DNA of 64,000 nucleotides from Nocardioides daejeonensis (GTDB taxonomy: Bacteria; Actinomycetota; Actinomycetes; Propionibacteriales; Nocardioidaceae). The position numbers and the translations under genes are program-made. The notes below the pieces were generated by a model. That model was not told the origin of the DNA. It saw nothing but the letters and a program-made list of their open reading frames with translations, and did no database searches. Shown here one piece after another: positions 1 through 64,000 of the stretch (the stretch's first letter is position 1; every line of letters starts with the position of its first letter). The stretch is taken from the NCBI RefSeq assembly GCF_003194585.1, contig NZ_QHKZ01000003.1, positions 248,001-312,000 of the forward strand, given 5' to 3'.

Positions 1-247
1 GATGCGCGTCGTCGCTCTCGTGGACCGCCTCCTCGACCTCCGCCGCCTCCTCGCGGAGGTAAGGCAGCAGCGACTCGTGCGTCTGCTCGGCCTTCCAGGC
101 GCACTCGGCGCGCAGCCTGCGCATGATCTCGACAAGCTCGATCAACGGATTCGACTCGGCCAGCGGGACTGGCTCGGCCAGCGGCGCTGGCTCGATTGAC
201 GGGGCTGGCTCGGAGGTCATGTCAGGCGATCCGCGCTCACTCGCCAT
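1..247 (-). CDS. mazG: MazG nucleoside triphosphate pyrophosphohydrolase, N-terminal part (runs off window)
   Basis: Reading leftwards from an ATG at 247 gives an open frame that continues past the window edge, so only about 82 residues are visible. The segment LVEIMRRLRAEC followed by AEQTHESLLPYL and an EEAAE helix matches the MazG family, which hydrolyses (d)NTPs to monophosphate and pyrophosphate using Mg held by EExxE acidic residues. The usual CPWD is CAWK here. Before the conserved part lies an odd Pro/Glu/Ala-rich leader of about 35 residues with a repeated LAEPVPLAES-like motif. A second ATG at 220 would remove nine of these residues. No clear ribosome binding site precedes either start. 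The gene follows mfd and a lipoprotein gene on the same strand, the usual actinobacterial neighbourhood of mazG. Confidence 0.85.
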   Translation of the reverse strand, partial: MASERGSPDMTSEPAPSIEPAPLAEPVPLAESNPLIELVEIMRRLRAECAWKAEQTHESLLPYLREEAAEVEEAVHESDDAH

Positions 248-250
248 GCT

Positions 251-316
251 GAAGCTGGCGTTTCAACGGAGCGGAACTGGCGTTTCGACATGCTGGAGCT
301 GGCGTCTCGGCGGCGT
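251..316. repeat. 22-bp tandem repeat, three degenerate units
   Basis: Three consecutive 22-bp units start at 251, 273 and 295, each with the core CTGGCGTYTC, the reverse complement of the GAGACGCCAG core seen in arrays at 25124 and 26100. The array fills the whole gap between the lipoprotein stop codon and the mazG start. Units differ from each other at several positions, so this is the most decayed of the three arrays. Confidence 0.8.
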
Positions 317-1035
317 CAGCCGCACTTCTGGTCGGTGGGGAGGGAGTCGAGGTAGGCGGCCTCGGCCTGCTGGTTGGGATCGAAGGCCGCGGACAGCTTC
401 GCCAGCTCGCTCGCCGGGCTGGAGAGCGTGGTCGTGTTGACGTCGTACTTCTCGGCTGCGATGTCGGAGAAGCGCGGGTCGTAGCTGACCTTGAGCTCCT
501 TCGCCCAGTCCGTGACCAGGGCGTAACCAGCGTTGAGCGCGTCCTGGCTCGGCATCTGTCCGGTGGCGAACGCATCGGCACCGCCAGCGGCCAGATAGAC
601 GATGCTCGCGTCGAGCTGCAGCTGCACCTGGTTGAAGATCGCCCGGTCCTTCTCGGGCACCTGCTGCTGGTCGGCCTGCTGGTCGGCCTGCTGCTCCATG
701 AGCCGCCGGGCCGGGGCCAGATCGAGGTCGTGGGCCGCCGCGTAGTCCTCGGCGATCTGCCGCTGCACCAGCAGGTTGAGGGAGGCGTTGCGGACCAGGC
801 TCATCGGCACCTGCTGCCCCTGCGACCTGAGCTGCGCCGCCGCGAAGTCGCAGTAGCGCTCGGTCAGGTCGTCGACGTCGCCGATGCTGATCGACTCGCC
901 GTCGATCACTGCGGCAGCCCCCGGATGCACGTCGCTCTGCAGCGGCTCCGCCCCGCATCCTGCGGTCACGGAGAGGGCGGCTGCCGCCGCCAGGGCGAGT
1001 ACGGCGCGCGTGGCGCGGGTGGGACGCACGGTCAC
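316..1035 (-). CDS. SurA N-terminal-like lipoprotein
   Basis: The protein is 239 residues from a GTG at 1035, chosen because GAGGAGACCC lies just upstream; an ATG at 1107 would add 24 residues with no ribosome binding site. The N-terminus is a lipoprotein signal with lipobox LSVTAGC, so the mature protein should be anchored to the outer face of the membrane. The following helical region (AAAVIDGESISIGDVDDLTERYC...) resembles the N-terminal chaperone domain of SurA/PrsA-type foldases. No prolyl isomerase domain follows. A glutamine-rich stretch QQADQQADQQQ sits near residue 145. It lies 68 nt after mfd and before mazG, a common order in actinobacteria. A folding or chaperone role is inferred from the domain only. 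Confidence 0.75.
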   Translation of the reverse strand: MTVRPTRATRAVLALAAAAALSVTAGCGAEPLQSDVHPGAAAVIDGESISIGDVDDLTERYCDFAAAQLRSQGQQVPMSLVRNASLNLLVQRQIAEDYAAAHDLDLAPARRLMEQQADQQADQQQVPEKDRAIFNQVQLQLDASIVYLAAGGADAFATGQMPSQDALNAGYALVTDWAKELKVSYDPRFSDIAAEKYDVNTTTLSSPASELAKLSAAFDPNQQAEAAYLDSLPTDQKCG

Positions 1036-1103
1036 GTCGGGTCTCCTCGGAGCTCGGTCGGCGGTGTGGGCGATGTGGCGGGCGCCACACGTGACGATGC
1101 CAT

Positions 1104-4100
1104 TCAAGCAGGCGCCGGTGCCGGGTCGATCACCGCGTCGATCACGCCGCGTGCCCAGTTGAGCAGCTCCTCGTCGCGCAGCGGCTCGGTCGGCTTGTGG
1201 AGCGGCCGTGGCACCAGCACCGACGAGGCGGCCGACTTGACCAGGCTCTTGGGATAGAGACGGTTCAGGCGGACCACCCGGGAGTCGGGTAGGTCGACCG
1301 GGGCGAACCGCACGTTGCGTCCCGCCATCGTGACCTCGGTGATCCCGGCCTGGCGTGCACGGACCCGGAACCGAGCGACCTCGAGCAGGCTCTTCACCGG
1401 TGCCGGCGGATTGCCGTAGCGGTCCTTCATCTCCTCGGCGAGCGCCTCGACATCCTCGTAGGCACGCACCTCGGCCAGCCGCTTGTACATCTCCAGACGC
1501 AGTCGCTCGGTGCCGATGTAGTCGTGAGGCAGATGGGCCTCGATCGGGATCTCGATCCGCACCTCGCCCAAGTCGGGCTCGTCGTCGCCCTTGAACTCGG
1601 CAACCGCCTCCCCCACCAGGCGCACGTAGAGGTCGAAGCCGACGTCGGCGATGTGGCCGGACTGCTCGCCGCCGAGCAGGTTGCCCGCTCCGCGGATCTC
1701 CAGGTCCTTCATCGCGATCGCCATGCCGCCGCCCAGGTCGGAGTGCTGGGCCAGGGTGGCCAGGCGCTCGTGGGCGGTCTCGGTCAGCGGCTTCTCCCCC
1801 GGGTAGAGGAAGTAGGCGTAGGCCCGCTCGCGCGACCGGCCCACCCGGCCGCGGAGCTGGTGCAGCTGCGAGAGGCCGAGCGTGTCGGACCGTTCGATGA
1901 TCATGGTGTTGGCGTTGGAGACGTCGAGACCCGACTCGACCAGCGTCGTACAGACCAGGACGTCGAAGCGCTTCTCCCAGAAGTCGAGCATGACCTGCTC
2001 GAGCTGCTTCTCGTTCATCTGCCCGTGTGCGGTGGCGACCCGCGCCTCGGGCACCAGTTCCTTGAGCCGACCCGCCGCCTTCTCGATGGAGTTGACCCGG
2101 TTATGGATGTAGAAGACCTGACCGTCGCGCAGGAGTTCGCGCCGGATCGCCGCCACGACCTGACGGTCCTCATAGGCACCGACGTAGGTCAGCACGGGGT
2201 GCCGCTCCTCCGGAGGCGTGGCGATCGTCGACATCTCACGGATGCCGGTGATCGCCATCTCCAGCGTGCGCGGGATCGGGGTGGCTGACATCGAGAGCAC
2301 ATCGACGGAGGTGCGGAGCCGCTTCATCTGCTCCTTGTGCTCGACACCGAACCGCTGCTCCTCGTCGACGATGATCAGGCCGAGATCCTTGAACCTGATG
2401 TCGGGGTTGAGCAACCGGTGGGTGCCGATCACGATGTCGACGCTGCCTGCGGCGACCCCCTCCATCACCGCCTTCGCCTCCTTGTCGGTCTGGAAGCGGC
2501 TCAGCTGCTCCAGCACGACCGGGAAGCCGCTCATCCGTTCCGCGAAGGTCGAGTGGTGCTGGGTGACGAGCAGCGTGGTGGGCACCAGCACCGCCACCTG
2601 CTTGCCGTCCTGCACCGCCTTGAACGCCGCGCGGACCGCGATCTCGGTCTTGCCGTAGCCGACATCGCCACAGACCAGCCGGTCCATCGGCACCACCTGG
2701 CGCATGTCGGCCTTGACCTCGTCGACGACGGCGAGCTGGTCGGGTGTCTCCTGGAACGGGAAGGCATCCTCCATCTCGCGCTGCCACGGGGTGTCCGGGC
2801 CGAAGGCGTGGCCTCGGGTCGCCTGCCGGGCCGCATAGAGCTTGATCAGTTCGGCGGCGATCTCACGGACGGCACGGCGTGCCTTGTTCTTGCGCTTGGT
2901 CCAGTCCTGGCCGCCCAGCCGGTCCAGGCTCGGCGACTCGCCCCCCACGTAGCGGGTCACCTGGTCGAGCGAGTCGGCGGGCACGTAGAGACGGTCCGGC
3001 GGGGCTCCGCGCTTCGAGGCGCCGTACTCGAGGACGAGGTACTCGCGCACGGCCCCCTGCAGCTCCCGCTGCTTCATCTCCACGAAGCGACCCACACCGT
3101 GCTGCTCGTGCACGATGTAGTCGCCCGGGCTGAGCTCGAGCGGGTCGATCTGCTTCTTGCGCCGGACGGGCATCTTGCGCATGTCGCGGGTGGAGGCCTG
3201 CTGGCCGGTGATGTCCTCGTCGGTGAGCACGGCGAACCCGGCGCCGACCAGACCATCGCGCAGGCGTCCGGTGGTCACCGTGACGACGCCCTTCGCGCTC
3301 GGGGCCTCGACGAGCTCCTCGAGGTAGCGCGCCGGCTGCTCGTTCTCCCCGAGCACCTCCGCGGTGCGCTCAGCCGATCCGTGGCCCTCCCGGACGACCA
3401 CGACGTTGCGACCTTGTGCCACCCACTCGCGTACGTCGCGGATCGCCGCCGCCACGTCACCCCGGTAGGAGTCGGCGGGCTCGACGGCCACCGTCCGCGT
3501 CTCGGGCGCACCGGCCTCGGGCGCCAGGGAGGCGGCCTCGTCGTCGAGGCCGAAGGGACTCAGCGTCCACCAGGCCAGGCCGAGTCCGAGGGCGTGCTCC
3601 CGCACCTCGCCGAGGCTGCGGTAGGAGGCGGACTGGAGATCGATCGGCGCCTGTCCCCCGCTGGCAGCCGCCGCCCAGCTGGCTGCCAGGAACTCCTCGC
3701 TGGTCGCAACGAGATCCTGTGCGCGGGACCGGGCCCGCTCGGGGTCCAGCACCAGCACCTGCGTGTCAGCCGGCATCAGGTCCACCAGCAGCTCCAGCTC
3801 GTCGACGAGGACCGGCGCCAGCGACTCCATGCCCTCCACGGCGATGCCCTCGGCGATCTTCTCGGTCAGCTCGCGCAGCTGGGGGTGCTGCTCACCGAGC
3901 TCGGCGGCCCGGCGACGCACCTCCGGAGTCAGCAGCAGCTCCCGGCACGGCGGCGCCCACAGCCGATCCATCGGTTCCAGGGTGCGCTGGTCGGCGACGC
4001 TGAAGCTGCGGATCTCCTCCACGTCGTCGCCGAAGAACTCCACGCGGACCGGGTGCTCCTCGGTCGGCGGGAAGACGTCGAGGATGCCACCCCGGACGGC

Positions 4101-4625
4101 GTACTCGCCCCGCTTCTCCACGAGGTCGACCCGGGTGTACGCCGCGTCGGTGAGCCGCTGGCCCACGTCGTCGATGTCGACGCTCGCGCCGACGCTCAAC
4201 TCGACCGGTTCGAGGTCGCCCAGCCCCTTGACCTGCGGCTGCAGCACGCTCCGGACCGGCGCCACGATCACCTTGAGCTCACCCTCGTCGGGGTGGCAGA
4301 TCCGCCGGAGCACGGCAAGGCGCTTGCCGACGGTGTCGCTGCGCGGGCTCAGCCGTTCGTGCGGCAGCGTCTCCCAGTTGGGGAAGTAGCCGACCGTCTC
4401 GGCCGGCACCAGATCGGTCAGCGAGTCGACCAGGTCCTCGGCCTCACGCTGGGTCGCCGTCACCACCAGGACCGTGCGACCGCGCTCGAGCAGGCCGGCG
4501 ACCAGGAATGGACGCAGCCCGGGCGGCCCGGTCAGGTCGAGCGCGTCGACGACCCCGACCTCGGCCATCGAGGCGGCCAGGGTCGGATCGGCGAGGACGG
4601 TGCGGACGAGTCCGGTGAGACGCAC
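1104..4625 (-). CDS. mfd: Transcription-repair coupling factor Mfd
   Basis: A 1173-residue protein, full length for Mfd, which releases RNA polymerase stalled at DNA lesions and recruits UvrA. The N-terminal UvrB-like module begins with the degenerate ATPase fold (LVVTATQREAEDL). The RNA-polymerase-interacting region holds YIVHEQHGVGRFVEM. The translocase module has Walker A GDVGYGKTE near residue 650 and the DEEQ box near residue 750, followed by helicase motifs including SATPIPRTL and QLRGRVGRS. The C-terminal TRCF domain ends at the stop. The start is a GTG preceded by GAAGGAAA. It is followed on the same strand by the lipoprotein and mazG, so co-transcription is likely. Confidence 0.97.
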   Translation of the reverse strand: MRLTGLVRTVLADPTLAASMAEVGVVDALDLTGPPGLRPFLVAGLLERGRTVLVVTATQREAEDLVDSLTDLVPAETVGYFPNWETLPHERLSPRSDTVGKRLAVLRRICHPDEGELKVIVAPVRSVLQPQVKGLGDLEPVELSVGASVDIDDVGQRLTDAAYTRVDLVEKRGEYAVRGGILDVFPPTEEHPVRVEFFGDDVEEIRSFSVADQRTLEPMDRLWAPPCRELLLTPEVRRRAAELGEQHPQLRELTEKIAEGIAVEGMESLAPVLVDELELLVDLMPADTQVLVLDPERARSRAQDLVATSEEFLAASWAAAASGGQAPIDLQSASYRSLGEVREHALGLGLAWWTLSPFGLDDEAASLAPEAGAPETRTVAVEPADSYRGDVAAAIRDVREWVAQGRNVVVVREGHGSAERTAEVLGENEQPARYLEELVEAPSAKGVVTVTTGRLRDGLVGAGFAVLTDEDITGQQASTRDMRKMPVRRKKQIDPLELSPGDYIVHEQHGVGRFVEMKQRELQGAVREYLVLEYGASKRGAPPDRLYVPADSLDQVTRYVGGESPSLDRLGGQDWTKRKNKARRAVREIAAELIKLYAARQATRGHAFGPDTPWQREMEDAFPFQETPDQLAVVDEVKADMRQVVPMDRLVCGDVGYGKTEIAVRAAFKAVQDGKQVAVLVPTTLLVTQHHSTFAERMSGFPVVLEQLSRFQTDKEAKAVMEGVAAGSVDIVIGTHRLLNPDIRFKDLGLIIVDEEQRFGVEHKEQMKRLRTSVDVLSMSATPIPRTLEMAITGIREMSTIATPPEERHPVLTYVGAYEDRQVVAAIRRELLRDGQVFYIHNRVNSIEKAAGRLKELVPEARVATAHGQMNEKQLEQVMLDFWEKRFDVLVCTTLVESGLDVSNANTMIIERSDTLGLSQLHQLRGRVGRSRERAYAYFLYPGEKPLTETAHERLATLAQHSDLGGGMAIAMKDLEIRGAGNLLGGEQSGHIADVGFDLYVRLVGEAVAEFKGDDEPDLGEVRIEIPIEAHLPHDYIGTERLRLEMYKRLAEVRAYEDVEALAEEMKDRYGNPPAPVKSLLEVARFRVRARQAGITEVTMAGRNVRFAPVDLPDSRVVRLNRLYPKSLVKSAASSVLVPRPLHKPTEPLRDEELLNWARGVIDAVIDPAPAPA

Positions 4626-4819
4626 GGGGTTTCCTTCGCGTGATGGAGCGGGCGGGCGTCCCTCCTCGGACGCCGGACAACCCCCATCCGGAACCGGGTG
4701 GGGGTGGCGCGTCCATCCTACGGCCGACGTGGAAGCCGTCGGCGGCGTACACCGGGTGCCGGGGCGGGGCGGGGAAAATGGGTGGCCGGGGGACCAGCGG
4801 CAGGGTCTAGCGTGCAGGG

Positions 4820-5209
4820 ATGACCTGCTTCGTCAGCCACACCACGATCGACGCCCACAACGCCTACGAGCTCTCCGAGTGGTGGAAGCGCCTGCTCGGC
4901 TACGAGGACATTCCCGACGACCCGAACGAGCCGGGACACGAGGAGTGCATGATCCGCGACCCGCAGACCGGCCATCAGCTCCTCTTCATCGAGGTGCCCG
5001 ACGAGAAGGTCGCGAAGAACCGGATCCACCTCGACCTGCGTCCCCGCGAAGGCACTCGCGACGAGGAGATCGAGCGCGTCCGCGCACTGGGCGCCACCGA
5101 GCTCTCCGACCACCGCGGCCAGTACGGCCCCGGCTCCGGCTGGGTGGTCTTCGCCGACCCCGAGGGCAACGAGTTCTGCATCCTGCGCTCCGTGCCCGAA
5201 CTCGGCTAA
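4820..5209 (+). CDS. VOC-superfamily (glyoxalase-like) protein
   Basis: A 129-residue single-domain protein. The beginning (CFVSHTTIDAHNAYELSEWW) and end (WVVFADPEGNEFCIL) are the hallmarks of the vicinal oxygen chelate fold, in particular the glyoxalase-like branch common in actinobacteria. These proteins act as metal-dependent dioxygenases, isomerases or resistance proteins; substrate cannot be told from sequence. TAGCGT lies 6 nt before the ATG with no Shine-Dalgarno, suggesting a leaderless message. The gene is divergent from mfd and convergent with the Ig-repeat gene, with a long inverted repeat just after its stop. Confidence 0.8.
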   Translation: MTCFVSHTTIDAHNAYELSEWWKRLLGYEDIPDDPNEPGHEECMIRDPQTGHQLLFIEVPDEKVAKNRIHLDLRPREGTRDEEIERVRALGATELSDHRGQYGPGSGWVVFADPEGNEFCILRSVPELG

Positions 5210-5215
5210 CGAGAC

Positions 5216-5277
5216 GATCGTCCCTAACAGATTCGTGGTCAAATGCCGCTTCGACCACGAATCTGTTAGGGACGATC
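5216..5277. repeat. Palindromic repeat element, copy 1
   Basis: Two perfectly complementary 25-nt arms (5216-5240 and 5253-5277, beginning GATCGTCCCTAACAG) are separated by a 12-nt loop. It starts 6 nt after the VOC stop codon, between convergent genes. Copies at 12821 and 62592 share the arm sequence but not the loop. It may serve as a bidirectional terminator, although no T-run follows, or as a mobile palindromic element. Confidence 0.9.
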
Positions 5278-5280
5278 ACC

Positions 5281-5316
5281 AGAAGGGGCGCCCTCCGGCT
5301 GGAAGACGCCCCTTCT
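5281..5316 (-). terminator. Hairpin after the Ig-repeat gene
   Basis: A perfect 10-bp stem, AGAAGGGGCG paired with CGCCCCTTCT, closes a 16-nt loop and lies 18 nt beyond the stop of the Ig-repeat gene at 5334. There is no strong T-run on the minus strand, which is common for GC-rich actinobacterial terminators. Confidence 0.6.
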
Positions 5317-5333
5317 CTCATTCATCGGTGGAC

Positions 5334-8300
5334 TCAGGGATTGGAGACCGGTCCCCCGACGAAGTAGGTGCCCCGGTCCGAGCTCGGCAGGTGATCGTCC
5401 GAGCCGGCGTACCGGACGTCGTAGCCGCCGTCCAGGATGATCGCCGGGACCAGGGTGGTGGCATCGCACCAGGCGTAGCCCTGGGCGTTGGTCACCGCGT
5501 CGCAGATCTGGATCGTGGAGTGGTCCGTCGACTGCGTCGTGGTGAAGGTGAGCGTCCGGCCGGCCAGCGGCTCGCCGTTGGCGCCCGTGAGCGTCGCCCG
5601 GACCCGGCCGCCGTTGTCGCCGAGCTGCTTGATGAAGATCTCGGCGTCCAGGTGGCTCGCCGCGCGCTCCACGACCTGTGCGTAGCTCGCCGAAGCGCTC
5701 GACGCGTAGGCGCTGTCACCCGAGTAGACGGCCGTGACCTGGTGGGTTCCACCACCCAGGCCGGTGGCCTCGAAGCGCGCCACCCGACGGTTGCCGTCGT
5801 CCTCCAGTGCGGCGGTGCCGAGCACCTGGTTGCCGCGCTTGAAGGTGACCGACCCCGTCGGCGTACCTGCGCCGGGAAGGACCGAGCCCACGACGGCGGT
5901 GAAGGTGACCGCATCGCCGTACGTCGCCGGGTTGCGGCTCGACTCGATGCCCGTCACGGTTGCCGCCAGTCCCACGGTGTGCGTGGTCTCGGCGACGTTG
6001 CCCAGGAAGTTGAAGTTGCCGACGTAGGTCGCCCGCAGCGTGTGGGTGCCCGGCGTGAGGTTCGTGGTGACGAACGTCGCGACGCCGGTCTTCGGCGCGC
6101 CCGCCACGAGGCTGGTCGCCCCGAGGAGGCGGTTGCCCTCCCAGATCTGCACGGCTCCAGTAGGCCGGCCCGTGGCCGGGGCCTTGGCCTTGACCGTCGT
6201 CGTCACCGTGACGGCCTCGCCGTGCGCGGACGTCCCCGGCGAGGTGCTGACCTCGATCTCGGTGTCGGCCTTGGCCACCTGCTGCCCGGTGCCCTGGTCG
6301 AGGACGCCGCTGCTGGCCACGAAGTTGGCGTCGCCGCTGTAGCTGGCCTCCACCTGGTAGGTGCCCGGGGAGAGCGTCGAGAACTCAATGCTCGTCGCCT
6401 GGCCGTCGACCACCGTCACGGGCGCACCGAGGTTGGCGCCGTTGATAGTGAAGCGGACCGTGCCGCCCGGCGTACCCGCGCCCGGAGCGACGGGGGCGAC
6501 GGCCGCCGTGAAGGAGACCGGGCTCCCGGACGGTGCCGGGTTGAGCGACGAGGTCACCACCACGGAGGTCTGAGCGCGCTGCACCTTCTGCACGAGTACG
6601 CCGTCACTGCCGTTGAAGTCGTCGTCACCGGAGTAGACGACGTTGATGACGTGCTGACCGACGCTCAGGTCGTCGACGGTGATCGAGCCGCGGAAGTTGC
6701 TCGCCGAGTCGACGTTGACCGTGCCCAGCACGGTCGAGCCGTCCTTGAAGGTCAAGGTGCCGCTGGGCGCGCCGGCACCCGGAGCCGTGACGTCGACCGT
6801 GGCCGAGAGCGTCACACTCTGCCCGAAGACCGACACCTGGGCCGAGCTTTCGACCGTGGTCGTCGTGGAGGCCTTGTTCACCTGGTGAGTGATCTCGGGC
6901 GAGGTGCTGGTCACGAAGTTGGCAGTGCCGCTCAGGTAGCGGGCCTTCACCGTGTGGCTGCCCTTGGCCAGGGTGCTCGTCACGTACTCCGCGACACCGT
7001 TCTCCAGCTCGACGATCGTGCCCTGCGACTGACCGTCGATGAAGAACTGCACCGCCCCCACGGGGTCACCGCTGGCGGGGGCGACCGGCTCGACCTCTGC
7101 CCGCAGCGTCACCTGCTGGCCGACGACCGACGGCGACGGCGAGGCGGTCACCGTGGTCTTGGTCTGAGCGGCGGCGACGTTCTGGGTGAGGTTGTCGCTG
7201 GCGCCGCCGAAGCTGGCATCACCGGCGTAGTTGGCGCTCACCACGTGGCTGCCCGCGTCGAGATGGGCGTCGGGCGAGGTGGCGGAGCCGTTGCTCAGGG
7301 CGACAGGCGCACCGAGCGGGTCGCCGTCGACGAAGAACTGGACCTCGCCGGTCGGCGTACCTGCGCCGGGGCCGACGGCCTCGACCTCGGCCGTGAAGTT
7401 CACCGCCTGGCCGGAGACCGGGTTCGCGACCGAGGAGGTCAGCTCGAGCGCCGAGTCGGCCTTGTTGACGCCGTGCGTGACGGTGGCAGAGGTGCTGGCG
7501 GCGAAGTCAGCGTTGCCGTTGTAGGTCGCCTCGACGTCGTGGTTGCCCGGGGCCAGGTTGCTGATCGTGATCGACGCCGAGTCACCCGACAGCGGCACCG
7601 CGGTGCCCCGCGGCTGACCGTCGACGGTGAACTGGACACCACCGGCCGGCGTACCGACGCCGGGAGCGAGCACGTCGACCTCGGCGGTGAAGGTGACGGC
7701 CTGGCCGGAGACCGTGCCTGCCTGGTCTTTGGTCAACGTCGTGGCGGTCGCCGCCTTTCCGACGGTCTGGGTGACCGTGGCGGCGGAGCTGCCGTTGATG
7801 TTCGCGTCGCCGCTGTAGACCGCACCGACCGTGTGGTTCCCGGTGCTGAGGCTGCTCGTCGGCGCCGAGGTCACCGTGCCGGAGCCGACCGGCACCGGGG
7901 CGCCGAAGTCGGCGCCGTCGACGGTGAACTGGACGGTCCCCGTCGGCGTGCTGGTGCCGTTCGTCGCCTGCACCGTCGCGGTGAATGACGTCGTCTGGCC
8001 GTGCACCACGGCGGCGGGTGCTGCCAGGGTCACCTTGCTGGCGTTCTTGGTGACCGTGAACGGGGCGCTGGCGCTGTCACCGCGGTAGTACGCCGTGGTG
8101 ACGAACGCCGCCGACACTGTCGCCGAGCGCGGCGGGCCGCTGATCGGCAGGTTGGCCGTCGCGACGCCCTGGGCGTTGGTGTTGGCCGTGACCGACGTGC
8201 CGCCGGAGAGGCTGAACACGATCGGCTGATTGGCCAGGCCACCGCTCAAGGTCGGGTCGGCCAGGCTGGCCGAGACCGCGACACTGGTGTTCTGCGGAGC

Positions 8301-8723
8301 CGTCAACGCACCGGTGTAGACGACGTCGACGTAGTTGTCGATCGTGACGGCGTTGTTGTAGGTGCTGGTGCTCGTGCCACAGAAGACGGCGCCGGTGCGG
8401 TTCCGCTCCTCCGAGCGCACGGTGTAGGCACCGTTCGGGTAGTTGTGGGTGTTGATGTCGTAGCTGAACGAGCCCGAGCTCTCCTTGGTCTGGCTCACCA
8501 CCGTCTGGTTGGCGGAGTTGAGCATGCTGAGGATCGTCCGGTGGCCGCTTCCGGTGATACAGGCCGTACCGCCGGAGGCGCCGCTGGAGGACAGGGTCAC
8601 CGTGCCTCGGATCGTCGACCCGTTGCCGGGCGAGGTCACCGTGGCAGAGGCCGGGGTCGCGGTGACCACCAGCACGCCGGCCGCCAGGGCGAGTGAGGCG
8701 ACGGGAGCGAGCAATCGTCGCAT
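5334..8723 (-). CDS. Secreted Ig-like repeat protein (1129 aa)
   Basis: The start is the ATG at 8723 with AGAAGGAA upstream; a GTG at 8750 overlapping the previous stop is less likely. A signal peptide ending near ATPASA directs export. After a unique N-terminal domain with paired cysteines come about nine bacterial Ig-like domains of 95-100 residues. Each has a PTGTVQFTVDG-like strand and ends in a VYSGDANF-like motif, as in the Big_3 family found in surface and adhesive proteins. The last 100 residues differ: a Cys-containing domain with GGYDVRYAGSDDHL that recurs at the end of the neighbouring 1292-residue protein. There is no LPXTG motif, lipobox or C-terminal membrane helix, so it is probably released or held non-covalently. 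An adhesive or matrix role is inferred. It is 23 nt downstream of its paralogue, likely one transcript. Confidence 0.8.
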   Translation of the reverse strand: MRRLLAPVASLALAAGVLVVTATPASATVTSPGNGSTIRGTVTLSSSGASGGTACITGSGHRTILSMLNSANQTVVSQTKESSGSFSYDINTHNYPNGAYTVRSEERNRTGAVFCGTSTSTYNNAVTIDNYVDVVYTGALTAPQNTSVAVSASLADPTLSGGLANQPIVFSLSGGTSVTANTNAQGVATANLPISGPPRSATVSAAFVTTAYYRGDSASAPFTVTKNASKVTLAAPAAVVHGQTTSFTATVQATNGTSTPTGTVQFTVDGADFGAPVPVGSGTVTSAPTSSLSTGNHTVGAVYSGDANINGSSAATVTQTVGKAATATTLTKDQAGTVSGQAVTFTAEVDVLAPGVGTPAGGVQFTVDGQPRGTAVPLSGDSASITISNLAPGNHDVEATYNGNADFAASTSATVTHGVNKADSALELTSSVANPVSGQAVNFTAEVEAVGPGAGTPTGEVQFFVDGDPLGAPVALSNGSATSPDAHLDAGSHVVSANYAGDASFGGASDNLTQNVAAAQTKTTVTASPSPSVVGQQVTLRAEVEPVAPASGDPVGAVQFFIDGQSQGTIVELENGVAEYVTSTLAKGSHTVKARYLSGTANFVTSTSPEITHQVNKASTTTTVESSAQVSVFGQSVTLSATVDVTAPGAGAPSGTLTFKDGSTVLGTVNVDSASNFRGSITVDDLSVGQHVINVVYSGDDDFNGSDGVLVQKVQRAQTSVVVTSSLNPAPSGSPVSFTAAVAPVAPGAGTPGGTVRFTINGANLGAPVTVVDGQATSIEFSTLSPGTYQVEASYSGDANFVASSGVLDQGTGQQVAKADTEIEVSTSPGTSAHGEAVTVTTTVKAKAPATGRPTGAVQIWEGNRLLGATSLVAGAPKTGVATFVTTNLTPGTHTLRATYVGNFNFLGNVAETTHTVGLAATVTGIESSRNPATYGDAVTFTAVVGSVLPGAGTPTGSVTFKRGNQVLGTAALEDDGNRRVARFEATGLGGGTHQVTAVYSGDSAYASSASASYAQVVERAASHLDAEIFIKQLGDNGGRVRATLTGANGEPLAGRTLTFTTTQSTDHSTIQICDAVTNAQGYAWCDATTLVPAIILDGGYDVRYAGSDDHLPSSDRGTYFVGGPVSNP

Positions 8724-8746
8724 GAGCGTGTTCCTTCTACGCGTGG

Positions 8747-11700
8747 TCACTTGAGCAGCACTCCGTTCGCGTTGGAGGCGAGGTGGTTGGCGTCACCCGC
8801 GAAGGAGACCTTGTAACCACCGCTGAGGATGAGCGTCACCAGTTGCGGTGCCGCGTTGCAGATGGCCACACCCGCCGCGTCCGTGTTGAGGGTGCACACG
8901 ACGGTGTTGCCGATCTTGAACTGCAGCGGAAGTCCGGCCAGCGGCGTGCTGCCCGAGCGGAGGGTCACCCGGAGCGAGCCCAGCGGCAGGCCCAGCGGGA
9001 GCAGCTTCACCACGGCCGCGTCGGCAGTCAGGCTGGTGGCTCGCTTGGCGACGCTCACCCCGACCTGTCCCGAGGTGCTTCCTGCGAAGGCGTCCGAGCC
9101 CGAGTAGACGGCCTTCACGTTGTGGCTCCCGGCGCCCAGGTCCGCCGTGCTGTAGCTGGCGGTGCCGGTGTTGCCCGGCCCGGCCGCCACGGCGACCGTC
9201 GCCAGCGTGGTGGCGCCGTCCATGAACTTCACCGTGCCCGTCGGGGCGCCCAGCCCGCCGGCTGCAGGGTTGACCTTCGCAGTGAAGGTGACCTGGTCGC
9301 CGTACGTGGTCGACGTCTTCGAGGCGGTCAGCGCGGTGCTGGTGCCGACCTTGGCCACCTGCTGCGTCAACGACGTCAGCGTCGGCGCGAAGTGGGCGTC
9401 GCCGGAGTAGACGGCGGTGACCAGGTGGTCGCCCGGCGAGAGCGAGGAGATCGCCGGGCTCTGTGCCGCGCCGTCCTCGATCTCGATGGCGTCGCCCAGC
9501 GGCTGGCCGTCGACCTCGAACTGGATGAACCCGGTCGGGGCGCCGGTGCCGGCCTGCTCCGAGGCGATGGTGGCAGTGAACCGGACGGCCTGGCCGTGGT
9601 CGCTGCTGTCGTCGCTCGAGGTCAGGTCGAGGGAGACGGTGGCCGCGGCGACGGTCTGGGCGAGGATGTCGCCGCTGCCGCCGTACCCGGCGTCGGGCAC
9701 GAAGGCCGCGATGACCGTGTGGTCGCCCGGGTCGGGCGAGGCGATCGTGGTGCTCTCCGCACGTCCGTTGCCGTCCAGCACCACCTGGCCGCCCAACGGC
9801 GCGCCGTCGACGCTGAACCGGATCATGCCCGTGGGCACGGTGCCGTCCTCGGCCTCCACCTGCGCGCTGAAGGAGATCAGCTCGCCGAAGGTCGACGGGT
9901 TGGCCGACGACGTCACCACCGTGGTGGTCGGGACGATCGCCGCGCCGGCGATCACCGTGTGCTGCACCTGCTGGGAGACGCTGGTCGCATAGCCCGCGTC
10001 GCCGACGTACGTCGCCACGATCTGGTGGTCGCCCGCCTCGAGGTCCGCGAGTGCCATGGTGGCCTGCGCACCGCCCGGGGAGGGCTGGACCGACGTCGCG
10101 CCGATGAGGTCGCCGTTCGCGGTGAAGCTGACCAGTCCGGTCGGGGTGCCGGAGCCCGGTGCGACCGGCGTGACCGCCGCGGTGATCGTGATGTTCTGGC
10201 CCTCCGCGGACGGCGAGGGGCTGACCAGCACGGTCGTGGTGGTGTCGGCCTGGGCGACCTGCTGCTGCACACTGGCCTGGCTGCCGTCGAAGTTCCCGGT
10301 GCCGGCATAGACAGCGGTCACCGTGTGACCGCCGGCCAGCAACGAGCCGACCGCGGGGAACACTGCGGTCCCGCCCACCAGGGTGACCGGCGAGCCGACG
10401 TTGGCTCCGTCGATCCGCAGCTGCACCGTGCCGATCGGCGTACCGACGCCCGGCGAGAGCACCGCCACGTCGGCGGTGAAGGTCACGGCCTCGCCGGAGA
10501 CGGTCGAGGGGCTCGACGAGGTCAACGTGACCTCCGTCCCGGCCTTGGTGACCGTGACCGTGCGCGGGTTGGCGGAGCTGGCCCGGTAGACGTCATCGCC
10601 GGAGTAGGTGGCGACGACATTGTGGGTACCGGCCGCGAGGTCGTCGAGGGCGAGGCTGGCCTCGCCCGAGCCGTCCAGGCCGACCGTGCCGAGCACCGTG
10701 CCACCGGAGGTGAAGGTGACCTGCCCGGTCGGGACGCCACCGGCAGTGCTGGAGACGACCGCGCCGAGGACGACCTGCTGGCCGTAGTGCACCGCCGAGG
10801 GCGTCGCCGAGCTGGTCGTGGTGGTGACCAGGAGCGGCGGGCGCACCAGGAAGGTGACCGCACCGGAGTCGCTGCCCGCGTGCTCGGCGCTGCCGAGGTA
10901 CGTCGCGGTCACGGTGTGGTTGCCGAGTCCGAGCGAGTCGATGGCGGCGCTGGTGGCCTGGCCGCCGGAGAGCGCGACCGGCGCACCGAAGTTCGCCCCG
11001 TCGATGGCGAACTGCACCGACCCGGAGGGCTGACCGGCTCCGTTCACGTACGCGGTGAAGGAGACGTTCTCGCCGTGGGTCGCCGGGGACTCGGACGGCG
11101 TGACCGTCGTGGTGGTGGTGATCTTGTCGACGGCGAAGGGGCTGCTTGCCGTAGCCGCCACCAGCGTGCTCGTGCCCGCGAAACTGGCGCTGACCGTCGC
11201 GTTGCGGACCGGCAGGCCGACGGGGAGCTGAGCGGTGGCGACGCCCGCGGCGTCGGTGGTCGCGGAGACCGTGCCGCCGCCGGAGAGCGCGAACGTGAGC
11301 TGCCGGCCCGCGGCGCTCGCCCCGGTGAGGTCGGTCAGCTTCGCCTTCACGGTCGCGTTGGTGCCGTGCTGGGCGCCGGTGTCGCCGGTGTAGGTGAGGC
11401 TGGTGCAGTTCTGGTGCGTGACCACGACGCTGGTGGCCGCCCGCGCGGCCCCGGCCGTGACGGTCACGCCCCAGTTGGCCCGCGAACCGTTCTTGCTCAG
11501 CTGGTCGCTCTCCGACGGCACGGTGATCGTGGCGCTGTAGGCGCCACCGGCACCGGTGGTGGTGGTCGCCGTGACCCGCTGTCCGGGGTTGATCTGGGAC
11601 TTGTCGAGCGCGACGTTCACCGGCACCCCGGCGGCGAAGCTGCTGAGCGTCCCGGCAACCGTGACGGTGCCGCCCGCACAGGTCAACGAAGGCGTCGCGG

Positions 11701-12625
11701 TCGCACTCACGGTCGTGCCGGCGCTCGGCGTGCTCGCCGAGGAGAGGTTCTTGGTCATCGTGAGCTTGGCGCCGTCGAGCGGCAGCACGAGTACGTCGCG
11801 TGCGTCGTTCTTGTGGGCCTGGGACCACCAGATGTTGTTGCTGGTCTGCCCGTCGGCCGAGGCCGCCGAGATCTTCTTGGTGGCGACGGTGCCGATGCCG
11901 TTCTGGGTGATGTTCTCGTTGACCACCGAGACCGGGGCCTGGAACGGGAGCACGCCCTCGAAGGTGTCCGCACCGGTGCCGCCGAGGGAGCCGGCGTCGT
12001 AGCTGAAGCCGCCTTCGTAGGTGATCTCCTGGTTCATCTGCCAGGTGTCGCCTGCGTTGAGCGGGAAGTCGTGCGTCTTCCACGACGGGCTCGGGTCGAG
12101 CTTCAGGTTGATCACGGCAGTGATCCCCTGGCTGATGATGCTGACCTTCGCGGTGGCGTTCAGGTTCTGCTTCTGGGTCTCCTGCAGGACCGCCAGGTCG
12201 GAGGTCCGCACGAACCGGGTGCCGGTGACTGAGCCGCTGAAGCCCGAGAGCGAGGCGTTGCCCACGCTGGGCACCGCGACGGAGCCGGAACCACCGGTGA
12301 TGTTGCCGCTGATGTTGAGCTTGTAGGCCTCCTGGCCCGCGAAGGTCTCGACACCGGCGACCGTGTAGACGAGGTTCTCGTTGATCGTGACGTCGGTGCC
12401 CTCGGCCTGGTAGCGGAACGAGGTGGCGTAGGTCCACGACCAGCCTGTGTTCCAGGCCGCGACGTCTTCGCCGGTGGCCTGGGCCGCGTTGGCCGGGCTG
12501 CCGCCGGCAACGCCGACGAGCACGCCCAGACAGAGCGCGAGCACGCTCGCGAACGTCAGCGGGCGCCGTACTCTCCGGGGCGACCTGGGCGGGGATACGA
12601 GGGGATCACGAGTTGCCACACGCAT
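8747..12625 (-). CDS. Secreted Ig-like repeat protein with unique N-terminal domain (1292 aa)
   Basis: The chosen start is the ATG at 12625, which puts a signal peptide (SVLALCLGVLVGVAGG ... ANA) close to the N-terminus; an upstream start at 12787 would add 54 residues that do not look like a leader. Residues about 50-330 form a beta-rich domain of unknown type with many Asn, Thr and Gly residues. About eight Ig-like domains follow, with YSGDD/YSGSD end motifs and PTG-VQF strands. The C-terminal 100 residues carry the special domain LAGLPLQFKIG...GGYKVSFAGDANHL shared with the downstream protein. No sorting signal or C-terminal membrane helix is present. The shared final domain and adjacency point to tandem duplication and a joint extracellular function. 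The ligand is unknown. Confidence 0.78.
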   Translation of the reverse strand: MRVATRDPLVSPPRSPRRVRRPLTFASVLALCLGVLVGVAGGSPANAAQATGEDVAAWNTGWSWTYATSFRYQAEGTDVTINENLVYTVAGVETFAGQEAYKLNISGNITGGSGSVAVPSVGNASLSGFSGSVTGTRFVRTSDLAVLQETQKQNLNATAKVSIISQGITAVINLKLDPSPSWKTHDFPLNAGDTWQMNQEITYEGGFSYDAGSLGGTGADTFEGVLPFQAPVSVVNENITQNGIGTVATKKISAASADGQTSNNIWWSQAHKNDARDVLVLPLDGAKLTMTKNLSSASTPSAGTTVSATATPSLTCAGGTVTVAGTLSSFAAGVPVNVALDKSQINPGQRVTATTTTGAGGAYSATITVPSESDQLSKNGSRANWGVTVTAGAARAATSVVVTHQNCTSLTYTGDTGAQHGTNATVKAKLTDLTGASAAGRQLTFALSGGGTVSATTDAAGVATAQLPVGLPVRNATVSASFAGTSTLVAATASSPFAVDKITTTTTVTPSESPATHGENVSFTAYVNGAGQPSGSVQFAIDGANFGAPVALSGGQATSAAIDSLGLGNHTVTATYLGSAEHAGSDSGAVTFLVRPPLLVTTTTSSATPSAVHYGQQVVLGAVVSSTAGGVPTGQVTFTSGGTVLGTVGLDGSGEASLALDDLAAGTHNVVATYSGDDVYRASSANPRTVTVTKAGTEVTLTSSSPSTVSGEAVTFTADVAVLSPGVGTPIGTVQLRIDGANVGSPVTLVGGTAVFPAVGSLLAGGHTVTAVYAGTGNFDGSQASVQQQVAQADTTTTVLVSPSPSAEGQNITITAAVTPVAPGSGTPTGLVSFTANGDLIGATSVQPSPGGAQATMALADLEAGDHQIVATYVGDAGYATSVSQQVQHTVIAGAAIVPTTTVVTSSANPSTFGELISFSAQVEAEDGTVPTGMIRFSVDGAPLGGQVVLDGNGRAESTTIASPDPGDHTVIAAFVPDAGYGGSGDILAQTVAAATVSLDLTSSDDSSDHGQAVRFTATIASEQAGTGAPTGFIQFEVDGQPLGDAIEIEDGAAQSPAISSLSPGDHLVTAVYSGDAHFAPTLTSLTQQVAKVGTSTALTASKTSTTYGDQVTFTAKVNPAAGGLGAPTGTVKFMDGATTLATVAVAAGPGNTGTASYSTADLGAGSHNVKAVYSGSDAFAGSTSGQVGVSVAKRATSLTADAAVVKLLPLGLPLGSLRVTLRSGSTPLAGLPLQFKIGNTVVCTLNTDAAGVAICNAAPQLVTLILSGGYKVSFAGDANHLASNANGVLLK

Positions 12626-12820
12626 GTCTTCATCTCTCGAACGTGTCGCCCTCCCATGGCCCACCACGAACCAGCGACGCGCGGAGTCAAGCAGGAACGT
12701 GTTGCAGGTCTCAACGGTGGTCTGGACCGGGCCCCGGCGCCGTGTAACCTCCCCGCCCAGAATTCGTTCTCCCCATTTCTGGGGCACTCGTCCCGGTCGT
12801 TACCTTCGCGCCTCAAAGGC

Positions 12821-12882
12821 GATCGTCCCTAACAGTTTCGTGGTCGATCCGGCTCGGGACCACGAAACTGTTAGGGACGATC
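12821..12882. repeat. Palindromic repeat element, copy 2
   Basis: Arms of 25 nt (12821-12845 and 12858-12882) pair perfectly around a 12-nt loop, and two further base pairs extend the stem. One arm position differs from copy 1 (CAGTTTCG instead of CAGATTCG) and the other arm carries the matching change, so pairing is preserved. It lies 16 nt after the thiolase stop codon on the minus strand. The rest of the 272-nt gap to the Ig-repeat gene holds no gene that I can support. Confidence 0.9.
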
Positions 12883-12897
12883 GCTCGTGCGGGGGTG

Positions 12898-14088
12898 CTA
12901 CCTGGCCACGATCACCGAGGAGCCGTGGCCGAAGAGGCCCTGGTTGGCGGTGATGCCCACCCGCGCGCCCTCGACCTGGCGTCCTTCGGCCTGGCCGCGC
13001 AGCTGCCAGGTGAGCTCGCAGACCTGGGCCAGCGCCTGGGCCGGAACGGCCTCGCCGAAGCAGGCCAGCCCCCCGGACGGGTTGACCGGGATGCGACCGC
13101 CGATGGTGGTGTCGCCGGCGCGCAGCAGCGCCTCCGCCTCGCCGCGCTTGGCAAGCTGCAGGTCCTCGATCCAGTCGAGCTCGAGTGCCGTCGACAGGTC
13201 GTAGACCTCGGCGACCGAGACGTCCTCGGGCGCGATCCCGGCCTCCTCGTACGCCGCGTGACCGATCGACTCCTTGAAGGTCAGCTCCGGGGCGGCCACC
13301 GCAGCCGTCGACTCGGTCGAGAAGAGCGGCATGTCGATGATCGTGTTGGGGAAGGTCGGCGTGACCGTCGAGATGGCCTTGATCTTCACCGGGTCGGCGA
13401 TGCCGTGCTTGCGCGCATATTCGACCGACGTCACGAGCACTGCGGCACCACCGTCGGAGGTCGCACAGATGTCGAGCAGGTGCAGCGGGTCGGCGACCAC
13501 AGCGGAGTTCACCACGTCCGCGACGCTGACCTCCTTGCGGTAGCGGGCATAGGGGTTGTTGAGCCCATGACGCGCGTTCTTGACCTTGACCGCGGCGAAG
13601 TCCTCGGACGTGGCGCCGTACAGGTCCATCCGGCGTCGCGCATAGAGCGCGAAGTACCCCGGGTTGGTCATGCCCATGAGCTTGAAGCGCAGCCAGTCAG
13701 GGTCGTCCCAGCGCTCCCCCGCGTTGGGCGCCAGGAAGCCCTTCGGAGTCGTGTCGGCGCCGACGACCAGAGCCACCTCGGCCTGACCGGCGAGGATCCG
13801 GGAGCGCGCGGTGTCGAGCGCCTGCGCGCCGGTCGCACAGGCGGCGTACGACGTGGCGACGCGCGCGCCGTTCCAGCCGAGCGCCTGGGCGAAGGTCGAA
13901 CCGGCGACGTAGCCGCCGTACCCGTTGCGCACGGTCTCGCCGCCGACGATCAGGTCGACGTCCTGCCACGGCACGCCGGCGTCGGCCAGCGCGGCGCGGG
14001 CCGCCTTGACGCCGTACTTGACGAACGAGTGGCCCCACTTGCCCCAGGGGTGCATGCCGACACCCAGGATGGCGACGTCGTTGCTCAT
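12898..14088 (-). CDS. Thiolase-fold protein, SCPx/lipid-transfer type
   Basis: A 396-residue protein starting SNDVAILGVGMHPWGKWG, typical of the actinobacterial thiolase branch annotated as acetyl-CoA acetyltransferase or lipid-transfer protein. The nucleophile region SYAACATGAQAL has Cys at residue 84, and the tail keeps a GHGSS motif. The canonical GHP of biosynthetic thiolases is absent, with NPSGGLACFGEAVPAQ in its place. This is the SCP-x/Ltp-like pattern associated with cleavage of branched or sterol side-chain acyl-CoAs. Its ATG overlaps the stop of the DUF35 gene by one base (TGATG), and such pairs usually form a complex in which DUF35 binds the acyl-CoA. Substrate is not deducible here. 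An open frame extending upstream in the same register is not the real start. Confidence 0.85.
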   Translation of the reverse strand: MSNDVAILGVGMHPWGKWGHSFVKYGVKAARAALADAGVPWQDVDLIVGGETVRNGYGGYVAGSTFAQALGWNGARVATSYAACATGAQALDTARSRILAGQAEVALVVGADTTPKGFLAPNAGERWDDPDWLRFKLMGMTNPGYFALYARRRMDLYGATSEDFAAVKVKNARHGLNNPYARYRKEVSVADVVNSAVVADPLHLLDICATSDGGAAVLVTSVEYARKHGIADPVKIKAISTVTPTFPNTIIDMPLFSTESTAAVAAPELTFKESIGHAAYEEAGIAPEDVSVAEVYDLSTALELDWIEDLQLAKRGEAEALLRAGDTTIGGRIPVNPSGGLACFGEAVPAQALAQVCELTWQLRGQAEGRQVEGARVGITANQGLFGHGSSVIVAR

Positions 14089-14531
14089 CAGTTGCCTCCC
14101 TCGGCTGCGGCGGTCGGGCGCCACTTCCACATGGTCTTCACGGTGCCGTCCTCCTCGGTCCAGGCCGGCTCGACCACGAGCTCGACCGGGGCACCGACCT
14201 TCACCGAGTCGACACCGAAGCCGCTGGCCAGCTGTCCGAGGACGACGATGCCCTCGGGCAGTTCGACGGCAGCCAGCGCGAAGGGCTGGTAGGGGTCGGA
14301 GGTCGGCGTGTACGGCGCCGGCGGCTGGTACTGCGCATCGGTGTAGGACCAGACCACGCCGGTGCGGGAGAGCTCGGCGTCGACGAACGTCTCGCCGTCG
14401 CACGCAGGGTTGCGACAGAAGTCGACTCCCTTCGGGAAGGCCAGCGTGCCGCAGGCCTCGCACTTGCTCGCGATCAGCGCGGGCTCGGAGCCGGTGGTGA
14501 ACCAGCCCTCCACCGCAGGTGTCTCGGTCAT
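14088..14531 (-). CDS. DUF35 OB-fold / zinc-ribbon acyl-CoA-associated protein
   Basis: A 147-residue protein beginning MTETPAVEGWFTTG. Near residue 25 it has the rubredoxin-like zinc ribbon KCEACGTLAFPKG...FCRNPAC, followed by an OB-fold region with PEGIVVLGQLASGFG. This two-part layout is the DUF35 family (ChsH2/Ltp2-partner type), which joins thiolase- or hydratase-fold partners to make heteromeric enzymes on CoA thioesters. It is the upstream member of a translationally coupled pair with the thiolase-fold protein. The 256-nt stretch between this gene and pstB holds its promoter region and the pstB terminator; I see no other gene there. Confidence 0.85.
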   Translation of the reverse strand: MTETPAVEGWFTTGSEPALIASKCEACGTLAFPKGVDFCRNPACDGETFVDAELSRTGVVWSYTDAQYQPPAPYTPTSDPYQPFALAAVELPEGIVVLGQLASGFGVDSVKVGAPVELVVEPAWTEEDGTVKTMWKWRPTAAAEGGN

Positions 14532-14747
14532 TCGCCTCGCCTGTCCTCGTCGACGTCGGAACACACGGATTGTGCCGCATCGACGGGCCGGGCCGGTCTC
14601 TTGTTCCGTTCAGCGCCCGCAGCGGGATGTGAGGTGTGCCTCAGCCGCACTCCCCGGCATCTCCACGCCACGACGGCGTACGCCCCACACGTCCCACTGT
14701 GTGACGAAAACTGTTGCTTGGTGTGTGTAGCTACGGCCGACAAGCAC

Positions 14748-14775
14748 CAGTTTCCCCGCCCGGGCGGGGAAACTG
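14748..14775 (-). terminator. Perfect 28-nt palindrome after pstB
   Basis: A self-complementary sequence centred on CCCGGG (left half CAGTTTCCCCGCCC) lies 13 nt beyond the pstB stop. It would form a very stable stem ending the pst transcript. There is no separate loop in the primary sequence, so a few central pairs must open. Confidence 0.7.
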
Positions 14776-14787
14776 ATCGAGGGCGGG

Positions 14788-15681
14788 TCAGCCAAACCGA
14801 CCGTTGACGTAGTCCTCGGTACGGCGGTCGCGGGGGTGTTGGAACATGGCTTCGGTGTCGCCGTGCTCGACGATGACGCCGGGGGTGCCCTGCTCGGCGA
14901 GGAAGAAGGCGCAGCGGTCGGAGACGCGGGCAGCCTGTTGCATGTTGTGGGTGACGATGACGATGGTGACCTCTTCGGCGAGCTCGAGCATCGTCTCCTC
15001 GATCACCCGGGTGGAGGTGGGGTCGAGGGCTGAGCAGGGCTCGTCCATGAGCAGCACCCGAGGGCGGATCGCGAGCGAGCGGGCGATGCACAGGCGCTGC
15101 TGCTGACCACCGGAGAGGCCACCTCCGGGGGCGTCGAGGCGGTCCTTGACCTCGTTCCAGAGCCCCCCGCGGATCAGACAGCTCTCCACGAGCTCCTCCT
15201 TCGTGGCGCGGGAGGCCCGGGTGCCGGTGAGCTTGAGACCGGCCAGCACGTTCTCGCGGATGGACATCGCCGGGAACGGGTTGGGCTTCTGGAAGACCAT
15301 CCCGATCTCACGGCGCGCGTCGATCAGCCGCTTGTCAGGGGCGTAGATGTCGGAGCCGTCCAGGAGCACCTCGCCGGCCAGGGCCGCCGAGGGCACCAGC
15401 TCGTGCATCCGGTTGAGGATGCGCAGGAACGTCGACTTGCCACAGCCGGACGGCCCGATCAGGGCGGTGATGCCGCCTGCCGGCATCGTCAACGACACCC
15501 GGTCGAGCACCCTGCGGTCGCCGAACCAGGCCGTGATCTCTCGCGCCTCGAGGGTCGCCAGGCCGTCTGTGCGCCGGTGCCGGAGGCCCCGCAGCTGATC
15601 GATCTCGCGCGGGACGCCGGCGCCGGGCGGCACCGCCGGGATGGTGGTGGTCTCGTCGTTGGTGACGGCCGGACTGCTCAC
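14788..15681 (-). CDS. pstB: Phosphate ABC transporter ATP-binding protein PstB
   Basis: A 297-residue ABC ATPase that powers high-affinity phosphate uptake through PstC/PstA. Walker [10 protein letters not shown] is at residues 76-84; the Q-loop reads VFQKPNPFP; the signature is LSGGQQQR; Walker B is [12 protein letters not shown]; and the switch His is in VTHNM. An N-terminal extension of about 45 residues precedes the ATPase fold. The GTG start follows CAGGAG. It is the last gene of the seven-gene pst cluster and is separated from pstS by a 70-nt gap containing a strong hairpin. No phoU gene is nearby. Confidence 0.96.
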
Positions 15682-15707
15682 GTGATGCTCCTGGTGTGGG
15701 ACGGGAT

Positions 15708-15735
15708 CGGCGGGCCGACCGGAGCCGGCCCGCCG
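15708..15735 (-). promoter_or_regulatory. Intercistronic hairpin between pstS and pstB
   Basis: A perfect 10-bp GC-only stem (CGGCGGGCCG with CGGCCCGCCG) closes an 8-nt loop, 16 nt after the pstS stop and 27 nt before pstB. Such a hairpin inside an operon would be expected to terminate part of the transcription or protect upstream RNA, raising binding-protein levels over ATPase. Confidence 0.55.
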
Positions 15736-15750
15736 AGGGTGCCCGTCAGG

Positions 15751-17580
15751 TCACTTCTGCGTGACCGTGACGGTGGCCGAGGCGGCCTTGAGGTTGCCGT
15801 TGCCGGCGAAGCTGACGGTCAGCTTGTGCTTGCCCTTCTTCAGGGACTTGAGCGTCACCTTCGCGACACCCGCCTTGAGCGTGCCGGTGCCGAGGACCTT
15901 CTTGCCCTCCTTGACCGTCACCTTGCCGGACGCCTTCAGCGCGCTGCCCGGGATGGTGACGGTGACCTTGCCCGACGCCTTCTTGTTCTTCTTGATCTTC
16001 TTCGCGAACGCGGACTTCAGGCTGGTGATGCCCTTGCTCACCGCGAGCTCCGCGGTCGCCGTCCCCGTGCCGTACGTCGCGTTGCCCGCATAGGCGACCG
16101 CCACGGTCTGGGTGCCCACCGCCACGTCGGCAGGGAGGGTGAGGGTCGCCGTACCGGACGCCAGGCTGCCAGTGACCTTCTTGCCACCGGCGGTCGCGGT
16201 GACCTGACCGGTCACCTCGCCGGCCGCCCCGGTGACAGTGACCGTGACCTTCGCCGCCTTGCCGTAGCTGGTGCTGACCGGGGCGACCACGGCAGCGACC
16301 TGCGCAGCAGCCTTGACCGTGACGGCGACCGGCGCGGAGACAGAGCCCTGGTAGGCGACTCCGGTCGGCAGGAAGCGTGCAGTGTAGTTGTGCGCTCCCG
16401 CAGCGACGCCGGTCAACGTCTTCTTGGCAGTGCCTTGCGCGATGCTCGCCTCACCGACGACGGTCTCGCCCTCGAGGAACTGCACCTTGCCGTCGGGCGC
16501 GTTGCCGCCCGCGCTCACGGTGGCGCTCAGCGCCACGGTGCCGCCTGCGGGTGAGGTGGCGGTCAGTGCGGTCTGGGTGGCCTGGGCGACGTTGGTGGCG
16601 AAGTTCGACGAGGCACCCTGCGTGGCCTCGCCGCAGACACCGCCGTTGGTCGGGCGCGCCATCTGGTCGAACCCGGCAGCCTCGATCAACGGGCGGGCGG
16701 CGTCGGAGCAGATGAAGCCGTCGGAGCCGAAGACGCCCAGGATGTCGGCCTTGGCGACGTCGGCCTGGCGCACCACGTTGTAGAGCGCCCGCTTGGCGCT
16801 CAGGCCACCGGCGACCAGGTTCAGGGTGCCGTCCAGCTTCGCCCGGCCGGCCGAGAAGGGGGCGATGGCATGGGGGTTGGCCTTGATCGGGGTGTCGTCG
16901 TGCTCCTGCACCTCGACGACGCTGCCGGCCAGGGTCGGCGCGTTGCCGCCGTTGATCCGCTTGAGCTCGCCCTCGAAGAAGGAGCGGGTTCCGGAGCCCG
17001 ACTGGGGAATCATCGGCACGATGACGCCGGACTTGCCGCCGATCTGGCTCCAGTTGGTGACCTGCCCGGTGTAGATCTTCAGCAGGTCGGCCTCGGAGAC
17101 CGAGGCCGGGGCGTTGCTGCCCTTGGCGATGGCCATCTCGAGCACGTCGACGGCGAACGGGAACGCCTGGAGCCCCGCCTCCTTCTCGGCGCTGTTCAGC
17201 GCGGAGGAGGAGCGAGCGTAGTCGACGTCGGCGTCGTTGGCGGTGCCGTAGAGCCGGCCCTTGCCGGCGCCGGAGCCGTTGGGCCGGGTGATCGGCGTGG
17301 CGCCCTGGACCAGGGTGACGTTGCCGCCACCGGTGGCGTCGAAGGAGACCAGGCGGTTCGTGCTCTTGCCGGCGTTGTATCCGGGGACGGCGACACCGTT
17401 CACGGTGTGCCCGTCCGCCAGGTAGCCGAGCGCGAACTGGCTGGTGTCGGAGCCGACACCGACCAGGTCGGTGGACTGCGGGACGAAGGTCGGGTCGGCC
17501 GAGGCGGCCGGGGCCGCCGCGAACGAAGCCACCACGACGGCGGCGGTCGCCAGACCTGCGGCGTACCTGCGTGCAGACAT
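15751..17580 (-). CDS. pstS: PstS-type phosphate-binding protein with C-terminal Ig-like domains
   Basis: A 609-residue exported protein; the ATG at 17580 follows GAGGAG. After the signal peptide (ending APAASA) residues about 30-340 are a type-2 periplasmic binding domain: GVGSDTSQFA near the start, a YARSSSALNS segment, LLKIYTGQVTNWSQIGG and PQSGSGTRSFFEGEL, all PstS-like anion-binding landmarks. Residues about 345-609 contain roughly three Ig-like beta domains ending in Lys-rich segments (KKIKKNKKASGKV). There is no lipobox and no C-terminal membrane helix, unlike usual Gram-positive PstS lipoproteins, so it may be extracellular or bound to the wall by its Ig domains. It follows the sortase-like gene by 75 nt. 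Confidence 0.82.
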   Translation of the reverse strand: MSARRYAAGLATAAVVVASFAAAPAASADPTFVPQSTDLVGVGSDTSQFALGYLADGHTVNGVAVPGYNAGKSTNRLVSFDATGGGNVTLVQGATPITRPNGSGAGKGRLYGTANDADVDYARSSSALNSAEKEAGLQAFPFAVDVLEMAIAKGSNAPASVSEADLLKIYTGQVTNWSQIGGKSGVIVPMIPQSGSGTRSFFEGELKRINGGNAPTLAGSVVEVQEHDDTPIKANPHAIAPFSAGRAKLDGTLNLVAGGLSAKRALYNVVRQADVAKADILGVFGSDGFICSDAARPLIEAAGFDQMARPTNGGVCGEATQGASSNFATNVAQATQTALTATSPAGGTVALSATVSAGGNAPDGKVQFLEGETVVGEASIAQGTAKKTLTGVAAGAHNYTARFLPTGVAYQGSVSAPVAVTVKAAAQVAAVVAPVSTSYGKAAKVTVTVTGAAGEVTGQVTATAGGKKVTGSLASGTATLTLPADVAVGTQTVAVAYAGNATYGTGTATAELAVSKGITSLKSAFAKKIKKNKKASGKVTVTIPGSALKASGKVTVKEGKKVLGTGTLKAGVAKVTLKSLKKGKHKLTVSFAGNGNLKAASATVTVTQK

Positions 17581-17655
17581 CAAACACTCCTCATCGGTTG
17601 GTGCTGCGTTGTGTTTCCAGGGCCCTGGGCCGGTCGGCCCGAGGGAGTTCGGGGG

Positions 17656-18564
17656 TCATACGAGGTTGGGCAGCAGGCGCATCGCGGCGTCCGTCGTGGC
17701 CCACGAGAGCGCCAGGACGACGGGCGTCGCCATGACCCAGGTGAGGACGCCGGACCAGCGCTGCCGGAGCAGCACGATGAGGGCGGTCGCACCCACCAGC
17801 AGGCCGAGGAGCAACGCCAACCGAGGCAGGATCGCCTGGTCGACGGCCATCGCCCGCTCCTCCTCGGGCACGGCGCCCAACCGGCCCGCGGGCGCCGGGA
17901 AGCCCTCCTTGGCGGAGGCGTCGACGTAGACGACCTCCCCGCGGCTCAGCGCGGCGAGTCGGCCGGTGCCCTCGGCGGAGACCAGGGTCAGCCGCGCCTC
18001 CTGCTCGACCGGCCGGGCCGGTAGCGGATCGCCGGCGCGCCGGATTCCGGTCACGGTGAACACCTGGGTGCCCTGACCCGCGACCACCTCGATCCGGTCG
18101 CCGGCCGTCAGCTCGGCGATCCGGCCGAACGGCGCACCGTACGTCGCACCCTTGCCGTAGATCACCGACGTGCCTACCTGGCCCGGCAGGGGTGTGTCCC
18201 GACGGTGACCGGGGCCGCTCAGGAGCGCGCCGGAGGACGTGCCCTCGACGACGACCTGCTCGAGGCCCAGGCCGGGGACGGTGAGCAGGCTGACCGGCGT
18301 CCGTTCCGGCACCACCGGACCGACCGGTGCGACCGCCGTGGCCAGGTCGCTCCGGAATCGGTCGTGCAGCAACGCCTGCTCCCGGTCCTGCGAGAGCGAG
18401 CCGAGGAAGAGCACCTGCGCGGCGAACCAGAGCGCGAGGATCCCGACCACGGTGAGTGCGGTGGAGAACAGCCGCAGCTGCTCCTCGTGGGTCGAAGGGG
18501 GCTGCGTCAGCTGCGCGGCCGGCCGGCGCCGGCTGCCGGCGCGCACCGGCGTGGCCGTGGTCAT
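17656..18564 (-). CDS. Class E sortase homologue lacking catalytic His and Cys
   Basis: A 302-residue membrane protein with one helix near residues 34-55 and two near 236-290. Residues about 90-215 follow the class E sortase fold closely: GPGHRRDTPLPGQVGTSVI, TYGAPFGRIAEL, TAGDRI and ARLTL. In active enzymes the strand before TYGAPF reads AGHR and the catalytic strand reads TLxTC. Here they read YGKG (Lys138 at the His position) and TLVSA (Ala197 at the Cys position), so transpeptidase activity should be lost. An Arg (R208) remains near the expected place. Its ATG overlaps the upstream stop by four bases. The neighbouring products carry no obvious LPXTG or LAXTG signal. A scaffold or assembly role in the Pst complex is inference. 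Confidence 0.82.
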   Translation of the reverse strand: MTTATPVRAGSRRRPAAQLTQPPSTHEEQLRLFSTALTVVGILALWFAAQVLFLGSLSQDREQALLHDRFRSDLATAVAPVGPVVPERTPVSLLTVPGLGLEQVVVEGTSSGALLSGPGHRRDTPLPGQVGTSVIYGKGATYGAPFGRIAELTAGDRIEVVAGQGTQVFTVTGIRRAGDPLPARPVEQEARLTLVSAEGTGRLAALSRGEVVYVDASAKEGFPAPAGRLGAVPEEERAMAVDQAILPRLALLLGLLVGATALIVLLRQRWSGVLTWVMATPVVLALSWATTDAAMRLLPNLV

Positions 18565-21092
18565 CGCGCCCTCCGCAGTCGGAGGGTGAGGCGTGCGGCG
18601 CCCGAGAGCATGCCGCCGAGCACCGCCAGCAACAACACCAGCGGCAGCGCGACCCGACCGAGCCCGGAGCCGGCATCCGGCGTTGCGGTGGTCGCACCGG
18701 TAGGCACGACGTTCGCGTCGACCGGCTTCTCGTCCCCCGGTTCCTCCGCGCCGGGGGCATCGTCGGCCGTCGGTGCGGTCTCCGGTGCCGGATCGCCCGT
18801 CGGTGTCGCGGTGTCGGTCGGCTCCGGCTTCGGAGGTGACGACTCCCGCTGCGCTGCCACGGCGGTGGCGACGGACTGCGCGGACCGGAACAGCGGAGCG
18901 GTCGCGCCGGTGTCCCGGATCGGCAGGTAGCCGGCGGGGAGCTGACCGTTGCCGCGGCCGGGCCGCTGCCCCTCACGCGTCGACACCCGGATGAACTGAG
19001 CGACCTTCGCAGCCTCGGCCCGGTCCATCCCCGAGGTCCGGGCCGCGGTGTAGACGACCATCGTGCCCGGGTAGGCGCGGCCTGCCTTGCGGACCGCTGC
19101 CTGCTTGATGACGAAGGGCAGCATCGTGCCCGGCTGCCTGCCCAACCGCACGGCTGCTGCGAGGCTCTCCTGGGTCGGCGCCACGAACCGCCCGGGGGCG
19201 GTCTGCAGCGACGCGTTGCGCAGTCCGAAGCGCGCGGAGTCACCGAGGCTCACGATGCCGAGCACGAACCGCGTGCCCACGCCCTGCCGATCGATGCGGC
19301 CGAGCTTCCACGGGTCGTCCACGGTGGCTCGCTCGCACTTGGTCTGCACGTTGGGCCAGGCGTCGAGGAGCGCCTCGGCGATCTTGCGCAGCGTCGAGAC
19401 CGGGGCCGCCAGCTGCGTGAAGTACGGCGCGGGGTTGAGCTTGAGGCACTCCCGCTCGCTGGCGGGCACGTAGCTGTCGAGCATCGGCCACTCCCGGGTG
19501 GGCAGCGCGATCCCCTTGTACGACGGGTTCACCACCATCCCCCACCGGTCCGGCTTGCCGGCGACGAAGGCCCGCGCCTCGGGATCCGCGGCGATCCAGG
19601 AGGTCAACGTCTCGATCACGTCCGAGGACTCCGAGAGCGACAGCACGGTCGCCGCCGCCTCCCGGGAGATCTCGTCGAGTCCCGGGTTGAGCTCACGGAA
19701 CTCGGGATCGTTGTTGATCGCGAGCGGGTTGCCGGCCATCCCGGGATGGCCACGGCCCAGGTCCGAGCCGAGATAGGACTGGGTGAGCAGCTTCGCCACC
19801 AGACGCGGGGTGAGCCGCAGGTCGGCGTACTCACCGGCATTGTCGGGGCGGTCGATCGAGTAGCCGATCGCGAAACCGGTCACCGCGGTGGGCGCGTAGC
19901 CGACGGGATCCGACCCCTCCGTCTCGCGCTGCCCGGAGACGAGGGCGGCCGCACCCTGGCCGGTCTCCATGATCTTGAAGCCGGCCTCGTCGGGCATCCG
20001 GTTGTGCTGGAACTTGAAGCGGCTCTTGTCCAGGCAGTACGCCGGAGACCACTGCAGCGCCGCCTGCGAGAGCAGCTCCGAGCCGTAGAAGCCGGTCGGC
20101 GGACGTGTGTCCTGGATGTCGCAGGTATCCGCAGGCAGACCGAACGTCACCGGGAACGTGAAGCGGTTGCGCCAGTTGGACGCCGACCACCAGAGTTCGG
20201 GCGAGACGGCCAGGTCGATGCCCTGCTTGGCGAAGTTGCTCGAGCCCGGCAGCCAGCGCCCGGCCCGGCGACACTCGAGGTCCTCGTCCACGCAGCTGAT
20301 GCCCATGATCGGGATGACCACGATGGCGCACGCAGTGGTTGCGGAGCAGCCCAGGGACTCGTTCTCGACCTCACTGCGGAGCTCGAAGCTCACCGTGCCG
20401 TCACCGTTCGCGTCGGTGAAACCGGCCACCTCGGCGGGTGGGTACGCCGCCCCGACCGCTGCCTCGGGAGGCATTGTCGCCGCGGTGCAGGCGAGGTACT
20501 CCTTGCCGTCGGCGGTCCGGAAGGGCGTGACCCTCGAGGAGAACGTGGCGGGGTCCTCGCACTCGCTGCTCGGGAACGGCTCCCGGCCGGACTTGGCCGC
20601 GCGCTCGGTCTCGGAGGCGTAGAGGTCGTGGCGCCAGACCGCCGTACGGTCGGGCACGACAAGACTGCGCTGCTGCCGGGTGGACGTCCAGCACGTCTCA
20701 GGGCTGAGCTGCCGGGCAGCCGGGGCCGACGGGTCGTCCACGCCGCGACACTGGAGCACGACGACGGGGTACTCCTGCGTCATCCCGTTCTCCCCGTAGG
20801 GATCCGCAGCGCGGGCTCCGCTCGGACGCGCACCCGACCAGCTGACCCGCACCCGCTCGCGGCCGCGCAGCTGCCTGGTCTGGCTGACCGAGACGGAGAC
20901 GTCGCGCTCATCGATCACCTCGGCCGCGTCGCCCTCGCCGAAGACCCGCTGGAGCTGCTTGGTCTGGGTGACCGCACCGGAGTCGGCACGCGGTGCCGAC
21001 GTGGCCCCGGAGCTGGGTCCGGTGACAAGCAGGCCGACCATGCTGAGGCAGCCGACGAGGACGACCGCAAGACCACGGAGGAGCGCGCTCAT
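18561..21092 (-). CDS. Large membrane-anchored protein with PstS-like binding domain (843 aa)
   Basis: The start ATG at 21092 overlaps the preceding stop by one base. A signal peptide (about residues 1-30) is followed by a beta-rich N-terminal domain with several Cys residues and a DANGDGTVSF calcium-loop-like motif. From about residue 270 the sequence resembles type-2 periplasmic binding proteins (GQGAAALVSG, AVTGFAIGYSID, LTPRLVAKLLTQSY), distantly related to PstS. A Pro/Thr/Glu-rich linker precedes a C-terminal membrane helix (VALPLVLLLAVLGG) with an RLRRAR tail, so the domain faces outward. The exact ligand is unknown. Its place between pstS and the sortase-like gene, with overlapping ends, argues for a shared complex. 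It could bind a phosphorylated compound rather than phosphate itself. Confidence 0.72.
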   Translation of the reverse strand: MSALLRGLAVVLVGCLSMVGLLVTGPSSGATSAPRADSGAVTQTKQLQRVFGEGDAAEVIDERDVSVSVSQTRQLRGRERVRVSWSGARPSGARAADPYGENGMTQEYPVVVLQCRGVDDPSAPAARQLSPETCWTSTRQQRSLVVPDRTAVWRHDLYASETERAAKSGREPFPSSECEDPATFSSRVTPFRTADGKEYLACTAATMPPEAAVGAAYPPAEVAGFTDANGDGTVSFELRSEVENESLGCSATTACAIVVIPIMGISCVDEDLECRRAGRWLPGSSNFAKQGIDLAVSPELWWSASNWRNRFTFPVTFGLPADTCDIQDTRPPTGFYGSELLSQAALQWSPAYCLDKSRFKFQHNRMPDEAGFKIMETGQGAAALVSGQRETEGSDPVGYAPTAVTGFAIGYSIDRPDNAGEYADLRLTPRLVAKLLTQSYLGSDLGRGHPGMAGNPLAINNDPEFRELNPGLDEISREAAATVLSLSESSDVIETLTSWIAADPEARAFVAGKPDRWGMVVNPSYKGIALPTREWPMLDSYVPASERECLKLNPAPYFTQLAAPVSTLRKIAEALLDAWPNVQTKCERATVDDPWKLGRIDRQGVGTRFVLGIVSLGDSARFGLRNASLQTAPGRFVAPTQESLAAAVRLGRQPGTMLPFVIKQAAVRKAGRAYPGTMVVYTAARTSGMDRAEAAKVAQFIRVSTREGQRPGRGNGQLPAGYLPIRDTGATAPLFRSAQSVATAVAAQRESSPPKPEPTDTATPTGDPAPETAPTADDAPGAEEPGDEKPVDANVVPTGATTATPDAGSGLGRVALPLVLLLAVLGGMLSGAARLTLRLRRAR

Positions 21093-22735
21093 CAGAGGCC
21101 GACCTTGCCGGGCCGACGGCGCCGAAGCCACGCCGCACCGAGCCCGGGCAGCAGAATCAGGGCGAAGAGCTCGGCAACAGCGAGCCATCCGAAGGCCGTG
21201 CGCTCGGCCCGCCGATCAGCGCTCACCTCCGTCGGATTGGCGAACACCTCCGCGGCGGCAGCCGTGCCGTCGTCGACGACCGGCTGCCCGGTCTCCGGGT
21301 CGACCGCGGGGGGAGCGTCCGGGTCGCTGCCCGGCGCATCCGGTCCGCCGGGGCCGGAGCTGTCGGTCGTGTCCGGCGTACCGTCACCGTCACTGTCATC
21401 GGTCGAAGGCTTGCCGGTGCCGGTCTCGGTGCCGCAGGGCCCGGCCCCGGCCTTGTCGCAGGCAGCCGGCATCGGGGCGGTCTTGGCGAGCTTGTTCTCG
21501 TTCAGATTGCCGGCGACGAAGGTGGGGTTGTTGCAGCGGGTCACGTCACGATTCGAGGCGTCCACCCCGCTGTCGGCCTTGGCCAGCCGGCCCAGCTGGT
21601 CGAAGCCCGCCTTCACGAGGTTGAGCGGCAGCGGCGAATAGCCGTAGGGGCCTGCCTTCGACTGACCCTCGCACAACGAGTAGTACATGAAGTCCATCAG
21701 CGTCTGTCGCTTCGCCGTCGTCATCCGGCGGTCGTCGGCGCCGATCGGCAGGATCATGTAGGAGTACGAGGACAACGGATAGGCCCGCGGATCCGTGGCC
21801 CGATAGACGCCGTCGAGGATCTGGGTCAGGTACATCTGGCTGTTCTTGTCCTGGTTGATCCGCGCCTTCGTCAGCGCCACCGCGACGTTGTACTGGGTCG
21901 GCTCGACGTAGTAGCCACCCTTGTTGAGCACCTTCACGACCGGAAAGTGCTTGTTGACCGGGTAGCTGTATTCGACGTACGCGATCGTGCCGTTGCCCGC
22001 GAACCCGGCAACGGTGTTCATCACCTGGTCGGAGCCCGACTGAGCAAGCGCCCGTCCCTTGCGCGGGTAGTAGGAGGTGAAGCCGGAGCGCCCGAAGAAG
22101 GGGCGCCACAGCGACGGGTACTCCTTGTCGAGCCAGGTGGTGAACTGCGCCGTCGTGCCGGAGCCGTCGGAGCGCACCACCGGAGTGATGTCGAGACTGG
22201 GCAGCGCGCGGCCGTTGTTGTCCTTGGTGATCGCCGGATCGTTCCAGTTGGTGATCTTGTTGGTGAAGATCTTCGCCAACGTCTCGCCCGAGAGCCGCAG
22301 GTTCTTGATCATCTTCCCGCCGACCTTGATCTGGTAGGTGAACGCGGTGCCGCCGGCGACGATCGGCAGGTAGGCGTACTCGCGGCCGTTGGCGTTGTCG
22401 GGGTTGCCGAACTCGTCGACGCCCGGATACGGGATCTCGCTGATGCCGAAGTCGGTGACACCCTGCGCGAAGTTCTTCCGGCCCATCGAGGAGCCGCCGC
22501 CGCTGTAGGTCACCTTCATGCCGCTGGCGTCGACGTCCGCGATCCACTGCTGCACGATCACCTCGGACCAGGTGGAGCCGGAGCCCTCGATCTGGGCGTA
22601 GCTCGGGCGGGCCGCCGGCCCGGAGGCCCCGAGCGCGGCGGCCGGGACGAGGATCGCGAGGCCGAAGGTCAGGGCGGCGGCGAGGCGCACGCGGGCACCT
22701 CTGGCCGTGAGAGTGGTGGCGAACGGGCGGATCAA
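21092..22735 (-). CDS. pstS: Membrane-anchored phosphate-binding protein PstS
   Basis: A 547-residue protein from a TTG at 22735, chosen because GGAGGAA lies 4-5 nt upstream and the TTG overlaps the pstA stop (TTGA). After the signal peptide, PstS landmarks appear in order: IEGSGSTWSEV, SGGGSSMGRKNFAQG, TDFGISEIPY, LAKIFTNKITNWNDPAI and VVRSDGSGTTAQF. An acidic linker with DSDGDGTPDTTD, like a thrombospondin-type-3 calcium repeat, leads to a C-terminal membrane helix and an RRRR tail. There is no lipobox. Anchoring a PstS by its C-terminus instead of by lipid is unusual. This is the most canonical phosphate-binding subunit of the three in the operon. Confidence 0.88.
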   Translation of the reverse strand: MIRPFATTLTARGARVRLAAALTFGLAILVPAAALGASGPAARPSYAQIEGSGSTWSEVIVQQWIADVDASGMKVTYSGGGSSMGRKNFAQGVTDFGISEIPYPGVDEFGNPDNANGREYAYLPIVAGGTAFTYQIKVGGKMIKNLRLSGETLAKIFTNKITNWNDPAITKDNNGRALPSLDITPVVRSDGSGTTAQFTTWLDKEYPSLWRPFFGRSGFTSYYPRKGRALAQSGSDQVMNTVAGFAGNGTIAYVEYSYPVNKHFPVVKVLNKGGYYVEPTQYNVAVALTKARINQDKNSQMYLTQILDGVYRATDPRAYPLSSYSYMILPIGADDRRMTTAKRQTLMDFMYYSLCEGQSKAGPYGYSPLPLNLVKAGFDQLGRLAKADSGVDASNRDVTRCNNPTFVAGNLNENKLAKTAPMPAACDKAGAGPCGTETGTGKPSTDDSDGDGTPDTTDSSGPGGPDAPGSDPDAPPAVDPETGQPVVDDGTAAAAEVFANPTEVSADRRAERTAFGWLAVAELFALILLPGLGAAWLRRRRPGKVGL

Positions 22736-23928
22736 CGCTTCCTCCAAGGGGTGGGTACGCCGCCGCGCAGCACAGGTACGGCGGCACGCAGACGGTGCCG
22801 GAGCTTCGGTTTCGCCGAGCGCGGCCGGGCGGCCAGGCGCGCCACCACGAAGAGCACGAGCACGAGGCCGAGCAGCACGGTGGCGGCGGCGAACGCGCGG
22901 GACTCGGCCATCGGCTCACCACTGCGCACGGTGCTGAAGATGTAGAGCGGCAGTGAGTTCATGACGCCGGACGTCGGGTCGGTCACCATGAAGGTGGCTG
23001 CGCCCGAGGTGAGCAGCACCGGCGAGGTCTCACCGATGCCGCGCGCAATGCCGAGGATCAGCGCGGTCGCCAGGCCCGGACGCGCGGTCGGCAACACCAC
23101 GTGCCACACGGTGCGCCAACGGCTGGCGCCCAGCGCGAGGCTGGCCTCGCGCAGGTTGCCCGGCACCACGCGCAGGACCACGTCGGAGGCGCGGGCGATG
23201 ATCGGCAGCATCATCACGGCGATCGCCAGTGCCGCGGCGATGCCGGACTTGGGTACCCCGAGGGCGACGATCAGCACGGTGTAGATGAACAGGCCGGCAA
23301 CGATCGAGGGCAGCGCCGTCATCGCCTCGACGATGGTGCGCACCACCCGGGCGAACCGGCCACCGACCTCGGTCATGTAGACGGCCGTGCCGATCCCCAG
23401 CGGCACCGTGACCGCGATGGCGATGCCGATCTGGATCAGGGATCCGACGATCGCGTGCGCGACACCGCCTCTGGTGAACGGGTCGCGGGGGCCGATCCCG
23501 GACATGTCCTGGGTGAAGAAGTTCCCGTGCAGCAACGGCTCCCAGCCGCGCCGCACCGTGTAGACGACGACGCTGACCAGAGCGAGACCCACCAGGCCCG
23601 CGGCACCGGTGATCACGGTCCGCGCGAGTCGGTCCACGAGATCGACGCGTCGAGCGGTCAACACGGAGGTGACACCGATCATCACCAACCCGCAGAGGAA
23701 CCAGACGATCAGGAACCACGGCAGACCCGCCAGCGGCAGCAGGCGCTGGGTCACCAACCAGGCCAGCGCGAGAGCAGCGACCCAGACGCCCCACTGGAGC
23801 AGACGCTCGTCAGGGTTCGCGGCACCGAGTCCGCGGCGGGCGACCGGTCGCGGAGCGCTCTCGTCACGGACGGGGAGGACCGTCTCGCCGGCGTACGGAC
23901 GCTGGAGCTCGGGAGCTGCCTGTGCCAT
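22732..23928 (-). CDS. pstA: Phosphate ABC transporter permease PstA
   Basis: A 398-residue integral membrane protein. Hydrophobic segments at the N-terminus are followed by the binding-protein-dependent permease core with AMTALPSIVAGLFIYTV and the EAA-type loop REASLALGASRWRTVWHVVLP that contacts PstB, then GIARGIGETSPVLLT. The ATG at 23928 overlaps the pstC stop by one base; a GTG at 23931 is an equally coupled alternative. It forms the membrane channel with PstC. The N-terminus, with about three additional hydrophobic stretches before the core, is longer than in E. coli PstA (296 residues). Confidence 0.94.
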   Translation of the reverse strand: MAQAAPELQRPYAGETVLPVRDESAPRPVARRGLGAANPDERLLQWGVWVAALALAWLVTQRLLPLAGLPWFLIVWFLCGLVMIGVTSVLTARRVDLVDRLARTVITGAAGLVGLALVSVVVYTVRRGWEPLLHGNFFTQDMSGIGPRDPFTRGGVAHAIVGSLIQIGIAIAVTVPLGIGTAVYMTEVGGRFARVVRTIVEAMTALPSIVAGLFIYTVLIVALGVPKSGIAAALAIAVMMLPIIARASDVVLRVVPGNLREASLALGASRWRTVWHVVLPTARPGLATALILGIARGIGETSPVLLTSGAATFMVTDPTSGVMNSLPLYIFSTVRSGEPMAESRAFAAATVLLGLVLVLFVVARLAARPRSAKPKLRHRLRAAVPVLRGGVPTPWRKR

Positions 23929-24935
23929 CACGCCTCCGCCCCGGCACCTGAACGGCTGCGGTTGACGATGATCGAGGCGAGGGTGTTGATGACCAGTGTG
24001 ATCACGAAGAGGACGAAGCCGGCGGCGAGCAGTGCGGAGAGCTGGGCCGGGCTGGCGTCGCCGAATCGACCGGCGATCAGCGCACTGATCGAGTTGCTGC
24101 CGACCTCGAGCACGCGCAGCTTCACGTCGAAGGCCGGCGAGATGATCAGCAGCACAGCGATGGTCTCGCCGAGCGCCCGGCCGAGGCCGAGCATGGTGCC
24201 GCCGATGATGCCGCCGCGACCGAAGGGCAACACCACGGCGCGAACGACGCCCCAGCGGGTGGCGCCGAGGGCGAGTGCAGCCTCCTTCTCGCCGGGCGGG
24301 GTCTGGGAGAAGACCTCACGCATGACGGCGCAGGCCATCGGCATCACCATCATCGCGACGGCGATGCCCGCGCAGAAGGCGCTCGACACGTAGCGGCTGC
24401 GGTCCCACATGGCCGCGTTCGGATCGGCGTCCACGTCGAAGAAGGGCAGCCAGCCGAGGTGCTGGTGCATCCAGAGCGCCAGCTCGGCTGCATGCGGCAT
24501 CACCAGCAGCGCGCCCCACAGGCCGTAGACGATGCTCGGCACCGCGGCCATCAGGTCGACCAGCGAGATCAGTGTGGGTCGGACCCTGAACGGCGCGTAC
24601 TCGCTGATGTAGAGGGCAGTGGCCAGGGCGAGAGGGAACGCGATGGCCAGGGCGACGAGCGCGATCGAGACGGTGCCGGCCAGCACCGCTCCGATGCCGA
24701 GCACGTTCGCCTCGGGCTGCCAGGCGGTCTCGGTGAAGAACGACCAGCCGTAGCGCTTGAGTGTGGGCACCGCCTGCCAGGCCAGGAAGACGCCGATGCC
24801 GCCGGTGATGGCGAGCACTGCGGCACCGACCGCGGTAGCGCTCAGCTCGAAGAGGCGATCAGTGCCCGTCGCGCGGCGGGCGAGCCGTCGCGGCGCGATC
24901 TCGGCCGCGGCTGGCTCAGGAAGGGTGGTGGTCAA
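23928..24935 (-). CDS. pstC: Phosphate ABC transporter permease PstC
   Basis: A 335-residue permease, first gene of the operon, with a TTG start at 24935. The core shows LVDLMAAVPSIVYGLWG, a large outward loop with a WDRSRYVSS segment, and the coupling loop EKEAALALGATRWGVVRAVVLP followed by LGLGRALGETIAVLLII, the conserved PstC/PstA signature. Six main membrane helices are apparent. The 357-nt region upstream carries a PHO-box-like direct repeat and a 22-bp tandem array, and it separates the operon from the lytic transglycosylase gene. The ribosome binding site is weak, so the exact start is uncertain. Confidence 0.93.
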   Translation of the reverse strand: MTTTLPEPAAAEIAPRRLARRATGTDRLFELSATAVGAAVLAITGGIGVFLAWQAVPTLKRYGWSFFTETAWQPEANVLGIGAVLAGTVSIALVALAIAFPLALATALYISEYAPFRVRPTLISLVDLMAAVPSIVYGLWGALLVMPHAAELALWMHQHLGWLPFFDVDADPNAAMWDRSRYVSSAFCAGIAVAMMVMPMACAVMREVFSQTPPGEKEAALALGATRWGVVRAVVLPFGRGGIIGGTMLGLGRALGETIAVLLIISPAFDVKLRVLEVGSNSISALIAGRFGDASPAQLSALLAAGFVLFVITLVINTLASIIVNRSRSGAGAEA

Positions 24936-25053
24936 GCGTTCGGACTCACTGCTCGTCGTTCGCCGACCGACGATCCGTCGGCACGGCCGGTGGTGCCGGC
25001 GCCCGAACGACGGCGGACATACCGTGGACGGGCCAGGAGAACGACGCGGCTTT

Positions 25054-25077
25054 CCTGAGTGAACGCCCGACGAACGG
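25054..25077 (-). promoter_or_regulatory. PHO-box-like direct repeat upstream of pstC
   Basis: On the minus strand CGTTCGT and CGTTCAC start exactly 11 nt apart. This matches the spacing of the 11-bp direct repeats with a GTTCACC core bound by PhoP in streptomycetes. It lies about 120 nt before the pstC start. Only two units are visible and the first is imperfect, so the assignment is tentative. Confidence 0.4.
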
Positions 25078-25123
25078 CGCTCATGGGTTCCGGGAACGAA
25101 CCTCCCCGCCCGCCACCCTCAGC

Positions 25124-25277
25124 GTCGAAACGCCAGCTTCAGCGGGTCGAGACGCCAACTTCAGCACGTCGAGACGCCAACTTCAGCGGGTCGAGACGCC
25201 AACTTCAGCACGTCGAGACGCCAGCTTCAGCGGGTCGGGGCGCCAGCTTCAGCGGGTTGAGACGCCAGCTTCGTCGG
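25124..25277. repeat. 22-bp tandem repeat, seven units
   Basis: Seven contiguous 22-bp units with core GAGACGCCARCTTC. Units vary at the last positions, alternating CGG and CAC in the first four, which makes a 44-bp higher-order period. There are no spacers, so this is not a CRISPR array. It lies between the transglycosylase stop and the pstC promoter region. The same unit recurs in opposite orientation at 26100 and 251. Confidence 0.92.
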
Positions 25278-25292
25278 CCGCGGCCGGCGAGC

Positions 25293-26054
25293 TCAACCCA
25301 CCCGGTCGGCGTACGTCGTGGCAGCGCGGAAGACCGCGTCGGCGTACTCGAGAGAGCGGTTGTAGGAGAGCACCGCCGCCCGCCAGCCGTCGCCCGTGGT
25401 CAGGTCGCGGCCGGAGGCGCAGAGATAGCGGGCGGCGGTCCAGGCCGCATCGTCGAGGTCGTGCGGGTCCGCCACGCCGTCGCCGTCGGCGTCGGTGCCC
25501 CAACGCTCCCAGGTCTCGCTGATGAACTGCATGGGCCCTACCGCGCGATCCCACCGGGCGTTGTCGTGCCATTGGCGGGACGCCGGAGTGGCCGGGATCG
25601 CGGCGAAGGCACCGCTGCCGTCGAGGACCGGGCCGAGGATGCGCCGGTTCGGGCGCCCGTCGGTGCCGAGACTGCGGCCGCCGATGGTGCCGTGGTGCGA
25701 CTCGTTCCAGCCCACCCCGGCCAACGTGTTCCAGCCGATCCGGCAGCCGGGGAGGTCCCGGCCCGCCAGGATCGCGGCGCGGCCGTAGGCACGCATCGCG
25801 GGCTCGGGGATGCCGGTCCTCTTGCTGGTCGCGGTCACCCACGCAGCGTCGGGTTGCACCACCTCGCTCCCCCGCCCGTACGCCGGAGCAACAGGAGCGA
25901 CGGTCGGCGGCACCTCCCGCGCAACCACAGCAGACGGTGGAGAGGGCGCGCCGCCGCGCAACGTCCAGACGGCCATGGCACCGACGATGATGAGCGCTCC
26001 CACGACCAACAGCCCGGCCAGTGCGCTCGCCGCGATCGCGCTCCCCCGGTTCAC
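25293..26054 (-). CDS. Membrane-anchored lytic transglycosylase, MltB/SLT_2 type
   Basis: A 253-residue protein using the GTG at 26054; TATCCT ends 7 nt upstream, fitting a leaderless start, while an in-frame GTG at 26087 adds 11 residues without a ribosome binding site. Residues 7-30 are a membrane anchor, followed by a Pro-rich linker. The catalytic domain has the presumed general acid Glu118 in GVGWNESHHG, then GPMQFISETWERWGTDADGDGVADPHD, the actinobacterial variant of the soluble lytic transglycosylase B motifs, and YLCASGRDLTT...VLSYN. It should cleave peptidoglycan glycan strands, giving 1,6-anhydro ends. Arrays of the 22-bp repeat flank the gene in inverted orientation. Confidence 0.88.
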   Translation of the reverse strand: MNRGSAIAASALAGLLVVGALIIVGAMAVWTLRGGAPSPPSAVVAREVPPTVAPVAPAYGRGSEVVQPDAAWVTATSKRTGIPEPAMRAYGRAAILAGRDLPGCRIGWNTLAGVGWNESHHGTIGGRSLGTDGRPNRRILGPVLDGSGAFAAIPATPASRQWHDNARWDRAVGPMQFISETWERWGTDADGDGVADPHDLDDAAWTAARYLCASGRDLTTGDGWRAAVLSYNRSLEYADAVFRAATTYADRVG

Positions 26055-26099
26055 GCGGGCAAGGATAGAAGATCGCTCCCAGTTCACCGCAGACGAGGA

Positions 26100-26187
26100 G
26101 AAGCTGGCGTCTCAACGTGACGAAGCTGGCGTCTCAACCCGCTGAAGCTGGCGTCTCAACGTGACGAAGCTGGCGCTTCAACGGGCG
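26100..26187. repeat. 22-bp tandem repeat, four units, inverted relative to the 25124 array
   Basis: Four contiguous 22-bp units start at 26100, 26122, 26144 and 26166 with core GAAGCTGGCGTCTC, the reverse complement of the array at 25124. The unit tails alternate GTGAC and CCGCT. The last unit contains the stop codon of the HAD gene, so the repeat invades or forms coding sequence there. Confidence 0.92.
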
Positions 26188-26783
26188 AGGAGGACGGGCT
26201 CGACCTGGCGGCGGAGACGGGCGATGCCCTGCCGGTGGTGCCAGGTGGCGGCACGCAACCCTGCGGCACGGGCCGCGCGCGTGTTGGTGACGGAGTCGTC
26301 GACCAGCACCATCGCCCCTGGGGCGGCACCGAGCGTGGTGCCGACGCGGTCGAAGAACTCGGGAGTGGGCTTCGCTGCCCCGAGCTCGCAGGAGAAGAAG
26401 CAGGTGTCGAAGTGGGTGGCGTAGTCGAGTTGCTCGCGCATCAGCCGCGCCCGCTCCGGATGCTGATTGCTGGCCAGGTGCACGCCCACCCCCGAAGCCC
26501 GCAGCTCGGCTACCCAGTCGAGCACTGCCTGATGCGGTCGGATCGCGGCCCACACGTCGGCGTACACCTGCTCCGGGTCGACCCGGATCCCGCGCTTGCG
26601 CAGCGCCTTGGCGAGCACCGGCAGGAAGGGGCCGCCGCCTCGGACGGTCGGCGCCTCCTCGATCACGAGGTCGCCGAAGAGCCCTGCTGGGTCGTCCGTG
26701 TAGGCGGCGAGGGCGCCGTCCCACCCGCCCGGACGGTGCTGCAGGACTCCGTCGGCGTCGAGGAGGAGGTGGAGTCGGGTCAC
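26178..26783 (-). CDS. HAD-superfamily hydrolase
   Basis: A 201-residue haloacid-dehalogenase-fold enzyme. Motif I is LLLDADGVL with nucleophile Asp9 and Asp11; motif II is the Ser/Thr in ASNQH; motif III is Lys in GAAKPTPEFF; motif IV is VLVDDS. A small helical cap lies between motifs I and II. The likely reaction is phosphate ester hydrolysis of an unidentified small metabolite. The GTG start overlaps the cysQ stop by four bases (GTGA), so the two are translationally coupled at the end of the rplY-pth-cysQ operon. The last codons and the stop lie inside a 22-bp repeat unit, suggesting that the C-terminus was altered by the array. Confidence 0.85.
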   Translation of the reverse strand: MTRLHLLLDADGVLQHRPGGWDGALAAYTDDPAGLFGDLVIEEAPTVRGGGPFLPVLAKALRKRGIRVDPEQVYADVWAAIRPHQAVLDWVAELRASGVGVHLASNQHPERARLMREQLDYATHFDTCFFSCELGAAKPTPEFFDRVGTTLGAAPGAMVLVDDSVTNTRAARAAGLRAATWHHRQGIARLRRQVEPVLLAR

Positions 26784-27547
26784 TCCGTGCCGTGCTGACG
26801 CACGAAGTCGACGATCTGCTCGGCGAGCTCGGGCCGGCACACGATCAGGTCGGGCAGCGAGGTGTCGGCCCCGTTGTAGACCAGCGGAGACCCGTCGACC
26901 CGCGAGCAGAACAGGCCGGCGGCGCGGGCCACGGCGACCGGAGCTGCGTTGTCCCACTGGTACTGCCCGCCTGCGTGCACGTAGGCGTCGGCGATGTCGC
27001 GGACCACCGACATCACCTTGACTCCTGCGGAGCCCATCGGCACCAGCTCGGCGTCGAGCGCCTCCGCCAACGCCTGCACGAACGCCGGCGGGCGGCTGCG
27101 GGAGACGGCGATGCGGGGCCGCTGCGACGTGCGCGGCGGCACCACCGACGGCGTGCCGGTGTTGAACGTCTCGCCGAGCGCAGGCTGGGCAACGGCGCCC
27201 ACGGTCAGCTCGCCGTCCTGCCACAGGGCGACGTGCACGGCCCAGTCGTCACGCGGCGGCTCGGAGAACTCCCGGGTGCCGTCGAGGGGGTCGATGATCC
27301 ACACCCGGGGTGCCTTCAGCCGGGCTGCGTCGTCGGTGGCCTCCTCCGAGAGGACGGCGTCGTCGGGCCGGTGCTCGGCAAGCAGCCGGGCAAGCACCTC
27401 CTGGGCGGCGCGGTCGCCGGCGTCCTTCAGCTCCTTGCCCTCGAGTCCCTGGGTGCGGATCTCGAGGAGGCGGGCGCCGGCCTGCTCGGCGAGCCAGACG
27501 GCAAGAACGTGGTCATCGGTGGCCGCAGCGGCGGGGAACTCAGTCAC
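26780..27547 (-). CDS. cysQ: 3'(2'),5'-bisphosphate nucleotidase / inositol-monophosphatase-family enzyme
   Basis: A 255-residue metal-dependent phosphatase. The metal-binding signature is complete: LSEEATDD, then WIIDPLDGTREF (DPLDGT), then the C-terminal WDNAAPVAVARAAG. The pattern fits CysQ, which hydrolyses phosphoadenosine phosphate from sulfate assimilation, although other members of the fold act on inositol or fructose phosphates. The start is a GTG at 27547 with TAGGGT ending 7 nt before it, a leaderless-type arrangement; this may allow separate transcription although the gene lies only 26 nt after pth. Confidence 0.87.
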   Translation of the reverse strand: MTEFPAAAATDDHVLAVWLAEQAGARLLEIRTQGLEGKELKDAGDRAAQEVLARLLAEHRPDDAVLSEEATDDAARLKAPRVWIIDPLDGTREFSEPPRDDWAVHVALWQDGELTVGAVAQPALGETFNTGTPSVVPPRTSQRPRIAVSRSRPPAFVQALAEALDAELVPMGSAGVKVMSVVRDIADAYVHAGGQYQWDNAAPVAVARAAGLFCSRVDGSPLVYNGADTSLPDLIVCRPELAEQIVDFVRQHGTE

Positions 27548-27573
27548 GGCCCCGACCCTACCCGCGGACCTCC

Positions 27574-28161
27574 TCAGCGGTTGAACCGCTGCTGGGTGCG
27601 CTCCAGCCCCTCGGTGATCAGGCACTCGACGGCGTCGGCGGCGTCGTCGATCTGGAAGGGCAGCTCCTTGCGCTCCGCGCTGGAGTAGTTGGAGAGCACG
27701 AAGTCGGCGACCTCCTGACGGCCGGGCGGTCGACCGATGCCGGCACGCACCCGGTAGAAGTCGCCGGTGCCGAAGGAGGAGCGCAGCGACTTCAGCCCGT
27801 TGTGCCCGTTGTCGCCACCACCGAGCTTGGTGCGCAACGTGCCGAAGTCGATGTCGAGCTCGTCGTGGATCACCACGATCCGCTCCGGTGGCACCTTGTA
27901 GAAGGAGGCGACCGCCTTGACCGGCCCGCCGACCTCGTTCATGTAGCTGCGTGGACGCACCAGCACCACCCGTGGCCCCGGTACGCCGATGCGTCCCTCG
28001 ACGACGTCGGCACGACCGGACTTGTGGGCCCGGAAGCCCCCACCGAGACGCTTGGCGAGCTCATCGTTGACGAGATAGCCGATGTTGTGCCGGTGACCGG
28101 AATAGGAAGGACCGGGGTTCCCGAGTCCGACCACCAACCACACCTCCTGTGCGTCGGTCAT
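27574..28161 (-). CDS. pth: Peptidyl-tRNA hydrolase
   Basis: A 195-residue enzyme that recycles tRNA from peptidyl-tRNA dropped by stalled ribosomes. The family residues are all present: GLGNPG with Asn15, RHNIG with catalytic His25, YMNEVGGPV, IHDELD with Asp100, and GGGDNGHNGLKSL with Asn121. GIGRPPGR and DFVLSNYS complete the domain. The ATG at 28161 has AGGAG upstream. It lies 41 nt after rplY, the classical actinobacterial pairing, and presumably shares its promoter. Confidence 0.96.
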   Translation of the reverse strand: MTDAQEVWLVVGLGNPGPSYSGHRHNIGYLVNDELAKRLGGGFRAHKSGRADVVEGRIGVPGPRVVLVRPRSYMNEVGGPVKAVASFYKVPPERIVVIHDELDIDFGTLRTKLGGGDNGHNGLKSLRSSFGTGDFYRVRAGIGRPPGRQEVADFVLSNYSSAERKELPFQIDDAADAVECLITEGLERTQQRFNR

Positions 28162-28202
28162 CGTCTCCTCGTTCCTCCCGGTCCTCCAGCGACGGAAGAG
28201 CG

Positions 28203-28814
28203 TCACTCGGCGGCGTCGGCCTCGCCCTCAGCGGCGTCGCCCTCGGAGGCAGTCTCGTCGCCCAGGTCCTGAGCAGCAGCCTCGGTCACGTTGACGAGCA
28301 GGACATCGGTCTCCGAGAGCAGCACGACGCCGGACGGCAGCGTGAGGTCGCCGACGTGGATCATCAGGCCCGGCTCGGCGCCCTCGATCGAGACCTCGAT
28401 CGACTCGGGGATGTGCGTGGCCTCGGCCTCGACCTGCACCGTGGTGGCGTCGGTGACCACGAGGGTGTTGCGCACGGCCTCGCCGACCAGCACGACGGGG
28501 ATGTCGACGACGACCTTCTCGCCGCGCTTGACCGCGATGAAGTCGATGTGCTCGATGACGCGGCGCAGCGGGTCGACCTGAATCGCCTTGGTGAGCGCGA
28601 GCTGGTCCTTGCCGTCGATCTCGAGCTCGAGGAGCGCGTTGGCGCCACCGTTGCGGAGCGCCATCGTGGTGGCGTGCGACGGCAGGGCGACGTGGGCCGG
28701 CGTGTCGCCGTGCTCGTAGACGACCGCGGGGATCTTGCCCTCACGACGCAGGCGGCGGGCGGCGCCCTTGCCGAACTCGGTGCGGGTCTCGGCGGCGATC
28801 TTCTCGGCGGACAT
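28203..28814 (-). CDS. rplY: 50S ribosomal protein L25 / Ctc
   Basis: A 203-residue CTC-type L25 that binds 5S rRNA. The N-terminal L25 domain (ETRTEFGKGAARRLRREGKIPAVVYEHG) and the beta-rich TL5-like C-terminal domain (VDIPVVLVGEAV, IPESIEVSIEG, GDLTLPSGVVLL) are clear. It ends in an acidic tail rich in Glu, Ala and Asp. The ATG follows GAGGAG. A promoter about 170 nt upstream and a GC-rich leader hairpin precede it, and pth follows. Confidence 0.96.
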   Translation of the reverse strand: MSAEKIAAETRTEFGKGAARRLRREGKIPAVVYEHGDTPAHVALPSHATTMALRNGGANALLELEIDGKDQLALTKAIQVDPLRRVIEHIDFIAVKRGEKVVVDIPVVLVGEAVRNTLVVTDATTVQVEAEATHIPESIEVSIEGAEPGLMIHVGDLTLPSGVVLLSETDVLLVNVTEAAAQDLGDETASEGDAAEGEADAAE

Positions 28815-28878
28815 GCGTGTGCTCCTCATCGGTACTGCTTCTCGGATTGGCGGGCCGGCGGACGAGGAGAGACACGAA

Positions 28879-28909
28879 GCGCCGCGCTCCCATGATCGGC
28901 GCGCGGCGC
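28879..28909 (-). promoter_or_regulatory. Stem-loop in the rplY leader
   Basis: A perfect 9-bp stem (GCGCCGCGC with GCGCGGCGC) with a 13-nt loop lies in the presumed 5' leader of rplY, about 65 nt before the start codon. It could be a translational or attenuation control element for a ribosomal protein gene; no T-run follows. Confidence 0.45.
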
Positions 28910-28981
28910 AGTGAAGGCCGGCCCTGTCGATCACGGAGTCTGCTGCTGGTGCAACTGCTCCCTCGCCGAGGCAACCTGACG

Positions 28982-29011
28982 ATCTTAGGCCCTGCTCCGA
29001 GGGCTGGCCAA
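28982..29011 (-). promoter_or_regulatory. Putative vegetative promoter of the rplY-pth operon
   Basis: On the minus strand TTGGCC and TAAGAT are separated by 18 nt, close to the main sigma factor consensus. They are placed to give a leader of about 160 nt. No experimental support is visible. Confidence 0.5.
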
Positions 29012-29088
29012 ATCGGGCGCTTCCCTCGATGGGCGACCGCTCCCTAGGCTCGCGGGGAGCGAGCTCGCAACGAGACACGGGAGGCGCC

Positions 29089-29736
29089 ATGGTTGCCGAA
29101 GCCCACCCCGACACCGGGGACGACGACCGACGCTGGCAGGCGATCCATGCCGAACGGCGTCGCTTCCGGGAGCTGGTCGCCGACCTCACCCCTGAGCAGT
29201 GGCAACAACCCTCGGTCTGTGCCGGGTGGCGGGTCCAGGAGGTCGTCGCCCATGTCGCGGCAGCACCCACGCTGCGAATGCGGGAGGTACCCGGAATGCT
29301 GTGGCGCGGTCGCGGTGACTTCGACCGGATGATCCTGCTCGACGGGATCGCCCGGGGTCGGGCGAGGCCCGAGCAGATCGTCGCGCTCCTGGCTGCGCAT
29401 GCGAGCTCCCGGCACAAGCTGCCCGGGAGCTACCCCCTGATCGACACGGTCGTGCACACCTTCGACGTCACGAGGGCGCTCGGCGTGCCCTGGCAGACGC
29501 CCCCGGAGGTCGCAGCCGCGGCGGCCGACCAAGCGCGTCCCCTGGCCCGCTTGATGGGGGCGGGGAAGCTGCTGCGCGCCGTACGCCTGCGGGCGAACGA
29601 CAGCGACTGGAGCTGCGGGCGCGGTGCGGCGGAGGTGACCGGACCGACCCAGGAGCTGCTGCTGGTGCTGTGCGGACGTGCCCGGATAGCAGAGAGCCTC
29701 TCCGGGGCAGGCGTGGACCTGCTCCGGAGAGACTGA
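29089..29736 (+). CDS. Maleylpyruvate isomerase family mycothiol-dependent (DinB-like) protein
   Basis: A 215-residue protein with ATG at 29089 after GGGAGGCGCC. The N-terminal four-helix domain shows PEQWQQPSVCAGWRVQEVVAHVAA and, later, PLIDTVVHTFDVTRALG, where His residues of the DinB/MDMPI metal site normally lie. Such proteins use mycothiol, the actinobacterial thiol, in isomerase or transferase reactions. The C-terminal part (DWSCGRGAAEVTGPTQELLLVLCGR) is the sterol-carrier-like segment often seen in this family. Substrate unknown. It is divergent from the rplY operon and convergent with the metalloprotease gene. Confidence 0.82.
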   Translation: MVAEAHPDTGDDDRRWQAIHAERRRFRELVADLTPEQWQQPSVCAGWRVQEVVAHVAAAPTLRMREVPGMLWRGRGDFDRMILLDGIARGRARPEQIVALLAAHASSRHKLPGSYPLIDTVVHTFDVTRALGVPWQTPPEVAAAAADQARPLARLMGAGKLLRAVRLRANDSDWSCGRGAAEVTGPTQELLLVLCGRARIAESLSGAGVDLLRRD

Positions 29737-29766
29737 GGGCTGGATCGCTCCGAGGTGCCAGTCGGA

Positions 29767-31347
29767 TCAGCGCTTCAGCTTGGCGCTGAACGCGTGTCGC
29801 AGACCGTCGTGCGACGGACGGCCGTAGCAGGCGAACGGCGAGGCCACCGAATACCAGCACTGCGTGGCTACGCTGCCGTTGCTGACCGTGACCTCCAGGT
29901 ACTTCACCTTCTTGGCAGAGAAGCCGAACGCCTTCTTCGCGCCGCCCGACTTGTCGAGTGCCACGTAGCTGGTGGTCACCTTGCCGTTCTTGAGGAAGGT
30001 CCGCACCGTGACGCCGGGGTTGGCCGGCCGACTCGGCAGGTTGAAGGAGAACTTCAGCTTCGTCTTCTTCGCCTTGAAGGACTTGTGCGGCGTCAACCGG
30101 CTCGTGTAGCTGGTCAGGTGGTCGAGCTTGTCGAGAGCCGTCTTGGTGGCGATCGACTTGGTGCGCTTGCCGAACGTGAAGGCGGCAGGCTTGGCTGTCG
30201 GGTAGGCACTGCCCTCGGCGTAGTACTTCTTCGGCAGCCGGTTGGCGGCCGCGAACTCGTTGTAGACGCGGGCCAGACCGCCGGGGTAGATCTTCGGGTT
30301 CGCCTGGACGACGTTGGAGACCGCCAGCGTCGAGTAGTCGTCCGGCTTGGCCGGCGTGGAGGCGTCGACCCGCTCGAGCATCTTGCGCATCATCACCAGG
30401 GGCTGGCCACCGCCCTTGGCCTTCCAGCGCTCGGAGAGGTAGCGGAAGAAGATCCACGGGCCGTAGACGTTGGCGTCGTTGCTCCCGAGGTCGAGCGGCA
30501 CCCACGGCGCGGTCAGCTGGCTGTCGGCCAGGTACTGCCGGTTGTCGTTGATCGCGGTGTAGACCTCGTCCTCGGCCCAGGCCGCGCCACCCTCCATGAA
30601 CCAGGCGTCCTCGAGCCAGTCGTACGCCCCCTGCACGGCGTGGAAGTACTCGTGCGCGACGGTGACCTTGAGCGATTCGGTCGCCGGAAGGGCGTAGTTG
30701 ACGAAGTCGTTGTCGAGCACGCAGTAGACCGGGTAGGTGTACTGACCTTCGACGAGATCGCCGTCGTTGGCGCAGTACCCGTACATGCCGTCGGGGCGCA
30801 GGTCCATCAGGTAGACGTCGAGCTTCGCGTTTCCTCCCTGACCCGAGTCGGGAAGGGGCGACCGGTAGCCGGCGCTGGCGTACTTGCCGTCCACCTCTGC
30901 CAGGACCGTCTTGACGGTGGCCAGGTAGGAGGGCGTGACCTGGTCCTGGGTGCCGTCGCCGGTGTAGTGCACGCACATGGTCGCAAGCGTGCAGTCGGTC
31001 GCGATGGTGCCGTTGATGACGCGCTCGTCCGGCGCAAGCTCCCCGGCGACCGGGCGGGCCAGGTAGCGCTCGGCGACCCGACGCTGCGCAGGCGCCAGCG
31101 CGCCCTTGGTACGCCAGAGCTCACGCAACGCCAGGGTGACGTCCGGACGGACACCGTCGGCGACCTTGCGGGCCCGCGCGGAGCTCGGCGCGAAGAGCCT
31201 CTCGACCGCGTCGAGGGCTTGCGTCGCCTCAGCGCGCTCCGGAGCGCTGGTGGCGGATCGGTCGGGGGACGCCTCGGCGGGGACGACCGCGAGCGTCAGC
31301 GCGGTGACCAGACCCAGGCCTGCAGTGGTGATGGCTCGAAGACTCAC
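29767..31347 (-). CDS. Secreted zinc metalloprotease-like protein (HExxH)
   Basis: A 526-residue exported protein with a signal peptide ending near PAEASP. Residues 231-236 give AHEYFH, a canonical HExxH zinc motif, and EGGAAWAED about 16-23 residues later can supply the third, Glu ligand as in gluzincins. The 85-residue stretch before it and the two Cys pairs (DCTLATMC, YCANDGD...YCV) suggest a disulphide-bonded secreted enzyme. The C-terminal 130 residues are Lys-rich and beta-rich, perhaps a binding domain. No membrane anchor or wall motif is present. The GTG start has TAGGCT 6 nt upstream, suggesting a leaderless message. It resembles the MXAN_6640 family of putative metalloproteases. Substrate unknown. 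Confidence 0.75.
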   Translation of the reverse strand: MSLRAITTAGLGLVTALTLAVVPAEASPDRSATSAPERAEATQALDAVERLFAPSSARARKVADGVRPDVTLALRELWRTKGALAPAQRRVAERYLARPVAGELAPDERVINGTIATDCTLATMCVHYTGDGTQDQVTPSYLATVKTVLAEVDGKYASAGYRSPLPDSGQGGNAKLDVYLMDLRPDGMYGYCANDGDLVEGQYTYPVYCVLDNDFVNYALPATESLKVTVAHEYFHAVQGAYDWLEDAWFMEGGAAWAEDEVYTAINDNRQYLADSQLTAPWVPLDLGSNDANVYGPWIFFRYLSERWKAKGGGQPLVMMRKMLERVDASTPAKPDDYSTLAVSNVVQANPKIYPGGLARVYNEFAAANRLPKKYYAEGSAYPTAKPAAFTFGKRTKSIATKTALDKLDHLTSYTSRLTPHKSFKAKKTKLKFSFNLPSRPANPGVTVRTFLKNGKVTTSYVALDKSGGAKKAFGFSAKKVKYLEVTVSNGSVATQCWYSVASPFACYGRPSHDGLRHAFSAKLKR

Positions 31348-31434
31348 CAGCGCAGCCTAGTCGAGTCGGACGGCTCCGCAGCCACCCCGAGAAGGAGTCA
31401 CCATCCTGAGCGTTGCGCGCCGCCCCGCACGTAC

Positions 31435-32415
31435 TCAGGCGTGTCCGTCGAACATCGACGTGACGGAGCCGTCCTCGAAGACCGCACGGATCGCCCGTGC
31501 CAGCAACGGCGCGATCGACAGGGTGGTGAGCTTGTCGAACTGCTTCTCCTCCGGCACCGGAAGCGTGTCGGTGATGACCACCTCCAGCGCCGGACTGTTC
31601 TTGAGCCGGTCGACGGCGGGGTCCGAGAGGATGGCGTGGGTCGCGGCCAGCACAACACCCGCGGCACCGTCGGCCATGAGCGCCTCGGCGGCCTTCACGA
31701 TGGTGCCGCCGGTGTCGATCATGTCGTCGGCCAGCACGCAGATCCGGCCCGTGATGTCGCCGACGACACGGTTGGCGACGACCTCGTTGGCTACGTCGGT
31801 ACGACGGGTCTTGTGGATGAACGCCAGCGGCGCACCCCCCAGCCGGGCAGACCAGCGCTCGGCGACCTTGATTCGGCCCGCGTCCGGCGAGACCACGGCG
31901 AGCGGCTGGTCGCCGTACTTGGCCTTGATGTAGTCGGTGAGCACCGGGAGCGCCATCAGGTGGTCCACCGGACCGTCGAAGAAGCCCTGGAGCTGATCGG
32001 CGTGCAGGTCGACGGTGATGATCCGATTGGCGCCCGCGGTCTTGAAGAGGTCCGCCATAAGGCGGGCCGAGATCGGCTCGCGCCCACGGTGCTTCTTGTC
32101 CTGGCGGCTGTATCCCCAGAACGGCATCACCACGGTGATCCGCTTGGCCGAGGCGCGCTTGAGCGCGTCGACCATGATCAGGTGCTCCATGATCCACTCG
32201 TTGATCGGCGCGGTGTGGCTCTGGATCACGAAGGCGTCGCAGCCGCGCACCGACTCCTCGTAGCGCACGTAGATCTCGCCGTTGGCGAATTCATAGGCCG
32301 ACGTCGGCACCAGGCGGGTGTCGAGCTGCCGGGCGACCTCCTCGGCAAGGGCTGGATGGGCCCGGCCGCTGAAGACCATGAGGTTCTTCTCGGTGGCTCG
32401 CTTCACTCCGGTCAC
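31435..32415 (-). CDS. prs: Ribose-phosphate pyrophosphokinase
   Basis: A 326-residue PRPP synthase, which transfers pyrophosphate from ATP to ribose 5-phosphate for nucleotide, His and Trp synthesis. Motifs: YSRQDKKHRGREPISARLMADL (ATP and regulatory loop), VVSPDAGR and the PRPP-binding loop VLADDMIDTGGTI. The start is GTG at 32415, preceded by GGGAG; an ATG at 32445 adds ten residues that lack family resemblance. It follows glmU by 100 nt in the same direction, a widely conserved actinobacterial pair. Confidence 0.96.
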   Translation of the reverse strand: MTGVKRATEKNLMVFSGRAHPALAEEVARQLDTRLVPTSAYEFANGEIYVRYEESVRGCDAFVIQSHTAPINEWIMEHLIMVDALKRASAKRITVVMPFWGYSRQDKKHRGREPISARLMADLFKTAGANRIITVDLHADQLQGFFDGPVDHLMALPVLTDYIKAKYGDQPLAVVSPDAGRIKVAERWSARLGGAPLAFIHKTRRTDVANEVVANRVVGDITGRICVLADDMIDTGGTIVKAAEALMADGAAGVVLAATHAILSDPAVDRLKNSPALEVVITDTLPVPEEKQFDKLTTLSIAPLLARAIRAVFEDGSVTSMFDGHA

Positions 32416-32515
32416 GCTGGTGCTCCCTGTTGGTTGCTCGGTCATTGCCGCCGCGTCCGATTCTGCCCCCGGGATCCGTGGTTGGAAATCACGGGTCCCC
32501 CGGATGAGACTCCGC

Positions 32516-33922
32516 TCACGCGCCCGTGCCCTCCTGCAGCGCCGCGCGACGCTTCTTCCAGTCCGGCAGGTTGCGCTGGGGCGAGGCGGAGACCGCCAAC
32601 GCACCGTCCGGCACGTCACGTCGTACCGTCGTGCCACCTCCCGTCATCGCGTCGTCGCCGATGGCCACCGGAGCGATGAAGGTGTTGTTGGAGCCCGTCT
32701 TGGCCCGGTCTCCCACCGTCGTGCGGTGCTTCCGCTCGCCGTCGTAGTTGGCGAAGATCGTGCCGGCGCCGATGTTGGCATCGGTGCCGATCTCGGCGTC
32801 GCCGACGTAGGAGAGATGCGGCACTTTGGAGCGATCGCCGATCTGGGCGTTCTTGGTCTCGACGAAGGCGCCGATCTTGCCCTGCGTGCCCACGGTGGTG
32901 CCGGGTCGCAGGTAGGAGAAGGGCCCGACCGTCGCCTCGTCGCCGACCACGGCGAGCTCACCGTGGGTGCGCACCACCCGGGCACCCGCGCCGATCTCGC
33001 AGTCTTTGAGCGTCGAGTCCGGGCCGACCACCGCGTCCTCCCGGACCAGCGTGGCGCCGAGCAGCTGGCAGCCGGGCAGGATGGTGACGTCGGGCTCGAG
33101 CACCACGTCGGCCTCGATCCAGGTGGTCGCCGGATCCATGACGGTGACGCCGGCCCGCATCCACTCCTCCACGATGCGCCGGTTGAGCTCACGGCCGAGC
33201 GCCGCAAGCTGCACCCGGTCGTTCGCGCCCTCCGTCTGGCGTACGTCGTCGAGGACGTGGGCACCGACGGTGAGGCCGGCGTCGCGGGCGATGCGCACGG
33301 TGTCGGTCAGGTAGTACTCGCCGCCGGCGTTGTCGTTGGTCAGGCCCCCGAGCGCGTCGCGCAGGAAGGCCGCGTCGAAGGCCAGGATCCCGGAGTTGAT
33401 CTCGTCGATCTCACGCTGCGCCGGCGTGGCGTCCTTCTCCTCAACGATGCCCTCGACGTCGCCCTCGGCGTTGCGGATGATGCGGCCGTACCCGAAGGGG
33501 TTGGGCACCCGACCGGTGAGGATGCTCACCGCGCGCTCGGCCGCGTCGTGCTCCTCCGCGAAGGCCCGCAGGCTCTCCCCCTGCAGCAACGGAGTGTCGC
33601 CGGTGACCACCACGACGGTGCCGGTCACCTGCGCGCCGACCGCGGCCAGCGCCACCCGGACCGCGTCGCCCGTGCCGTCGAGGGACTCCTGGACGGCAAG
33701 CACGGCGTCGGGCACGTGCTCGAGGATGTGCGGCCCGACCTGCTCGCGCTGGGTGCCGACCACGGCGACGACCCGGTGCGGTTCCATCGCCTGGACGGCG
33801 GTGAGGACGTGACCGACCATGCTGCGCCCTCCGATGCGGTGCAGCACCTTCATGGTCTTGCTCTTCATCCGGGTGCCGCCCCCGGCAGCGAGGACGACGA
33901 CGGTCAGCTCCTTGGTCATCAC
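32516..33922 (-). CDS. glmU: Bifunctional GlmU (UDP-GlcNAc pyrophosphorylase / GlcN-1-P acetyltransferase)
   Basis: A 468-residue enzyme making UDP-N-acetylglucosamine for peptidoglycan. The N-terminal uridyltransferase has LAAGGGTRMKSKTMKVLH and VVTGDTPLL; the linker leads to a left-handed beta-helix with hexapeptide repeats (VGPFSYLRPGTTVG, GDAEIGTDANIGAGTIFANYDG) and the acetyltransferase site. The start is taken as GTG at 33922 because TAGGGT ends 6 nt upstream, a leaderless pattern; the adjacent ATG at 33919 is the alternative. It precedes prs. Confidence 0.96.
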   Translation of the reverse strand: MMTKELTVVVLAAGGGTRMKSKTMKVLHRIGGRSMVGHVLTAVQAMEPHRVVAVVGTQREQVGPHILEHVPDAVLAVQESLDGTGDAVRVALAAVGAQVTGTVVVVTGDTPLLQGESLRAFAEEHDAAERAVSILTGRVPNPFGYGRIIRNAEGDVEGIVEEKDATPAQREIDEINSGILAFDAAFLRDALGGLTNDNAGGEYYLTDTVRIARDAGLTVGAHVLDDVRQTEGANDRVQLAALGRELNRRIVEEWMRAGVTVMDPATTWIEADVVLEPDVTILPGCQLLGATLVREDAVVGPDSTLKDCEIGAGARVVRTHGELAVVGDEATVGPFSYLRPGTTVGTQGKIGAFVETKNAQIGDRSKVPHLSYVGDAEIGTDANIGAGTIFANYDGERKHRTTVGDRAKTGSNNTFIAPVAIGDDAMTGGGTTVRRDVPDGALAVSASPQRNLPDWKKRRAALQEGTGA

Positions 33923-33961
33923 GCTCCGACCCTAACTCTCGCCCCGCGGCCAGGGGCCGGA

Positions 33962-33994
33962 CGGCGTACCCCCCGAAGCCGCGGCGGTACGCCG
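33962..33994 (-). terminator. Hairpin between the LysR gene and glmU
   Basis: A 9-bp stem (CGGCGTACC with GGTACGCCG) and a 15-nt loop lie about 45 nt after the LysR stop codon and before glmU. It could end the LysR transcript. There is no T-run, so confidence is modest. Confidence 0.4.
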
Positions 33995-34038
33995 AGGCCG
34001 GGCAAGGTGGGCACAGCACGGTTGCCCAGCCGTTCGGG

Positions 34039-34920
34039 TCATCCGTCGCCCGCAGCGGCCACCTTGAGGAAGTCGCTCAGCGGGGAGCGGAGGCGGGTGT
34101 GGGGACGCCACGCGGCGCGCAGCGGACGGCGGAGGTCGAGCTCCGTCCGGACCGGCACCAGATGCCCGGCGGCCCGATCGTCGTGCGCGGCGATGGCCGA
34201 GACCACCGCAGGGCCGATGCCGGTCCGCGCGGCGCTGAGGATCGCATGGGTCGAGCTTGCCTGCAGCGCGACGGGTGCCTCGCCTCCCAACGCCCGTTCG
34301 AAGGTGCTGCGGGTGCCGCTCCCCGGCTCGCGCTGGACCAGCGGCGTACGGCGCAGCTCGACTCGGGTGACAGGAGTGCTGCGATCCGCCCACGGGTGCC
34401 CGGGGGCCACCAGCACCTGCACCTCGTCCCAGCGCACCGTCCGCATCCGCAGGTCACGTGCCTCGACGGGGCTCTCCACGAACCCCATCTCGACCCGCCC
34501 CTCACGCACCATCTGGATCACGTCGTCGCTGTTCGCCACGACCAGCCCGGTGACCACGTCGGGCAGCTCGACCCGCAGCTGCCCCACCCAGATAGGCACC
34601 AGATGCTCGGCGATCGTCATGCTCGCCGCGATGCTCAGTGACCGTTGGCTCTCGTGGCGCAACGTGGCCAGGGTGCTCTCGAAGCGGTCGGCCTCCCGAA
34701 GCACCCGTCGCGCCGCGTCGCAGACGACCGCACCGTCCTCGGTGAGCGCCGAACCGCGCGGCGAGCGGGTCACCAGATTGAGTCCGCACTGCCCTTCCAG
34801 GGCCCGGAGCCGGGCGCTGGCTGCCGGTTGCGTCATGCCGAGCTCTCGTGCTGCACGGCCGAGGCTGCCGTGCTGCCGGACCGCGACCAGCAGCTGCAGT
34901 GAGACCAGATCCCAGCTCAT
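34039..34920 (-). CDS. LysR-family regulator divergent from a YeiH-type transporter
   Basis: A 293-residue protein with the N-terminal winged helix (SLQLLVAVRQHGSLGRAARELGMTQPAASARLRALE) and a C-terminal inducer-binding domain. ATG at 34920 is used; a TTG two codons upstream is the alternative. It is divergent, across 70 bp, from a YeiH/UPF0324 gene, the same arrangement as yeiE-yeiH of E. coli, where YeiE controls sulfite response. Autoregulation and control of the neighbour are expected for LysR proteins. The ligand is inferred to be a sulfur oxyanion only by analogy. Confidence 0.88.
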   Translation of the reverse strand: MSWDLVSLQLLVAVRQHGSLGRAARELGMTQPAASARLRALEGQCGLNLVTRSPRGSALTEDGAVVCDAARRVLREADRFESTLATLRHESQRSLSIAASMTIAEHLVPIWVGQLRVELPDVVTGLVVANSDDVIQMVREGRVEMGFVESPVEARDLRMRTVRWDEVQVLVAPGHPWADRSTPVTRVELRRTPLVQREPGSGTRSTFERALGGEAPVALQASSTHAILSAARTGIGPAVVSAIAAHDDRAAGHLVPVRTELDLRRPLRAAWRPHTRLRSPLSDFLKVAAAGDG

Positions 34921-34990
34921 AAACAACCATGATGACCTAAGACGGATCCGGGGCCTACTCCGGGCCGCTCCGGGCGGTCAGGCTCGACTC

Positions 34991-35989
34991 ATGCCCCTCC
35001 CGACCCGCAGCCACCAGGTGTCGCGCGCCCACGGCGCGCTGCTCGCAGCCGGCGGCCTTGCGCTCGCCCTCGGCCTCGCCGTACCGCTGGTCAGCCCCTT
35101 GCTGATCGCGATGGCGCTCGGGGCAGCCGCGGTCAACATCTCCGCCGCACGTCGCCTGATCCCTGCTGACCCGGAGGCCGCCACCAAGCTGCTGTTGCGC
35201 TGGGGAGTCGTCCTGTTGGGCTTCCGGCTCGAGGCGAGCGATCTCGCAGAGGTGGGGCTGCGCGGCGTCACGGTGATCCTGCTGGTCGTCGCCGTGACCT
35301 ACTTCGCCAGTTGCGCGATCGGCGACCGGATGGGGATGGACCGCGGACTGGTCACCATGATCGCCGCTGGATGCGCGGTCTGCGGCGCCGCGGCGATCGC
35401 CGCCGTCGAGAGCGGGATCCGACGCCGTACGGAGGACGTCGCGCTTGCCGTCGCCCTGATCACTCTCTTCGGCACCGGCACCCTGCTCGCCGTCCCCGTA
35501 CTCGCCCAGACACTGGGGCTCGGCGACCTGCAGACCGCGGTCTGGATCGGCGCATCGATCCATGAGGTTGCTCAGGTGGTTGCGGCATCCGCGATCGCCG
35601 GCGGCGTTGCGGCTGCGGTCGCCATGAGCGTGAAGCTCGGTCGCGTGGCGTTGCTCGCACCCATCTATGCCCTCGCCGGAGCACGCTTCCGGACGAGAGG
35701 CGTCGAGACCGCGGTCGCAGCCCGCCAGCAGCTCGTCCCCTGGTTCGTCGTCGGGTTCCTTCTCGCCGCTGCGATCCGCACTGCGGGTCTGCTCCCCCAG
35801 GCATCGGTGGCGCCGCTGAACGCGGTGGCGACCGTGCTGCTGGCCGCGGCGATGTTCGGACTGGGACTGGGGCTCGATCTCCGCAAGCTGCTGCCCCTCA
35901 ACCTGCGGGCGCTCGCGCTGGCGTCGGTCGCCACGTTCATCGCGGTGAGCGTCTCGCTCGTCGCCACCACCGTGCTCATCACGGGCTGA
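34991..35989 (+). CDS. YeiH/UPF0324 family membrane transporter (putative sulfate exporter)
   Basis: A 332-residue polytopic membrane protein with about ten hydrophobic helices. LLRWGVVLLGFRLEASDL, the small-residue segment AAGCAVCGAAAIAAVESGI, and GASIHEVAQVVAAS are signature stretches of the UPF0324 family that includes YeiH. Members are often annotated as putative sulfate exporters; the transported ion is unproven. The gene shares a 70-bp divergent promoter region with its LysR regulator and converges on the CoA-transferase operon only 16 bp away. Confidence 0.87.
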   Translation: MPLPTRSHQVSRAHGALLAAGGLALALGLAVPLVSPLLIAMALGAAAVNISAARRLIPADPEAATKLLLRWGVVLLGFRLEASDLAEVGLRGVTVILLVVAVTYFASCAIGDRMGMDRGLVTMIAAGCAVCGAAAIAAVESGIRRRTEDVALAVALITLFGTGTLLAVPVLAQTLGLGDLQTAVWIGASIHEVAQVVAASAIAGGVAAAVAMSVKLGRVALLAPIYALAGARFRTRGVETAVAARQQLVPWFVVGFLLAAAIRTAGLLPQASVAPLNAVATVLLAAAMFGLGLGLDLRKLLPLNLRALALASVATFIAVSVSLVATTVLITG

Positions 35990-36005
35990 CGACGGTCGCC
36001 GGGTG

Positions 36006-36716
36006 TCAGGCGACCGTGGCCAGCGGCATCCCGAGCCGCTCTTCCAGGTCGGCGACGCTGATCCCCCAGGTGGCGCGGACGACCACGCTCTCGCCGCCCA
36101 CCTCGAAGATCCCGTGGTCGGTGTAGACACGACTCACGCAGCCGACCCCGGTCAACGGATACGAGCACGAGCGCACCAGCTTGGGCGTGCCGTCCTTGCC
36201 GAAGAGGGTCATCATCACCAGGACGTCCTTGGCACCGATCGCGAGATCCATGGCCCCGCCGACGGCAGGGATCGCATCGGGCTTGCCGGTGTGCCAGTTG
36301 GCGAGGTCGCCGTTGGCCGCCACCTGGTAGGCGCCGAGCACGCACACGTCGAGGTGACCGCCGCGCATCATCGCGAACGAGTCCGCGTGGTGGAAATAGG
36401 AGGCGCCGGGCAGTTCGGTCACCGGCACCTTGCCCGCGTTGGTCAGGTCGGGATCGATCTGGTCGCCGTCCGCGGCCGGCCCCATCCCGAGCATCCCGTT
36501 CTCGGTGTGCAGGATGACGCCCAGCTCCGCAGGCAGGTGGTCGGCGATCTTCGTCGGCTGGCCGATCCCGAGGTTGAGGAAGGAGCCCTCGGGGATGTCG
36601 CGCGCGATCACCTCGGCGAGCTCGTCCATCGTGAGCGGACCGCGGTCGAGGTGCTCGACGGTGCCGGTCTCGACAGGGTGGTCCTCCGCAGTGCCGGCGT
36701 GGAACAGGTCGGTCAT
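36006..36716 (-). CDS. 3-oxoacid CoA-transferase subunit B
   Basis: A 236-residue beta subunit of a class I CoA-transferase that moves CoA from succinyl-CoA to a 3-oxo acid. The catalytic Glu72 lies in LHTENGMLGMGP. Other family stretches are NLGIGQPTKIADHLP and GGAMDLAIGAKDVLVMM. An N-terminal extension of about 27 residues precedes the fold. The ATG overlaps the alpha-subunit stop by four bases. With the thiolase two genes upstream, this fits PcaJ/CatJ of the beta-ketoadipate pathway; a SCOT for acetoacetate is the main alternative. Confidence 0.9.
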   Translation of the reverse strand: MTDLFHAGTAEDHPVETGTVEHLDRGPLTMDELAEVIARDIPEGSFLNLGIGQPTKIADHLPAELGVILHTENGMLGMGPAADGDQIDPDLTNAGKVPVTELPGASYFHHADSFAMMRGGHLDVCVLGAYQVAANGDLANWHTGKPDAIPAVGGAMDLAIGAKDVLVMMTLFGKDGTPKLVRSCSYPLTGVGCVSRVYTDHGIFEVGGESVVVRATWGISVADLEERLGMPLATVA

Positions 36717-37408
36717 CGTGCCCCCTGGACGGTGTAGTGGCGCTCCTCGACCGCAACGACGCGGTCGACGTAGATGGACGGCGTGACCACCGCTTCCGGA
36801 TCGAGGCTGCCGGTCTCGACGACGCCGTTCACCTGGACGATCGTGGTGCTGGCGGCAGCGGCCATCACGGGCCCGAAGTTGCGAGCGGTCTTGCGATAGA
36901 CCAGGTTGCCGAGCCGGTCGGCGTGGTGGGCCGAGATCAAGGCGTAGTCACCCCGGATCGGGTACTCGAGCAGGTACTCGCGGCCGTCGATCACCCGCGA
37001 CTCCTTCCCCTCGGCCAACGACGTGCCGACGGCGGTCGGACCGTAGAAGGCGCCGATCCCCGCGCCCGCTGCCCGCATCCGCTCCGCCAGGTTGCCCTGC
37101 GGGACCACCTCGAGCTCGATCCGTCCGGCGAGATAGAGCTCGTCGAAGACGTAGGAGTCCGACTGCCGTGGGAAGGAGCAGAGCACCTTCCGCACCCGCC
37201 CAGCCTTGAGCAGGGCGGCGAGGCCGACCTCGCCGTTCCCTGCGTTGTTGGAGACGATCGTCAGGTCGGTGGCTCCCTGCCTGATCAGTGCATCGATCAG
37301 GTCGAAGGGCATCCCGGCCAACCCGAAGCCCCCAACGAGCACCGTCGAGCCGTCCTCGATCCCCGCCACGGCCTCGTCGGCCGTCTCCAGCAGCTGCGTT
37401 CGCGCCAT
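36713..37408 (-). CDS. 3-oxoacid CoA-transferase subunit A
   Basis: A 231-residue alpha subunit. GSTVLVGGFGLAGMPFDLIDAL and TIVSNNAGNGEVGLAALL are typical of the PcaI/ScoA type. The later part holds FYGPTAVGTSLAEGKE and the YRKTARNFGPVMAAAA segment. ATG at 37408 overlaps the thiolase stop by one base (TGATG) and its own stop overlaps the beta-subunit start by four, so the three genes are coupled and presumably made in equal amounts. Confidence 0.9.
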   Translation of the reverse strand: MARTQLLETADEAVAGIEDGSTVLVGGFGLAGMPFDLIDALIRQGATDLTIVSNNAGNGEVGLAALLKAGRVRKVLCSFPRQSDSYVFDELYLAGRIELEVVPQGNLAERMRAAGAGIGAFYGPTAVGTSLAEGKESRVIDGREYLLEYPIRGDYALISAHHADRLGNLVYRKTARNFGPVMAAAASTTIVQVNGVVETGSLDPEAVVTPSIYVDRVVAVEERHYTVQGAR

Positions 37409-38592
37409 CAGCGCGCCTCCTCGTTCTCCAAGACGACGGCCAGCCCTTGACCGACGCCGATACAGATGGCGGCGACGCCCCAGCGCAGGCCGCCCTCGCG
37501 CAGCACCTTCGCCAGCGTGCCGATCAGCCGGCCGCCTGACGCACCGAGCGGGTGACCGAGTGCGATGGCGCCACCCTTGCGGTTGACGATCTCGGGATCG
37601 ATCGGCCACGCATCGACACACGCCAGCGACTGCACGGCGAACGCCTCGTTGAGCTCCACCGCCCCCACCTCGCCCCAGCCGATGCCCGCTCGTGCGAGCG
37701 CCGCGTTCGCCGCTTCGACGGGCGCGTAGCCGAATGCCTGCGGCTCCAGGGCGTACGCCGCCCGCCCGGCCACCCGCGCCAGCGGCGGCGTACCGAGAAG
37801 GTCGGCGGCACGCTCCGATCCGAGCAGCACCGCCGAGGCGCCGTCGCTGAGCGGGGAGGCGTTGCCGGCGGTGATGGTGCCGTCCGGGCGGAACGCCGGC
37901 CTCAGCCCGGCCAGCGACTCCGGGGTGCTGGCCGGGCGGATGCCCTCGTCACGGAGCAGCCCGGTGCCCTCGACCGGAGCTACCAGGTCGTCGTAGAAGC
38001 CGTCCTCCCACGCCTGGTGGGCAAGACGGTGGGAGCGGGCCGCGAACGCATCCTGCCGCTCCCGGGAGATGCCGAAGCGCTCCTGCAGTTGCTCGTTGGC
38101 CTCGCCGAGACCGACCGTCCACTCTGCCGGCATCCGCGGGTTGACCAACCGCCAACCGAGCGCCGTGGAGACCGCGGTCGCATCGCTGATCGGGAACGCA
38201 CGGTCCGGCTTCGGCAGCACCCACGGGGCGCGGGTCATCGACTCGACGCCGCCGGTCAGCACGATCTCCGCATCGCCGGTCTCGATGGTGCGCGCACCGG
38301 CCATGACCGCGTCGAGGCTGGAGCCGCAGAGCCGGTTGACGGTCGTCGCCGGGACGCTGACCGGCAGGCCGCCGAGCAACGCTGCCATCCGGCCGACGTT
38401 GCGGTTGTCCTCCCCGGCGCCGTTGGCGTTGCCCCAGACGACGTCGCCGATGGCCGTCGGGTCGAGGGCGGGGACCCGGGCCAGCACCGACCGGATCACC
38501 GCGGCACCGAGATCGTCGGGGCGCGCGCTCGCCAGGCCGCCGTTGAACCTGCCGAACGGCGTCCGCACTGCTGCATAGACGTAGGAGCTCAC
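37408..38592 (-). CDS. Acetyl-CoA C-acyltransferase (beta-ketoadipyl-CoA thiolase type)
   Basis: A 394-residue degradative thiolase. Nucleophile Cys89 is in NRLCGSSLDAV; the second-site residues are in GGAIALGHPLGASGGR; and the proton-transfer Cys is in AICIGVGQG. With CoA-transferase subunits directly downstream, the likely reaction is cleavage of 3-oxoadipyl-CoA to succinyl-CoA and acetyl-CoA, the end of aromatic ring catabolism, though a fatty-acid role cannot be excluded. The GTG at 38592 has AGGAG only 2 nt before it, so initiation may not use it. A palindromic operator candidate lies 28 nt upstream, shared with the divergent LysR gene. Confidence 0.87.
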   Translation of the reverse strand: MSSYVYAAVRTPFGRFNGGLASARPDDLGAAVIRSVLARVPALDPTAIGDVVWGNANGAGEDNRNVGRMAALLGGLPVSVPATTVNRLCGSSLDAVMAGARTIETGDAEIVLTGGVESMTRAPWVLPKPDRAFPISDATAVSTALGWRLVNPRMPAEWTVGLGEANEQLQERFGISRERQDAFAARSHRLAHQAWEDGFYDDLVAPVEGTGLLRDEGIRPASTPESLAGLRPAFRPDGTITAGNASPLSDGASAVLLGSERAADLLGTPPLARVAGRAAYALEPQAFGYAPVEAANAALARAGIGWGEVGAVELNEAFAVQSLACVDAWPIDPEIVNRKGGAIALGHPLGASGGRLIGTLAKVLREGGLRWGVAAICIGVGQGLAVVLENEEAR

Positions 38593-38619
38593 AGCTCCTG
38601 ACGGTAGGCAGCCCGGTTG

Positions 38620-38639
38620 ATATTGTGAAGTACCAATAT
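38620..38639. promoter_or_regulatory. LysR-type operator palindrome
   Basis: A perfect inverted repeat, ATATTG-N8-CAATAT, contains the T-N11-A pattern typical of LysR-type sites. It is AT-rich against a GC-rich background. It sits between the divergent thiolase operon and the LysR gene, 26 bp from the LysR start. Confidence 0.7.
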
Positions 38640-38665
38640 GAGACACGTTTGAGACGGATTCTGAT

Positions 38666-39550
38666 ATGGATCTCCTGCGTCACCTCCGCTACTTCGTCGT
38701 CGTCGCCGAGGAGCGCCACTTCGGCAGGGCCGCCGAGCGCCTGCATATGGCCCAGCCACCCCTCTCCCAGCAGATCCGACGACTCGAGGCGGAGGTGGGC
38801 GTCGAGCTGTTCGTGCGCACGACCCGGCGGGTCGACCTGACCGCGGCCGGCGCGGCGTACCTGCTGCGGGCGCGGACGATACTGGCGTCCGTCGATGCGG
38901 CGGCAGACGAGGCGCGTCGCGTCGCCGCGGGCGTCGTGGGCAGGCTTGCGATCGGCTGCGTCGGCTCCGCGACCTACAGCCTGCTGCCGGCGCTCTCCCG
39001 ACGCCTGGCCGAGGAACTGCCCGGGGTCGACTTCGCCTTCCGTGGCGAGATGCTGGTCTCCGACCAGGTCGAGGCACTGCGTCGCGGGACGATCGACATC
39101 GCCCTGCTCCGGCCTCCGGTGGCCGACGGGATGCTGACCGTCACGCCGCTGCGTACCGAGCGGCTCGTGGTCGCCGTCCCCGACAGCCACCCGCTCGCCG
39201 CCCGTCGCCAGATCCGCGTGGCCGATCTTGAGGGCGTGGACCTCATCGTGCACTCCGCGGACCGACGGTCGGCGATGTACGAGGTGGTGCGCCGCCTCTT
39301 CGCCGACGCCGGTCTCACTCCGAGGATCCGCCACGAGGTGGACGAGTCCTCGACCCTGGTCACGCTCGTGGCTGGCGGCCTCGGTGCGGCGGTGGTCCCC
39401 GAGCCGGTCACCGCGCTCTCGCTGGACGGCGTCGCCTTCCGCCCCCTGGTCCGACCGGCGCGCAGCGTCGAGCTGGCTGTCGCCCACCTGGCCGGCCGCT
39501 CCGAGCCGCACCTGCGACGGACCCTGGAGGTCATCGCCGCACTCTCCTGA
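38666..39550 (+). CDS. LysR-family regulator of the thiolase/CoA-transferase operon
   Basis: A 294-residue LysR protein: winged helix MDLLRHLRYFVVVAEERHFGRAAERLHMAQPPLSQQIRRLE, then a periplasmic-binding-type sensor domain starting near residue 90. It belongs by appearance to the CatR/CatM/BenM-like group, whose ligands are aromatic catabolism intermediates such as muconate. Its gene is divergent from the beta-ketoadipate-type operon with an operator-like palindrome between them, so activation of that operon is the natural inference. Confidence 0.88.
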   Translation: MDLLRHLRYFVVVAEERHFGRAAERLHMAQPPLSQQIRRLEAEVGVELFVRTTRRVDLTAAGAAYLLRARTILASVDAAADEARRVAAGVVGRLAIGCVGSATYSLLPALSRRLAEELPGVDFAFRGEMLVSDQVEALRRGTIDIALLRPPVADGMLTVTPLRTERLVVAVPDSHPLAARRQIRVADLEGVDLIVHSADRRSAMYEVVRRLFADAGLTPRIRHEVDESSTLVTLVAGGLGAAVVPEPVTALSLDGVAFRPLVRPARSVELAVAHLAGRSEPHLRRTLEVIAALS

Positions 39551-39570
39551 CCCGACGCTCTCGGGCCACT

Positions 39571-39652
39571 TGGCTCCCCGGGTAGGAGTCGAACCTACGT
39601 CGCTAATCCTGATTCAAAGTCAGGCGGGCCCTGCCGGCAGACCAACCGGGGA
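39571..39652 (-). tRNA. tRNA-Gln (anticodon TTG), with encoded CCA
   Basis: Read on the minus strand, the acceptor arms TCCCCGG and CCGGGGA pair over 7 bp, followed by discriminator G and an encoded CCA. The anticodon arm has a 5-bp stem CCTGA/TCAGG with loop CTTTGAA, giving anticodon TTG. The T arm is GTAGG-TTCGACT-CCTAC. U1-A72 and G73 fit glutamine tRNAs. The D arm (GGTC/GGCC) is followed by two unpaired bases and the variable loop is 9 nt, so the total of 82 nt is long for this tRNA. Confidence 0.85.
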
Positions 39653-39844
39653 TCGGTTGTCGCAGATGGGCAGTGAGTCTAGGCGTACGCCGCCCCGGAC
39701 GTCGCATCTGCTCCCCCACCACGGCGCGCTCGATGGAGCGGGAGGGTCGTGCCCGGCCGAAATCGCGACCCGTGCGCTCCATCCAAGCGCCCCCCCACCG
39801 CGCTGTGAGCCCTCCCCTCCCCCACGATCCCCTACGGTGAGCAG

Positions 39845-40933
39845 GTGGACCTCCCCGTGATGCCTCCCGTCCTGCCCATGCTGGCCAAGCCGGTCGCGAG
39901 CGTGGCAGCCGCGGCCACGAAGGGCAGCATGCTCTTCGAGCCCAAGTGGGACGGCTTCCGCTGCATCGTCTTCAAGGACGGCGACGAGGTGGAGCTGGCC
40001 TCGCGCAACACCAAGCCGCTGACCCGCTACTTCCCCGAGATCGTCGCGGCCGCACGGGAGCAGCTGCCCGACCGCTGTGTGCTCGACGGCGAGCTGTTCG
40101 TGGCCCGCGGCGAGCCGGGGCAGCAACGGCTGGAGTTCGAGGTGCTGCAGGAGCGGATCCACCCGGCAGAATCGCGGATCAACCTGCTCTCCGAGCAGAC
40201 CCCGGCCGGGTTCGTCGCGTTCGACCTGCTCGCGCTCGGCGACACCGCCTGGGTCGAGCGGCCGCTGCGGGAGCGCCGTACAGCGTTGGCGGAGGCGTTG
40301 GCCGGAGTCGACGGCCCCTGCCACCTCACCCGCACCACCGAGAACCCCGACGAGGCGCACGCCTGGTTCACCGAGTTCGAGGGTGCAGGCTTCGACGGGG
40401 TGATCGCGAAGCCGCTCGACGCGGCGTACCAGCCCAACCAGCGCACGATGCTCAAGGTGAAGCACGCCCGGACCGCCGACGTCGTCGTCGCCGGCTACCG
40501 CGAGCACAAGACGTCCACCCCGGAGAACCCGCTGCTCGGTTCGCTCCTCCTCGGCCTGTACGACGAGGGTCGGCTCCAGCACATCGGCGTCAGCGCCAGC
40601 TTCACGGCCGCTCGTCGCGCGGAGCTCATCACCGAGCTCCGACCGTTGGTCTGCGACATCGCCGACCACCCGTGGGGTGAGTGGATGATCGCCAATCCCG
40701 ACCGGGTCCCGGGCACGCAGAGCCGTTGGTCGGCGGGCAAGGACCTCTCGTTCACCCCGCTGCGCCCCGAGCGGGTGCTGGAAGTGGGCTACGACCACAT
40801 GGAGGGCCGCCGCTTCCGACACACCGCCCAGTTCAAGCGCTGGCGCCCCGACCGCGACCCGGAGTCGTGCGGGTACGACCAACTGGAGCAGCCGGCTCGC
40901 TATGACTTGGCTACGATCTTGGGTAACGGATGA
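39845..40933 (+). CDS. ligC: ATP-dependent DNA ligase, LigC type
   Basis: A 362-residue two-domain ligase. The adenylated Lys34 is in FEPKWDGFR (KxDG). Other nucleotidyltransferase motifs are LDGELFV, FVAFDLLAL, FDGVIAKP and MLKVKH, followed by an OB-fold domain. Size and order match mycobacterial LigC, a back-up ligase linked to base-excision repair and non-homologous end joining. The GTG at 39845 follows TACGGT by 6 nt (leaderless pattern); an in-frame ATG five codons later is possible. A LigD-type polymerase gene lies 0.9 kb away on the other strand. Ku is not in the window. Confidence 0.9.
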   Translation: MDLPVMPPVLPMLAKPVASVAAAATKGSMLFEPKWDGFRCIVFKDGDEVELASRNTKPLTRYFPEIVAAAREQLPDRCVLDGELFVARGEPGQQRLEFEVLQERIHPAESRINLLSEQTPAGFVAFDLLALGDTAWVERPLRERRTALAEALAGVDGPCHLTRTTENPDEAHAWFTEFEGAGFDGVIAKPLDAAYQPNQRTMLKVKHARTADVVVAGYREHKTSTPENPLLGSLLLGLYDEGRLQHIGVSASFTAARRAELITELRPLVCDIADHPWGEWMIANPDRVPGTQSRWSAGKDLSFTPLRPERVLEVGYDHMEGRRFRHTAQFKRWRPDRDPESCGYDQLEQPARYDLATILGNG

Positions 40934-40950
40934 GTGTCAGGAGGCCTCCC

Positions 40951-41505
40951 ATGACCGCGCAGAATCCAGAGCAGACCGAGACCTACAACGTGGTGCTGTT
41001 GTGCGAGGAAGCCCTCACCCGGCTCGACGCCCAGCAGGTGACCTCGCTCCACCAGGAGCTGCGCGACGAGGGCCAGCAGGTGCGCTACCACGTGCTGCTG
41101 CCCGTCGAGGACGCCGCCGCCCGCGTGGAGGCCGCCATGGGCTCGCTCGCCGCCGGCGAGGTCATGGCCGCGCCCGCCATCGCGATCAGCGAGGTCGACC
41201 TCGCCGAGGTACGCCGCGACTGCGAGGAGCGCTCCCAGGAGGCACTCGCCGAGTCGTTGCGACAGCTGCAGGAGGCCGGCGCCACGGCCGACGGCGAGGT
41301 CGTACGCGGCGCCCCCGTCGACGCGCTCGCCGAAGCGGTGTCGAAGGCGGACGGTCGCGAAGCGATCATCCTCACCCGCCCGCACGTCGTCGCGGAGTTC
41401 TTCCACGTCGACTGGACCTCCAAGGCACGCCGCAAGCTCGGCGTCCCGGTGCTCCACCTGCTGGAGAAGGAGACCTTCGACGAGCAGGGCGAGACCGGGG
41501 TCTAG
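40951..41505 (+). CDS. Conserved actinobacterial protein of unknown function
   Basis: A 184-residue soluble protein. The ATG at 40951 is chosen because of the strong AGGAGG upstream; an earlier ATG at 40930 overlaps the end of ligC and lacks one. It has a Rossmann-like beginning (TYNVVLLCEEALTRLD), a long charged helical region, and a conserved-looking end (REAIILTRPHVVAEFFHVDWTSKARRKLGVPVLHLLEKE). This end resembles universal-stress-like or nucleotide-binding alpha/beta folds, but I do not recognise a defined family. It may be co-transcribed with ligC, 17 nt upstream. Confidence 0.7.
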   Translation: MTAQNPEQTETYNVVLLCEEALTRLDAQQVTSLHQELRDEGQQVRYHVLLPVEDAAARVEAAMGSLAAGEVMAAPAIAISEVDLAEVRRDCEERSQEALAESLRQLQEAGATADGEVVRGAPVDALAEAVSKADGREAIILTRPHVVAEFFHVDWTSKARRKLGVPVLHLLEKETFDEQGETGV

Positions 41506-41559
41506 CCTCGCGGCCGTCGACCGTGCCGCGCCCGTACGTCGCAACGTGCGACCTCGCTC

Positions 41560-41780
41560 GGTGACACAGCGCGGGGGTGAGGGGGCGCTCCGGATACCTT
41601 CGGCGTCCCAGCACTCGGCGACCTTCTTCGCGATGTCGGCTTGAGGTCCACCCACATGAAGGTGTCCCCGTCCATGGGCGCCAGCGAGAAGGCATGGAGC
41701 CTCAGCACGCCGCCCCTCGCCTGGATACGACAAGGCCCCGGGGGTTCGCTGGCCTTCGCCGTCTGCGCAATCGCATCTCA
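41560..41780 (-). pseudogene. Decayed gene fragment sharing the tail motif of the LigD polymerase
   Basis: The 325-nt gap 41506-41830 has no intact gene. On the minus strand one frame reads RLHAFSLAPMDGDTFMWVDLK, and a second frame, a base or so away, continues ADIAKKVAECWDAEGIRSAP. The latter closely matches the last residues KKVAEHWDAEGNRIEP of the LigD polymerase next door. This looks like a frameshifted remnant of a gene ending in the same peptide. The parent family is not recognised. Confidence 0.5.
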
Positions 41781-41830
41781 GCCATGTCTCGGGTCCCGAA
41801 GCTCCTCGCGAGCAAGAAGCACCCGTAGCG

Positions 41831-42919
41831 CTACGGCTCGATCCGGTTGCCTTCGGCATCCCAGTGCTCCGCGACCTTCTTCGACGGCTGCACACGAGGA
41901 GGCTCTCCGGGCATCTTCGGGTGGTCGGGAGGGAAGTTCAGCTCGCCGCCCGGCAGGCTCTCCCACAGCTCGAGCAGCGGGTCCAGGCTGTGCTGCACCG
42001 CGTCCATCTCCGCCCACGGGTCGCCGTCCGCGAGGAAGTCACGCACCGTGAAGAGGTTGAACTCCCCAGGGTCCGCGACGTCGGCCAGCTGCGACCAGCT
42101 CATCGGCGTGCTCACCGGCGCGCCCGCCTTCGGACGCAGCGACCAAGCGCCGGCGACGGTGCGATCACGCAGGTTCTGGTTGAAGTCGAGGAAGACCGCG
42201 TCCTCCGCGCGCTCCTCCCGCCACCAGTTCGTGGTGACGCCGCCGTCACGACGCTCCAGCTCCCGGCCGAAGCCGATCGCGGCGTGCCGCACCTCCTCGA
42301 AGGACCACGCCGGCCTGATCCGCACGTAGACGTGGATCCCCCGGTTGCCCGAGGTCTTCACGAACGCGCGGAGCCCGAGCTCGTCGAAGAGCTCACGGGC
42401 CAGCGCGGCGATCCGCTTCACATCGGCGAAGGTCGCCGCCGGCTGCGGGTCGAGGTCGATGCGGAGCTCGTCGGGATGATCGACGTCGGCGGCGCGCACC
42501 GCCCACGGATGAAACGTCAAGGTGCCCATATGTGCGGCCCAGACCGCGGCTGCCGGCTCGGTCAGGCAGAGCTCGTCGATCGGGCGTCCGTTCGGCGTCG
42601 TCACCCGGCGCGTCTCGATCCAGTCAGGCGCACCCTTCGGCAGCCGCTTCGAGTAGAAGCCGTCGCCCTGCTGCTGACCCATGGGGCCGACCGACAGCCG
42701 CATCCCTTCGCGCCACCCACCGGGCCAGCGCTCGAGCGCCACCGGGCGGTCGCCGTTGGCCTGCATGAAGGGCCCACCGACGGAGGCGAAGTACTCCGCA
42801 ACCATCAGCTTGGTCACCTCGGGTGTGCGGTCGGTGGCCTCGTAGATGATCCGGTCCGGGCTGCTCACCCGGACCTCGCGCCCGCCTGCCTCGACCATCG
42901 CTGCCGCTGCCTTCGCCAT
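41831..42919 (-). CDS. ligD: NHEJ DNA polymerase / primase domain, LigD-Pol type
   Basis: A 362-residue archaeo-eukaryotic primase-like polymerase, encoded alone rather than fused to ligase and nuclease domains. Signature stretches: LRIDLDPQP with the two metal-binding Asp residues, FVKTSGNRGIHVYV, the third acidic residue in AVFLDFNQN, and TPMSWSQL. An N-terminal DNA-5'-phosphate-binding part has PDRIIYE...VAEYFASVG. Such enzymes fill gaps and add ribonucleotides during bacterial end joining. ATG at 42919 follows TAGCGT by 6 nt (leaderless). The last 16 residues recur in a neighbouring decayed reading frame. Confidence 0.9.
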   Translation of the reverse strand: MAKAAAAMVEAGGREVRVSSPDRIIYEATDRTPEVTKLMVAEYFASVGGPFMQANGDRPVALERWPGGWREGMRLSVGPMGQQQGDGFYSKRLPKGAPDWIETRRVTTPNGRPIDELCLTEPAAAVWAAHMGTLTFHPWAVRAADVDHPDELRIDLDPQPAATFADVKRIAALARELFDELGLRAFVKTSGNRGIHVYVRIRPAWSFEEVRHAAIGFGRELERRDGGVTTNWWREERAEDAVFLDFNQNLRDRTVAGAWSLRPKAGAPVSTPMSWSQLADVADPGEFNLFTVRDFLADGDPWAEMDAVQHSLDPLLELWESLPGGELNFPPDHPKMPGEPPRVQPSKKVAEHWDAEGNRIEP

Positions 42920-42994
42920 GACTGAACGCTAGCCGGTCGGCGTACCTCCGTCGGGGGACGACACCGGCACCCAGAGCGGGGCTAGATTGGGTGC

Positions 42995-43399
42995 ATGGCC
43001 TACAACGTGGAGAAGAGCGACCAGGAGTGGCGCGACCAGCTGAGCTCCGAGGAGTACCAGGTACTCCGTCAGGCCGGCACCGAGCGACCGTTCGTCGGGG
43101 AGTACACCGACACCGAGACCACTGGGGTCTATCACTGCCGCGCCTGCCAGGCCGAGCTCTTCACCAGCGACACCAAGTTCCACTCCGGTTGCGGCTGGCC
43201 CTCCTTCTACCAGCCGATCACCGACACCATCGAATACCTGGAGGACAACTCCCTCGGCATGCGCCGGGTCGAGGTGCGGTGCGCCAACTGCGGCTCCCAC
43301 CTGGGGCACGTCTTCCCCGACGGCTACGGCACCCCGACCGGTGATCGCTACTGCATCAACTCCATCAGCCTCACGCTCGCGCCCCGCGAGTCCGCCTGA
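42995..43399 (+). CDS. msrB: Peptide-methionine (R)-S-oxide reductase MsrB
   Basis: A 134-residue zinc-containing MsrB, reducing the R epimer of methionine sulfoxide in damaged proteins. The four zinc Cys are 48, 51, 96 and 99 (HCRAC and CANC); catalytic Cys120 is in RYCINS; and the substrate pocket GCGWPSFYQP is intact, with a possible resolving Cys66. TAGATT lies 6 nt before the ATG, a leaderless pattern. hemQ follows on the same strand after 42 nt. Confidence 0.96.
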   Translation: MAYNVEKSDQEWRDQLSSEEYQVLRQAGTERPFVGEYTDTETTGVYHCRACQAELFTSDTKFHSGCGWPSFYQPITDTIEYLEDNSLGMRRVEVRCANCGSHLGHVFPDGYGTPTGDRYCINSISLTLAPRESA

Positions 43400-43441
43400 C
43401 CCCGTCCTCCGCCCGCATTGCGGGCGCGGCAGAATGCCAAC

Positions 43442-44140
43442 ATGACCTCCAACGCTGCCCGGGCCCGCGAACTCAACGACACGATCCGCTACACGATGTG
43501 GTCGGTCTTCAAGCTGCGCGACGTCCTCGGCGACACCGACCGGGCCAGTGAGGCCGGGGAGGTCCAGGCGCTGTTGGACGAGCTGGCTGGCGAGGACGTC
43601 ACGGTCCGCGGGATCTACGACGTCTCGGGCCTGCGCGCGGACGCCGACCTGATGGTGTGGTGGCATGCCGCGAAGTCGGAGCAGCTGCAGTCGGCCTACA
43701 ACCGGCTGCGGCGGACCGCCTTCGGGCGCCGGCTGGAGCCGGTCTGGTCGCAGATGGCGCTGCACCGCCCGGCGGAGTTCAACAAGAGCCACATCCCCGC
43801 CTTCCTCGCCGACGAGGAGCCGCGCGCCCACGTCTGTGTCTACCCGTTCGTGCGGTCCTACGAGTGGTACCTGCTCGAAGACTCCGAGCGCCGTCGGATG
43901 CTGGCCGAGCACGGCAAGCAGGCCCGCGACTACCCCGACGTGCGTGCCAACACGGTGGCCAGCTTCGCACTCGGCGACTACGAGTGGATGCTCGCCTTCG
44001 AGGCCGACGAGCTCGACCGGATCGTCGACCTGATGCGGCACCTGCGCGCCTCCGATGCCCGCCGACACGTACGCGAGGAGGTGCCGTTCTACACCGGCGC
44101 CCGCACCTCCATCGGCGACCTCCTCGACCGACTCCCCTGA
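43442..44140 (+). CDS. hemQ: Coproheme decarboxylase HemQ (chlorite-dismutase family)
   Basis: A 232-residue protein. [15 protein letters not shown] opens the fold; [34 protein letters not shown] and [36 protein letters not shown] are the diagnostic HemQ segments, including the Tyr (YPFVRS) and the proximal His region (EHGKQ). It converts coproheme to heme b using peroxide, the last step of the coproporphyrin-dependent route of Gram-positive bacteria. The coproporphyrinogen oxidase gene is convergent, 63 bp beyond its stop. Confidence 0.95.
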
Positions 44141-44203
44141 GCCCCGCCCGGTCGACCTGCGTCGGAGGAGTTCCGACTCGCTGAACGCCTGACGTCGCGC
44201 AGA

Positions 44204-45568
44204 TCAGCGCAGCACGTCGGCAGCGGCACGGAGCGCGGAGCCGATGCAGGCCGGGATCCCGACGCCGTCGTAGCTGGCGCCGCAGACCGCGAGGCCGGGT
44301 ATCGCGCCGACGTCCGCGCGAATGGCGGCCACACGCTCGAGGTGACCCACGGCGTACTGGGGTAGCGCACCGCCCCAGCGCTGCACGTGCACGTCGACCG
44401 GCTCGGCGACCAGGCCCGTGGCAGCAGCGAGGTCCTGCAGCGACCAGGCCACCAGCTCCTCATCGGTGGCCTGGAGGGCGGTCGCCTCCCCGTGACGCCC
44501 CAACGACGTCCTCAGGTGTACGACGTCACCACCGCCCGCGGCGCGTACCCACGCCCACTTGGCGAAGGAGAAGGTCGCCGCCTTGACCCGGCGGCCTTGG
44601 GAGGGCGGCACCAAGAAGCCCGACACGCCCCCGTCGAGGCTGGGGTGCCCGGCGAGGTCCGCGACGCGGAAGGCGAAGGTCACCACCACGACCGATGCCG
44701 TGTCGATGCCGGAGAGGCGTCGCGCCGCCTCCGGAGCGAGGTCACCGAGCAGTCGTGCGGCCGGCGCCGCGGGCACCGCCAGGATGACCGCGTCCGCAGC
44801 GATCTCCTCGGGCCGGTCCGCCGAACCGACCACGAGCCGGTAGCCGCTGCCCGACCGACGCAACCCGCGCACCATCGCGTCGCGGCGTACCGCGAAGTCT
44901 CCGGCCTCCTCGATCAGGGCCGGCAGCCGCCCCATGCCGCCCTCCAAGCCAGCGAAGACCGGCGTGGTAGACGTCGGCAGCGCCAGGGCCTGCTCGAGCA
45001 GCGAGCCGCGGTTCGCCATCGCCACAAGCTGCGGCACGGCGGCCCGGACCGAGATCTCGGCCGCATGGCCGGCGTACACCCCACCGAGCAGGGGCTCGAC
45101 CAGGCGGTCGACCACCTCCGGCCCCAGTCGTCCTCCGACCAGCTCGGCTACCGAGACATCAGCATCGAGCGTCGTGGTCGGCAACCGCGGCTCGGCACGC
45201 ACCGCGGCAAGGCCCGCCGGGGTGAGCAGTCCAGAGCTCTCCAGGGCGGACAGGTCCATCGGCACGCCCATCAGGCTGCGCGGTAGCGGGCGCAGCTCAT
45301 CGCCCCACCAGACCCGCGAGGTGGCTCCGGTCGGATGCACCAGCGGCACGCCCAGCTCCGCTGCGAGCGCACCCCCTTCGGGACGGCGGTGCAGCATCGC
45401 CTCCGCTCCGACATCGACAGCGACTCCCGCCACCGTCTCCCGGCGCAGCTTGCCGCCGGTCCGCGACGCTCCCTCCAGCACCAGCGCCTCGATGCCCGGT
45501 CGGCGGCCGACCGCACGGGCAGCGACCAGGCCGGAGATGCCGCCACCGACCACCACCACGCGCGTCAT
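44204..45568 (-). CDS. hemY: Coproporphyrinogen III / protoporphyrinogen oxidase (HemY/CgoX)
   Basis: A 454-residue FAD enzyme. The dinucleotide fold VVVGGGISGLVAARAV starts at residue 4 and RTGGKLRRE follows; the C-terminal FAD segment is CGASYDGVGIPACIGSALRAA. LGGVYAGHAAEISVRAAVPQL is characteristic of HemY. In actinobacteria with HemQ the substrate is coproporphyrinogen III, so the name CgoX fits. TAGCCT ends 7 nt upstream of the ATG, a leaderless pattern. Confidence 0.93.
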   Translation of the reverse strand: MTRVVVVGGGISGLVAARAVGRRPGIEALVLEGASRTGGKLRRETVAGVAVDVGAEAMLHRRPEGGALAAELGVPLVHPTGATSRVWWGDELRPLPRSLMGVPMDLSALESSGLLTPAGLAAVRAEPRLPTTTLDADVSVAELVGGRLGPEVVDRLVEPLLGGVYAGHAAEISVRAAVPQLVAMANRGSLLEQALALPTSTTPVFAGLEGGMGRLPALIEEAGDFAVRRDAMVRGLRRSGSGYRLVVGSADRPEEIAADAVILAVPAAPAARLLGDLAPEAARRLSGIDTASVVVVTFAFRVADLAGHPSLDGGVSGFLVPPSQGRRVKAATFSFAKWAWVRAAGGGDVVHLRTSLGRHGEATALQATDEELVAWSLQDLAAATGLVAEPVDVHVQRWGGALPQYAVGHLERVAAIRADVGAIPGLAVCGASYDGVGIPACIGSALRAAADVLR

Positions 45569-45650
45569 GGCGCCAAGGCTAGCCGCGCTCGACCGAAGGG
45601 CGCGTGGCAGCAGGAGGGAACCGGCGGTGGCCAGCCCGCGTCCCACCTCC

Positions 45651-46658
45651 ATGCGTACTCTTCCTCGACTGCACACCCGACGGATCGGACTCCTGGTCGC
45701 CACCCTCGGGCTTCTCGCCGGGGCCGCCGCCTGCGCCGGAGCGGACGACGGTGGTGGCGGCGACGCGGCGGCCGCGAGCGCCGAACCGACCGCCGCCTCC
45801 GTAGATGCTCCGAACGCGGTGGGCGAACTCGATGCGGCGAGCGCGGACGGAGAGCCCTATAGCCCGCAGTCCGGTCGGGCCGAGGCGGCCGACACCCTCA
45901 GTGCGCTCACGGTGGAGGCGCCGACCCGCGAGCTCCGCCGGGCCGCGCCGACCGACCGTGCCGTCATCCAGAAGGGCAACGTCTCCCTTGCCAGCGAGGA
46001 TGTCGGGGCGACCCGCTTCGACGCCAAGGCGCTGGTCGACCAGTTCGACGGCGAGGTGGCCAGCGAGGAGACCGGCACCGAGGACGATGCGGTGAACCGC
46101 GTGCGCATGGAGATCCGGGTGCCGCAGAAGTCGTTCGACAAGCTGATGGAGGCACTGGCCGAGCTCGGGCACCTGCGCTCCTCCTCACGCAGCGCGGAGG
46201 ACGTCACGACGAAGGTGATCGACTTCGAGACCCGGATCCGCAGCCAGGAGCGCAGCATCGAGCGCATCCAGAGCCTGCTGGCCCGGGCGGAGAACCTCAA
46301 CCAGGTGATCTCCATCGAGTCCCAGCTGGCCCGACGCCAGGCCGACCTCGAGTCGCAGAAGGCGAAGCTGGCCTATCTCAGCGACCAGAGCGAGCTCTCG
46401 ACCATCACCCTCTCCCTCGCCACGGTGGAAGAGGAAGCGAAGGATCCCGAGAAGAAGGACGACGAGAGTGGCTTCGTCGCCGGACTCAAGGACGGCTGGT
46501 CCGGCCTCACCTCGGTCGTGGTGACGCTGGCCACCGGCGCGGGCATGGTGCTTCCGTTCGGCGCCGTCCTCGCACTCCTGCTGGCGCCGGTGTGGCTGCT
46601 GATCCGCCGACGCCCGGCCCGACGCCAGGATCCGGTCGAGCCCGCTATCGGTGGCTGA
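45651..46658 (+). CDS. DUF4349 lipoprotein with coiled coil and C-terminal membrane helix
   Basis: A 335-residue protein with lipobox LLAGAAAC, a low-complexity linker, and the DUF4349 domain from about residue 100: AVIQKGNVSLASEDV, VRMEIRVPQKSFDKLMEALAELGHL, then a long helical coiled coil (IRSQERSIERIQSLLARAENLNQVISIESQLARRQADLESQ) and STITLSLATVEE. A hydrophobic C-terminal helix (AGMVLPFGAVLALLLAPVWLLI) with an RRRPARR tail follows. Function of DUF4349 is unknown; an envelope stress or adhesive role is often guessed. The last 14 bases overlap the convergent kinase gene. Confidence 0.85.
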   Translation: MRTLPRLHTRRIGLLVATLGLLAGAAACAGADDGGGGDAAAASAEPTAASVDAPNAVGELDAASADGEPYSPQSGRAEAADTLSALTVEAPTRELRRAAPTDRAVIQKGNVSLASEDVGATRFDAKALVDQFDGEVASEETGTEDDAVNRVRMEIRVPQKSFDKLMEALAELGHLRSSSRSAEDVTTKVIDFETRIRSQERSIERIQSLLARAENLNQVISIESQLARRQADLESQKAKLAYLSDQSELSTITLSLATVEEEAKDPEKKDDESGFVAGLKDGWSGLTSVVVTLATGAGMVLPFGAVLALLLAPVWLLIRRRPARRQDPVEPAIGG

Positions 46659-48228
46659 GCAAGGGCACCTGCCAGGTGACGCGGGTGCCGCTGCCCTCCT
46701 CGCGCGGCGTCACCGTCATGGCGCCGCCGAGCTCCTGTGCCCGTAGCCGGGCATTGCGTAGGCCGCTCTCCAGGCGCTCCGCCGGCACGCCGCGACCGTC
46801 GTCGTCGACCACGAGCGTCGCCCGTTCGCCGTCGGTGTCGACCCGCACGTCGCAGGAGGTGGCGGCGGAGTGCTGGGCGACATTGCTGAGCGCCTCGCGG
46901 AGCACGGAGAGCATCTGCTGGCCGACCGCCTCGGGTATCAGGGTGTCGACCGGGCCGGAGGTCCGCAGCTTCGGGGCGTAGCCCAGGATCGGCGTGTAGC
47001 CGACGGCGAGGTCGGCCAGCTCCCCGCGAAGGCTCCCGCGACGGCGCTGCTTGAGCTCGAAGATGCTGGTGCGAACGTCACGGATGGTTGCGTCGAGGTC
47101 GGCCACCGCGTCGGTCAGCCGCGCCTGCATCTCGGGGTCGGTCATGCGACCCCGCAGGCCCTGCAGTTGCAGGCCGGTGGCGAAGATCCGCTGGATCACC
47201 ACATCGTGGAGATCACGTGCGATCCGCTCTCGCTCGGCGATGAGTAGCAGCTCCTGACGGTCGCTGATCGACTGGGCGCGGTCGAAGGCGAGGGAGGCCT
47301 GGTCGGCGAAGACGCTGATCATCTCGGCGGTGCCCTCGTCGATCGAGCCGCGGCCGCTCGGCAGCCTGAGCACCAGCACGCCGCGGCGGGCGAGCATGGT
47401 GCGCATCCACACCAGCACGACGGTGCTGGTGCCCTGGCCCGGCCGCACCAGGATCCGCTCCTGGTCGCCGACCCTCGCGATGTCGTCGGCCCAAGTGGCC
47501 AGCCACTGGGCTACGTCCGTCTCTTCGGGCACGTCGGCAGCCAGCACCTCAGGGCACCCGTCGAGGCTGGGGCTCACCAGGACGGCCAGGCTGCCGTCGC
47601 ACGCCTCGCGGGCGCCGCGCACCACGAGATCGACGGCCGCGCCGACCTCCCCCGACTGCAGGCGCTCGGTGACCCGCGCCGACGCACGCACCCACCTGCG
47701 GCGTACCTCGGAGAGAGCGTAGGCCCGGGCGTTGTCGATGACGTAGCCGGCCGCGCCCGCCAACGCCTCGACCCGCGCCTCGTCGGCCGGGCTGAACGGA
47801 CGGCCACCCCGCTTCTCGGTGAGATAGAGGTTGCCGAAGACCTGGTCGCCGATCCGCACCGGCACTCCGAGGAACGTGTGCATGTCGGGGTGATGCTGCG
47901 GGAACCCGGCAGCCTGCGGATGCTGGGAGACCTCGTCGAGGCGCACGGGGCGGTCGGCATGCGTGATCACGCCGAGCAGTCCCACCGCCTGGGGCAGGCG
48001 CCGGATGTGCTCGATCTCCCGGGCGCTGAGCCCGTGGGTGACGAAGTCCATGATGCTGCCGTCCTCGCCGAGAATCGCAAGGAAGCCGTACTTCGCCTCG
48101 GTGATCGCGCATGACGTCTCGATGATCCGGCGCAGCACGCTGGTCAGGTCGAGGTCGGAGCCGATGGCGACCACCGCGTCGAGCAGCAGCGCCGCGTCGT
48201 CGGGAGTCTGGGTATCGGTCGTCGCCAC
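46645..48228 (-). CDS. GAF-domain sensor histidine kinase (DevS/NarL-family kinase type)
   Basis: A 527-residue cytoplasmic kinase: GAF domain 1 about residues 20-170 (ITEAKYGFLAILGEDG), GAF domain 2 about 190-330, then HisKA_3 with the phospho-acceptor His in ERIARDLHDVVIQRIFATGLQLQG and an HATPase_c domain with LSNVAQHS and VVDDDGRGVP. This layout matches mycobacterial DevS/DosT, whose GAF domains sense oxygen or redox, though heme binding cannot be read here. No response regulator is adjacent, so it is an orphan in this window. GTG at 48228 has TAGGCT 7 nt upstream. Its 3' end overlaps the DUF4349 gene by 14 bp. Confidence 0.9.
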   Translation of the reverse strand: MATTDTQTPDDAALLLDAVVAIGSDLDLTSVLRRIIETSCAITEAKYGFLAILGEDGSIMDFVTHGLSAREIEHIRRLPQAVGLLGVITHADRPVRLDEVSQHPQAAGFPQHHPDMHTFLGVPVRIGDQVFGNLYLTEKRGGRPFSPADEARVEALAGAAGYVIDNARAYALSEVRRRWVRASARVTERLQSGEVGAAVDLVVRGAREACDGSLAVLVSPSLDGCPEVLAADVPEETDVAQWLATWADDIARVGDQERILVRPGQGTSTVVLVWMRTMLARRGVLVLRLPSGRGSIDEGTAEMISVFADQASLAFDRAQSISDRQELLLIAERERIARDLHDVVIQRIFATGLQLQGLRGRMTDPEMQARLTDAVADLDATIRDVRTSIFELKQRRRGSLRGELADLAVGYTPILGYAPKLRTSGPVDTLIPEAVGQQMLSVLREALSNVAQHSAATSCDVRVDTDGERATLVVDDDGRGVPAERLESGLRNARLRAQELGGAMTVTPREEGSGTRVTWQVPLLSHR

Positions 48229-48312
48229 ACCGCCGAGCCTAGTGCCGCGGATCCCGGCACGTCAGCGGTTTGGCGTGGCCGCAGCCCCGCGCTCGGCGGA
48301 AGGCCACCGGTG

Positions 48313-48951
48313 TCAGGGGGCGAGTCTCTCAATCCGCCAGGAGGCACCTTCACGCACGTAGCAGAGCCGGTCGTGGAGTCGGTTCCGCCGGCCCTGCCAG
48401 AACTCCCAGCGCACCGGGCGCACCAGGTAGCCACCCCAGTCGTCGGGCACCGGCACCTCGACCGGGTACGCCGCCTCGGCAGCAGCGAAGGCGCGCTCCA
48501 GCTCGTCCGTCGTCGTGGGCTGCGACTGGTGCGAGGCCCAGGCGCCGAGCTGGGAGCCGCGCGGTCGTGAGTGGAAGTACGCCGCCACCTCCGCCCTCGA
48601 CAGCGGCTCGGCGACTCCCTCGACCCGTACCTGCCGCTCCAGCGGGTGCCAGGGGAAGAGGAGGGCGCAGCGCGGCTGGGCAGCGAGGTCGGTGCCCTTG
48701 CGCGAAGCCTGATTGGTGAAGAAGCGTGCGCCGTCGGCGTCCATCCCCTTCAACAGCACCGTGCGCGCGGAAGGCCATCCGTCCGCGGAGACGGTGGCCA
48801 CGACCACGGCGTTGGGCTCCGGCAGGTCAGCCGCGTCGTCGTACCAACGGCGGAACATCGCGACCGGATCGGCGGCGAGGTCCGACTCGGCCAGTCCGGC
48901 CGTCGCGTACTCGATCCGGCGGGCCGCCCAGGGGTTGTCGGATGCGCTCAC
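48313..48951 (-). CDS. pdxH: Pyridoxamine 5'-phosphate oxidase
   Basis: A 212-residue FMN enzyme that makes pyridoxal 5'-phosphate. Characteristic segments: PNAVVVATVSADGWPSARTVLLKG, FFTNQASRKG, ALLFPWHPLERQVRVEG, SRPRGSQLGAWASHQSQ and EFWQGRRNRLHDRLCY near the C-terminus. The GTG at 48951 has TAGAGT ending 7 nt upstream and no Shine-Dalgarno, so the message is probably leaderless. It is divergent from citrate synthase. Confidence 0.95.
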   Translation of the reverse strand: MSASDNPWAARRIEYATAGLAESDLAADPVAMFRRWYDDAADLPEPNAVVVATVSADGWPSARTVLLKGMDADGARFFTNQASRKGTDLAAQPRCALLFPWHPLERQVRVEGVAEPLSRAEVAAYFHSRPRGSQLGAWASHQSQPTTTDELERAFAAAEAAYPVEVPVPDDWGGYLVRPVRWEFWQGRRNRLHDRLCYVREGASWRIERLAP

Positions 48952-49102
48952 GATGCCGACTCTAGGCAACCTCCGATCGTCCCCGTTCGGCGCTCCCCAG
49001 AGCCCGCTGCTGGTCCGCTCCGGGGGGACGGGGCAGAATGCGTGAGGGCTCGGCCGTCTGGCCGGGACGCGAGGCAGAGTGGCAGCAGAGGAGTCGCCCG
49101 GA

Positions 49103-50206
49103 ATGACTGAGGTGCACGAGGGCCTGGAAGGCGTAGTCGCGTTCAAGACCGAGATCGCCGAACCGGACAAGGAGGGGTCGGCACTGCGCTATCGCGGAGT
49201 CGACATCGAGGACATCGTCGGCCGGGTGCCGTTCGAGAACGTCTGGGGGCTGCTGATCGACGGCAGCTATACGCCGGGCCTGCCTCCCGCCGAGCCCTAC
49301 AACCTTCCCGTGCACACCGGTGACGTGCGTGTCGACGTGCAGGCCGCGGTCGCGATGCTCGCGCCTGCCTTCGGCTTCGGGCAGACCTACGACATCAGCG
49401 ACGAGCAGGCCCGCGACGACCTCGCCCGGGTCGCGGTCATGGTGCTCTCGTACGCCGCCCAGTCGGCACGCGGTCTGCACAAGCCGGTCGTCTCCCAGCG
49501 CACCGTCGACGAAGGCAAGACCCTCGCCGAGAAGTTCCTGATCCGCTGGAAGGGCGAGGCCGACCCGGCGCACGTCAAGGCGATCGACGCCTACTGGAGC
49601 TCCGCCGCCGAGCACGGCATGAACGCCTCCACCTTCACCGCACGCGTCATCACCTCCACCGGCGCCGACGTGGCAGCCGCCTTCTCCGGAGCGATCGGTG
49701 CCATGTCGGGCCCGCTGCACGGCGGCGCGCCCTCCCGGGTGCTCGGCATGATCCGCGACGTCGAGGAGCGCGGGGACGCCGCGGCGTACGTGAAGGAGCT
49801 GCTGGACGCCGGCGAGCGCCTGATGGGCTTCGGCCACCGTGTCTACCGCGCCGAGGACCCTCGCGCCCGTGTGCTGCGTCGTACGGCCAAGGAGCTCGAC
49901 GCGCCCCGCTACGAGGTCGCCGAGGCCCTGGAGAAGGCGGCCCTCGCCGAGCTGCGTGAGCGTCGTCCCGACCGCGTCCTGGAGACCAACGTGGAGTTCT
50001 GGGCGGCGATCGTCCTCGACTTCGCCGAGGTGCCGGCCAACATGTTCACCTCGATGTTCACCTGCGCCCGCACCGGCGGCTGGTCGGCGCACATCCTGGA
50101 GCAGAAGAAGACCGGTCGCCTGATCCGGCCGTCCGCCCTCTACGCCGGCCCGAGCAGCCGCCCCGCCGACGCCGTCGACGGCTGGAACCCCGACTGGGCC
50201 AACTGA
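49103..50206 (+). CDS. gltA: Citrate synthase
   Basis: A 367-residue citrate synthase of the short Gram-positive type, condensing acetyl-CoA and oxaloacetate. Catalytic His residues lie in SGPLHGGAPSRV and MGFGHRVYRAEDPRA, and the acidic region is in ETNVEFWAAIVLDFAEVP. The start ATG at 49103 has GAGGAG about 10 nt upstream; a GTG at 49079 would add eight residues. It ends just before a direct and inverted repeat cluster. Confidence 0.92.
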   Translation: MTEVHEGLEGVVAFKTEIAEPDKEGSALRYRGVDIEDIVGRVPFENVWGLLIDGSYTPGLPPAEPYNLPVHTGDVRVDVQAAVAMLAPAFGFGQTYDISDEQARDDLARVAVMVLSYAAQSARGLHKPVVSQRTVDEGKTLAEKFLIRWKGEADPAHVKAIDAYWSSAAEHGMNASTFTARVITSTGADVAAAFSGAIGAMSGPLHGGAPSRVLGMIRDVEERGDAAAYVKELLDAGERLMGFGHRVYRAEDPRARVLRRTAKELDAPRYEVAEALEKAALAELRERRPDRVLETNVEFWAAIVLDFAEVPANMFTSMFTCARTGGWSAHILEQKKTGRLIRPSALYAGPSSRPADAVDGWNPDWAN

Positions 50207-50215
50207 CGCCCGCCT

Positions 50216-50299
50216 CCGGAGGTCGAGCCTGCCGAGACCGGCAGCCAACCCCGGAGGTCGAGCCTGCCGAGACCGGATCTCGACAAGCTCGATCACCGG
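50216..50299. repeat. Direct 26-bp repeat plus inverted partner downstream of gltA
   Basis: A 26-bp sequence with core GGTCGAGCCTGCCGAGACC occurs at 50216-50241 and again at 50251-50276. The second copy runs into 50276-50299 (ATCTCGACAAGCTCGATC), an imperfect reverse complement of it, so the region can fold into a hairpin between convergent genes. It may act as a terminator. Elements of the form TCTCGACAAGCTCGA are widespread in actinobacterial genomes. Confidence 0.75.
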
Positions 50300-50309
50300 G
50301 TCGGCTCGA

Positions 50310-50978
50310 TCACCGCGCGGGCGGCTCGAGTCCGGACTCGATCGCGAAGACCACCAACTGCGCACGGTCCCGCGCGCCGAGCTTCACCATCGCGCGGGAC
50401 ACGTGGGTGCGGACCGTGTCGGGGCTGACCACCAGCTGGTCGGCGATCTCCTGGTTCGACCACCCGGTCGCCACCCAGGCGACCATCTCGCGCTCCCGCT
50501 CGGTGAGCCGCGCCAGCTCGGGGTGCGGCGACCGACGTGGCGCCGCGGCTCCGAAGTGCTCGATCACCCGGCGCGTCACCGACGGCGCGAGCAGTGAGCC
50601 TCCGGCGGCGACGACCCGGACCGCGTCGAGCAACGCGGTCGGCTCGGCGTCCTTCAGCAGGAAGCCGCTGGCGCCCAGGCGCAGCGCTTCGAAGACGTAC
50701 TCGTCGAGCTCGAACGTGGTCAGCATGACCACCCGCACCTGCTCCAGGTCCGCGTCCTCGCCGACCGCGCGCAACAGCTCGAGACCGTCGCCTCCGGGCA
50801 TGCGAATGTCGCACAGCACCACGTCGGGCCGCTCCCGACGGATCGTCATCATGCCGCTACGACCGTCTTGCGCCTCGCCCACCACCTCGAGGTCGGGCTC
50901 GCTGCCGAGGAGCGTGCGCAACCCCATCCGGACCAGCGCCTGATCGTCGACGAGGACCACCCGGACCGGAGCGCTCAT
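50310..50978 (-). CDS. NarL/LuxR-family response regulator
   Basis: A 222-residue regulator. The receiver domain has acidic pair Asp11-Asp12, phospho-acceptor Asp57 in VVLCDIRMPGG, Thr in MLTTFE and Lys in GFLLKDA. The C-terminal LuxR helix-turn-helix reads LTEREREMVAWVATGWSNQEIADQLVVSPDTVRTHVSRAMVKLGARDRAQLVV. Its ATG overlaps the kinase stop by four bases. A 28-bp palindrome upstream of the kinase and the divergent ABC operon is its likely binding site. Confidence 0.94.
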   Translation of the reverse strand: MSAPVRVVLVDDQALVRMGLRTLLGSEPDLEVVGEAQDGRSGMMTIRRERPDVVLCDIRMPGGDGLELLRAVGEDADLEQVRVVMLTTFELDEYVFEALRLGASGFLLKDAEPTALLDAVRVVAAGGSLLAPSVTRRVIEHFGAAAPRRSPHPELARLTEREREMVAWVATGWSNQEIADQLVVSPDTVRTHVSRAMVKLGARDRAQLVVFAIESGLEPPAR

Positions 50979-52078
50979 GGGGTGAGCGGGAGTACCGCCC
51001 GCACGCAGAAGCCGCCGCCCGTGGCCGGTCCGGCCGTGAACGCACCGCCCACCGCCGTGACCCGCGACCGCATGCCCGACAGACCCATGCCCTCATCGTG
51101 CCCCATCGCACCGACCCCGTCATCGGTGATGGTGATGCTCATCCGGCCGTCCTGCTGACCGATCTCCACGGTCGCGGTGCGAGCGGCTGCATGCCGTAGC
51201 ACGTTGGTCAGCGACTCCTGGACCACCGCATAGGCGACCGCGCCGACCTCCTCGCCGGCCACCGGAGGCTCGCCGACCACCCGCACCTCGACGCCCGCCG
51301 AGCGCATCCGAGCGACCAGCGCACCGAGGTCGGAGAGTCCACGACGCGGCGCGCGGGGAGCCGCCTCACCGGTGAGCTGGGAGAGCTCGCTGCGCAAGGC
51401 GGTCAGTGCCTCTCTGCTTGTCTCGCGGATGGCCGTCAGGGCGTCACGAACCGCCTCGGTGTCGCGATCCAGCACATGCAGCCCGACGCCCGCCTGCATG
51501 GCGATCACTGCGAGCCCGTGTCCGACGCCGTCGTGCAGGTCCTGTGCCATCCGCAGCCGCTCCTCAGCGGCGACCCGGGAGACCCGGTCGCGCCCGGCGG
51601 CGCGTCCGTGACGCACCGACGTCCCGATGGCGGTGGCCGCGGCCACCAGGGCACCCACGCCGATCGACTGCCAGGTGCCGATCACCAGCTCGTCCCAGCG
51701 CAGGCCACGGACCAGCAGGCCCAGCCACAGCAGTACGGCAGCGGCCAACAGCGCCGGGAGCCAGACCCGGACAGGACGGCGCAACGCCAGCAGGAAGGCG
51801 GCGACGATCAACACGAAGAAGATCGGCCCGTTCTCTCCGCCGAGGGCGAAGTAGCCGCCGCACAGCGCACCGGTCACCACCAGGACCGCGGGCTGCCTGT
51901 CGATCGCCACGAGCGTGGCGGCGGCAAGCAGCGCGCACGCCACCGCAGCGACCCGGGCGCCGTAGCCGGCGTCGTACTGCCCCTCGCCTGCGAGGTTGGT
52001 GCCGACGGAGCCGGCCCCGATGATGACCATGACGGGGAGCAGCCACCAGCGCTTCGCGATCCATACGTTCTTCTGCAT
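50975..52078 (-). CDS. Membrane sensor histidine kinase (HisKA_3)
   Basis: A 367-residue kinase. About five or six N-terminal membrane helices with almost no extracellular loop precede the HisKA_3 motif RLRMAQDLHDGVGHGLAVIAMQAG and an HATPase domain with QESLTNVLRHA and ITDDGVG...GLSGMRSR. Such kinases usually sense membrane-embedded signals, often envelope-active compounds exported by the neighbouring ABC system. The ATG at 52078 has TAGCGT ending 7 nt upstream (leaderless); a GTG at 52108 is the alternative. It forms an operon with the response regulator. Confidence 0.9.
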   Translation of the reverse strand: MQKNVWIAKRWWLLPVMVIIGAGSVGTNLAGEGQYDAGYGARVAAVACALLAAATLVAIDRQPAVLVVTGALCGGYFALGGENGPIFFVLIVAAFLLALRRPVRVWLPALLAAAVLLWLGLLVRGLRWDELVIGTWQSIGVGALVAAATAIGTSVRHGRAAGRDRVSRVAAEERLRMAQDLHDGVGHGLAVIAMQAGVGLHVLDRDTEAVRDALTAIRETSREALTALRSELSQLTGEAAPRAPRRGLSDLGALVARMRSAGVEVRVVGEPPVAGEEVGAVAYAVVQESLTNVLRHAAARTATVEIGQQDGRMSITITDDGVGAMGHDEGMGLSGMRSRVTAVGGAFTAGPATGGGFCVRAVLPLTP

Positions 52079-52130
52079 GCCCTCGACGCTAGGCCGTCGG
52101 GCGCTCACAGGAGTACGGCGACGAGCGACT

Positions 52131-52158
52131 TCCTCCTACGCGATCCTGCGTAGGAGGA
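52131..52158. promoter_or_regulatory. Inverted-repeat operator in the two-component/ABC divergent promoter
   Basis: Arms TCCTCCTACGC and GCGTAGGAGGA are perfectly complementary across 11 bp with a 6-nt centre. It sits between the divergent kinase (start 52078) and ABC ATPase (start 52211) genes, where a dimeric NarL-type regulator should bind. Confidence 0.75.
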
Positions 52159-52210
52159 CGCCTCTCACCGACGGATGCACGGGCGCGCGGTCGGCGGCAG
52201 TCTCGGCGAC

Positions 52211-53137
52211 ATGAACGAGAACGTGGTGCAGACCCACGCACTGACCAAGAGGTACGGCGCCCGGCTGGCCGTCGACCGTGTCGACCTCACGGTCCGACGC
52301 GGGGAGGTCTACGGGTTCCTGGGTCCCAACGGCGCCGGCAAGACGACGACCCTGCGCATGCTGCTCGGCCTGGTCCGAGCAACCTCGGGCACCGCCCACG
52401 TGCTGGGTCGGACGGCAGGGAGTCCCGGGGTCACCGCGAAGGTCGGCGCGCTGATCGAGGGCCCGGGCTTCTATCCGTATCTCTCCGGGCGCGACAACCT
52501 GCGGGTGATGGCGCGCTACCGACAGCTTCCGGAGACCGAGGTGGACGCGGCACTCGAACGGGTCGACCTCAGCGACCGCGGTGACGACCGGTTCCGGTCC
52601 TACTCGCTCGGCATGAAGCAGCGACTCGGTGTCGCCTCGGCGCTCCTGGGAGCGCCGGAGCTGGTCGTGCTCGACGAGCCCACGAACGGGCTCGACCCTG
52701 CCGGGATGGCCGACATGCGATCCCTGATCGTCGCGTTGGCCCGTGGTGGCCAGACGGTGCTGCTCTCCAGCCACCTCCTCGACGAGGTCGAGGAGATCTG
52801 CGACCGGGTCGGCGTGATCAGTCGGGGCCGGCTGCTGCGTGAGGCCCCGGTGCAGGAGCTGCGTGGCGACTCGCGGCTCAGCGTGCTCGGTTCCCCGCTC
52901 GACATCACGCTGGCGGTGGCGATGCGGCTCGGCGGGGAGGACGGCGTCCGGCTGGACGGAGACCGCGTCGAGCTCGACCTCCCGAACGCTGCAACACCTG
53001 CCCTGGTCCGTGCCCTGGTCTCCGCAGGAGTCGACGTCCAGGAGGTACGCCGCACCGAACGCAGCCTCGAGGACGTGTTCTTCGAGATGACAGAGCCACG
53101 CTCCGGAGCACACCGACAGTTGGAGGAGACGTCATGA
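52211..53137 (+). CDS. ABC transporter ATP-binding protein (exporter type)
   Basis: A 308-residue ATPase: Walker A GPNGAGKTTTLRMLLG, Q-loop VGALIEGPGFYPYLSG, signature SYSLGMKQRLG, Walker B LVVLDEPTNGLDPAG and switch His in LSSHLLDEVEEICD. The C-terminal 90-residue extension is typical of bacitracin/lantibiotic-type exporters (BcrA-like). The stop overlaps the permease start by four bases. Divergent from a two-component system, it resembles antimicrobial-responsive export loci. Substrate unknown. Confidence 0.93.
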   Translation: MNENVVQTHALTKRYGARLAVDRVDLTVRRGEVYGFLGPNGAGKTTTLRMLLGLVRATSGTAHVLGRTAGSPGVTAKVGALIEGPGFYPYLSGRDNLRVMARYRQLPETEVDAALERVDLSDRGDDRFRSYSLGMKQRLGVASALLGAPELVVLDEPTNGLDPAGMADMRSLIVALARGGQTVLLSSHLLDEVEEICDRVGVISRGRLLREAPVQELRGDSRLSVLGSPLDITLAVAMRLGGEDGVRLDGDRVELDLPNAATPALVRALVSAGVDVQEVRRTERSLEDVFFEMTEPRSGAHRQLEETS

Positions 53138-53988
53138 GCACCCTGATCGCCTGCACCCGGGCCGAGCTCCTGCGGTTGCGTCGCTGGCCTGCGGTCTGGG
53201 TGACCGTCGGCGCATGGCTGGCGCTGAGCCTGATGTTCGGCTACCTGTTCAACCTGCTCGCCTACACGAGCGGCGACACCAGCTTCGCCAACGAGGGCAG
53301 CACGCGTACGGCGCTCCTGGCCGAGATGATGCCGGCCAACGTGCCACACGTCTTCGTGCAGGGCATGCCGATGTTCGGTGGCGCCCTGCTCATGGTGCTG
53401 GGCGCGATCGTGGCCGGCAACGGCTACGGCTGGGGCACCTGGAAGACCATCTACACCCAGGGGCCCTCCCGCACGGCCGTCACGGGTGGCTCGATCACCG
53501 CCCTCACCATGTTCGTGGTCGGGATCCTGGTGGTCTCCTTCGCCTTCGACCTGGCCTGTGCCCTGGCGATCGCGGCGGCCGAGTCCCAGCCGCTCGTCTG
53601 GCCGTCCCTGAGCGCGGTCCTGGAGGCGTTCGGCGCCGGGTTCCTGGTGCTGGAGATGTGGACGCTCGCCGGCTACCTGCTCGGCACCCTTGCCCGTGGG
53701 CCCGCGCTCTCCGTCGGTCTCGGACTGGTCTGGGCACTGGTGGTGGAGAACCTGCTGCGTGGTGTGGGCACCCTGCTGGGCCCGGTCGAGGCAGCGACCG
53801 CCGTGCTGCCCGGTACCGCTGCGGGCTCCTTGATCGGCGCGCTGGTCGGCGTCGATCAAGGCGGCGACAGCACGCCCGGGGTCCTGGACGCGATCTCCGG
53901 CACCCAAGCCGGCTGGACCGTGCTCGCCTACGTCGTGGTCCTGCCGGCCCTCGCGCTGTGGCTGGTACGCCGGCGCGACGTCGCCTGA
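53134..53988 (+). CDS. ABC-2 type permease
   Basis: A 284-residue membrane protein with six hydrophobic segments and a large extracytoplasmic loop after the first (LAYTSGDTSFANEGSTRTALLAEMMPANVPH). GTWKTIYTQGPSRTAVTGGS is an amphipathic coupling segment seen in ABC-2 permeases. It is translationally coupled to the ATPase and would form the membrane half of the exporter. Only one permease is encoded, so it presumably works as a homodimer. Confidence 0.88.
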   Translation: MSTLIACTRAELLRLRRWPAVWVTVGAWLALSLMFGYLFNLLAYTSGDTSFANEGSTRTALLAEMMPANVPHVFVQGMPMFGGALLMVLGAIVAGNGYGWGTWKTIYTQGPSRTAVTGGSITALTMFVVGILVVSFAFDLACALAIAAAESQPLVWPSLSAVLEAFGAGFLVLEMWTLAGYLLGTLARGPALSVGLGLVWALVVENLLRGVGTLLGPVEAATAVLPGTAAGSLIGALVGVDQGGDSTPGVLDAISGTQAGWTVLAYVVVLPALALWLVRRRDVA

Positions 53989-53997
53989 ACCGGATCC

Positions 53998-54522
53998 CTA
54001 CGAGCTCGACGCAGACGCGCCGGCGTCCGGTCGCAGCGCCTTGGCGAAGCACCTCGACAAGGGCGAGTCGCGGTAGTGACCGAAGCCGGGCACCGGTCGG
54101 TAGCCGGAGGACTCGTAGAGTGCGATCGCCTCCGGCTGCCGGGTGCCGGTCTCCAGGACGAGCACCGCCGCGCCGGCCTCGGCGGCCGTGCGCTCCAGGT
54201 GGGCGAGCATCCGGCGTGAGAGCCCTCGGCGCCGCGCAGCTGGGACGACGTACATCCGCTTGACCTCCGCAGTCGCGGTCGAGCCCAGAGCGCTCACCCC
54301 ACTGCGACGCCACGCCCCCGTGGCCACCGGCACGCCCTCCAGGCTGCCGACGAAGAAGGCGCCCTGCGGCACCTCGAACTCCGCCACGTCGACGGGCGAG
54401 TCGTCCGGGCCACCGTAACGCTCGACGTACTCCGCCTGGACCGCAGCTACCAGCGTCACCGCATCAGGATGGTCGATCGCGACGCGCTCGATGGTCCAGC
54501 GCTGCTCCTCGGCGCGCGACAT
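53998..54522 (-). CDS. GNAT-family N-acetyltransferase
   Basis: A 174-residue protein with the acetyl-CoA-binding strand-loop-helix VKRMYVVPAARRRGLSRRMLAHLERTAAEAG (Q/RxxGxG/A type), then LVLETGTRQPEAIALYESSGY. This is the classic GNAT core; the substrate amine is unknown. Its ATG overlaps the stop of the small L12-like gene by one base (TGATG), so the two are coupled. Confidence 0.88.
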   Translation of the reverse strand: MSRAEEQRWTIERVAIDHPDAVTLVAAVQAEYVERYGGPDDSPVDVAEFEVPQGAFFVGSLEGVPVATGAWRRSGVSALGSTATAEVKRMYVVPAARRRGLSRRMLAHLERTAAEAGAAVLVLETGTRQPEAIALYESSGYRPVPGFGHYRDSPLSRCFAKALRPDAGASASSS

Positions 54523-54809
54523 CAGAGCCGTTCGACAGCTTCCTTGGCCTCCTTGAGGCCGAGCCCCGTCAACTCGCGGTAGAGCTTGATCGCATGGATC
54601 AGCTTCCCCTGCTGCTTCAACGCCATCACCTCGGTGAGGTCCGGGCCGCCCGGTGCGGAGGAGCTCCCCGCCGCGGCGGTCGAGCCACCTGCGTAGCCGC
54701 CGCCCTGCTGCAGGCTCAGGGCCGCCACCGTGCGCTCCAACTGCTCCACCCTGCGCGCCAGCCGCTCGAACTCGTCGCGCGAGACTTCGCCTCCACTGAA
54801 GATCCCCAT
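54522..54809 (-). CDS. Small protein with coiled coil and bL12 C-terminal-like motif
   Basis: A 95-residue protein. Residues about 9-34 (SRDEFERLARRVEQLERTVAALS) form a short coiled coil, a Gly/Ser/Ala linker follows, and the end (VMALKQQGKLIHAIKLYRELTGLGLKEAKEAVERL) closely resembles helices of the ribosomal protein bL12 C-terminal domain, in particular GLKEAKxxVE. It is not L12 itself, lacking the N-terminal dimerisation domain. It could bind translation GTPases, but that is inference. It is coupled to the downstream acetyltransferase gene. Confidence 0.75.
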   Translation of the reverse strand: MGIFSGGEVSRDEFERLARRVEQLERTVAALSLQQGGGYAGGSTAAAGSSSAPGGPDLTEVMALKQQGKLIHAIKLYRELTGLGLKEAKEAVERL

Positions 54810-54922
54810 CCACCCAACCTACCCAGTCTCCCGGTACGCCGCCTCCGATCGGGTGGCTGCCTGCGGCCCTGCGGTGGTCTGCGGCGGCCTGTCCTTCACC
54901 TGGACGTACGGCGCGGGTGCCG

Positions 54923-55360
54923 TCAGGCCAACGGCTGGCCACAGGCGTCGCAGAAGCGTGCCTCCGCGTCGTTGCGCACCCCGCACGCCCGGCAGAAGGG
55001 TCCGGTCTTCTCCGCTCCGGATGCGTCACCCTGGAGGTAGGCGAGCGACTCCTTCAGGACCGGCATCGCCTCACCGGCGCCGTACCGGAGCACCGTACCG
55101 CCGAAGCCCGCAGCCAGCAGGGGCCGGCCGATCGCCAGGCAGATGATCCCGGCGAAGACACCCAGGAACCAGTAGACGGGCGTGGGGAGGCCCTCCTGCT
55201 CGAACGGGTCGGCGTCACCGGAGACCTCCAGGAAGCCGGTCACGACGAACCCGATGAATCCACCGACGAAGAGGACCGCGCCGAGCGTGGTGAGGATCAG
55301 GCCCGCGACCCGCGAGCCGGAGCGGATCTGGGCCTGACGGGGCAGCCCGGGCTGCGTCAT
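54923..55360 (-). CDS. Two-helix membrane protein with C-terminal zinc ribbon
   Basis: A 145-residue protein. ATG at 55360 follows AAGGAG. Two membrane helices (LILTTLGAVLFVGGFIGFVV and WFLGVFAGIICLAIGRPLLAAGF) are followed by a cytoplasmic segment and a double CxxC zinc ribbon (FCRACGVRNDAEARFCDACGQ) at the C-terminus. No enzyme motif is visible. It is divergent from serC. Confidence 0.75.
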   Translation of the reverse strand: MTQPGLPRQAQIRSGSRVAGLILTTLGAVLFVGGFIGFVVTGFLEVSGDADPFEQEGLPTPVYWFLGVFAGIICLAIGRPLLAAGFGGTVLRYGAGEAMPVLKESLAYLQGDASGAEKTGPFCRACGVRNDAEARFCDACGQPLA

Positions 55361-55402
55361 GCGGACTCCTTGGGGTGGGGTGGGAGGTGGATGCCAGAAT
55401 AG

Positions 55403-56578
<1,176 letters not shown>

Positions 56579-56610
56579 CCTACTGGCCCGTCTTCAGCGC
56601 GTAGCAGCAC

Positions 56611-56663
56611 TGTGCCGCGCTGCACTGTCACCTGATGACAGTGCAGCGCGGCACAGCGCTTTT
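56611..56663 (+). terminator. Strong intrinsic terminator of serC
   Basis: Perfect 20-bp arms (56611-56630 and 56636-56655, beginning TGTGCCGCGC) close a 5-nt loop CCTGA and are followed by GCGCTTTT. This is the most conventional intrinsic terminator in the window. From 56664 to 56862 I see no gene or further structure. Confidence 0.88.
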
Positions 56664-56862
56664 CGCGATCGCTTACTGCTCGGCTGATGCTCGGAACTCG
56701 GCGACTGTCTCAATGCCTGCGACGACTGCCCCCGGCTCTACAGCCAGCCTCCACGCCCACCTTTCGCTCAGTGCGACGCCCAGACTCACGGCGAGGTTCC
56801 CGCCACGCGAGCGTCTTCGGGCACCAGAAGAGCGCAGGCACGTCCGGCCGCGCGCGATCTGC

Positions 56863-57168
56863 TCAGAGCAGGGTGATCCCCACGGTGCAGGGGCTCCCCT
56901 CGTCGAGTCCCTGCGCGGTGCGCACCTGCTTCTTGACCGGCAGCACGTAGGTCTTCTGCTCGGCGCTGGGAAAGAGGGAGGTCTGCCAGCGGCTACTGCC
57001 GATCACGACCTCGACGCGCACGCTGCCGAACCCCGGTCCAGGGACGCGGCTCGCCTCGATCTCATCTGCCAGGTCGAAGGGCAGGCTGATGAAGTACCAG
57101 GCGCCCGGCCGTCCCTCCTTGTCCAGCCATCGCCACAGCGTGGCCGTGAACTCGTGACCGGCGCTCAT
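56863..57168 (-). CDS. DUF1905 domain protein
   Basis: A 101-residue protein. ATLWRWLDKEGRPGAWYFISLPFDLADEIEA, then SVRVEVVIGSSRWQTSLFPSAEQKTYVLPVKKQVRTAQGL, is the compact beta-barrel DUF1905 pattern. Its biochemical role is unknown. The ATG at 57168 overlaps the upstream stop by four bases, so it is the last gene of a coupled operon starting at the NUDIX gene. Confidence 0.88.
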   Translation of the reverse strand: MSAGHEFTATLWRWLDKEGRPGAWYFISLPFDLADEIEASRVPGPGFGSVRVEVVIGSSRWQTSLFPSAEQKTYVLPVKKQVRTAQGLDEGSPCTVGITLL

Positions 57169-58148
57169 CGAGGACGCAGCGATCGCACCAGTGCCACCAA
57201 CGCGATCACGCCCAGGCCAGTGCCCAGGAGCCACGGCCACCGGTCGGGCTCCGAGTCACTGGAGCTGGAATCCGCGTCCCGACTCTCGGCAGGATCGCCC
57301 GGAGCAGCGTCCTCGTCGGTCTCCTCAGGATTCGACGAGGCGCCACCGAGCAGCTCGGCCGGCAGTGTCACCCGGAGCACGTCGGAGCGCACCCCCTCCG
57401 AGCTCAGGAAGACCCCGCCCTCGGGATCCACGGCGATCCCCTCGCCCTGCCGTTGAGGTGGCAAGCGGACGTCGCCCAGCTCCTGGTAGTCGTCCGCCGC
57501 CAGCACGACGGCGCGTCCGTAGTTGCGCACGACGATCCGGGAGCCGTCCGGCCAGAACGCGGCGTCGGTGATCAGTCCCGGGGCGTCGGCGACCGCCTCG
57601 AGCCGGTTCGGCTGTGTCGGGTCGAGGCGTTTGGGCGCCAGGTAGACGGTGCCGCCCAGCACTGCCTTGCTGAACACGACGAGACGCCCGGTGCGCGGGT
57701 CGGCGGCCAACGCCTCGGCGTCCCGCGGGCCGTCCGGATAGACCAGCTCGTAGGAGTCGCCCGGCACTGTCCGGTCGCCCTCGCCGAACGGCACCCGGGT
57801 GACCGTCACCGTTTCGCGACGACCGAGGTTGTCGCCGATGTCGCCGACCCACACCTCGTCGGCGCCGGCCGGGGCCAGAGCCTCGATGTCGACAGGCTCG
57901 GCGTCCCAGGTAGTGGTGCCGACGGTGCGCCCGGTGCGGCGGTCCACCGTGAAGATGCGCGCGCGGTCACCCGAGTCGTTGACCGTCACGGCGAACCGCT
58001 CGGTCATCACCAGGCCACTGGACTCGATGATGTCGGGGTCGGTGAAGGTGAGCTCAACCTCTCCGGGCGCCGCGGCAGGCGCCACCAGCAGGGCGATCGT
58101 CAGGGGCGCGACCAGGGCGGCAGCTCCGAGGGCCACGTCACGCCTCAT
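57165..58148 (-). CDS. Secreted, membrane-anchored beta-propeller-like protein
   Basis: A 327-residue protein with an N-terminal export signal (ALGAAALVAPLTIALLVAPAAA), a repeat-rich beta domain (SSGLVMTERFAVTVNDSGDRARIFTVD, WVGDIGDNLGRRE, DAEALAADPRTGRLVVFSK, GEGIAVDPEGGVFLSSEG) typical of propellers of the phytase-esterase-like group, then an acidic linker and a C-terminal helix (WLLGTGLGVIALVALV). No catalytic residues can be assigned. Its start lies 11 nt inside the methyltransferase gene and its stop overlaps the DUF1905 start. Confidence 0.78.
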   Translation of the reverse strand: MRRDVALGAAALVAPLTIALLVAPAAAPGEVELTFTDPDIIESSGLVMTERFAVTVNDSGDRARIFTVDRRTGRTVGTTTWDAEPVDIEALAPAGADEVWVGDIGDNLGRRETVTVTRVPFGEGDRTVPGDSYELVYPDGPRDAEALAADPRTGRLVVFSKAVLGGTVYLAPKRLDPTQPNRLEAVADAPGLITDAAFWPDGSRIVVRNYGRAVVLAADDYQELGDVRLPPQRQGEGIAVDPEGGVFLSSEGVRSDVLRVTLPAELLGGASSNPEETDEDAAPGDPAESRDADSSSSDSEPDRWPWLLGTGLGVIALVALVRSLRPR

Positions 58149-59355
58149 CGAGCAGCACGGCCAACCGCGGCCGGATCGCCCAGCTCTCCACGAGGTCGGT
58201 GTACTCCTTGCGGGCACTGCCGCCACTGACCCGCTTGCCCGCGCGCACCGCACGGACCAGGGTGTTGCGCGGCGTGTGCTGGCTCTCGACGAACTCCACC
58301 ACGTCGACCTTGTAGCCCTGCAAGCGCAGCAGGGCCGCGCGGATCGCGTCGGTCATCGTGTCGGCGAACCGTTCCCTGAGGATGCCGTGCCGCGTCACCA
58401 TCGCGTACGGCGCCGGGGTCGGCGTACGCCGCATCTGGGCCGCGAGGTCGTGGTGGCAGCACGGGGCCGCGAGCACGAGCGGTGCTTCCCACCCCACAGC
58501 GCGGGCCAACGCGTCGTCGGTCGCGGTGTCGCAGGCATGGAGGGCCAGCACCACTTCGGGCGCCGGATCAAGCACGACGTCCCCGATCCCACCCACCACG
58601 AAGCTGGTCTCGCCGGCAAGGCCGAGCGATGCCGCCACCTCGCCGTTGTGCCGGGCGGACTGCTCCTTCACGTCGACCCCGGTGAGATGCACCGGCAGTC
58701 CGCGGACATGGGAGAGATAGCGCTGGGCAGCGAAGGTCAGGTAGGCGTTGCCGCAGCCCAGATCGACCAGGCGCAGGGGGTCGTCCGTCGTCGCCTTGCG
58801 CAGGTGCCCGCCCGCGATCGCCTCGCTGATCGCGGCGTCGAGCAACCGCAGGAACTCCTCGACCTGGCGATACTTCGCCTGCCGACTGGGCTTGATCCTG
58901 CCGTCGCGGTCGGAGATACCGAGCGCCACCAGCACCGGGTCGTCCTCGGGCAGTAGCCGGTTCTTGGGCAAGTCATGGGAGCGCTGCGGCTCCGCAGGCG
59001 CACTGCGCTCCGTGGTGTGCAGGAACGCCTCGTGCTTGCGGGTGACCTTCACCTGGTGCTGCTCGGTGGCCGTCTCGACGTGCCAGTTGGCGAACGGCTC
59101 GTCAAGCAGCGCGTCGACCGCGTCCCGGGCCGCGTCGCCCTGCGTGTGGTTGTGAGTGAAGGCCTGCGTCTCGTCGTACGCCGTCACCTGGAGATGGCGA
59201 CCGCCCTTGAGGTCGACCCAGCGCAGTTCCACGCGCCGCCAGGTGGTCTGCTGCCCCCGGATCCGGCCGGAGCCCACCGCACGTACCAAGGTGGCGTCGT
59301 CGAGGATCATCTGGCGGATCCGAGAGAGCACCCGCAGGACCGGCTCCGCGCCCAT
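58138..59355 (-). CDS. Class I SAM-dependent methyltransferase, PF13679-like
   Basis: A 405-residue protein. The SAM site is in LRLVDLGCGNAYLTFAAQRYL near residue 190. Downstream VLALHACDTATDDALARA and VLAAPCCHHDLAAQMR with paired Cys and His are diagnostic of the PF13679 (GSTCD/TRM13-like) group, often linked to RNA modification. The N-terminal 150 residues (ELRWVDLKGGRHLQVTAYDETQAFTHN) form an extra domain. The ATG overlaps the stop of a 27-residue membrane-peptide gene by one base. Target unknown. Confidence 0.85.
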   Translation of the reverse strand: MGAEPVLRVLSRIRQMILDDATLVRAVGSGRIRGQQTTWRRVELRWVDLKGGRHLQVTAYDETQAFTHNHTQGDAARDAVDALLDEPFANWHVETATEQHQVKVTRKHEAFLHTTERSAPAEPQRSHDLPKNRLLPEDDPVLVALGISDRDGRIKPSRQAKYRQVEEFLRLLDAAISEAIAGGHLRKATTDDPLRLVDLGCGNAYLTFAAQRYLSHVRGLPVHLTGVDVKEQSARHNGEVAASLGLAGETSFVVGGIGDVVLDPAPEVVLALHACDTATDDALARAVGWEAPLVLAAPCCHHDLAAQMRRTPTPAPYAMVTRHGILRERFADTMTDAIRAALLRLQGYKVDVVEFVESQHTPRNTLVRAVRAGKRVSGGSARKEYTDLVESWAIRPRLAVLLDEA

Positions 59356-59438
59356 CAGATCACCGCGGCCACGACGACGATCACGAGCAGGGCGATCAGC
59401 GCCAGCGGGATGATCAGGCGGCGGTGGCGGGGATTCAT
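59355..59438 (-). CDS. 27-residue membrane microprotein
   Basis: An open frame of 27 codons begins with ATG at 59438, 5 nt after the NUDIX stop, and ends in TGA overlapping the methyltransferase ATG (TGATG). The peptide is MNPRHRR followed by a 20-residue hydrophobic stretch of Leu, Ile, Val and Ala, a single-span membrane peptide with a positively charged inside end. The exact coupling on both sides argues that it is translated. Role unknown. Confidence 0.55.
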   Translation of the reverse strand: MNPRHRRLIIPLALIALLVIVVVAAVI

Positions 59439-59443
59439 GCAGC

Positions 59444-60337
59444 TCAGACTACCGGCGCCGCGAGCGCGTGCCGGACCACGTCGAGCACCGGGATCCGGCC
59501 CGTCTCGATGTCGGCGACCGGCACCCAGGCGACCTCGTCGGTCGTACCCTCCTGCTCCACCACCCGCGGCTCGGCGGTGGCCGGAAGGTCGACCGCATAG
59601 ACGAGATGGATGCCGTGGAAGTCCTCGAGACGTCCGCTGGGGGCGGTGCCCTCGAAGTGGACGTCGTGCACCGTGAGCAACTGCCCCACGACACCGCGCA
59701 CCCCGCACTCCTCCTGCAGCTCCCGCTCCAGCGCGCCGGCCGGCGACTCCCCGTGCTCGACGCCGCCGCCCGGCAGCGTCCAGCTCCCGCTGTGGTGGCC
59801 CAGAGCCGAGATCCGGGTGAGCAGGACACGATCGTCGCGGCGTACCAGTGCATAGGCGGCGACGCGCTGCAGTCGGTGCTTCACGTGGTCGGCGAGCGCC
59901 TCGGTGACCAGGCTGGTGACCGGGACCTTGCCGGCAAGGACCTCGGCAAGCGGGTGCCACGCGGCCTCGACCGTGGAACCGTCGACCTCGATCACGCGCG
60001 GCTCCGGCGCGTTGGGCGCCACCCAACCCTCGTACACGATGCGCAGCGCGTGGTAGTCCGAGCGGCCTCCGCGCCCCGGTTCGGCCGGGCCTGCCTTCGG
60101 GTTGTGCATCGAGTAGACGCGAGCGACGTCGCCGATGTGGGCGTCGAGCCCGGTCTCCTCCACGATCTCGCGCAGCACCGCGGCCCGCGGGTCCTCGCCG
60201 TGGTCGAGGCCGCCGCCCGGCAGGGTCCACAGCGGTGAGCGGGAGATCCGGGGCGCCAAGCGCGAGAGCAGGATCTCCGCATCCCGCAGGATCACGGCGT
60301 ACGCCGCCACCCGCTGCCGCTTCGGTACCCGTGCCAC
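59444..60337 (-). CDS. Tandem two-domain NUDIX hydrolase
   Basis: A 297-residue protein with two NUDIX domains in one chain. Box 1 runs from GGGLDHGEDPRAAVLRE into EETGL and box 2 from GGGVEHGESPAGALERE into EECGV; both keep the REx2EE metal-binding residues, so both may be active on nucleoside diphosphate derivatives. The domains are about 150 residues each and clearly related, pointing to internal duplication. TAGGAT ends 6 nt before the GTG start (leaderless). It is the first gene of a five-gene coupled operon. Confidence 0.88.
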   Translation of the reverse strand: MARVPKRQRVAAYAVILRDAEILLSRLAPRISRSPLWTLPGGGLDHGEDPRAAVLREIVEETGLDAHIGDVARVYSMHNPKAGPAEPGRGGRSDYHALRIVYEGWVAPNAPEPRVIEVDGSTVEAAWHPLAEVLAGKVPVTSLVTEALADHVKHRLQRVAAYALVRRDDRVLLTRISALGHHSGSWTLPGGGVEHGESPAGALERELQEECGVRGVVGQLLTVHDVHFEGTAPSGRLEDFHGIHLVYAVDLPATAEPRVVEQEGTTDEVAWVPVADIETGRIPVLDVVRHALAAPVV

Positions 60338-60480
60338 GCACCGATCCTAGAGGTTGGGTAGGGGCGGGGTGGCCAGCCGGCTCCCGCGGAGCGGTGCTGC
60401 TGTCGAGAGACGGCCTCCCGACGCTTGTGAAGCGACAGCAACCCCGCGGGACAACCAGGCGGCGGCTACCGTGGAGCGAC

Positions 60481-61551
60481 ATGGCGAGGGATCCATGGTT
60501 GGACAACGCGAAGTTCGCGCTGATCGCGTTCGTCGTCTTCGGCCACACTCTGGGGCTGGCGCTGGTCGACGAGCGCAACATCCAGACCTACACCTTCGTC
60601 TACTTCTGGCACATGCCGGCGTTCGTCCTGATCTCGGGCTATCTCTCCAAGAGCTTCCGCTGGGATCGCACCCATCTCCTCGCCCTGGCGACGACCCTGC
60701 TGCTGCCCTATCTCATCTTCGACGCGGCGATGTACTACTGGCGCCAGCACCTGGACCAGCCACAGACCGGGGCGCTCTGGCTCGAGCCGCACTGGAGCAT
60801 GTGGTACCTGGTCGTCCTCGCCATGTGGCGGCTGGCCACCCCGCTGCTGCGCAAGCACTGGCTGGTGATCCCGCTCTCCGTCCCGCTGAGTCTCTGGGCG
60901 GGAACCTGGGAGCGGACCCTCTTCGACATTCCCAAGGCCTTCGCGATGCTGCCGTTCTTCGTGATCGGCCTCCACGCCCGGAAGAGCTGGCTGACCTATC
61001 TGACCTCCTGGTGGGTGCGCATCCCCGCCGTCGGTGTGATGCTCTGGCTGTGGCACAGCGCCGCCGACATCGGCGATTGGGCCCGGATCGCCTTCCTGTG
61101 GTGGGACCGCAGCTACGACGTCCTCGGCTTCGACCGGGTGGAGTCGTACGAGATCCGACTCCGACTCCTGGGGATGAGCATCGCCGGCGCACTCGCCGCG
61201 CTCTCCCTCGTGCCGCGGCGCGCGACGTGGTTCACGAACCTGGGCGCGGCGTCGCTGGTCGGCTACCTCGGACACGGCTTCGTCGTGCGGTGGGCACAGA
61301 CCGCGGAGATCTTCGACTGGGCTCCGGAGCACCCGACCGCCGCGCTCTGGACCGCCGCCGGCTCCGCTCTCGCGCTCACCGTGCTGCTGACCAACCCGTG
61401 GGTCTCCCGCTGGCTGATCTGGGCAGTGGATCCCGTCGGGTCGTGGCGACGCCGCCGGGCCACCGCACCCTCGGGAGACGGGGCGGGAAACGGGGCCGAA
61501 GACGCGCCCGCGGCGGAGACGGCTGCCGGGACGGACGACGCCATCCGTTAG
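60481..61551 (+). CDS. Acyltransferase-3-like membrane protein, copy 1
   Basis: A 356-residue polytopic membrane protein of about ten helices. The start DPWLDNAKFALIAFVVFGHTL, with His in the first helix, and FWHMPAFVLISGYLSKS are typical of the acyltransferase-3 / fucose-4-O-acetylase-like group that acetylates sugars of the envelope. HWSMWYLVVLAMWRL and GYLGHGFVVRWA follow. A charged C-terminal tail extends about 45 residues. TACCGT lies 8 nt before the ATG. The next gene is a close paralogue. Substrate unknown. Confidence 0.85.
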   Translation: MARDPWLDNAKFALIAFVVFGHTLGLALVDERNIQTYTFVYFWHMPAFVLISGYLSKSFRWDRTHLLALATTLLLPYLIFDAAMYYWRQHLDQPQTGALWLEPHWSMWYLVVLAMWRLATPLLRKHWLVIPLSVPLSLWAGTWERTLFDIPKAFAMLPFFVIGLHARKSWLTYLTSWWVRIPAVGVMLWLWHSAADIGDWARIAFLWWDRSYDVLGFDRVESYEIRLRLLGMSIAGALAALSLVPRRATWFTNLGAASLVGYLGHGFVVRWAQTAEIFDWAPEHPTAALWTAAGSALALTVLLTNPWVSRWLIWAVDPVGSWRRRRATAPSGDGAGNGAEDAPAAETAAGTDDAIR

Positions 61552-61560
61552 CGTGCTCCG

Positions 61561-62583
61561 GTGCGGGATCCGTGGTTGGACAACGTCAAGTACGTGCTGG
61601 TGACCTTCGTCGTCATGGGGCACGCGCTGCCGCTGGCCCATCTCGACACGGCTCTCGACGCGCAGCTCTACGACTTCATCTACGCGTGGCACATTCCAGC
61701 GTTCGTGCTGGTCACGGGCTACTTCTCACGGAGCTTCACCTGGTCGCGGCGCCACCTCAGCGCACTGGCCACGGGCCTGCTGCTCCCCTACCTGGTCTTC
61801 GAGACCGTCATGCGCCAGGCCAACTACCACTGGAACGACGTCACCGTCGCTGGTCCCTACCTGATCAATCCGGGCTGGCCGATGTGGTACCTCGTCGCCA
61901 CCATCCTGTGGCGCCTGGCGAGCCCGATCCTGGGTCGGCACTGGCTGATGTTCCCGGTGAGTGTCGCCGCAAGCCTCTGGTTCGGCACGATCACCGCGGA
62001 CTGGACCGAGTGGTTCGACCTGTCCCGAGTCGTCGGGCTGCTCCCCTTCTTCACGTTCGGCCTCTTGGTCCGGCCGGAGCACCTCGCCATGCTCAAGTCG
62101 AGGTGGGCAGCTCTCGCGGGTGCCGTCGTACTGGTGGGGGCGTGGCAGCTGGCCGCGCGCACCGACGACTGGATCAGCACCCGCTGGCTCTGGTACTCCT
62201 TCCCCTATTCATCGCTCCGCGCTGACGGCGTCTACGTCGACGACACCACCGGCATGCTGCTCCGTCTGGGCGTGATGGCAGTGGGCTTCGCGGCTGCGCT
62301 CGCGGTCTTCAGCCTGGTGCCGCGTGGACGGCACTGGTTCACCGCCCTCGGATCGGCCACGCTCGTCGTCTACCTCTTCCACGGGTTCGTCATCCGTGCC
62401 GCCTGGCGACTCGGCTTCCCCGAATGGGCCCAGGCGCAGGGTGACTGGGTGCTCTGGCTGACCCTCGCCGGCGCCATCGCCGTCTCCACGGTCCTGGCCT
62501 CTCCCCCGGTCGCCTCACGCCTCGTCTGGCTCGTCGACCCCGTCGCTCAGCTCCGCAAGCGCCGCCGCACCGCCCGCCCCTAA
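61561..62583 (+). CDS. Acyltransferase-3-like membrane protein, copy 2
   Basis: A 340-residue paralogue of the preceding gene: DPWLDNVKYVLVTFVVMGHAL, AWHIPAFVLVTGYFSRSF, GWPMWYLVATILWRL and VVYLFHGFVIRAAW align segment by segment. The tail is shorter. GTG at 61561 is preceded by TAGCGT ending 6 nt upstream; this -10-like box includes the stop codon of copy 1, so the gene can have its own leaderless promoter inside the 9-nt gap. Tandem duplication is clear. A palindromic repeat follows its stop. Confidence 0.85.
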   Translation: MRDPWLDNVKYVLVTFVVMGHALPLAHLDTALDAQLYDFIYAWHIPAFVLVTGYFSRSFTWSRRHLSALATGLLLPYLVFETVMRQANYHWNDVTVAGPYLINPGWPMWYLVATILWRLASPILGRHWLMFPVSVAASLWFGTITADWTEWFDLSRVVGLLPFFTFGLLVRPEHLAMLKSRWAALAGAVVLVGAWQLAARTDDWISTRWLWYSFPYSSLRADGVYVDDTTGMLLRLGVMAVGFAAALAVFSLVPRGRHWFTALGSATLVVYLFHGFVIRAAWRLGFPEWAQAQGDWVLWLTLAGAIAVSTVLASPPVASRLVWLVDPVAQLRKRRRTARP

Positions 62584-62591
62584 CAGAACCC

Positions 62592-62651
62592 GATCGTCCC
62601 TAACAGATTCGTGGTCAGATCGCGTTCTGACCACGAATCTGTTAGGGACGA
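62592..62651. repeat. Palindromic repeat element, copy 3
   Basis: It shares the arm sequence of copies 1 and 2 (TCGTCCCTAACAGATTCG at the left). The stem here reaches 26 bp because three loop bases also pair (AGA with TCT), leaving a 6-nt loop. The outermost two bases of the right arm are changed. It begins 8 nt after the stop of the second acyltransferase and lies between convergent genes. Confidence 0.9.
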
Positions 62652-62695
62652 CCCAGGCGCCCCCGCCCGCACCGGGTCGCTCCTGGAGATGGGAG

Positions 62696-62729
62696 CGGCC
62701 CCGGCCTCCCCGTGGGGAGGTCGGGGCCG
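62696..62729 (-). terminator. Terminator hairpin after rpoC
   Basis: A 16-bp stem with one G-T wobble (CGGCCCCGGCCTCCCC with GGGGAGGTCGGGGCCG) and a 2-nt spacer lies 20 nt beyond the rpoC stop, as expected for the end of the rpoBC transcript. No clear T-run follows on the minus strand. Confidence 0.65.
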
Positions 62730-62748
62730 TGAGTCCGACCGGGCTACC

Positions 62749-64000
62749 TCAGTTCTGGTAGGTGCCGAAGTCGAAGTCGTCGAGGGCGACGGCCTGGCCG
62801 GTGCCTCCGAACCCGTAGTCGTAGGAGTCGTAGCCGGTGACCGAGTACGCCGCGGCACGGGCCTCCTCGGTCGGCTCCACCCGGATGTTGCGGTACCGCT
62901 CGAGGCCGGTACCCGCCGGGATCAGCTTTCCGATGATCACGTTCTCCTTCAGACCGAGCAGCGAGTCGCTGCGGCCGTTGATCGCGGCGTCCGTGAGCAC
63001 CCGGGTGGTCTCCTGGAAGGAGGCCGCCGAGAGCCACGACTCGGTGGCCAGCGATGCCTTGGTGATACCCATGAGCTCCGGACGACCCGAGGCCGGCTTG
63101 CCGCCCTCGGCCAGCACCCGCTTGTTCTCCTGCTCGAAGCGGGTCCGGTCGACCAGGTCGGAGGGCAGCAGGTTGGTGTCGCCCGACTCGATCACCGTGA
63201 TCCGGCGCAGCATCTGCCGCACGATGATCTCGATGTGCTTGTCGTGGATCGACACACCCTGGCTGCGGTACACCGCCTGGACCTCGTCCACCAGGTGCTG
63301 CTGGGCGCGACGCACACCGAGGATCCGCAGGACCTCCTTGGGGTCCTCCGTGCCCTGGGTGAACTTGTCACCGACCTCCACGTGGTCACCGTCCTGGACC
63401 AGCAGACGCGAACGCCGGCTGACCGGGTACTCCACGACCTCGGAGCCGTCGTCGGGGGTGACCAGGACCTTGCGGGCCTTGTCACCCTCCTCGATCTCCA
63501 CACGACCGGCCGCCTCCGAGATCGGGGCCAGACCCTTGGGGGTCCGGGCCTCGAAGAGCTCCACCACGCGGGGCAGACCCTGCGTGATGTCGTCGGCGGA
63601 GGCCACGCCACCGGTGTGGAAGGTACGCATGGTCAGCTGCGTGCCGGGCTCACCGATCGACTGGGCGGCGATGATGCCGACGGCCTCACCGATGTCGACC
63701 AGCTTGCCGGTGGCCAGCGAGCGGCCGTAGCACTTGGCACAGGTCCCGGTGCTGGCCTCGCAGGTGAGCACGGAGCGCACCTTGACCTCGGTCACGCCGG
63801 CCTCGATGAGCTCGGCGATCTTGACGTCGCCGAGGTCCTCACCGGCGCCGACGAGGACCTCGCCGGACGTCGGGTGGGCCACGTCGACGGCCGAGGTGCG
63901 CGCGTAGGCGGCGGTCTCGGCGTTCTCGTCCTTGCGCACCACGCCGTCGGGACCGGCCACGCCGATCACCTTGGGCAGACCACGCTCGGTGCCACAGTCG
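62749..64000 (-). CDS. rpoC: RNA polymerase beta' subunit, C-terminal part (runs off window)
   Basis: About 417 C-terminal residues of RpoC are visible; the frame continues past the right edge. It opens with [13 protein letters not shown] and continues through [15 protein letters not shown], which together supply the four Cys of the second zinc site. Then come [28 protein letters not shown] (the trigger-loop region), [13 protein letters not shown], a beta'-insert segment, [30 protein letters not shown] and the actinobacterial end [21 protein letters not shown]. The C-terminus and stop are intact. The upstream two thirds, including NADFDGD, lie outside the window. Confidence 0.97.

Follow-up and report, generated by a model that had tools for sequence, protein, structure and literature searches.

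Sortases are enzymes that fasten proteins to the cell wall, and it is their catalysis that defines them and guides their annotation. Corynebacterium diphtheriae SrtF (5uus) and the class C and D sortases are catalytic enzymes, unlike the protein described below (pSrt). For class E sortases, a Tyr in the beta3/beta4 loop has been proposed (PMC5148588) to read the LAxTG sorting signal. Five sortases of Actinoplanes missouriensis are classed as E and F in PMC13251363, the main text of which, by word search, mentions neither phosphate nor catalytic residues. No description of an inactive sortase that is conserved or linked to pst genes was found in the literature searched (subscription papers and preprints lay outside its scope), and the word 'pseudosortase' had no match there. 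To our knowledge, and judging from this search, a conserved pseudo-sortase family was not known before.

The pst operon and its flanking genes

The window, i.e. the whole 64,000-nt stretch of the Nocardioides daejeonensis genome analysed here, carries an extended pst operon on the minus strand. It comprises the permeases PstC (nt 23928–24935; TIGR02138, 249.1 bits, over the cut-off of 196.45) and PstA (nt 22732–23931; TIGR00974, 217.2 bits, over 193.45), the phosphate-binding protein PstS1 (nt 21092–22747; TIGR00975, 194.7 bits against a cut-off of 205; PF12849, 147.8 bits), an 875-aa protein (PBP875, nt 18561–21188), the pseudo-sortase gene pSrt (nt 17656–18564), a second PstS-like protein with three Big_3_5 Ig-like stretches in a Pfam scan (PstS2, nt 15751–17583) and the ATPase PstB (nt 14788–15681; TIGR00972, 334.5 bits, just under the cut-off of 343.2). 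Read by eye, PstS1 ends in a hydrophobic segment with a basic end, and no anchor was seen in the tail of PstS2. Since a second, short pst locus with a PstS of 362 aa lies elsewhere in the same genome, and PstC is present in 190 of 198 genomes of the bacterial family while the pseudo-sortase occurs in only 58, the extended operon represents an additional system.

Further downstream, past pstB and likewise on the minus strand, a gene (nt 8747–12787) encodes a protein of 1346 aa that looks secreted and has eight Big_3_5 Ig-like stretches, a domain it has in common with PstS2. A thiolase-like gene and an overlapping gene of the ChsH2-type OB-fold/zinc-ribbon kind are situated between pstB and this gene (nt 12898–14564, minus strand). 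Upstream of pstC there is a 22-bp tandem repeat of 6.8 copies (nt 25123–25272), and about 125 bp upstream of pstC a PHO-box-like direct repeat with 2 mismatches (nt 25060–25075, minus strand). A scan of the window with what we take to be the PHO-box pattern found 30 sites where 35 would be expected by chance, so that this site is only a curiosity.

A sortase homologue without catalytic residues

The pSrt ORF is complete, encodes 302 aa, and its start overlaps the stop of the preceding gene by 4 bp. It matches PF04203 with 52.3 bits (curated cut-off 26.6), a model also matched by 64/64 of its relatives (E up to 0.001), and structural matches (Foldseek) of its AlphaFold model (pLDDT 93.5) predict a sortase beta-barrel at residues about 76–222 (nt 17899–18339), the matches spanning residues 57–223 at most. 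The model has helices at residues 25–75, 243–269 and 272–295, each long enough to cross a membrane. The first predicted membrane helix lies within the modelled one at residues 33–56, limits estimated by eye (nt 18397–18468); the second (nt 17758–17838) and third (nt 17680–17751) form a C-terminal hairpin, followed by a conserved LLPNL end. The complete frame put forward in the preliminary description is borne out, the sortase-like fold and three membrane helices are predicted by the model, and the gene overlap agrees with translational coupling. By Pfam model and predicted fold, pSrt is a sortase homologue; against NF033747 (class E sortase) it reaches 63.3 bits, below the curated cut-off of 160.

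Catalytic columns were assigned by aligning the pSrt family profile to Streptomyces SrtE 5go6 (His of AGHR, Cys of TLVTC). This places Lys138 (nt 18151–18153) at the catalytic His and Ala197 (nt 17974–17976) at the catalytic Cys, as had been read from the window sequence beforehand. Residues were counted over 170 distinct full-length relatives, out of 192 in all; the other 22 are identical to another over residues 25–302, at least partly because the same species is kept in two collections, and the 30-residue model of locus L195 was left out. The His column holds Arg in 161 and Lys in 9, i.e. a conserved positive charge, so Lys is correct for the window protein but is not the family state. The Cys column holds Ala (123), Ser (28), Gly (11), Thr (6) or Val (2). 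The third catalytic residue, Arg, which the preliminary description had passed over, is also gone: by column counts over the relatives its place is taken by Val211 (nt 17932–17934), with no Arg and a single Lys among the 170. His, Cys and Arg are therefore all absent at the catalytic columns in 170/170, and no orthologue with intact catalytic residues was found among them. The column after GPGH, whose Tyr would, on our own reading of the GHY motif, be the LAxTG-reading Tyr of class E, has no Tyr in 170 (Arg 109, Leu 34, Gln 11, and others).

The catalytic His and Cys have not simply moved elsewhere in the protein. A Cys at any position of the sortase domain occurs in 1/72 family proteins, at an unrelated position, and column 120, the only one where His is conserved, also has His in six active relatives. 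Near active sortases retrieved by the same procedure carry all of His, Cys, Arg and Tyr in 6/6, and 20/20 sortases from the same bacterial family have His and Cys (14 by pattern, 6 by eye), so that 26/26 control sortases keep both; the 20 are not a random sample, 17 being among the nearest partial matches and three being the other sortases of the window's genome. No intermediates between pSrt and active sortases were present among the loci fetched. R175 and R191 are near invariant in the pSrt family, and conservation extends to positions in the hairpin of membrane helices and to the C-terminal LLPNL. Without nucleophile, base and the Arg that contacts the substrate, the barrel is not expected to function as a sortase, and the suggestion that pSrt is a pseudo-enzyme is strongly supported. 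Judged from sequence by the defining features tested, pSrt belongs neither with the sortase enzymes nor with class E.

Distribution and selection

Within the same bacterial family, 75 full-length pSrt relatives (E<1e-30) were found in 58 of 198 genomes, and 72 of the 75 were fetched. Below these the matches drop sharply to partial ones, which are ordinary sortases; the E<1e-30 cut between the two was chosen after this gap was visible. Named records among the best 80 of 355 relatives belong to Nocardioides, Aeromicrobium, Mumia, Pimelobacter, Cellulomonas, Amycolatopsis, Jiangella, Streptomyces, Actinoplanes and Asanoa. When Actinomycetes genomes were sampled evenly, a relative turned up in 41/296, including 32 from outside the bacterial family of the window; in a few it is a fragment at a contig end. 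A peculiarity of one genome is ruled out by relatives in so many others. Several genomes (G191, G185, G076, G078, G110 and others) have at least two full-length pseudo-sortase genes; in G191 they are about 13 kb apart.

The 12 closest pairs (of 56) gave dN/dS values of 0.077–0.288, and the pSrt family is conserved under purifying selection. In a tree that combines 79 pseudo-sortases with 26 active ones, all 79 fall on one side of a single branch. Support for this single origin is moderate (81/79; 80% of bootstraps, with the bootstrap not yet stable), and two long class F-like sequences from the window's own genome (L215, L216) join beside the pseudo-sortases in what was flagged as a possibly false join. 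The closest named relative of the window protein in the tree is from Nocardioides alcanivorans. Public records label members of the family sortase, sortase A or class E sortase despite the missing catalytic residues. As the family is class-wide and many members carry the name, counts of actinobacterial sortases based on names or domain hits would be inflated.

Conservation of the pst linkage

Six-frame searches (E<1e-25) found pstC, pstA, pstB or pstS1 in the fetched stretch of 157/159 pSrt loci, and a pst gene or PBP875 in 158/159; the nearest lies at a median distance from pSrt of 344 bp (largest 3.7 kb). Of 34 further class-level loci, 32 had such a gene (E<1e-15). This makes 190 of 193, so that orthologues lacking His and Cys do stay near pst genes or PBP875, as a conserved pseudo-sortase had been expected to do. 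The three others are L204, a 5.2-kb contig with the gene at its edge, and L241 and L242, where the gene is near a contig end. The totals of 159 and 193 include repeated, identical relatives; among 137 distinct loci (of the 158 counted), PBP875 was found in 130, pstB in 128, pstS1 in 122, pstA in 115 and pstC in 110 (E<1e-25). Control sortase loci had no pst genes, either in the 20 at E<1e-25 or in the six at E<1e-15. The PstB query is unspecific when loose, matching 14/20 control loci at E<1e-10, 8/20 at E<1e-15 and 0/20 at E<1e-25; at the looser cut-offs it picks up generic ABC ATPases, which is why E<1e-25 is quoted for the 159 loci. Outside Nocardioidaceae, pSrt often adjoins an Ig-domain protein or pstB rather than PBP875.

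The partner protein PBP875

PBP875, whose gene shares the 4-bp overlap with pSrt, has no match in Pfam or NCBIfam. Structure prediction gives an N-terminal domain, a PstS fold at residues 360–780 and a C-terminal hydrophobic helix, and so supports a predicted binding-protein fold of PstS type. In a single hhalign alignment, the PstS1 loop RSDGSGTT, which we take to hold the phosphate ligand, stands opposite LSESSDVI of PBP875.

The gene was found in 152/159 pSrt loci, and in the seven without it the contig breaks off within 1.7 kb upstream of pSrt. The pairing of the two genes is near-obligate, though they are not adjoining in 39/130 loci. A PBP875 match was missing from 4/32 class-level genomes with pSrt, three of them only 78–86% complete; in the fourth (G392, 97% complete), locus L272 combines pSrt with pstC, pstA, pstS1 and pstB, and PBP875 was not detectable. 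The genomes compared are kin, and a Fisher p for the co-occurrence is not a true probability. The proposal that pSrt is a partner of membrane-anchored phosphate-binding proteins gains indirect support from this near-constant co-occurrence, from the frequent gene overlap with PBP875 and from conserved residues in the pSrt membrane helices.

In locus L243 (nt 9823–15035, minus strand), four genes labelled PstS2 stand in a row between the PBP875 relative and the pseudo-sortase.

Neighbours directed to the cell wall

The remaining parts of the operon point outward to the wall. In some other lineages (L189, L197, L200, L206, L211, L212, L244, L247 and L248) the product of the first called gene upstream of pSrt has a LAxTG/LPTTG-type signal at its end; in L197 this is a fragment of 144 aa where the contig stops, and L244 is the same contig as L189. 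Only L[PA]xTG in that gene was counted, a looser pattern scan having given 13 loci of which several were false (LGSTA-like strings in PBP875 tails) or far from pSrt. The four such proteins scanned (L200, L206, L212, L244) all have Big_3_5 Ig domains. LPxTG substrates within the window were rejected, as no LPxTG-like signal was seen by eye in the tails of PstS1, PBP875 and PstS2.

WxLIP_PGBD scores over its cut-off in L188 (Amycolatopsis), L200 (Virgisporangium), L212 (Asanoa) and L239, and below it in L257 and L265; WxL itself is at or just over the cut-off in L188 and L212 and below it in L200, L239 and L264. No WxL or WxL-interacting protein was found among the window proteins scanned. The WxLIP_PGBD proteins lie near pst genes (L188, nt 5364–6392; L200, nt 12012–13571; L212, nt 12112–13152; L239, nt 6900–8423).

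Possible function

The conserved catalytic loss, together with a nearly constant partner gene, makes pSrt likely to be a docking component, without enzyme activity, of a larger apparatus for phosphate capture. Specifically, we lean towards pSrt being a non-catalytic membrane subunit, conserved across Actinomycetes, that docks a predicted membrane-anchored PstS-fold partner beside the phosphate permease. The two proteins would bind each other, with the contact formed by the conserved Arg-rich region of the former active site or by the C-terminal membrane hairpin. Such a complex could keep PstS1, the Ig-domain PstS2 and, elsewhere, wall-anchored binding proteins close to PstC/PstA, to which captured phosphate might then be handed over efficiently. 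Against docking, co-occurrence is expected of any two needed parts of one operon, pSrt is often not beside PBP875, and G392 appears to have the system without it.

The near-obligate pairing and frequent gene overlap would also suit a chaperone-like assembly factor that folds or inserts PBP875 and stays outside the finished complex, but this is unlikely, and alone it leaves unexplained why a set of Arg residues near the former active site is conserved. It is improbable that pSrt is a decoy receptor, holding LAxTG/LPxTG sorting signals at the membrane without cleavage: the sortase fold is retained, and some lineages have a signal-bearing gene directly upstream, with Ig domains in the four products scanned, but the Tyr proposed (PMC5148588) to read LAxTG is absent in 170/170, the Arg that may contact the substrate backbone is gone, and the window tails carry no such signal by eye. 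A substrate-binding role for sorting signals, as envisaged in the preliminary description, is weakened by the same two losses. A regulatory or sensory subunit, reporting outside phosphate occupancy to PstCAB through the membrane hairpin, would accord with the conserved hairpin residues and LLPNL end and with the basic residue replacing the catalytic His; the model has no signalling domain or sizeable cytoplasmic part, and we regard this role as rather improbable too. That pSrt works as a sortase or transpeptidase through displaced active-site residues is very improbable, despite the database names, the fold and the Pfam match: the nucleophile column is Ala in most relatives and Gly or Val in 13 more, the sole conserved His is one shared with active sortases, and the absence of a conserved Cys in the domain rules out displaced residues. 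A decaying pseudogene, to which the lost catalytic residues might point, is dismissed by the open frame, dN/dS of 0.08–0.29, and conservation of the same loss across many families, in line with the earlier observation that the gene is not decayed elsewhere.

A broader proposal, possible but put forward tentatively, is that Actinomycetes have a second, extended Pst system at the cell surface, in which a structural core of disarmed pseudo-sortase and pseudo-PstS passes phosphate from wall-bound Ig-domain proteins to PstCAB; the Ig-domain binding proteins would, as part of the same tentative reading, be secreted, LAxTG-anchored or WxL-anchored according to lineage. If true, this would be the first conserved pseudo-sortase family. 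The fixed extra pair of predicted membrane proteins indicates a larger, unstudied form of the Pst transporter, and the passage of phosphate through the thick Gram-positive wall to the permease becomes open to deletion and co-purification tests.

Comparison with known systems

Relative to class E SrtE (Streptomyces 5go5/5go6, 5cuw; NF033747), pSrt lacks the His, Cys, Arg and substrate Tyr, scores far under the class E cut-off (63 vs 160), has two more predicted C-terminal membrane helices, and is linked to pst genes. The window operon resembles canonical PstSCAB in that PstC and PstA score over their curated cut-offs, with PstB and PstS1 falling just under theirs; it adds pSrt, PBP875 with its predicted PstS fold, and the Ig-domain PstS-like protein. 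A likeness to complexes of WxL and WxL-interacting proteins is seen in the WxLIP_PGBD proteins of four related loci (L188, L200, L212, L239); unlike those complexes, the pSrt system is linked to phosphate transport genes.
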